This document shows, one piece after another, positions 1-27,741 of a stretch of DNA of 27,741 nucleotides; within the stretch, counting starts at the first letter, position 1, and each line of letters starts with the position of its first letter. The notes beneath the pieces were generated by a model. That model was not told the origin of the DNA, did not search any database, and saw only the letters and a list, made by a program, of their open reading frames with translations. The DNA is from a virus, in IMG/VR virus record IMGVR_UViG_3300030419_005944, positions 1 through 27,741 of that record. One strand, 5' to 3'. The translations under genes and the position numbers were made by a program.

Positions 1-2
1 AA

Positions 3-269
3 ACTGTTGAGTCTATCTCGAAGCGTAAGAAGCCTTTCACCGTTGACTACACAGGTTTCGGTTGGGTCATGATTAAGAACGGTGTTTTCGAGGATAAGAA
101 AATGGAATATCCTTGGTTTGCTCCAAAGATGCAACAATTTGAGTCTGGAGCAGTTCAGGATATGTGTGGAGAGGACGTTAGTTTCTGTTTAGATGCTATC
201 GATGCAGGTTATAAGATCTGGTGCGATCCTCGGATACGTGTTGGTCACGAAAAAACTCGTGTAATCTAA
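3..269 (+). CDS. Glycosyltransferase-like protein, C-terminal part (5' truncated by window edge)
   Basis: The reading frame is open from base 3, so the gene begins outside the window and only its last 88 residues are seen. They contain a TGFGWVMIKNGVFE stretch, a GEDVSFCLDA segment and a closing DPRIRVGHEK segment. This pattern fits the end of GT-A fold (family 2-like) glycosyltransferases: an acidic ED pair acting as catalytic or acceptor-site acids, followed by a conserved His near the C-terminus. Such enzymes transfer a sugar from a nucleotide-sugar donor; in T4-like marine phages they may modify virion proteins, DNA or host surface glycans, but the acceptor cannot be told here. The internal ATG at 69 is not the start, because the similarity extends upstream of it. 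Its base composition is richer in GC than the structural genes to the right. The family is fairly sure, the substrate unknown. Confidence 0.72.
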   Translation, partial: TVESISKRKKPFTVDYTGFGWVMIKNGVFEDKKMEYPWFAPKMQQFESGAVQDMCGEDVSFCLDAIDAGYKIWCDPRIRVGHEKTRVI

Positions 270-291
270 CCGTCGTGTCTCGTTTTTACTA

Positions 292-298
292 TGGAGGT
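292..298 (+). promoter_or_regulatory. Strong Shine-Dalgarno site for the 46-residue basic protein
   Basis: TGGAGGT lies seven bases before the ATG at 306. It is the best ribosome-binding site in the window; most other starts here have weak or no purine-rich complement to the 16S tail. This supports translation of the very short gene that follows and suggests it is made in quantity. Confidence 0.8.
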
Positions 299-305
299 TA
301 ACTAA

Positions 306-446
306 ATGGCAATGAGAAGTGCTATCGGTGGCGAAATTGTTGAAGCAACACCGAAAAAAACTCGTCAAGGAAGAGGCAAACACACTAAGTATGCCGCTTC
401 CTCTCGAAATAAGGCAAAAAAACGCACCCGTGGCCAGGGAAAATAA
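306..446 (+). CDS. 46-residue highly basic conserved small protein
   Basis: ATG at 306 follows a strong Shine-Dalgarno, and the frame closes with TAA at 444-446 directly before a terminator. The protein starts MAMRSAIGGEIVEATPKKTR and its second half is almost wholly Lys, Arg, Gly, Gln and Ser, ending in RTRGQGK. It has no membrane segment and no cysteine. I believe very similar short Lys/Arg-rich proteins are conserved in cyanomyoviruses, but none has a function that I know of. The charge and lack of hydrophobic core suggest a disordered nucleic-acid-binding or virion-associated peptide; that is inference. Arginine is coded with CGT, CGC, CGA and AGA, unlike the AGA-dominated genes to the right. 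It is too short to appear in ordinary ORF lists but the translation signals are convincing. Confidence 0.75.
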   Translation: MAMRSAIGGEIVEATPKKTRQGRGKHTKYAASSRNKAKKRTRGQGK

Positions 447-449
447 ATA
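442..449 (+). promoter_or_regulatory. Late-promoter-like box AATAAATA abutting the terminator
   Basis: AATAAATA matches the T4 late promoter core TATAAATA at seven of eight bases and the NATAAATA form reported for cyanomyoviruses completely. It overlaps the stop codon of the 46-residue gene. A start site about six bases downstream would fall near 455, inside the left arm of the terminator hairpin. A match of eight AT-rich bases can arise by chance in AT-rich DNA. Confidence 0.5.
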
Positions 450-450
450 A

Positions 451-475
451 AAGGGACTTTATGAGTCCCTTTTTT
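451..475 (+). terminator. Rho-independent terminator
   Basis: An uninterrupted eight-pair stem, AAGGGACT (451-458) with AGTCCCTT (464-471), closes a five-base loop TTATG and runs into a tract of Ts through 475. It sits five bases after the stop codon of the 46-residue basic protein gene and would end the transcript carrying the glycosyltransferase-like and basic protein genes. The A-tract on the left arm could give weaker termination in the opposite direction, but no gene there would need it. Confidence 0.85.
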
Positions 476-490
476 AGTGGGAATACGAAA

Positions 491-658
491 ATGCACGATT
501 TTTTAGACAATTTGCCGAATCATCAGTACCAAAAAATGCTGAGAGAAATCGCAAATGACAATATTGTACCTAAAAAAACGGATAAAAAGGTAACAAATGA
601 CCTTTATGAGAATAAAGAAGACAATGATTTTTATGAATTAAATGAAATAAGTTATTGA
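491..658 (+). CDS. 55-residue hypothetical charged protein
   Basis: The frame encodes MHDFLDNLPNHQYQKMLREI followed by a charged, probably disordered tail rich in Asn, Asp, Glu and Lys, ending NEISY. The likely start is ATG 491. An in-frame ATG at 461 exists but lies in the terminator loop region and would add ten residues (MSPFFSGNTK) from hairpin sequence, so it is less likely. The upstream GTGGGAA run (476-482) is a poor Shine-Dalgarno. The N-terminal 20-25 residues could form a short amphipathic helix. I do not recognise a family. The gene lies between a terminator and the baseplate operon, and ends about 40 bases before gp25. Coding status rests on the open frame, tight spacing and lack of any competing gene. 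Confidence 0.55.
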   Translation: MHDFLDNLPNHQYQKMLREIANDNIVPKKTDKKVTNDLYENKEDNDFYELNEISY

Positions 659-671
659 GGCAAAAATTGCT

Positions 672-679
672 GCTAAATA
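672..679 (+). promoter_or_regulatory. Late-promoter-like box upstream of gp25
   Basis: GCTAAATA shares the TAAATA core of the T4-type late promoter, six of eight positions. It ends 22 bases before the gp25 start codon, almost the same distance as the similar boxes before gp8 and gp13. A start site near 685 would give a leader of roughly 16 bases. The conserved placement is the main argument; the match itself is imperfect. Confidence 0.5.
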
Positions 680-701
680 AACATATATTTGCTGTATAAT
701 A

Positions 702-1103
702 GTGCCTGTCCAACGCATAAGTAGGTCATTTAAAGATATAAGTATGTCTTTTAAGGTTAATCCGTTAACTGATGACCTTATTGCGATTAAAAATCAGACT
801 GCTATAGCTCGCTCTCTTCGTAATCTAGTGCTTACTTCACCTGGAGAGCGATTTTTTAATAATAATTTAGGTTCAAGAGTAAATCAATTACTTTTTGAGA
901 ACATGGATGACCTTACTGCAGCATCCATAAAGAGTGAAATTGAAAATACTATCAAAAATTATGAACCAAGAGTTAGATTATTAAAAACAAAAGTGTCTCC
1001 TAATCCAGACTCCTATGAATTTGATGTAATTATTACCTATCAAATCGTTGGAATAGAAGCACAAGCACAACAGTTATCATTCGCATTACAGCCAACAAGA
1101 TAA
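702..1103 (+). CDS. 25: gp25-like baseplate wedge protein
   Basis: A 133-residue protein of the gpW/gp25 family, the usual size for T4 gp25 (132 residues). It is a wedge component in the inner baseplate near the sheath contact, with structural kinship to lysozyme-fold-like wedge proteins of contractile injection systems. Recognisable features are the N-terminus MPVQRISRSFKDIS typical of cyanomyovirus gp25, the segment TAIARSLRNLVLTSPGERFF containing the family's conserved RSLRNL/PGER region (residues about 31-50), and LGSRV followed by a helical half and a strand pair ending LSFALQPTR. The start is GTG at 702; an internal ATG at 744 would delete the conserved N-terminus. No Shine-Dalgarno is visible. 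The stop codon overlaps the gp6 start by one base, as TAATG, implying coupled translation of two wedge partners. Confidence 0.93.
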   Translation: MPVQRISRSFKDISMSFKVNPLTDDLIAIKNQTAIARSLRNLVLTSPGERFFNNNLGSRVNQLLFENMDDLTAASIKSEIENTIKNYEPRVRLLKTKVSPNPDSYEFDVIITYQIVGIEAQAQQLSFALQPTR

Positions 1104-3127
1104 TGCCTCTAGTTAATTTCGCAAATCTGGATTTTGACCAGATAAAAACCTCAATTAAAGATTATCTTCGATCTAATTCTAATTTTACGGATTATGATTT
1201 TGAAGGATCTAACCTGTCAACAATAATTGATGTCCTTGCATACAATACATATATCACCTCATACAATGCCAACATGGTATCAAATGAGGTTTTTATCGAT
1301 AGTGCAACATTAAGAGAGAATGTTGTATCACTCGCACGTAATATAGGTTATACTCCATATTCTAAAAGATCTGCACAAGCTAATATTACTTTCTTTATTG
1401 ATACTAGTGGTTATGCTGATAAACCTCAAACGATAACTTTAAATAAAGGATTGGTTGCATCCTCTAATAGTTTTGCAAATGAAAGTTATACTTTTGCAAT
1501 TTTAGATGATGTTACAGTTCCTGTATCAAATAATGAAGCAATTTTTAATAATATTGCCATTTATGAAGGAATTTACATTACACAAACATTTACTGTAAAT
1601 TCTTTTGACCCTGATCAAAGATTTATACTCGATAATAGTGGAATTGACCTTTCTACATTAAGAGTTGTGGTCAAACCATCAGAATCTTCGACTGTTACTA
1701 GAAAATATGTACAATCTGATAGTTTATTTGAAGTAAAAAGTGATTCTGCCATCTATTTTGTACAAGAAGTGGAGGGTGAAAGATATGAATTATTATTTGG
1801 AGACGGAATTTTCGGGAAAAAGTTAGATGCACCCAGTTTTATTGAAGTTTCTTATCTTGTAACTAATGGTGAACTTGCAAATGGTATTAATAATTTCAAT
1901 TTTAGTGGAAAATTAACATCTTCAAGGGATAATGTTACTATTAACAGTGGAATTTCTCTTGTTACCGCAGTTAACGCAGCTTCTTTAGGTCGAAGTATAG
2001 AATCAATTGAATCTATTAAGAAATATGCACCTAGAATTTACTCTTCTCAAAAAAGAGCTGTAACAACTGCTGATTTTGAAGCAATTATTCCTACATTATA
2101 TACTGAAACGGACTCAGTTTCTGCTTTTGGAGGCGAAACTTTAAATCCACCTCAATATGGAAAGACATTTGTAAGTATTAAACCCACAAATGGACCTTAT
2201 TTGTCGGATCAGATTAAAAGTAACCTAAAAAGAGAGATTAAAAAGTACTCTGTGTCTGGAATAGACGTAGAAATTACTGATTTGAAGTTTCTATATATTG
2301 AATTAAACATAACTGCGTATTATAATGCCAATTTAATCAGTTCAGGTGCTGATCTCATCAGTCTCATCGCTGAGAATCTAAGAAAATATGCTAATTCAGC
2401 AGAAATGAATAAATTTGGAGCGAGATTTAAGTATAGTAAGTTATTATGCGTCATTGATAATAGCAGCGATGCCATAACTTCTAATATTACGACAGTTGTT
2501 ATAAGAAGGGATCTCAGAGTATCGTTAAATAGTTTTGCGGAATATGAAATTTGTTTTGGAAACTGTATTTTTGTTAAGAATTGCGATGGATTTAATATTA
2601 AGTCATCTGGATTTAATGTAGATGGAATTGCTGGTACAGTATATCTTACAGATAAACCAGATGCTGGTTCTACTTCCACTGGGCAGATTATGTTGATACA
2701 ATTAGAAGCTTCTAATAAAGCAAAAATCATTAAGAAATCAATTGGAACCATTGATTATGAAAGAGGAGAAATTAAACTTTCACCGATTAATATAACTAAT
2801 ACAATTGTTAATAGAGGGTTCCCAGTTGTCGAAATCTCTGCTTCTCCATGTTCCAATGATGTATTAGGTCTTCATGACTTATACATTCAATTGGATCTTG
2901 AAAATACCCTTATTAATGCCATTCCTGATTCTGCTGATTTAGATTCAGCCGCCTCTAGTTATGCAAATGGTAGTTTAGTTCGAGGTCCAAAAGATATTCC
3001 AGGTTCTACAACTTGTGATACACCTGATAACACTGTATTCACCGCTAATGGTGCTACAGTTGCCTCTACAACCGCTTCCAGTGCTTCTACAACAGCAGCA
3101 ACTACTACAACCACATCTTCTTATTAA
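1103..3127 (+). CDS. 6: gp6-like baseplate wedge protein
   Basis: A 674-residue protein, close to the T4 gp6 length of 660. In T4, gp6 dimers join wedges into the continuous ring that holds the baseplate together, contacting gp7, gp25 and gp53. The N-terminus (FANLDFDQIKTSIKDYLRSN, then YDFEGSNLSTIIDVLAYNTY, residues about 5-50) is the hallmark of the family. The middle (about 200-420) carries a baseplate J-like region with the ELLFGDGIFGKKL strand and an RAVTTADFEAIIP segment. The C-terminal part has GTIDYERGEIKLSP, also typical. After about residue 615 the protein ends in a Ser/Thr/Ala-rich low-complexity tail (nt about 2945-3127) that T4 gp6 lacks. It overlaps gp25 by one base. The next gene starts nine bases after the stop. 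Recognition of the family is firm; the role of the tail is unknown. Confidence 0.93.
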   Translation: MPLVNFANLDFDQIKTSIKDYLRSNSNFTDYDFEGSNLSTIIDVLAYNTYITSYNANMVSNEVFIDSATLRENVVSLARNIGYTPYSKRSAQANITFFIDTSGYADKPQTITLNKGLVASSNSFANESYTFAILDDVTVPVSNNEAIFNNIAIYEGIYITQTFTVNSFDPDQRFILDNSGIDLSTLRVVVKPSESSTVTRKYVQSDSLFEVKSDSAIYFVQEVEGERYELLFGDGIFGKKLDAPSFIEVSYLVTNGELANGINNFNFSGKLTSSRDNVTINSGISLVTAVNAASLGRSIESIESIKKYAPRIYSSQKRAVTTADFEAIIPTLYTETDSVSAFGGETLNPPQYGKTFVSIKPTNGPYLSDQIKSNLKREIKKYSVSGIDVEITDLKFLYIELNITAYYNANLISSGADLISLIAENLRKYANSAEMNKFGARFKYSKLLCVIDNSSDAITSNITTVVIRRDLRVSLNSFAEYEICFGNCIFVKNCDGFNIKSSGFNVDGIAGTVYLTDKPDAGSTSTGQIMLIQLEASNKAKIIKKSIGTIDYERGEIKLSPINITNTIVNRGFPVVEISASPCSNDVLGLHDLYIQLDLENTLINAIPDSADLDSAASSYANGSLVRGPKDIPGSTTCDTPDNTVFTANGATVASTTASSASTTAATTTTTSSY

Positions 3128-3136
3128 TATCGCAAG

Positions 3137-6100
3137 ATGATATCTACAGATCTCCAAAGAGTACAGATTCAAAATATAGTTGAGAATCAACTCCCTTCTT
3201 TTGTGCAGGAGGATTTTCCTTTATTAGGGGAATTTCTCAAAGAGTATTATGTTTCGCAAGAATATCCAGGAGCTTCTGCTGATTTAATTCAAAATATAGA
3301 TGAATATTTAAAATTAGAGTCTTTAACTAATAATACGCAGGAGACAGAATTAGGAAGTGCGGTTGGATATCAAGATACTACAATTACAGTTACTTTTGAT
3401 CTTAATAAAAGTATTTTTGGAACTTATCATTTTCCCGATAGAGATGGTTTAATACAAATTGATAATGAAATAATTTTATATAAAGAAAAAACTAATACTA
3501 CATTTACAGGATGTGTAAGAGGGTTTAGTGGTGTTACTTCATATGGGATGCATGACGAATTAACCTTCTCACAGTCAGATGTTAATCCTCATGCCAAAGG
3601 AAGTAAGGTTACTAATTTAAGTGCTTTACTTTTTAATAAGTTTTTATTAAAACTTAAAAATCAAATTTCTCCAGGTTTTGAAGATAGGACTTTAGACGTT
3701 GACGTAAATCAAAGATTGTTTATTTCACGATCTAAAGATTTTTATGAGACGAAAGGTACAGATGAATCTTATAATATTCTTTTTGGAGCTCTCTACGGTG
3801 AAAAGGTAGATGTAATAAAACCTAGAGAATTTCTTTTTAGACCTTCTGATGCTGATTATAGAGTAACTAAAGATTTAGTTGTAGAATCTATTGAGGGTGA
3901 TCCACTTGATCTTTTAAACAGTACCCTATATCAAGATTCAGCACATTTTGGAGATCATTATTGTGTAGATAGAGCTTATGCTCCTGTTAGTGGAGTAGAA
4001 AAAATCTCTATTGGTAATTCTGATTTTTATAAGTTAAATCTTGATTATGGTTATGCAAGAGACGTTCCCCTTAAAGGAAGTGTTTATGGAGAATTTATAG
4101 TTCACCCCAATACAAAAGTAATAACAGAAGTAGCAGTAGGTTCAAGCGTAATAGATGTAGATTCTACTATAGGTTTTCCTGAGGCAGGAGAATTGTATGC
4201 AATCTATGGAACTGGTGCTACAGGAATATTAACTTATAGATCTAAATCCATAAATCAGTTCTTTGATGTTGGTTTAGCTAATACTACAACGGTTGGTATC
4301 ACCACTCTTATTAATTCAAAAGAAAATATACGATTAAATACAGATGTTTATGGATATGTGGGATTAGGAACTACTACTAAAGTTTCTATGAGGGTTACTG
4401 GAGTTTTAGCAGACTTAGAAATTCCAGATGATACTTATTATTTTGATAATAATGATACAGTTTCTATAAAGTCTTTAGGAATAACTACTTCAAGTCCTAA
4501 AACGGAAAATTGGTTTTACAATGTATCTACAAAATATGATGTAGAATCCATAACTTTAGTTGATGCATCTGATTTTACTTACACTTTGGTTACTTATGCT
4601 AAAAATAATTTTAGATTAGGTGATAAAGTTACTGTTATTGATTCTTCGGCAAATACCAAGGATTCTACAATAACTGAAGTTATAAGTGATTATAGTTTTT
4701 CTATCAAAGGTCAAGGAAATATTGTAGATGGAAAATATAGCGTAGAAAGAAAGATTTTAAGAGCTAAGGTAAATACCACATTATCGGATTATTCTTATAT
4801 TGATAATTATTTTGCTAATGTTCAAAATACTTATGTAAAATTTAATCAAGATCTTTTAGTAGCATCTTCATCTATTCCCAATTATGATAGTGCTCCTTTA
4901 AATTTCTATGATAGAAAAATTACTTTAAATGGAGAATATAGTGGAGCTGAATTTACAATTTTAGATGTAAATGATCATGGTTATTGGACAGGAGATGCAG
5001 TTTATTATAGTCCTTATACTATAGAGACTAAAGATTTTCTTGGAAATGTTACTAAGGTTGTTAGTAAATTTCCTGAGATGGAAGAAGGTGTTTACTTCGT
5101 TAATAGACTGAATAAAAATCAATTTCAACTTGCTACAAGTCCATCTAACATCTCTAATAATTCATTTATTTCCGTATCTGGTATTGTAACTTCTAATACT
5201 TTAGAATATCTTGATTTTCATGACAAAGATGTCGATCATCAACTTTTATTGAAAGAGATAAAAAATCCCATTAATGAAGATGGAGATTATGTTACTGAAC
5301 CAGGTAGTAGGACAGGTATATTGGTGAATGGGGTGGAAATTCTAAATTATAAATCAAATGAAGCAGTTTATTATGGACCTATTAAAGATATTGATATTGC
5401 AGCTGCAGGAAATGGTTATGATGTAATAAATCCTCCTATTTTACATGTATCAGATAATGTTGGAACAGGTGCAACTGGTATATGTGCTGTTGAAGGAGGT
5501 TTAGTAGCAATTAACATTGAAGATCCAGGTTTTGATTATGTTTCTCATCCAACTCTTACTATAAGTGGTGGTAATGGTGAAGGAGCAAGAGCGAGTGTTA
5601 ACACTAAAATGATTGAACACTCGGTTTCATTCAATGCTACTGCAGATTCTGCTCGTGTTGACCTAACTGACAGCACTATTGGTTTTTCTACCTATCATAA
5701 GTTTAGAAATGGTGAAAAAGTCATTTATAAGACATTTGGACAAACTGCAGTTAATGGAATTTCAACAGATGCAGTGTATTATGTTCATACTGTCGGTGTA
5801 TCCACTGTAAAACTTTATAAATCCGAAACTGAGGCAGTAAACGTTGGTTTAAATACTGTAATCTTATCTGGTTTTGGAGTTGGTGTTCATAACCTTCAAT
5901 CTGTTAATAAAAAGCAGATTATATCTAATATTATAGTTGATAATTCAGGTTCGGGATATCAAAATAAGAAGAGAACTATAATTTCTGCAACGGGAATTAA
6001 TACAGCTCTTAATCAAATCAATATTGATAAGCATGGATACAAATCTGGTGAAATTATCCAATATTCATATAATGTCGATCAAATTACAGGAATTAATTCC

Positions 6101-9100
6101 AATACGAATTATATTGTTACGGAAGTTGATGCGAATAACTTTAAATTATCTAGTGTAGGGGTTGGAACTACAACTAAGTTCCTATATTACGAAACAGAGC
6201 AATATATTGATTTTTCTGTTGCTGGTTTAGGAACTGGAACTCATACTTTTAACTATGAACCAATTACAGTAACTTTAAGTGGTGAAATAGGAGTTCTTAC
6301 TGCTACAGGGCAAGATTTTCAAGCAAAACTTCAGCCTTTGTTTAAAGGTTCTTTAGATTCTATACAGGTAACAAATGAGGGATCTGCATACGGATCTTCT
6401 GATATTATAAATTATGATCGTCAACCATTATTAACTCTTAATAGTGGATCTGGTGCGGAAATTACTCCAATTATTAATAACGGTAAAATAGTTGAAGTTC
6501 AAGTTGATAATCAGGGTGAAGGTTATAACGCACCTCCTAGATTAGTAATTTCTGCAAATCAAGGAAATTATGGAAAATTAGTTCCTATTGTTAATGATGG
6601 TAAAATCACCAGTGTAAGAATTGACAATGCTGGAATTGGATATACTGGTAATGTAGGAGTTGCTGTAACTACTGATGGTTCAAATGGACAATTAAGGGCA
6701 AGAATTAAAACTTGGAATATTAATTTGTTCCAAAAATATGTAGATATTATTTCAGATGATGATGGAATTTTAGATGAAGCTGAAAATTCCGAATTTGGGA
6801 TACAATATACTCATTTATATTCTCCTCGTAAATTGAGGGAATCTGTTTATGTGAGAGATCAAGATAATAATATTAAATATGGACTTCCTGATTTACAAAA
6901 GGTGGATGGTGAAGAAGTTTCTGCTTCTTTCCATTCTCCAATTATTGGATGGGCATATGATGGTAATCCCATTTATGGACCTTATGGATATAGTGAAAGA
7001 ACAGGTGGATCTATTAAAGCAATGGAATCTGGTTATAAAGCAGTAACTGCTTCTAATCGTCCTTCATTATCTATATTCCCTCAAGGATTTTTCATTGATG
7101 ATTTTGAATTTAATAATTCTGGAGATTTGGATGAACATAATGGTCGTTTTTGTATAACTCCTGATTATCCGCATGGAGTTTATGCTTATTTCTCAACTAT
7201 TAATCCAACTACGATTGAAAATTCAGGAGCTTTTAATAAGTATAGAAAACCTGAGTTTCCATATTTGATTGGAAATTCTTTCCATTCACAACCCAATACT
7301 TTTAATTATGATAATAGTATTAATCAAAAATCATATGATTTAAATACTACTTCATATTTTAGAAATACTACTCCATATTCTTTAACTGATGAGTATGCAT
7401 CTTATGATTTCTTATATCAACCAAATAAAGAAAGAGAGCAATTAATTGATATAAATTTGGTTTCTCATGGATCTATTGAGAAAGTGGGTATATTAACTGG
7501 TGGAAATAATTATAAAGTTAATGATACTGTTAATTTTGAACAAATTGGCGAAATTCAAAGAGCTAAAGGAAAGGTTTCTAAGGTTAGTGGAAAAGTAATT
7601 ACTAATATTAGTGTTGCAAGCAGCACTATATCCGATATAGAAATTGCTCCTTTTGATGTAAATGGACAATATATTGCTTTCTCTACTTCTCCTCATAACT
7701 TTACTAATTTAAATTTAGTTTCTTTATCTGGTTTTAATACTTCTACTAATAATTTGCAGGGAAGTTTTAATATTGGTGTAAAGACGGAAAGTGTCTTACT
7801 TGCAGGAGCTGCAACCACTATTGGAGCAACGGGAATAGTAACTTATTTTGGAATATCTGGATCACTCTCAAATGATCTTCTGTCAATTAGAGAGAATGAT
7901 ATTTTAGGAATTGGAACAGAAACAATAAAAGTTCTTCAAGTTGATAGAACCAATTCTAGATTAAGAATTCTTAGAGCTCAAGAAAGCACAATGGGAAGTG
8001 CTCATACTGCTGGATCAGTAATAACTGAAGATTCTAGAAAATTTACCTTTAACGCTTCTCCTGAAAATGAAGTAAAATTTGAATTAAATAAGGAAATTTA
8101 TTTTGAACCAAAAGAAGCATTGGGTATTGGAACTCTTGCAGGGGTGGGAATTGGAACTACTATTTTCTTCTCTAATCCTGGTGCAGGTATTACTCAAATC
8201 TTCATTCAAACAGAGGCGATTTATCTTCCCAATCATGATTTGAAAACTGGGGATGTTGTTAACTATAAAACAAATACTGGGGATCCTATAGGAGTTTCCA
8301 CTGATGGTATTACATTGTATAATCTTCCAACTGATGCTCCTTTGTATATTGGAAAAATATCTAATGATTTAGTTGGAATTCAAACATTCCAAGTTGGTAT
8401 TGGAAGTACTGGTACATTTGTAGGTATTGCAAGCACAACAGTTAATAGAGGATTATTAAGATTAACAGGAATTGGTACAGGAGTATACCATAGTTTTAAA
8501 ACAGTTAAGAATAACGTAGTTAATGCAGAAGCTCATAAGAATACAGTTACGGTAGCTACTGCTTCTACACATGGATTGAAATTTAATGATAATGTAACTA
8601 TTGATGTTCAACCAGGAATAGGTACAACAGTTACAGTTAAGTATAATGATTTTAATAGAAGAATAGTATTTAACCCCAAATCATTTGTCGCAGGTAATGT
8701 TGATACGACTGCCAATACCATTGAAATTACTAATCATGGATTAAACACTGGTGATAAGGTAATTCATACAGCAACAACTGCTTCAGGAGGATTAGAAGAT
8801 GAGAAAATGTATTATATCTTTAAATTCTCTACGAGTAAAGTTAAATTATGTTTGAGTAAATATGAATCTGAACAGTTTGAACCTGAATTTGTAAATATAA
8901 CTTCTGCATCTGCTGGAACTTTATCTCCTATCAATCCTTTAACTAATCTTTATAAGAACAACAGTGTAAGATTTGATTTATCAGATCCTTCTTTAGCCAG
9001 TTTTGTTGGAGTATCTTCTTATTCTGCTTTTGATCTTAATCTTTATACTGATAGTAAGTTTAATAATGAATTTTATTCATCACTTTCGAGTAATACTTTT

Positions 9101-12100
9101 GAAGTAACTAAAACAGGAAAAGTTGGTATTAGTACAAATGCTTCATTAACTTTAAGTGTAAGTAAGGATGTACCTGAAGTTTTATATTATAAATTTACAC
9201 CTATTAATGAATCTTTAATTACAGAGAGTAAAAAGGGAATTGTTATTGATGAGGAGATAGATGGATATAATCAAATTGGAATTAATAATAGTTTATATTC
9301 AGGAACTTTTGCAGTTGCTGGTATTGGAACTACTACAACATTTAGTTATAATTTAGTAACTCGTCCTGAGAGACCTTCTTATAGTGAATCAGAATCTTTA
9401 TTAGAATACTCTACAGATTCAAGCACTGCATATGGTGCGATTGTAGATATTGAAATGAAATATAAAGGAAGTGGATATTCTGAAATAGTTGGTGTATCTT
9501 CTATTAATAGTGGATTAGGAACTGATTCTATTCTAGAACCATCTAGTACCAGTATTGGTAAGATAATTTCTACTGACATTGAAAATATTGGATTTAATTA
9601 TTCAGCTGATAATACTGTAAGACCCGTTGCTAATCTTCCTGAAATATTACAAATTGAATCATTAACATCTTTTGAGTCAATTGGTATTAGTTCTGCTGGT
9701 AAGAATTATACTATAGCTCCTAAATTATTAGTTCTTGATGGACTTACAGGTAAGCAAGTAAAGGATGTTGATTTAGAATATCATATTGGTGAGCAGCAAG
9801 TTACTATTTTGAAGAATACAAAGGGAATGTATAATACTACTCCTACAATCATACCTACAGGTAATGTTAATGGAATTGGTATTAACACTATAACTTATGA
9901 TTCTAGTACTCAAGATGTAACTATTGGTTTAAATACTGCTTTTAGTGATTCATCTCCATTCAGTGTGGGTGATAAAGTTTTAATCGAGAATATAAGTGTT
10001 GGTGTAGGTACTACAGGATATGGATATAATTCTTCTCAATATGATTATTCATTATTTACTTTAACTGCAGTTAATGTTCCTCTGGGTGGTGGTGTAGGTT
10101 TTGTTACTTATAGTTTAGCAGGACTTCTTCCAGAAAATGAGTATCCTGGAAATCAAGATGTTTTGAATTCAGCTGGATCCATTATTCCCGAAAAATATTT
10201 TCCTCAGTTTGATATCAAACTTCAAAAAAATAATTTTATTGAAGGAGAACAAGTTACATCAGGAAATAAAGTTGGAAAGGTGGAAAGTTGGAATAAGAAA
10301 AGGGAGACTTTAAAAATATCCTCATCTGATGAATTTGATATAGGAGATTTAATCGAAGGTACAACTTCAAGAACTGAGGGAACTATAGAATCTAAAATTA
10401 ATTTTGAATCTGATATTAAGATTGATGCAGGGTCTGTAGTGAAGCAAGGATGGAAGAAAGACACAGGTTTCCTTAATGATACTCTTCAAAGATTACCTGA
10501 TAATTTCTATTATCAAAATTTCTCATATTCATTAAAATCCAAGGTTTCTATAGACAAATGGGATAATGCAGTAACTAATTTAAACCATCCTAGTGGATTC
10601 TTGAAATTTAGTGATTTAATAGTAGAAACTACAGATTCTAAAGATATAATTGGAAGAGATAGTGATTTAGTGGCCTTTATCGATGCTATTGGAGTGGTGG
10701 ATGTAAATTGCTATCCAAGTTTTGATTTGGTCACAGAAAATTCTTTAAGTATTAGTGATACTAAGTCATTATCAGATCAGATTTACTTTAATTCTAGAGT
10801 TTTGACGGATTATTATGAATCTGTTGGTAATAGAGTTTTGACTATTGATGATTTTAGCACATCCTTTAATAGTGATCCTAGAACAACTAGATTTTCTGTT
10901 GTTGATAATTTCCCTATTAAGCACAGAAGTAAAAAATTCTTTACTTTAGTAAAAGATAAAACTTTTACTGGTGAGAGACAAACGATGCTTGTTTCACTCT
11001 TACATAATGAGGGTGAAGGATATATGAACCAATATGGTAGGGTAGAGAGTGTAACCGATCTAGGAAGTTTTGATTTTGGAGTAAGTGGTAATAATGGACA
11101 ACTTCTTTTCTATCCTACAAAATATACTGTTAATAATTACAACGTCAGTGCTGTTAGTTTTGATATAATTGGTTTTGCTAATACTACAGGTATCGGATCA
11201 ACCACCCTTGGTAATTTTGTTAATATTAATTCTACTCAAACTGCCGTCCCTACAGGAACTGCTACTACAATTGTGGGAATTGCTTCCACATATAGAAGTT
11301 CAAAAGTTCTTGTTATGGTCAATGCAGATAATGGCAGAATGGAATATGATGAACTTAATATTATTCATAATGGAACAGACGTTGATTTACTTGAATATGG
11401 TCAAATAACAACTGATGATACGGTCAATGCTACAGGTGCTGGTCTGGGTACATATACTGCATCCATGGCTACGGGAGATATAATAGTACAGTTTGTTCCT
11501 CATACAGGTATTGCCGCTTCTGTAGATACTCTAAGAGTTTCCATAGCAGATACTGCTTCGGGTAGTACGGGAATTGGTACTCAATGGATTGGGAATGGAA
11601 ATCAAGATCTTGCATTTATTGATTCTTCTTATACTAAGATTAATGCATCAGGATCTCCTACAGAAAATTTAATTGCTCAGTATGATATTAACAATACTGT
11701 AGGTACGAATGATCATAATGGTGCTTATTATATTATTAGTGTAGAAGATATTACCAATGATCGTTATGAGATGTCTGAAGTAATTGTTTTAAATGATGCT
11801 TCACAAACTTATATAACTGAGTATGGAAATCTTGCCACTGTTGCAGGATTAGGAACTGTAGGAGCTGCGGTTTCTTCAACTTGGACAAATCTATATTACA
11901 CACCTAATCCTAGTATTGATGTTCAAGTTCGTGTTTTCCAGATGAGTCTACAGATTGCTGCGGAAAATGATGCCATTACTTCTGTTGATGAAATTAGTAT
12001 TGGTAATAATGCATCAATTAGTGGTGGATATGGTACATATGAAGGAACTGAAGTTGATGTTCTAAGGGCATTTAATTTAACTCATGATGGAAGAAATATA

Positions 12101-15100
12101 TTTTCAAGAGAGTTTGATGGTAGTGATTCTTCAGTGGTTAACCTTACCAAGAACAGTGTAACTATTCCAGAGCATTTCTTTGTTAGTGGTGAAGAACTTA
12201 CATATGCTTATGATGTGGATAGTGGAAGTGCTATAGGAATTGCAACTACAACTATTACGGGTATTGGAACTACTACTCTTCTTCCTTCTACCCTTTATGC
12301 TATTAAGGTTGATGAAACCACTCTTAAATTTGCTAAGACTGCTGAAGATGCTTTAAAGACTAATCCAAGTGAAATACATTTAACCTCGGTAGGTGTTGGA
12401 GCAGCCCACACCTTAACTGCACGTAATCAAAATACTAAATGCTTAATTGGAATTGATAATGCTATTCAACAACCAGTTGTTTCTACTGCTGTTACTACTG
12501 GAATAACATCTGCTATAGGAGTGGCAGATGTAGTATTAAAAGTATCGGGAATTACTTCAATCTTTGGTGGAGATCTACTTCAGATTGACGAAGAGATAGT
12601 GAAAGTTAATACAGTTGGATATGGTACGACTAATCACATACTAGTTGATCGTGCATGGATGGGAACAGGATTGGGCATTCATACAGAGAATTCTATAGTT
12701 ACTAAAGTTACTGGTGATTACAATATTGTTGATAATACCATTAACTTTGTTACTGCCCCTCAAGGACCAACTCCTGTAAGTTCTACTACTAATCCTCCTG
12801 ATGATAGGGATTGGGTAGGAATTACTACTTTCTCTACTTTCCAAGGAAGAACCTTTATGAGAAGGGCAGCTGCAGATAGTAGTAATAGACCATATGCAAC
12901 TAATCAAATTTTTGATGATATATCTGAAGGATTTACTGGAGTTGGTAAAACATTTACTTTAAAATCAGATGGTTCAAATGCCGTTGGATTCTCTACGAAT
13001 AATGGAGTTATTCTTATTAATGGAATTTTCCAAGGTCCAACTGGAGGATTGTCTACTTACCAAGATTATATTTTATCAGAGGGTTCGGGGATAACAACTA
13101 TCACCTTTACAGGAACTGCAAGTTCATTAGCAAGTGATCCTAATAATTCTAATATTCCTGTGGGTGGTATAGTTGCTTCTGTTGGTTCTACTGGTGGTTT
13201 GGGATATCAACCACTTGTAGCTGCGGGTGGAACTGCAATTGTTTCTAGTGCAGGAACTGTTTCCTCTATTAGTATTGGTAATAGTGGATCAGGGTATAGA
13301 GTAGGAGTTCAAACTGTGGTGAATGTTGCGATTCAAACAGGAACTAACATTCAACCACAGTTAATTGGTATCGGTACTGCTGCAATCACTGATGGTCATA
13401 TCACTGGAATAGCAATTACAAACAATCAAGTAATTTATGCACCTAGAGCAATCTATGATGTTGGTTATACCTCTACAACTGGTATCACAACGATCACTAC
13501 AACGACAGCCCACGGTCTTGCAATAGGGCAAGAAGTCAAGTTAGCAGGAATTGCATTCACATGCGATTACCTCCCTGCTGTGGGCGTTCAGAGTGCCATA
13601 TATGATAATACTACAGGTATTATGACAGTTACCACATCTAGTGCTCATGGACTCTCTGTAACGGGTAAAGCAAGTGATGTAGTTCTTTCTGGATTAGCAT
13701 TTACTTGTGCATTAGACGATGGTGCTGCTACTCATTCATATCCAAGAACAAGTGATCCTGCATATGGTGGTACACCTGTAACAGGAGTTGCTAGTGTTAC
13801 TCAATTCACTATAAATGTTGGTACTTCAACTGTTCCTACTTTCTACGCATCAGGTGGTACAATACAACCTGCTTTGATAGCACCTAGAGATATAAATTTC
13901 TCCGATAGTGGTATTGATCCTGCTGCTAATGGATCTACGATTTTAACTGTCGGTAATACTACTTCATTTACTATTAATAGTGGAGTTTCTACCAGAGCAC
14001 ACTTCTACTCAAGAGGAGGAACAGTTAATAGACAAATGGATGTTATTATTGATGAACCTCGTGGATATACAAATCTTCCTTTGATTTATAGTCCTTCTGG
14101 AACAACAGGAATTGGAACACAAGCTACGGTTGATATAGTTGTGGGTCAAGGATCAAGTATTATTAATTTTGAAATCAAAAATACTGGTTATGGATATCGA
14201 GATAATCAAGTCTTGACTGTTCCTAAGATGGGAACCACAGGTATTCCTACAGATCCATCTAAAACTTTTGAAGAATTCCAAATTACTATACAGGATGTTT
14301 CTACTGATTCATTTGCGGGTTGGACATTTGGTCAACTTGAAGTTCTTGATAAGATTCAAAGTGAATTTAATGGATCTAAGAAAATATTTACTTTGAAGAA
14401 AGATGGTGCTCCAATTACGATTAGAGCAAGAGAGGGATCTAATATCGATGTTCAATCTACTATTCTCGTCTTCATTAATAATACTCTTCAAGTACCTGGT
14501 GACGGTTATACTCTCACTAATGGAAGTATATTAACATTTGCTGAGGCTCCTAAAGGACGTGAAACAGATGGATCATTTGATGGCGACACTTGTAAGATTC
14601 TCTTCTATAAGGGAAGTGGAGATATTGATGTTACATTTACTGAAGTATTGGATACGGTTAAAAAAGGAGATACTCTTCAAATTATGGGTGATGGTGATCT
14701 TTGTGCTAATTCTATAGAAGAAGATAAGAGACTAGTGAAAGAAGTTATAGCAACTGATATTGTTGATACAAACGGTTATACTGGTGTTGGTATTAATGGA
14801 GATCCTGATTGTAAGAGAACAGTTACATGGTGTAAGCAGGGTATTGATAAGATTATTAATGGACAAATCATTAGTAAGAGTCGTGAAGAGTTAGAGGCTT
14901 TAATTAATCCTACTACATTCATTATTCAATCTGTGGGTGTAGGATCTACTGTTATATTTGTAGAGAGTGTAAGAACATTCTTCGATCCTGATAATGAAGA
15001 TCAAACCACTGCTAAGACTCAAAAGATTTCTATAACCTCTCAAGATAATATTGTTGGGGCCTCGGCAACTGCAGTCGTATCTGCTGCTGGTACTATTTCT

Positions 15101-15880
15101 GCTGTTACAGTGAGTATGGGTGGAACAGGATATACTGCTGCTCCTAATGTAATTATTGGTACTCCTGTTGGTTTAGGAACGACAACAAGAGCATCTGCTA
15201 CGTCCACTCTTACAGGTGATGCAGTTTCTGCCATTACAGTTACATCTCCTGGTACAGGATACACTAATACTTCTGTACCAGAAGTTTTGATTGAAGTTCC
15301 TAATGTAACAAGAGAAATAAATGATTCTTCTACATATGAAGGTGACTTTGGAGAAATTGTAGGAGTTGGTACAACGTGTGTAGGTGTCGCATCTACAGGC
15401 ATTGTATTTGATATGTACATCCCTACAAATTCCTTCTTAAGGGATACTGATATTGTCGGAACTGCGGTTACAATTAGTGGTATTCAAACTGGTTACTATT
15501 TTACGGTTTCTGGTAGTAATATTGGAAACGGAGTAACATCTATTTACCAAAATAGATCAGTTTTAGGAATAGGAACTACTTTCTTAGATAATGTATATGA
15601 AGTTGCTGCAGTTTCGGTTGCACAAACTTCCGTACCTGGTATTGCCAATACATATGTGGCTAGAGTAACGACTAGTGTTTCTAGTTTCAATTCTTTATCA
15701 GGAGTGGGTGTAAGTGAATTGTTTGGAAACTTCTCGTGGGGAAGAATAACATTAGGTAGTAGACCTAGCACTGCTGTTACATCCTTTACTGCATACACGC
15801 AAAACGGATTTACAGGAATCTCTACTTCGGCAGTTGTCAGTAGGGTTACTCCATTAAAGTCTAAAAATTATTCTGCTTAA
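3137..15880 (+). CDS. Giant 4247-residue modular baseplate/virion structural protein in the gp7 position
   Basis: One uninterrupted frame of 4247 codons between gp6 and gp8, the slot occupied by wedge protein gp7 in T4 (about 1030 residues). I see no convincing sequence match to T4 gp7, so gp7 is a positional guess. The first 60 residues (RVQIQNIVENQLPSFVQEDF, then LGEFLKEYY) look helical and recur in other marine T4-like phages as far as I recall; this may be the baseplate anchor. The rest is beta-rich and built from repeated modules: about 15 GxGY repeats from residue 756 to 4040, about seven HGxxxGDxV units, three EEI...R...GT units near residues 103, 1580 and 3144, two FTL...ING...PG units near 3250 and 3740, and a YHYH-like domain at about 1255-1390. 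GIGTT and VGVGTT strings are scattered throughout. No signal peptide or membrane segment is seen. The start ATG 3137 has no Shine-Dalgarno. It is probably a long peripheral spoke or fibre of the baseplate. Confidence 0.85.
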   Translation: MISTDLQRVQIQNIVENQLPSFVQEDFPLLGEFLKEYYVSQEYPGASADLIQNIDEYLKLESLTNNTQETELGSAVGYQDTTITVTFDLNKSIFGTYHFPDRDGLIQIDNEIILYKEKTNTTFTGCVRGFSGVTSYGMHDELTFSQSDVNPHAKGSKVTNLSALLFNKFLLKLKNQISPGFEDRTLDVDVNQRLFISRSKDFYETKGTDESYNILFGALYGEKVDVIKPREFLFRPSDADYRVTKDLVVESIEGDPLDLLNSTLYQDSAHFGDHYCVDRAYAPVSGVEKISIGNSDFYKLNLDYGYARDVPLKGSVYGEFIVHPNTKVITEVAVGSSVIDVDSTIGFPEAGELYAIYGTGATGILTYRSKSINQFFDVGLANTTTVGITTLINSKENIRLNTDVYGYVGLGTTTKVSMRVTGVLADLEIPDDTYYFDNNDTVSIKSLGITTSSPKTENWFYNVSTKYDVESITLVDASDFTYTLVTYAKNNFRLGDKVTVIDSSANTKDSTITEVISDYSFSIKGQGNIVDGKYSVERKILRAKVNTTLSDYSYIDNYFANVQNTYVKFNQDLLVASSSIPNYDSAPLNFYDRKITLNGEYSGAEFTILDVNDHGYWTGDAVYYSPYTIETKDFLGNVTKVVSKFPEMEEGVYFVNRLNKNQFQLATSPSNISNNSFISVSGIVTSNTLEYLDFHDKDVDHQLLLKEIKNPINEDGDYVTEPGSRTGILVNGVEILNYKSNEAVYYGPIKDIDIAAAGNGYDVINPPILHVSDNVGTGATGICAVEGGLVAINIEDPGFDYVSHPTLTISGGNGEGARASVNTKMIEHSVSFNATADSARVDLTDSTIGFSTYHKFRNGEKVIYKTFGQTAVNGISTDAVYYVHTVGVSTVKLYKSETEAVNVGLNTVILSGFGVGVHNLQSVNKKQIISNIIVDNSGSGYQNKKRTIISATGINTALNQINIDKHGYKSGEIIQYSYNVDQITGINSNTNYIVTEVDANNFKLSSVGVGTTTKFLYYETEQYIDFSVAGLGTGTHTFNYEPITVTLSGEIGVLTATGQDFQAKLQPLFKGSLDSIQVTNEGSAYGSSDIINYDRQPLLTLNSGSGAEITPIINNGKIVEVQVDNQGEGYNAPPRLVISANQGNYGKLVPIVNDGKITSVRIDNAGIGYTGNVGVAVTTDGSNGQLRARIKTWNINLFQKYVDIISDDDGILDEAENSEFGIQYTHLYSPRKLRESVYVRDQDNNIKYGLPDLQKVDGEEVSASFHSPIIGWAYDGNPIYGPYGYSERTGGSIKAMESGYKAVTASNRPSLSIFPQGFFIDDFEFNNSGDLDEHNGRFCITPDYPHGVYAYFSTINPTTIENSGAFNKYRKPEFPYLIGNSFHSQPNTFNYDNSINQKSYDLNTTSYFRNTTPYSLTDEYASYDFLYQPNKEREQLIDINLVSHGSIEKVGILTGGNNYKVNDTVNFEQIGEIQRAKGKVSKVSGKVITNISVASSTISDIEIAPFDVNGQYIAFSTSPHNFTNLNLVSLSGFNTSTNNLQGSFNIGVKTESVLLAGAATTIGATGIVTYFGISGSLSNDLLSIRENDILGIGTETIKVLQVDRTNSRLRILRAQESTMGSAHTAGSVITEDSRKFTFNASPENEVKFELNKEIYFEPKEALGIGTLAGVGIGTTIFFSNPGAGITQIFIQTEAIYLPNHDLKTGDVVNYKTNTGDPIGVSTDGITLYNLPTDAPLYIGKISNDLVGIQTFQVGIGSTGTFVGIASTTVNRGLLRLTGIGTGVYHSFKTVKNNVVNAEAHKNTVTVATASTHGLKFNDNVTIDVQPGIGTTVTVKYNDFNRRIVFNPKSFVAGNVDTTANTIEITNHGLNTGDKVIHTATTASGGLEDEKMYYIFKFSTSKVKLCLSKYESEQFEPEFVNITSASAGTLSPINPLTNLYKNNSVRFDLSDPSLASFVGVSSYSAFDLNLYTDSKFNNEFYSSLSSNTFEVTKTGKVGISTNASLTLSVSKDVPEVLYYKFTPINESLITESKKGIVIDEEIDGYNQIGINNSLYSGTFAVAGIGTTTTFSYNLVTRPERPSYSESESLLEYSTDSSTAYGAIVDIEMKYKGSGYSEIVGVSSINSGLGTDSILEPSSTSIGKIISTDIENIGFNYSADNTVRPVANLPEILQIESLTSFESIGISSAGKNYTIAPKLLVLDGLTGKQVKDVDLEYHIGEQQVTILKNTKGMYNTTPTIIPTGNVNGIGINTITYDSSTQDVTIGLNTAFSDSSPFSVGDKVLIENISVGVGTTGYGYNSSQYDYSLFTLTAVNVPLGGGVGFVTYSLAGLLPENEYPGNQDVLNSAGSIIPEKYFPQFDIKLQKNNFIEGEQVTSGNKVGKVESWNKKRETLKISSSDEFDIGDLIEGTTSRTEGTIESKINFESDIKIDAGSVVKQGWKKDTGFLNDTLQRLPDNFYYQNFSYSLKSKVSIDKWDNAVTNLNHPSGFLKFSDLIVETTDSKDIIGRDSDLVAFIDAIGVVDVNCYPSFDLVTENSLSISDTKSLSDQIYFNSRVLTDYYESVGNRVLTIDDFSTSFNSDPRTTRFSVVDNFPIKHRSKKFFTLVKDKTFTGERQTMLVSLLHNEGEGYMNQYGRVESVTDLGSFDFGVSGNNGQLLFYPTKYTVNNYNVSAVSFDIIGFANTTGIGSTTLGNFVNINSTQTAVPTGTATTIVGIASTYRSSKVLVMVNADNGRMEYDELNIIHNGTDVDLLEYGQITTDDTVNATGAGLGTYTASMATGDIIVQFVPHTGIAASVDTLRVSIADTASGSTGIGTQWIGNGNQDLAFIDSSYTKINASGSPTENLIAQYDINNTVGTNDHNGAYYIISVEDITNDRYEMSEVIVLNDASQTYITEYGNLATVAGLGTVGAAVSSTWTNLYYTPNPSIDVQVRVFQMSLQIAAENDAITSVDEISIGNNASISGGYGTYEGTEVDVLRAFNLTHDGRNIFSREFDGSDSSVVNLTKNSVTIPEHFFVSGEELTYAYDVDSGSAIGIATTTITGIGTTTLLPSTLYAIKVDETTLKFAKTAEDALKTNPSEIHLTSVGVGAAHTLTARNQNTKCLIGIDNAIQQPVVSTAVTTGITSAIGVADVVLKVSGITSIFGGDLLQIDEEIVKVNTVGYGTTNHILVDRAWMGTGLGIHTENSIVTKVTGDYNIVDNTINFVTAPQGPTPVSSTTNPPDDRDWVGITTFSTFQGRTFMRRAAADSSNRPYATNQIFDDISEGFTGVGKTFTLKSDGSNAVGFSTNNGVILINGIFQGPTGGLSTYQDYILSEGSGITTITFTGTASSLASDPNNSNIPVGGIVASVGSTGGLGYQPLVAAGGTAIVSSAGTVSSISIGNSGSGYRVGVQTVVNVAIQTGTNIQPQLIGIGTAAITDGHITGIAITNNQVIYAPRAIYDVGYTSTTGITTITTTTAHGLAIGQEVKLAGIAFTCDYLPAVGVQSAIYDNTTGIMTVTTSSAHGLSVTGKASDVVLSGLAFTCALDDGAATHSYPRTSDPAYGGTPVTGVASVTQFTINVGTSTVPTFYASGGTIQPALIAPRDINFSDSGIDPAANGSTILTVGNTTSFTINSGVSTRAHFYSRGGTVNRQMDVIIDEPRGYTNLPLIYSPSGTTGIGTQATVDIVVGQGSSIINFEIKNTGYGYRDNQVLTVPKMGTTGIPTDPSKTFEEFQITIQDVSTDSFAGWTFGQLEVLDKIQSEFNGSKKIFTLKKDGAPITIRAREGSNIDVQSTILVFINNTLQVPGDGYTLTNGSILTFAEAPKGRETDGSFDGDTCKILFYKGSGDIDVTFTEVLDTVKKGDTLQIMGDGDLCANSIEEDKRLVKEVIATDIVDTNGYTGVGINGDPDCKRTVTWCKQGIDKIINGQIISKSREELEALINPTTFIIQSVGVGSTVIFVESVRTFFDPDNEDQTTAKTQKISITSQDNIVGASATAVVSAAGTISAVTVSMGGTGYTAAPNVIIGTPVGLGTTTRASATSTLTGDAVSAITVTSPGTGYTNTSVPEVLIEVPNVTREINDSSTYEGDFGEIVGVGTTCVGVASTGIVFDMYIPTNSFLRDTDIVGTAVTISGIQTGYYFTVSGSNIGNGVTSIYQNRSVLGIGTTFLDNVYEVAAVSVAQTSVPGIANTYVARVTTSVSSFNSLSGVGVSELFGNFSWGRITLGSRPSTAVTSFTAYTQNGFTGISTSAVVSRVTPLKSKNYSA
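3440..3580 (+). other. EEI-type module, copy 1 (giant protein residues about 103-147)
   Basis: The segment reads LIQIDNEIILY, a short spacer, then FTGCVRGFSG and a histidine-containing turn. Phage tail proteins often carry this pattern: an acidic pair before Ile, a strand, an Arg-Gly turn and a closing strand. Related segments occur at 7874-8043, 12566-12720 and, in the DUF4815 protein, 23746-23920. Confidence 0.5.
4960..6250 (+). repeat. HGxxxGDxV protein repeats, first cluster
   Basis: Three divergent copies of a module of about 65-80 residues are encoded here, at residues about 611 (DHGYWTGDAVYY), 851 (YHKFRNGEKVIY) and 964 (KHGYKSGEIIQY). Each opens with His-Gly or similar, a Gly-Asp or Gly-Glu turn and a Val/Ile-x-Tyr strand. 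Each continues with a YYV or NYIV strand and a xxFKL or TVKLY strand, and copies two and three end in a GVGVHN- or GTGTHT-like turn. The nucleotide sequences have diverged, so these are ancient rather than recent copies. Confidence 0.6.
5400..6690 (+). repeat. GxGY protein repeats, first cluster in the giant protein
   Basis: Six copies of a short beta repeat are encoded, with cores at residues about 756 (GNGYDVINPP), 796 (PGFDYVSHP), 937 (SGSGYQNKK), 1079 (EGSAYGSSD), 1125 (QGEGYNAPP) and 1165 (AGIGYTGNV). The usual unit is a strand ending in N, x-G-x-G-Y, a Pro-containing turn, a strand such as LVIS or LTIS, then a Gly/Ala-rich turn. They are interleaved with the HGxxxGDxV units. Confidence 0.65.
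6900..7300 (+). other. YHYH-like domain inside the giant protein (residues about 1255-1390)
   Basis: The order of motifs matches the YHYH family: WAYDGNPIYGPYGY, an insert of about 50 residues, DLDEHNGRFCITPDYPHG, then VYAYF where the family usually has YHYH, and FPYLIGNSF where the family ends in a Pro-Tyr-x-x-Gly-Cys segment. The name-giving motif is degenerate, with Ala and Phe replacing both histidines. The family's biochemical activity is not known to me. Here it lies within a repeat-rich virion protein, so a structural or surface-binding role is inferred. Confidence 0.7.
7490..7550 (+). repeat. Isolated GxGY-type repeat (giant protein residue about 1455)
   Basis: TGGNNYKVNDTVNFEQIG is a diverged copy of the GxGY repeat, standing alone just after the YHYH-like domain. 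The Tyr and the following turn-strand pattern are kept while the second Gly is replaced by Asn. Confidence 0.45.
8220..8930 (+). repeat. HGxxxGDxV protein repeats, second cluster
   Basis: Three units are encoded at residues about 1697 (NHDLKTGDVVNY), 1809 (THGLKFNDNVTI) and 1865 (NHGLNTGDKVIH). The first and third show the full turn of Gly-Asp followed by a Val strand, and the third carries MYYIFKFSTSKVKL, the same strand order as the first cluster. A further unit occurs alone near nt 12160-12420 (EHFFVSGEELTY). Confidence 0.55.
9460..9740 (+). repeat. GxGY protein repeats, second cluster in the giant protein
   Basis: Three copies are encoded at residues about 2110 (KGSGYSEIV), 2150 (IGFNYSADN) and 2186 (AGKNYTIAPKLLVL). 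The third is closest to the consensus, with Pro after Tyr-Thr-x-Ala and the downstream LLVL strand. Confidence 0.55.
12920..13110 (+). other. FTL-ING module, copy 1 (giant protein residues about 3262-3325)
   Basis: The segment runs from GVGKTFTLKSDG through GVILINGIFQGP to YQDYILSEG and an ITFTGTA strand. It resembles segments I associate with tail structural proteins of marine phages: F-T-L, a short loop, V-x-I-N-G, Q-x-P, Y-x-L and an I-x-F strand. A second copy is encoded at about 14350-14570. Confidence 0.5.
13280..13330 (+). repeat. GxGY protein repeat (giant protein residue about 3382)
   Basis: NSGSGYRVGVQTVVNVAI is an isolated, well-formed GxGY unit preceded by the strand VSSISIG, as in the clusters further left. 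Confidence 0.5.
13460..14040 (+). repeat. Partly duplicated AHGL-AFTC / GGT segment of the giant protein
   Basis: Two successive segments share ordered motifs: TTGITTITTTTAHGL then LAGIAFTC (residues about 3450-3475), and TTGIMTVTTSSAHGL then LSGLAFTC (about 3490-3535). Each is tied to a following FTINVG or FTINSG strand and an FYxxGGT turn, the latter occurring at about 3567-3583 and 3618-3635. The first part is clearly richer in GC than the surroundings: 29 of 60 bases for 13501-13560 and 27 of 60 for 13561-13620 by hand count, against about 18 of 60 in a typical line such as 6001-6060. Confidence 0.55.
14050..14230 (+). repeat. GxGY protein repeats, third pair in the giant protein
   Basis: Two units are encoded at residues about 3640 (PRGYTNLPLIYS) and 3682 (TGYGYRDNQVLTV). 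Between them lies a TTGIGTQATV turn-strand like the one that separates units elsewhere. Confidence 0.5.
14350..14570 (+). other. FTL-ING module, copy 2 (giant protein residues about 3740-3812)
   Basis: FNGSKKIFTLKKDG, then ILVFINNTLQVPGDGYTL and ILTFAEAPKG follow the same order as the copy at 12920-13110, with ING changed to INN. It is followed by a segment of predicted mixed structure containing DTLQIMGDGDLC. Confidence 0.5.
15110..15300 (+). repeat. GxGY protein repeats, last pair in the giant protein
   Basis: Two close copies are encoded: MGGTGYTAAPNVIIGTP (residue about 3994) and SPGTGYTNTSVPEVLIEVP (about 4037). They are separated by GLGTTTRASATSTL and a strand AVSAITVT. These are the nearest to the consensus seen in gp14 at the right end of the window. 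Confidence 0.6.
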
Positions 15881-15888
15881 TAATCTTT

Positions 15889-15896
15889 GATAAATA
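15889..15896 (+). promoter_or_regulatory. Late promoter box GATAAATA upstream of gp8
   Basis: GATAAATA matches the NATAAATA late-promoter motif reported for cyanomyoviruses completely and the T4 core at seven of eight positions. It lies in the 35-base gap after the giant gene and ends 19 bases before the gp8 start. A start site near 15902 would leave a leader of about 14 bases. This is the clearest of the four such boxes because it is in a true intergenic gap at the expected distance. Confidence 0.65.
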
Positions 15897-15915
15897 AGTA
15901 AAAAACTATCGCAAA

Positions 15916-17469
15916 ATGGCTGCAATTATAACTGATCAACTTCGTATATTAAATACTAAAGATTTTGTCGCCAGTGTAGCATCAACCACTAATTCATTTT
16001 ATACATGGATTGGGTTACCAAATGCTACACAGGTTGATTCTGATTGGAATACGACTCCACCTGATCCACGGGATAGTTTTAATCAGGAGAATGAATATTG
16101 GGATACGATGATAGCCTTGAAAAAGGTAGATACAACCGATATAAAGCAAGTTGTTAAAAAGAATACATGGGCATCAGGTATTACCTATGACATGTATAGA
16201 AATGATATTACCGCAGAAAATCCATCTAAACCTTCTAATGCAACTACTTTATATGCTGCAAATTATTTTGTAGTAAATTCAGACTATAAAGTTTATATTT
16301 GCCTACAGAATGGAACTGATCCTGATAATCCTGAAGGAAAGGCATCACTTGATGAACCAACATTTACTGATTTAGAACCAAGAGCAGCAGGAAGCAGTGG
16401 TGATGGATATATTTGGAAGTATTTGTATACTATTAAACCAGGTGATATTGTAAAATTTGACTCTACTAACTTTATGCCTGTTCCTGCAGATTGGGCAACT
16501 AATAGTGCTGATGCTGCAGTAAGAGATAATGCTGCTACTAGTGGTCAACTTAAGATTGTTACTATTACTAATAGAGGTGTTGGATTAGGAACGGCGGATC
16601 AAACTTACACAAAAGTTCCTATTAATGGTGATGGTCAAGGTGCGGAAGCAACTGTGGTCATTAATAGTTCTTCAAAAGTTGAATCGGTTACTGTTTCTAA
16701 AGGGGGTTCGGGTTATAGTTTTGGAACATTAGATTTGGCAGAAGGTGGAGTTCCTACAGGTACAAGTGCAGCTGCCTTTAATGTTATCATTCCTCCTCAG
16801 GGTGGACATGGTGCTGACATTTATAGAGAATTGGGTGCTAAAAATGCTTTAGTTTATGCACGAATTGAAAATGATACTGAAAACCCTGATTTTATAACAG
16901 GGCAAGAATTTGCTCGTGTGGGAATTGTTCAAAATCCAGAAGCATATGGTTCTACTGAAAATTTAGAATTAGACAAAGCAAGTGCTGTATATGCTTTAAG
17001 ATTGACTGGTGCTGGGGCTAGTACTGCTACATTCACTGCTGATGATTTTATTACTCAAACTATAGGGGTTGGATCAACTGCTGTAGGAAGAGTTATAAAT
17101 TATGATCAAACTACTCAGGTTTTAAAATATTGGCAGGATAGATCTACTGCTGGTTTTAATACTAACGGTAGTGCGAACACTGATCCTACTTATGGATTCC
17201 AAATGGATAGATTTACTTCTAATATTAAATCTGGTGGATCCTTTAATATTGTGGGAGGATCTGAAACTGTATCTATTAACACTTCCTTTACAGGTCTTTC
17301 TACTGTAATAAATAGTAAGACGTATTATCTTGGACAGTCATTTACCGCAGGTTTGGCTAATCCAGAAGTTAAAAAATATTCTGGAGATATTATTTACGTC
17401 GATAATAGACCGTCGATCACTAGATCAACAAACCAAAAAGAAGATATCAAAGTCATTTTGCAATTCTAA
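15916..17469 (+). CDS. 8: gp8-like baseplate wedge protein
   Basis: A 517-residue protein. T4 gp8 has 334 residues and forms a dimer that binds gp6, gp7 and gp10 on the wedge. The N-terminus MAAIITDQLRILNTKDFV, followed by NSFYTWIGLPN and a DPRDSFN segment, is characteristic of cyanomyovirus gp8. The segment DGYIWKYLYTIKPGDIVKF (residues about 163-181) is a second strong family marker. The excess length over T4 lies mainly in an insertion that carries two GxGY-like units (residues about 220 and 263, SKGGSGYSFGTL) and in a longer C-terminal half. The gene ends with IKVILQF, typical of the family. Its start, ATG 15916, lies after TATCGCAAA rather than a Shine-Dalgarno. A late promoter box lies just upstream, so gp8 and the genes after it may form a separate transcript. 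Confidence 0.92.
   Translation: MAAIITDQLRILNTKDFVASVASTTNSFYTWIGLPNATQVDSDWNTTPPDPRDSFNQENEYWDTMIALKKVDTTDIKQVVKKNTWASGITYDMYRNDITAENPSKPSNATTLYAANYFVVNSDYKVYICLQNGTDPDNPEGKASLDEPTFTDLEPRAAGSSGDGYIWKYLYTIKPGDIVKFDSTNFMPVPADWATNSADAAVRDNAATSGQLKIVTITNRGVGLGTADQTYTKVPINGDGQGAEATVVINSSSKVESVTVSKGGSGYSFGTLDLAEGGVPTGTSAAAFNVIIPPQGGHGADIYRELGAKNALVYARIENDTENPDFITGQEFARVGIVQNPEAYGSTENLELDKASAVYALRLTGAGASTATFTADDFITQTIGVGSTAVGRVINYDQTTQVLKYWQDRSTAGFNTNGSANTDPTYGFQMDRFTSNIKSGGSFNIVGGSETVSINTSFTGLSTVINSKTYYLGQSFTAGLANPEVKKYSGDIIYVDNRPSITRSTNQKEDIKVILQF
16570..16770 (+). repeat. GxGY-type insertion in gp8
   Basis: Residues about 220-285 of gp8 encode NRGVGLG, DGQGAEATVVI, a strand KVESVTVS and KGGSGYSFGTLDL. 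This is the same repeat pattern as in the giant protein and gp14. It falls just after the conserved YIWKYLY region and accounts for part of the extra length compared with T4 gp8. Confidence 0.55.
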
Positions 17470-17475
17470 AGAATT

Positions 17476-20400
17476 ATGTCTCAGGAAACCAATCTAAACG
17501 TCGCACCTTACTTTGACGATTTTAATGCAAGTAATGACTATTATAGTGTATTGTTTAAACCTGGATATCCAGTTCAGGCAAGGGAATTAAATAATTTACA
17601 ATCAATCTTACAAAATCAGATTGAAACATTTGGACAGCACTTTTTTAAAGAAGGTGCTAAAGTTGTACCAGGCAATACTTACTATAATAATAAATATCAT
17701 GCCATACAATTAGAGAAAAGTTTTTTAGGGATTCCTGTCTCCAATTATCTGGGACAATTGGTTGGATCTAGAATTACTGGATTGACTTCAGGAGTAACTG
17801 CACTTGTTCTTAAGTGTGTACTAGGTAAAAATTCAGAAACGGGAAATCCTACTCTTTATATAAATTATCTGGGATCAGATTCTACCAATAATACTACAGG
17901 AATTTTTCTAGATAATGAATTATTAAGTTCAAGTTCAGATATAATTTCGGGATCTACTACAATTGCATCTGGAGAACCCTTTGGTAGTACTTTAGTTTCT
18001 GGTGCGAATATAGTTGGATCATCTTTCAGTATAAAAAGTGGAATTTATTTTGCTAAGGGAAGGTTTGTAGAAGTAAGGGATGAAAATATTCTTTTAGATC
18101 CAATGGGAACTACTCCCAGTTATAGAATTGGTTTATTTATTAAGGAAGAAATAGTTAATGCAGATATGGATCCTACCTTGAATGATAATTCAAGAGGATT
18201 TAATAATTATTCTGCTCCTGGTGCCGATAGACTTAAGATTACTACTTCTTTAATCAAAAAAGATTTAGATGATTTTGATGATAATAATTTTGTTCAATTG
18301 GCTACGGTGGAAAATGGAGTTTTAATAAGTAAAACAACCACTACAGATTATAATATTTTACAAGATGAGTTAGCTAGAAGAACATATGCAGAATCAGGTG
18401 ACTACTATGTAAAACCTTTTGGTATCGGGGTAAAAGAATCTTTAAATAATTATCAAGGAAATAATGGAGTATTTAATTCTGATCAGTTAACTTATGAAGG
18501 AATGATTCCTTCGGATGACTTAGGACTTTATCAGGTTTCTCCTGGTAGAGCATTTGTAAAAGGGTATGATGTAGAAACTATTGGTTCAACTTACCTTGAT
18601 TTTGAAAAACCAAGGACAACTAAAACTTTAGAAGATCAGGGAATTAACTATAATACTGGTGCAACTTTAAAATTAAATAATGCATATGGAAGTCCTCAGA
18701 TAGGTATTGGTAATACTTATGTTTTAAGTCTGAGAGATGAGCGAGTAGGAACTGCTGCTACCCTTCCAGCTGGTAAAGAAATTGGATTAGCAAGAGTATA
18801 TGATTTTGATTTGGAGTCTGGATCTTATGATAGGAGTAATCAAAATGTTAATGAATGGGATCTTACTCTTTATGATATTCAAACAGTCACAGAGATTACT
18901 TTAAATGAGTCTATCACATTAACTGTTCCAAGTCATATTAAAGGAAAGTATAGTGGAGCAACCGCATTCATCAAATCACCTGTTGCAGCTGGTGTTGCTG
19001 TTACAGTATATGATGTAAAAGGAGACTTTATCAAGAATGAAAACTTTATTATAGATGGTGTAGAAAATACAAGAGTTGCTGTTGCAGTAACTAATTACGG
19101 TATTTCCGATATAAGATCCGTTTTTGGTAATACAAACGGGCCAGACATGAATACAGTGGGTGCTGCACAGACATTCTCTGCAGATACTATTCAAACTCCA
19201 ATTATCTCAGTTGGTGTTGCTACCATTACTGCTTTCAATACAACTGCTTCTGTAAGTATTAGTACTATAAGAAGTACAAGTCCTAATTTCCCAGGTCAAA
19301 TAAAAACAGGAAATTTAGTTAGATATAGTGGTAATAATAGTGTTGATCCAGTTCTTGGTTCTGTTGTAAGTGTGGGAGCAAGTCATATAAACATTACTGG
19401 TGTTACTACCGTGAGTGGAGTAGCAGCAGGACAATTACCTTCTTCATTACTTCAAGTTTCTGATCTTGCAGTTGTAGGGGCAGATCTTCAAAAAGCAAGA
19501 GATGTTTCTTTCTATACACAACTTCCTAAAGATAATATTTCTAATGTAGATTTAACCGATGCATCATTAGTTATTAGAAAGACTCAAAATGTAAACATTA
19601 CAGGAGGTCAACTTGCAACTGCTCTTGATGCAGGTGCTAATGAAACATTTTTACCATTTACAGCAGAGAGATATTTCTTACAAAGAAGTGATGGAACTAC
19701 AGAAGTTCTAACTAGTGATAAAGTTCAGATTAATGCAGCATCTACTCAACTTCAAATTTATGGTTTAGGTGGGAATGATGATGCAGTTCTTGTTACTACA
19801 CTCAAAAAACTTAAGCCTAAATCTAAAGTAAAAATTAGAAATAGAGTTAATACATTAGTAGTTGATAAATCTACTAATGAAGCGTCTGGTATCACTACTT
19901 TAACTCTCAATGATGGATTAACATATGGAAATTATCCTTATGGAACAAGAGTTCAAGACGAAGAAATATCTTTGAATGTTCCTGATGCTCTTGAAATATA
20001 TAAAATTTATGAAGCACCAACTACTTCTGATCCATCTGCCCCAACTTTGACATTAGATTCTCTTACAGGGCCTACTGGAAAGACTGCTGACCTTGTAATT
20101 GGAGAAAAAATCAAAGGAAAAGACACTAATGCATGTGCATACTTAGCAGAATCTGTAACTAATTCTCAAATTACTTTTCTTCCTCAAAATGAAATTAATT
20201 TTAAACAAGGAGAAACGGTTTTATTTGAAGAATCTCAAATTGAAGGAGTAATAACAACTGTTGATGCTTCTAGTTTTGATATTACATCTCATTTTGATGG
20301 TGAAAATGGTCAAAAAGAAGATTTTTATAATTATTCTATTATTAGAAGAAAATCTGATGTAACAGCACCTAATAAAAAGATAAAAATTTACTTCTCAAAT

Positions 20401-23400
20401 GGTTATTATCAGTCAACTGATGATGGAGATGTTACAACAGTCGATTCTTACTCTACTTTTAACTACTCAACTGAAATTCAATCAGTAAATGGTATCCGAA
20501 ATACTGATTTAATTGATATTCGACCAAGAGTTTCTGATTATACTGTTGCTGCTGATGTTAGATCTCCTCTTGAATTTCATGGTAGAACCTTTAATGCTTC
20601 AGGAAATTCTGCTGCAAATATTTTAGCATCAGATGAAACCATAATAACTGATTTTTCATGGTATCTTGGAAGAATTGACTCCATTTATCTTACTAAAGAT
20701 GGTAAATTCCAAGTCAAAACAGGAGTTCCTTCTGAAAAACCAGAAGAACCTGGAACAGTTGATGATGCATTAAAGATTGCAACTGCATCTATTCCTGCAT
20801 ATCTTTATAATACTGCAGATGTTTCATTAAATTTCTTCAAATATAAGAGATATACAATGTCGGATATTGGCCGACTTGAAAATAGAATTAAAAATCTTGA
20901 ATATTACACCACTCTTTCATTACTAGAAGCAAATACTGCTAGTTTATTCCTTCCTGACCAAAATGGATTAAACAGATTTAAATCAGGATTCTTTGTTGAT
21001 AACTTTACTTCTTTCCTAACACAATCAAATTTGATTGCATATAAGAATAGTATTGATATTAAGCGTCAGGAAATAAGACCAAAACATTATACTACTTCAG
21101 TAGATTTGTTGATGGGCCCTGTTGAAAATGCACCAGCAAATGCTGATTTGGCTTTTGCTGATCCACAAGGAACTAATATTAAAAAAACAGGAGATGTTGT
21201 AAGTTTAAGTTATAATCAAGTTGAATATTTACAACAAGTCAATGGAACCAGAACTGAAAGTGTAACTCCTTTTATTGTAGCATTTTGGGGAGGAACTATA
21301 GACTTAACTCCTGCATCTGATAACTGGGTTGATACTGAAAGACTGGGAGCTAATATTATCAATGTAGAGGGAAATTTTGCACAACAAGTTGCTGAATTAA
21401 GTGACCTATTTACACCAACAGATCCTCAAGCAGGATTTGGTGCTGTACTCTGGAATTCTTGGGAAGAAATTTGGAGTGGAGTAGATGGTCAGACTGGTGC
21501 TGTGCGAAATCAGGTTGGATGGGCAGGAAATAATTTATGGAGAACTACTTTTACTGATATTCAGTTCCAACGCACAGGTACTAGAAATATTATTACCGAA
21601 ACGTTTGATCAAGAATCTCAAGGAGATACACTTGTAAGTAGCGATCTGATTTCCTTTATGAGATCAAGGAATGTTCAGTTTACGGGAACAAGAGTCAAAC
21701 CTTCTACAAGACATTATACTTTCTTAGATGGAGTAGATCTAACTCAGTACACTGTTCCAAAATTACTAGAAATTGCAATGGTTTCTGGAACATTCCAAGT
21801 TGGTGAAACTGTCACAGGAACTACTAGACCATTAGGGATACTGCCTATTACCAATGATGATGCCAATCCTTCGATTAGATTTAGAGTTGCTCAATCCAAT
21901 CATATGGAAGGGCCATTTAATGCACCCACAAGAACTTATGGAACTAGTCCTTATGGATCAAATATAATCCCAAGCAGTTATTCAACTACTTCTACTACTT
22001 TGAATGTTGATACTTTCTCTTTATCAAACGAACCTCAAGGTACTTATTGGGGATGGGTAGAACAAGATATGATATTGGTTGGTGAAACTAGTGGTGCTCA
22101 AGCAACTATTACCAATCTTCGATTAATATCTGATATAGGAGCAAATATAATAGGAAGTCTTTTTATTCCAAATCCTAATATTTCTAATAATCCAAGATTT
22201 GAAACGGGAACTAAGACCATTTCTTTGATTAATAATGCTTCTAATGATAGAAGTGTGGCAACAAGTATTTCTGAGCAAACTTTCGCAGCTACAGGTATTC
22301 TTAACACCGTTCAAGAAGATATTATTTCTGTCAGAAATGCTACTATTGCAACTGAGGAAGTTACAGAAAGCAGAATTGAAACAACGCAGATCAACAGAAC
22401 TCTTCTAGCGACAGGAGGCCCCAATAGAGATCCTTTGGCTCAATCATTCTTTGTTGAAGAGACTACAGGTGTTTTCTTAACTAGTTGTGAAGTATTCTTT
22501 GCGACGGTGGACGAGAATGACTTACCTGTTACTCTCCAATTAAGAACAATGCAAAATGGATTGCCTACTACAAAGGTAATTCCATTCTCTGAAGTTAGTA
22601 TTTCCCCATCAGATATAACAATTTCAAATGATGGTTCCATTGGTACAACATTTAATTTTAAATCTCCTGTTTACGTAGAAGGTGGTATTGAATATTGTAT
22701 GGTTCTTCTTTCTGATTCTTCTCAATATGAAGTCTTTATTTCTAGAGTAGGTGAGGTAGATTTAATATCCAATACGTTTGTATCTCAACAACCTTATCCA
22801 GGATCTTTATTTAAGTCTCAGAATGGTTCTACATGGGAACCAAGTCAGTGGGAAGATCTTAAGTTTAATCTTTATAGAGCAAATTTTGCAACTGAAGGAT
22901 CTATAGAATTTTATAACCCCGCATTATCGGTTGGTAATAAGCAAATTGCTTCTCTTCTTGCAGACCCGCTACAGTTAACAGGAAGAAAGATCAAGGTTGG
23001 AATTGGATCTACATTAAATGATACTGATCTGACTGTTGGAAATACGGTTCTTCAACATGGAAGTAATGCAACAGGTACTTATGTTGGTAATGCAGGTATT
23101 GCCACAGGAACTTTAAATATTATTAATGCAGGTATTGGATATACACCCATATCAGGTACTTATCAATTCGATCAAGTCCCTCTTACGAATGTAACGGCTG
23201 CTGGAAATGATGCTGTAGCGGACATAACAATATCGAATGGTGTAGCAGTTGCTGCAACTATCTCTTCCTTTATTGTGGGTTCTGGTGGTACAGGATATGT
23301 TCCAGGTGATGTTTTAGGAATAGGAACAATTGGTAATAACTCCTTGGGATTAAATGCTCGATTATCTGTTGTTTCCATTGCAAATACTTCTCAGTTAATT

Positions 23401-24888
23401 CTTGATAATGTTCAAGGTGACTTTATCACAGGAACAGGAAATACAGTTAGGTATATTAATAGCACAGGTCTTACAACTGATCTTAATGGTGCTAATAATG
23501 TAGGTGGAAATGTAGTAATTACTGATATTGATGTAGTGAATAGTGGATTGAATATTGTTGTTAATCATAAGAATCATGGTATGTACTTCACTGATAACTA
23601 TGTGACAGTTTCTAAGACACAAAGTGATATCATTCCAACAAAATTAGTTAATGATTTAGCAGTTTCTGAAACTGGAAATATAACAGTTGATAGTTCTACT
23701 AATTTTGATGAGTTTGAAAACGTAGGGGTAGGAACTACTAACTATGGTTACTTGAAGATTGGGGAAGAAATTCTTTCTTATGAGAGTACTGATGGAACTA
23801 CCATTGGTATTACTTCAAGAACGATTGATGGTACAACCGCTAAGAATTATCTTGCAGGTACTCCAGTTTATAAGTATGAATTGGGTGGTGTTTCTTTAAG
23901 GAGAATTAATAAAACTCACTACTTAGGAAACGTATCCATTGCTAATTCCATCACCTTTGATTCTTATAATATTAAATTGGATATGGGTTCAAGCGGTCTT
24001 GGAAGATCTACTGGAGAAAGTTTCCCTATCCTTTATATGGGTCAAACCAAGTCAGCTGGTGGAGATAATGTAACTGCTACACAAAATATTCCTTTTGAGA
24101 TTCTTAATCCACAAATTCAAAATCTTACTTTACCAGGAACTGATCTTACATCTGAAGTAAGAACGGTGACGGGTGCAAGTCTAGATGGAAATGAAATTCC
24201 ATATGTAGATAAAGGATTTGAAGAAATTAGTATTGGACAAAATAACTATATGTCTTCTCCTCGTATTGTAGCTTCCAATATTAATCAAACCAATAATTTA
24301 ACTACTTTACCTGGTAATAAATCTTTCAATATGAGAGTTAATTTAACCACCACGGATTCTAAATTATCTCCACTAATTGATACTCAAAGAATGAATGTTA
24401 TCTTTACTTCTAACCGAGTTAATGCACCCATCTCAAATTATGTAACTGATAATAGAGTGAAGAGTGCATTTGATGATCCAAATGCTTTCCAATATATTTC
24501 TAAAGAATTCCAGTTGGAAAATTCTGCTACTAGTTTGAAAATTATTTCTGATGCATACATAAACACTGATGCTGACATTAGAGCATTCTATGCAATTAAT
24601 AATTCTGCGGGAACTGATCCAGTTTACATGCCTTTCCCTGGTTATAATAATATTGATGATAATGGTCAAATAATTGATGTGGCGGATAATGATGGAAGAT
24701 CAGATTCATTCATATTCCCATCTACAAATGAGGAAATTTTAACACCAAGCAATGAATTTAAGGAATACACATTTAGTATTAATGATCTTCCTTCATTCAA
24801 GTTCTATAGAATTAAAATAGTGATGACTTCAACAAGTCAGAGTTATCCTCCTCGCATGAGGAGTCTCAGAGTCCTTGCACTAGCATAA
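17476..24888 (+). CDS. 2470-residue DUF4815-type virion structural protein
   Basis: A very large protein beginning NVAPYFDDFNASNDYYSVLF, then PGYPVQARELNNLQSILQNQ (residues about 8-46), which marks the DUF4815 family of marine phage structural proteins. The N-terminal region extends to a helical stretch SDIGRLENRIKNLEYYTTL (about 1128-1150), likely a trimeric coiled coil. Next comes a module with HYTFLDGVDLTQY (about 1413), then DPLAQSFFVEETTGVFLTSC to KFNLYRANF (about 1653-1802). After that come two GxGY repeats (about 1885 and 1936) and an EEI...R...GT unit (about 2091-2148). The C-terminal domain ends FYRIKIVMTSTSQSYPPRMR. It stands in the T4 gp9/gp10 slot, and position plus coiled coil suggest a trimeric peripheral baseplate or fibre-connecting protein; homology to gp9 or gp10 is not shown. 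It starts six bases after gp8. Confidence 0.85.
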   Translation: MSQETNLNVAPYFDDFNASNDYYSVLFKPGYPVQARELNNLQSILQNQIETFGQHFFKEGAKVVPGNTYYNNKYHAIQLEKSFLGIPVSNYLGQLVGSRITGLTSGVTALVLKCVLGKNSETGNPTLYINYLGSDSTNNTTGIFLDNELLSSSSDIISGSTTIASGEPFGSTLVSGANIVGSSFSIKSGIYFAKGRFVEVRDENILLDPMGTTPSYRIGLFIKEEIVNADMDPTLNDNSRGFNNYSAPGADRLKITTSLIKKDLDDFDDNNFVQLATVENGVLISKTTTTDYNILQDELARRTYAESGDYYVKPFGIGVKESLNNYQGNNGVFNSDQLTYEGMIPSDDLGLYQVSPGRAFVKGYDVETIGSTYLDFEKPRTTKTLEDQGINYNTGATLKLNNAYGSPQIGIGNTYVLSLRDERVGTAATLPAGKEIGLARVYDFDLESGSYDRSNQNVNEWDLTLYDIQTVTEITLNESITLTVPSHIKGKYSGATAFIKSPVAAGVAVTVYDVKGDFIKNENFIIDGVENTRVAVAVTNYGISDIRSVFGNTNGPDMNTVGAAQTFSADTIQTPIISVGVATITAFNTTASVSISTIRSTSPNFPGQIKTGNLVRYSGNNSVDPVLGSVVSVGASHINITGVTTVSGVAAGQLPSSLLQVSDLAVVGADLQKARDVSFYTQLPKDNISNVDLTDASLVIRKTQNVNITGGQLATALDAGANETFLPFTAERYFLQRSDGTTEVLTSDKVQINAASTQLQIYGLGGNDDAVLVTTLKKLKPKSKVKIRNRVNTLVVDKSTNEASGITTLTLNDGLTYGNYPYGTRVQDEEISLNVPDALEIYKIYEAPTTSDPSAPTLTLDSLTGPTGKTADLVIGEKIKGKDTNACAYLAESVTNSQITFLPQNEINFKQGETVLFEESQIEGVITTVDASSFDITSHFDGENGQKEDFYNYSIIRRKSDVTAPNKKIKIYFSNGYYQSTDDGDVTTVDSYSTFNYSTEIQSVNGIRNTDLIDIRPRVSDYTVAADVRSPLEFHGRTFNASGNSAANILASDETIITDFSWYLGRIDSIYLTKDGKFQVKTGVPSEKPEEPGTVDDALKIATASIPAYLYNTADVSLNFFKYKRYTMSDIGRLENRIKNLEYYTTLSLLEANTASLFLPDQNGLNRFKSGFFVDNFTSFLTQSNLIAYKNSIDIKRQEIRPKHYTTSVDLLMGPVENAPANADLAFADPQGTNIKKTGDVVSLSYNQVEYLQQVNGTRTESVTPFIVAFWGGTIDLTPASDNWVDTERLGANIINVEGNFAQQVAELSDLFTPTDPQAGFGAVLWNSWEEIWSGVDGQTGAVRNQVGWAGNNLWRTTFTDIQFQRTGTRNIITETFDQESQGDTLVSSDLISFMRSRNVQFTGTRVKPSTRHYTFLDGVDLTQYTVPKLLEIAMVSGTFQVGETVTGTTRPLGILPITNDDANPSIRFRVAQSNHMEGPFNAPTRTYGTSPYGSNIIPSSYSTTSTTLNVDTFSLSNEPQGTYWGWVEQDMILVGETSGAQATITNLRLISDIGANIIGSLFIPNPNISNNPRFETGTKTISLINNASNDRSVATSISEQTFAATGILNTVQEDIISVRNATIATEEVTESRIETTQINRTLLATGGPNRDPLAQSFFVEETTGVFLTSCEVFFATVDENDLPVTLQLRTMQNGLPTTKVIPFSEVSISPSDITISNDGSIGTTFNFKSPVYVEGGIEYCMVLLSDSSQYEVFISRVGEVDLISNTFVSQQPYPGSLFKSQNGSTWEPSQWEDLKFNLYRANFATEGSIEFYNPALSVGNKQIASLLADPLQLTGRKIKVGIGSTLNDTDLTVGNTVLQHGSNATGTYVGNAGIATGTLNIINAGIGYTPISGTYQFDQVPLTNVTAAGNDAVADITISNGVAVAATISSFIVGSGGTGYVPGDVLGIGTIGNNSLGLNARLSVVSIANTSQLILDNVQGDFITGTGNTVRYINSTGLTTDLNGANNVGGNVVITDIDVVNSGLNIVVNHKNHGMYFTDNYVTVSKTQSDIIPTKLVNDLAVSETGNITVDSSTNFDEFENVGVGTTNYGYLKIGEEILSYESTDGTTIGITSRTIDGTTAKNYLAGTPVYKYELGGVSLRRINKTHYLGNVSIANSITFDSYNIKLDMGSSGLGRSTGESFPILYMGQTKSAGGDNVTATQNIPFEILNPQIQNLTLPGTDLTSEVRTVTGASLDGNEIPYVDKGFEEISIGQNNYMSSPRIVASNINQTNNLTTLPGNKSFNMRVNLTTTDSKLSPLIDTQRMNVIFTSNRVNAPISNYVTDNRVKSAFDDPNAFQYISKEFQLENSATSLKIISDAYINTDADIRAFYAINNSAGTDPVYMPFPGYNNIDDNGQIIDVADNDGRSDSFIFPSTNEEILTPSNEFKEYTFSINDLPSFKFYRIKIVMTSTSQSYPPRMRSLRVLALA
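23110..23335 (+). repeat. GxGY protein repeats in the DUF4815 protein
   Basis: Two units are encoded at residues about 1885 (NAGIGYTPISGTYQF) and 1936 (GSGGTGYVPGDVLGIGT). They are joined by an alanine-rich strand pair. The pattern is the same as in the giant protein, gp8 and gp14. Confidence 0.6.
23740..23925 (+). other. EEI-type module in the DUF4815 protein (residues about 2089-2150)
   Basis: YLKIGEEILSYES, then TSRTIDGTTAKNYLAGTPVY and GVSLRRINKTHYL. The EEI pair, the Arg turn, the GT-x-A step and the closing G-x-x-V strand are in the same order as in the giant protein copy at 12566-12720 (LLQIDEEIVKV, DRAWMGT). Confidence 0.5.
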
Positions 24889-24889
24889 T

Positions 24890-25111
24890 ATGTCTTATTT
24901 GAAAGTTGAAGGACATAGTGAATTGTATAGAGATTCTACAACTAATTCTATTGTAAATCGAAATACATCTGATTATAATCGTTATATGTCTCAGAAAAAA
25001 ACTAAAAATGAAGAGGCAGAAAAAGTTGATACAATGGAGCAAGATCTTGCACATTTAAAGAATGAAATTAATGAAATTAAATCTTTACTTAAGGACTTAG
25101 TAAATGGCTAA
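24890..25111 (+). CDS. 73-residue coiled-coil protein, virion-associated by context
   Basis: The protein starts MSYLKVEGHSELYRDSTTNS, a pattern I associate with a small conserved protein next to structural genes in cyanomyoviruses. Residues about 45-70 (TMEQDLAHLKNEINEIKSLL) show heptad spacing of Leu, Ile and Met with charged residues between, so a short helical coiled coil is likely. Its start follows the DUF4815 stop by one base, and its last eight bases overlap the start of the next gene, so the three are almost certainly co-translated. No enzyme motif, signal or membrane segment is present. Function is unknown; an adaptor or assembly-helper role at the baseplate periphery would fit but is only inferred from context. 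Confidence 0.8.
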   Translation: MSYLKVEGHSELYRDSTTNSIVNRNTSDYNRYMSQKKTKNEEAEKVDTMEQDLAHLKNEINEIKSLLKDLVNG

Positions 25112-25754
25112 TCAAAATATAACATTTGATATTGAGTCAGGAACTCCCTATGAGTCAAATTTGACTATTAATGGGGGTGCTAATTTTAGTAATGTTTTTA
25201 CGGTAAAGAAACCTAATTCAGAGGCTTTTAATTTTACTGATTATAGTGGGTCTTCACAAATGACCAAGAGTGTAGCAATAGGTGCTACCGATTCACCTGA
25301 TGCTACTTTTTCTGTTGGATTTACAAGTGCTATTGGGGGGAAATTAGAAATTTCATTAGGATCAACTGCTACTAGAAATTTAGAAGCAGGAAGATATGTT
25401 TACGATGTTTTAGTTAATTCAGCATCTTCTACTAATACAACAAATGTTTTAGATACTGCTATCTCCGTGGGAAATACTGCAGGGATTGGTACTACTGCAT
25501 TCACGTTTATTAAAGTTACCAATGTTGCTGTTGGTGATTCTGTTACCATAGGTGATAAACTTTCTGAAGTTCCTGTTGTAAGCGTCGCAACTACTAATAA
25601 TAGGATTACAGTTGGAACAGCATTTACATCATCCTCAGAGATCCTTCCAGGTACTGCTGTGACTTTTAGTAGAGTATCCACGGCATCCACGATTTATAGG
25701 ATCGTTCAGGGTTCTATAATAGTCAAGGCAGGTATCTCTTCTGCACCTTCCTAA
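25104..25754 (+). CDS. 216-residue Ig-like/BppU-like virion structural protein
   Basis: MANQNITFDIESGTPYESNL, then GANFSNVFTVKKPNS and FTDYSGSSQMTKSVA form a beta-sandwich-like N-terminal domain. Its strand order resembles the upper-baseplate BppU-type domains that polarise ligands in tail proteins. The strand EAGRYVYDVLVNS (residues about 92-104) and the later STIYRIVQGSIIVKAG (about 196-211) look like two halves of one continuous edge. About 85 residues, beginning TNTTNVLDTA and containing AGIGTTAF, are inserted between them; I recall shorter homologues in which the two are adjacent. An AAGGA Shine-Dalgarno at 25091-25095 precedes ATG 25104 inside the upstream gene. It is likely a baseplate or fibre accessory; the exact place is not known. 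Confidence 0.78.
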   Translation: MANQNITFDIESGTPYESNLTINGGANFSNVFTVKKPNSEAFNFTDYSGSSQMTKSVAIGATDSPDATFSVGFTSAIGGKLEISLGSTATRNLEAGRYVYDVLVNSASSTNTTNVLDTAISVGNTAGIGTTAFTFIKVTNVAVGDSVTIGDKLSEVPVVSVATTNNRITVGTAFTSSSEILPGTAVTFSRVSTASTIYRIVQGSIIVKAGISSAPS

Positions 25755-25757
25755 ATA
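25750..25757 (+). promoter_or_regulatory. Late-promoter-like box upstream of gp13
   Basis: CCTAAATA contains the TAAATA core at six of eight positions and overlaps the stop of the preceding gene. It ends 22 bases before the gp13 start, matching the spacing of the box before gp25. A start near 25763 would leave a short leader containing an AGGA (25765-25768) that could act as a distant Shine-Dalgarno. Confidence 0.45.
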
Positions 25758-25779
25758 ATTCCACAGGAATAGTAAATAG

Positions 25780-26625
25780 ATGGCACAACCAGCAAGTAGA
25801 TCTGAATTTAAAAACTATTGTTTAAGGCAATTAGGAGCACCTGTGCTGGAAATTAATGTTGCTGATGAACAAGTAGATGATATAATTGATGATGCTCTTC
25901 AATATTTTCATGAAAGACATTTTGACGGTGTTTTAAGAACCTATTTAAAATATCAGGTAACACAGAATGATATTGATAGGGGAAAGGGGCCTGGTCAAGA
26001 TGGAGTATTGGGAATAGTAACTACCACTGCTAGCTCAACGATTGATGGTAGTGAGATGCAATTTGATTGGAAAGAGAATAGTAATTATTTACAAGTACCC
26101 CCTGCGGTGATTGGAGTAGAAAAGATATTTCATTTTGATGGAAGTGCAACGATTACTAATAATATGTTTAGTGTTAAATATCAGTTATTCTTAAATGATA
26201 TTTACTTCTGGGGAGCAATGGAAATGCTCACATATACCATGACACGGACTTATTTGTCTGACATGGATTTTGCTTTAACTACACAAAAGCAAGTTAGATT
26301 TAATCAGAGAATGGATAGGTTATATTTGGATGTAGACTGGGAAACTCTTACTCCTGGTGATTGGTTGATCATGGATTGTTACAGGACTCTTGATCCAAAT
26401 GATTATGCAAGAGTATGGAACGATTCCTTTTTAAAGAAATATACCACTGCTCTCCTTAAGAAACAATGGGGACAAAATCTAATTAAATTTAATGGAGTTA
26501 AACTTCCTGGTGGTGTTGAACTGAATGGTCGGGATATATATGAAGATGGTGTAAAAGAACTTGAAGTTATTCGAGAAATGATGTCTAATACTTATGAATT
26601 ACCACCTCTTGATATGATAGGCTAA
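25780..26625 (+). CDS. 13: gp13-like neck protein (head completion)
   Basis: A 281-residue protein, near the T4 gp13 length of 309. In T4, gp13 and gp14 bind the portal after DNA packaging, close the head and form the docking site for the tail. The N-terminus SRSEFKNYCLRQLGAPVLEI, followed by VDDIIDDALQYFHERHFDG (residues about 6-45), is a strongly recognisable family signature. The middle part has VPPAVIGVEKIFHFD and a helix YFWGAMEMLTYTMTRTYLSD. The end carries WNDSFLKKYTTALLKKQWGQNL, GVELNGRDIYEDGVKEL and a short tail typical of the family. The stop overlaps the gp14 start as TAATG, so the two neck partners are translationally coupled. A late-type promoter box and a weak AGGA lie just upstream. 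Confidence 0.93.
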   Translation: MAQPASRSEFKNYCLRQLGAPVLEINVADEQVDDIIDDALQYFHERHFDGVLRTYLKYQVTQNDIDRGKGPGQDGVLGIVTTTASSTIDGSEMQFDWKENSNYLQVPPAVIGVEKIFHFDGSATITNNMFSVKYQLFLNDIYFWGAMEMLTYTMTRTYLSDMDFALTTQKQVRFNQRMDRLYLDVDWETLTPGDWLIMDCYRTLDPNDYARVWNDSFLKKYTTALLKKQWGQNLIKFNGVKLPGGVELNGRDIYEDGVKELEVIREMMSNTYELPPLDMIG

Positions 26626-27741
26626 TGGCATTAAATCCCTATTTTATCCAAGGAACTTCTGGTGAACAGAATTTAGTTCAGGATCTTATTAATGAACAGT
26701 TGAAAATGTATGGGGTGGAAGTGTATTATCTTCCTCGTCAATACGCAACGACTGATAATGTTATTAAAGAAGTAATACAATCTGAGTTTAATTATTCATA
26801 TCCTATTGAAGCATATGTAGATAATTTTGATGGGTATGGGGATAATACCGTAATGCTTTCAAAGTTTGGAATTCAAGCAGAAAATGAGTTAACGGTCACT
26901 ATATCAAAAGAAAGATTTGAGAATTATATAAGTCCACTAATTAAAAATTTACCAAACGTTGAATTATCAACCAGACCTAAGGAAGGAGATCTGATCTATT
27001 TTCCATTAGGTGATAGGTTATTTGAGATTAAATTTGTAGAGCACGAAAAACCATTCTATCAGTTAAAGAAAAATTACGTTTATACCTTAACTTGTCAACT
27101 CTTCAGAGCAGAAGACGAAATACTGGATACTGGTATTGAGGAGATTGATGATACATTTGACACCGACTTCAACCTTAGAACTCTTACATTGGTGGCTTCA
27201 GGATCGACTGCAACAGCATACGCTGGTATTATAACCAGTGGTGGTGTTAATCAGATTATTGTAACCAATAGAGGTGAAAGATATCTGACTGCACCTACTG
27301 TAGCAATTTCATCTTCTCCAACTGCAGGAGGAACTGCTGTAGGTATTGCCACACTTCTATCTGGATTAACCAATTGTGATGGTACGGATATAGGAGAGAA
27401 AGTCCAAGGAATCTATGTTACGAATCCAGGTAGAAATTATACTGATAATCCTGGTATTGTTATTTTACCAACAGGTGATGATGGCGGTGTCGGAGCGGCT
27501 GCAACAACTAGAATATCTGATAATGTAGTTGGTGTTGTAACTATTTCAAGTGGTGGTTCTGGATATACCACTGCACCTACCGTTTCCTTTAGTTCTCCAG
27601 GAATTGGAACAACGGCATCTGCTATTGCTGTGGTAAGTTCTGGTGGAACCATATCTCATGTTTATGTAACACATGCGGGTGCTGGATATACTGTTGCACC
27701 TACAATTACTATCGGTGATCCTTACATGGCTGGAACAGGAA
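26625..27741 (+). CDS. 14: gp14-like neck protein with GxGY repeat extension (3' end outside window)
   Basis: The frame opens with ATG 26625, overlapping the gp13 stop, and stays open to the window edge, giving 372 codons so far. MALNPYFIQGTSGEQNLVQD and IYGVEV-like KMYGVEVYYLPRQY (residues about 1-45) are the family's N-terminal signature, and RPKEGDLIYFPLGDRLFEIK and KKNYVYTLTCQLFRAEDE (to about 170) its second half. T4 gp14 is 256 residues in all. Here the conserved body is followed from about residue 190 by at least four GxGY repeats (about 216, 267, 310 and 350), so the protein is already over 100 residues longer than T4 gp14. The conserved core should form the neck with gp13; the repeats probably project outward, or the body may resume after them beyond the edge. 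Confidence 0.9.
   Translation, partial: MALNPYFIQGTSGEQNLVQDLINEQLKMYGVEVYYLPRQYATTDNVIKEVIQSEFNYSYPIEAYVDNFDGYGDNTVMLSKFGIQAENELTVTISKERFENYISPLIKNLPNVELSTRPKEGDLIYFPLGDRLFEIKFVEHEKPFYQLKKNYVYTLTCQLFRAEDEILDTGIEEIDDTFDTDFNLRTLTLVASGSTATAYAGIITSGGVNQIIVTNRGERYLTAPTVAISSSPTAGGTAVGIATLLSGLTNCDGTDIGEKVQGIYVTNPGRNYTDNPGIVILPTGDDGGVGAAATTRISDNVVGVVTISSGGSGYTTAPTVSFSSPGIGTTASAIAVVSSGGTISHVYVTHAGAGYTVAPTITIGDPYMAGTG
27200..27741 (+). repeat. GxGY repeat array in gp14
   Basis: Four units follow one another: NRGERYLTAPTVAISS, NPGRNYTDNPGIVILP, SGGSGYTTAPTVSFSS and HAGAGYTVAPTITIGD. Each is preceded by a strand ending in VTN, VTI or VTH, and followed by a Gly/Ala-rich turn. Spacing varies from about 40 to 51 residues. 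These copies are more regular than those in the giant protein. The array runs to the window edge. Confidence 0.75.

Follow-up and report, generated by a model that had tools for sequence, protein, structure and literature searches.

The window analysed here is a 27.7-kb virus fragment (27,741 nucleotides). It carries, in this order, gp25, gp6, gp7, gp8, a DUF4815 protein, small structural genes and the two head-tail connector proteins (counterparts of T4 gp13 and gp14), and Pfam and PHROG matches show the wedge-type order gp25/gp6-gp7-gp8 (Table 1). The gp7 ORF has an ATG start, 4247 codons and no internal stop and takes up 45.9% of the window, in line with an original prediction of one uninterrupted frame covering nearly half of it. 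At the composition of the window, such a frame would arise by chance with a log10 probability of about -149. For an assembly or gene-fusion artefact we found no point in support, and we count it as already refuted, given that independent contigs and isolates agree in architecture and length and that there is codon-level constraint along the whole frame. Searches for promoters and terminators within the frame gave no signal above shuffles, and a match to RnfG in NCBIfam was judged to be chance (14.5 bits vs a cut-off of 205).

At the left edge of the window, the end of an upstream gene (3-269) containing CGEDVSFCLDAIDAGYKIWCDPRIRVGH looks like a glycosyltransferase tail and has no Pfam match. 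Towards the right edge, a 216-aa ORF (25104-25754) contains an E-type module (residues 135-178) and matches PHROG 3304 (L-shaped tail fibre assembly). S-SCSM1 (L084, 13011-14364) has a 2OG-Fe(II) oxygenase gene and an extra wedge-labelled gene between gp7 and gp8, and the window has neither.

Table 1. Genes of the window and features of the gp7 chain (window coordinates; aa, residues of gp7).
Feature	Position	Strand	Basis or remark
gp25, sheath initiator / wedge protein	702..1103	+	PF04965 E 8e-15
gp6, wedge protein	1103..3127	+	PF21379 E 9e-16; PHROG 219 E 6e-190
gp7, baseplate wedge subunit	3137..15880	+	4247 aa, single frame
N-terminal helical segment (aa 8-64)	3158..3328	+	PF23786 profile 9-57 at 3170-3322, E 0.002
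Beta insert within core domain, E-type module (aa 66-157)	3332..3607	+	
gp7 homology segment (aa 184-322)	3686..4102	+	DFYxTKGTxxSYxxLFxxLYxExV and subsequent beta part; PF23786 176-219
B module (aa 611-679)	4967..5173	+	iterated profiles
A module, GxGY type (aa 746-817)	5372..5587	+	iterated profiles
B module (aa 841-911)	5657..5869	+	iterated profiles
A module (aa 906-952)	5852..5992	+	iterated profiles
B module (aa 954-1026)	5996..6214	+	iterated profiles
A modules, overlapping series (aa 1032-1183)	6230..6685	+	iterated profiles
YHYH domain (PF14240, aa 1261-1361)	6917..7219	+	without YHxH motif
A module (aa 1445-1496)	7469..7624	+	iterated profiles
E module (aa 1583-1627)	7883..8017	+	iterated profiles
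B module (aa 1690-1766)	8204..8434	+	iterated profiles
B module (aa 1855-1923)	8699..8905	+	iterated profiles
A module (aa 2099-2162)	9431..9622	+	iterated profiles
B module (aa 3001-3084)	12137..12388	+	iterated profiles
F module (aa 3070-3141)	12344..12559	+	iterated profiles
E module (aa 3136-3186)	12542..12694	+	iterated profiles
F module (aa 3259-3329)	12911..13123	+	iterated profiles
A module, left flank of cassette site (aa 3373-3430)	13253..13426	+	iterated profiles
C-module cassette, ~194 aa (aa ~3441-3636)	13457..14044	+	whole-unit presence/absence among relatives
A module, right flank of cassette site (aa 3637-3702)	14045..14242	+	iterated profiles
F module (aa 3737-3818)	14345..14590	+	iterated profiles
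A modules (aa 3962-4046)	15020..15274	+	iterated profiles
gp8, wedge protein	15916..17469	+	PF09215 E 3e-13; PHROG 438
DUF4815 / PHROG 358 protein, 2470 aa	17476-24888		VrlC-named position in S-SM2 and S-SCSM1 records

The N-terminal core of gp7

The sequence identifies the ORF as gp7, a wedge subunit, from a T4-like phage of the Kyanoviridae type. PHROG 2885 ('baseplate wedge subunit') covers the protein end to end (7-4243 vs 8-4178 of 4179 positions, 3633 bits). Whole-protein phmmer against the PDB returned T4-type gp7s only, aligning residues 189-227 with T4 gp7 721-759 (E 0.009), and a profile built from 41 relatives again matched T4-type gp7s only (E 3.4e-6). By hhalign against nine T4-type gp7s, residues 192-322 aligned with T4 gp7 724-822 (97.8%, E 1.2e-12), compared to 0.1-0.3% for column-shuffled controls. 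PF23786 has two colinear matches, at residues ~12-62 and 184-231, below the curated cut-off. Pfam scans of the protein yielded only YHYH and Baseplate_wedge, plus a sub-threshold Gp18_dom_I; Gp7_5th and Gp7_6th (domains V and VI) and the helical models of T4 gp7 had no match, and no trimerisation or fibre domain (collagen, chaperone, fibre tip) was recognised.

The placement in the gp7 slot that had been predicted is borne out by the PHROG 2885 match, the gp25-gp6-gp7-gp8 order and the core homology. The baseplate anchor suspected at the N-terminus is also found, as the gp7 core lies in the N-terminal ~320 residues; profile search led from residues ~190-322 to the T4 gp7 family and raised no competing family. 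The short helical N-terminus described at the outset corresponds to two predicted helical stretches, 11-63 and 161-220, both of low AlphaFold confidence (pLDDT 43-60 for 11-63). The N-terminal helices (aa 8-64) are likely the helix-turn-helix of the (gp6)2-gp7 core bundle, a role that we infer for helices 11-63 because their confidence is low and the core-bundle helices alone gave no significant match to the T4 helices.

T4 gp7 has been said to be absent from cyano- and pelagimyophages, with VrlC in its stead (PMC7029224), and one record labels the gp7-slot protein 'VrlC', both of which would fit a slot protein that is not gp7. We consider this reading very unlikely: the slot protein carries the gp7 core by phmmer, hhalign and profile search, and the VrlC position is occupied by a second protein, the DUF4815 protein, which is where the S-SM2 and S-SCSM1 records put the name. 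As the protein at the VrlC position coexists with gp7, VrlC does not simply replace gp7, and the core result bears on the published statement of absence. In some records, the VrlC name sits on the gp7-slot protein.

Beta modules and a cassette site

The ~3,900 residues after the core consist in large part of small beta modules. Iterated profiles identified types A (GxGY, about 11 matches), B (HGxxxGD, 6), C (HGLxFTC, 2-3), E (IDxExxxY, 4) and F (NGxxQxP, 3), and with the single YHYH domain found by Pfam there are at least six types, where at least five had been noted. The order of A and B modules is largely preserved in the closest isolates. E modules recur in two other proteins of the window, that of the 216-aa ORF and the one with DUF4815. 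A modules also occur in gp8 (16543-16719) and at the end of gp14, a neck protein (27195-27719), so that one module type is common to wedge and neck proteins of one phage.

AlphaFold models covering residues 1-700 and 1050-1780 had low confidence (mean pLDDT 69 and 64.5, pTM 0.37 and 0.35, respectively) and are therefore unfit to describe the shape of the arm; within the second model, prediction is best for the A series at residues 1032-1183 (pLDDT 78-89). In Foldseek searches of the PDB, T4 gp7 was not retrieved with confidence (best probability 0.28-0.35). The 1-700 model gave nothing under E 0.001, with a T4-type gp7-sized chain ranked first (probability 0.28) and V-ATPase barrels matching a ~90-residue part. 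The single match of the 1050-1780 model, a JBD30 baseplate protein (E 5e-4), was set aside for its 26.6 A rmsd. In a viral library, Foldseek matched mostly cyanophage and other phage structural proteins, the best being Bellamy gp7, and profiles of residues 1050-1780 and 3060-4247 matched no solved structure.

The YHYH domain scores 84.2 bits (curated cut-off 25) and is present in 35 of 35 aligned relatives and in the S-PM2 gp7-slot protein. YHYH has been proposed as a Zn-dependent hydrolase (PMC7824862). YHxH near HSPIIG was found in none of 81 gp7 frames; in the window protein, T1225 and L1227 occupy the positions of the two YHxH histidines and I1211 that of the upstream GH histidine, while H1266 and D1275 are kept. 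The 57 relatives from genome contigs used for this comparison were chosen for YHxH, which leaves the upstream GH (57/57) as the one independent observation. With the histidine motif of the cellular relatives missing, the domain in gp7 is probably not a metal hydrolase; a Zn-dependent enzyme of the proposed type is unlikely, and the domain probably serves a structural or binding role. Phage gp7-like YHYH proteins with GxGY modules also appear in contigs from bacterial and archaeal MAGs (L150, L151, L152 and similar), which are probably viral contigs in bins.

One position in the chain gains or loses a 194-residue block of tail-fibre-type modules. The interval at residues 3430-3641 is 211 residues long in window-type phages and exactly 17 in Bellamy, S-SCSM1 and several contigs, the difference being one 194-residue C-module block immediately ahead of a GxGY-type turn. 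L037 (occupied) and L044 (empty) each share 70-76% identity with the window in the flanking sequence. By a quick flank tree, some of whose branches are long, the C block changed at least three times, with three changes forced by well-supported branches. At the corresponding site P-SSM2 has 11 C-module matches (836-1086 residues depending on the alignment), P-TIM68 has ~107 residues of other content with no C module, and S-SM2 has no C module; P-HM1 gp7 contains 7 C-module matches vs 2-3 in the window protein. Cassette homologues occur in 219 phage records, many of them labelled tail fibre. In S-SCSM1 and S-CAM9 the gp7 site is empty, yet the block is present in a (long) tail-fibre gene. A foreign origin judged by GC was rejected, since GC is elevated across the whole C-terminal third and gives no evidence of recent import. 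A small search of the open-licence literature found no earlier description of this site.

Little is known of the parts with which marine T4-like cyanophages bind their receptors, and several fibre and baseplate genes of T4 (g10, g11, g12, g34, g35 and g37) have no recognised counterpart in them (PMC2984593). If the cassette site carries host-contact modules, it would be a defined place to seek host-range determinants, and occupied/empty pairs such as L037 and L044 make such a role testable.

Relatives, virions and a proposed arm

We found gp7 homologues in 470 phage records. Lengths among isolates are 3048 aa (S-PM2), 3884 (S-CAM9), 4067 (Bellamy), 4120 (S-SCSM1), 4156 (S-SM2), 4225 (ACG-2014f), 4307 (P-TIM68), 4446 (P-HM1), 5195 (P-SSM2) and, by annotated coordinates, 7312 (P-SSM4); complete frames in environmental contigs are mostly 4243-4256 aa, and several isolates span 3884-5195 aa. 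The slot is annotated as gp7, 'baseplate wedge initiator' or 'subunit', in the P-SSM2, P-SSM4 and S-SM2 records. On these sequences, a giant gp7 is the rule among the T4-like cyanophages examined, and the length of the window protein is ordinary within its group. The original prediction was right that the T4 protein (1032 aa) is about four times shorter and that beta modules extend a wedge component, here a gp7 core with a module string downstream, but its view of the construction as unusual, formed by comparison with T4 alone, is not supported, gp7s of 3048-7312 aa being the rule in the isolates examined. The nearest annotated isolates (Bellamy, S-SM2, S-B43/S-B05 and P-TIM68) share 39-44% identity over the first ~2950 residues and S-SCSM1 shares 35%; for environmental contigs, identity over the first 500 residues rises to 93-95%, and one complete contig stands at 89% in its main alignment. 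The window gp7 is thus a new sequence of a known family.

Omega is 0.02-0.18 in 13 segments along the whole protein, which indicates purifying selection throughout and that no part is decaying; the N-terminal helices have the lowest value (0.023). Among close relatives, conservation over the last ~1,000 residues (83-94%) is no lower than in the middle (77-92%). A hypervariable tip was looked for in these relatives and not found (omega 0.10-0.15 over the last ~1,000 residues), and no segment has the omega pattern of a diversifying tip.

Absence from virions had been named as counting against a wedge extension, and homologues are present there. The 4120-aa S-SCSM1 protein is annotated '(virion protein)', that phage's virion proteome having been measured (PMC9602691), and the S-CREM2 gp7-slot protein was detected in virions with 91 unique peptides at 27% coverage (PMC10665884). 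S-PM2d081, the S-PM2 gp7-slot protein ('hypothetical' to the authors), acquired an early non-synonymous mutation in Synechococcus coexistence (PMC9910659). This mutation, in one gene among 18, hints at a role in infection.

T4-type assembly uses a prohead protease, and the large size of gp7 would suit post-assembly processing that separates the anchor from the beta part, the latter being released or assembled on its own as one protein or several. We regard such processing as improbable: Pfam scans of gp7 show no protease or self-cleavage domain, the frame is whole in most complete relatives, and a homologue is detected as a virion protein, although its peptides are compatible with cutting.

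We consider it likely that gp7 is a one-chain wedge subunit with a C-terminal beta arm projecting from the baseplate. Going by T4, XM1 and AlgoCIS, the core would pack with two gp6 copies, which would give one chain per wedge and six per virion. On each wedge, the module string would form a long, outward-reaching monomeric arm where T4 gp7 has its N-terminal peripheral domains, and may offer a docking surface to neighbouring wedge and fibre proteins and, near its C-terminus, to the host, with a possible role in host contact. By analogy to XM1 and AlgoCIS, the arm would point outward; the gp7-like part of AlgoCIS lies on the lateral surface and has been called a hotspot for re-engineering (PMC8894135).

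The same anchor could instead bear a scaffold or spacer that broadens the baseplate and supports gp8, the VrlC/DUF4815 protein and fibres without ever touching the host, changes in module copy number being tolerated changes in spacing; only the function of the arm differs. We give this a substantial chance, somewhat short of even. It would agree with uniform purifying selection and no variable tip, with A modules common to gp8 and gp14, which are not adhesins by family, with the loss of the YHYH histidine motif, and with XM1 gp17, which binds spikes without itself being the adhesin (PMC10457771). However, the modules that build the variable cassette are otherwise those of tail-fibre genes, and the cassette comes and goes whole at a single site. 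A more doubtful proposal, which we hold only tentatively, is that these cyanophages use gp7 as an adhesin arm, a single chain anchored in the wedge, whose specificity changes as tail-fibre cassettes are traded at one fixed position; over evolution, host-contact modules would then pass between wedge and fibres. What we add here to the giant gp7s already known is the homology of the core, growth in the C-terminal direction, a cassette that can be swapped and a YHYH site that has degenerated.

Compared to T4 gp7, the window protein has in common the core motif, the beta domain that follows it and the neighbours gp6 and gp8. In T4, about 640 residues precede the helical core at 643-689, with domains V and VI after it, whereas in window gp7 few residues come before the helices, the core domain holds one inserted beta module (66-157) and ~3,900 residues follow; window gp7 also lacks the N-terminal peripheral domains of the T4 lineage and domain VI. 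These peripheral domains do not define the wider family, as the orthologue in Vibrio phage XM1, gp17, has only 242 aa. In gp17 the core-bundle helices come first and spikes are bound via an insert and a C-terminal tail (PMC10457771). Going by the published description of gp17, the two proteins would both open with core-bundle helices, and each carries an insert and is extended at its C-terminus, by tens of residues in XM1 and by thousands here. The insert at residues 66-157 lies in a place comparable to the spike-binding insert of gp17 (PMC10457771), and the cyanophage arm would thus sit where a simple phage attaches its spikes.

The giant cyanophage gp7s of Bellamy (gp111), S-SM2 (gp7), P-TIM68 and S-SCSM1 (S-SCSM1_15) have the same place and anchor as window gp7, the same B-module order and nearly the same A order, at 36-45% identity in the main alignments. 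Window gp7 differs in its 194-aa C cassette, the site being empty in Bellamy and S-SCSM1 and without a C module in S-SM2 and P-TIM68. P-SSM2 and P-HM1 share the anchor and C modules with the window at about 27-29% identity. P-SSM4 gp7 lies in the gp7 slot with its anchor in two pieces, matching residues 10-121 and 123-588 of the window protein; unlike the window protein, it has an A-module array between them and no B modules in the part examined. This anchor-splitting array is seen in P-SSM4 (AY940168.2, 57144-79082; L088 from 1645).
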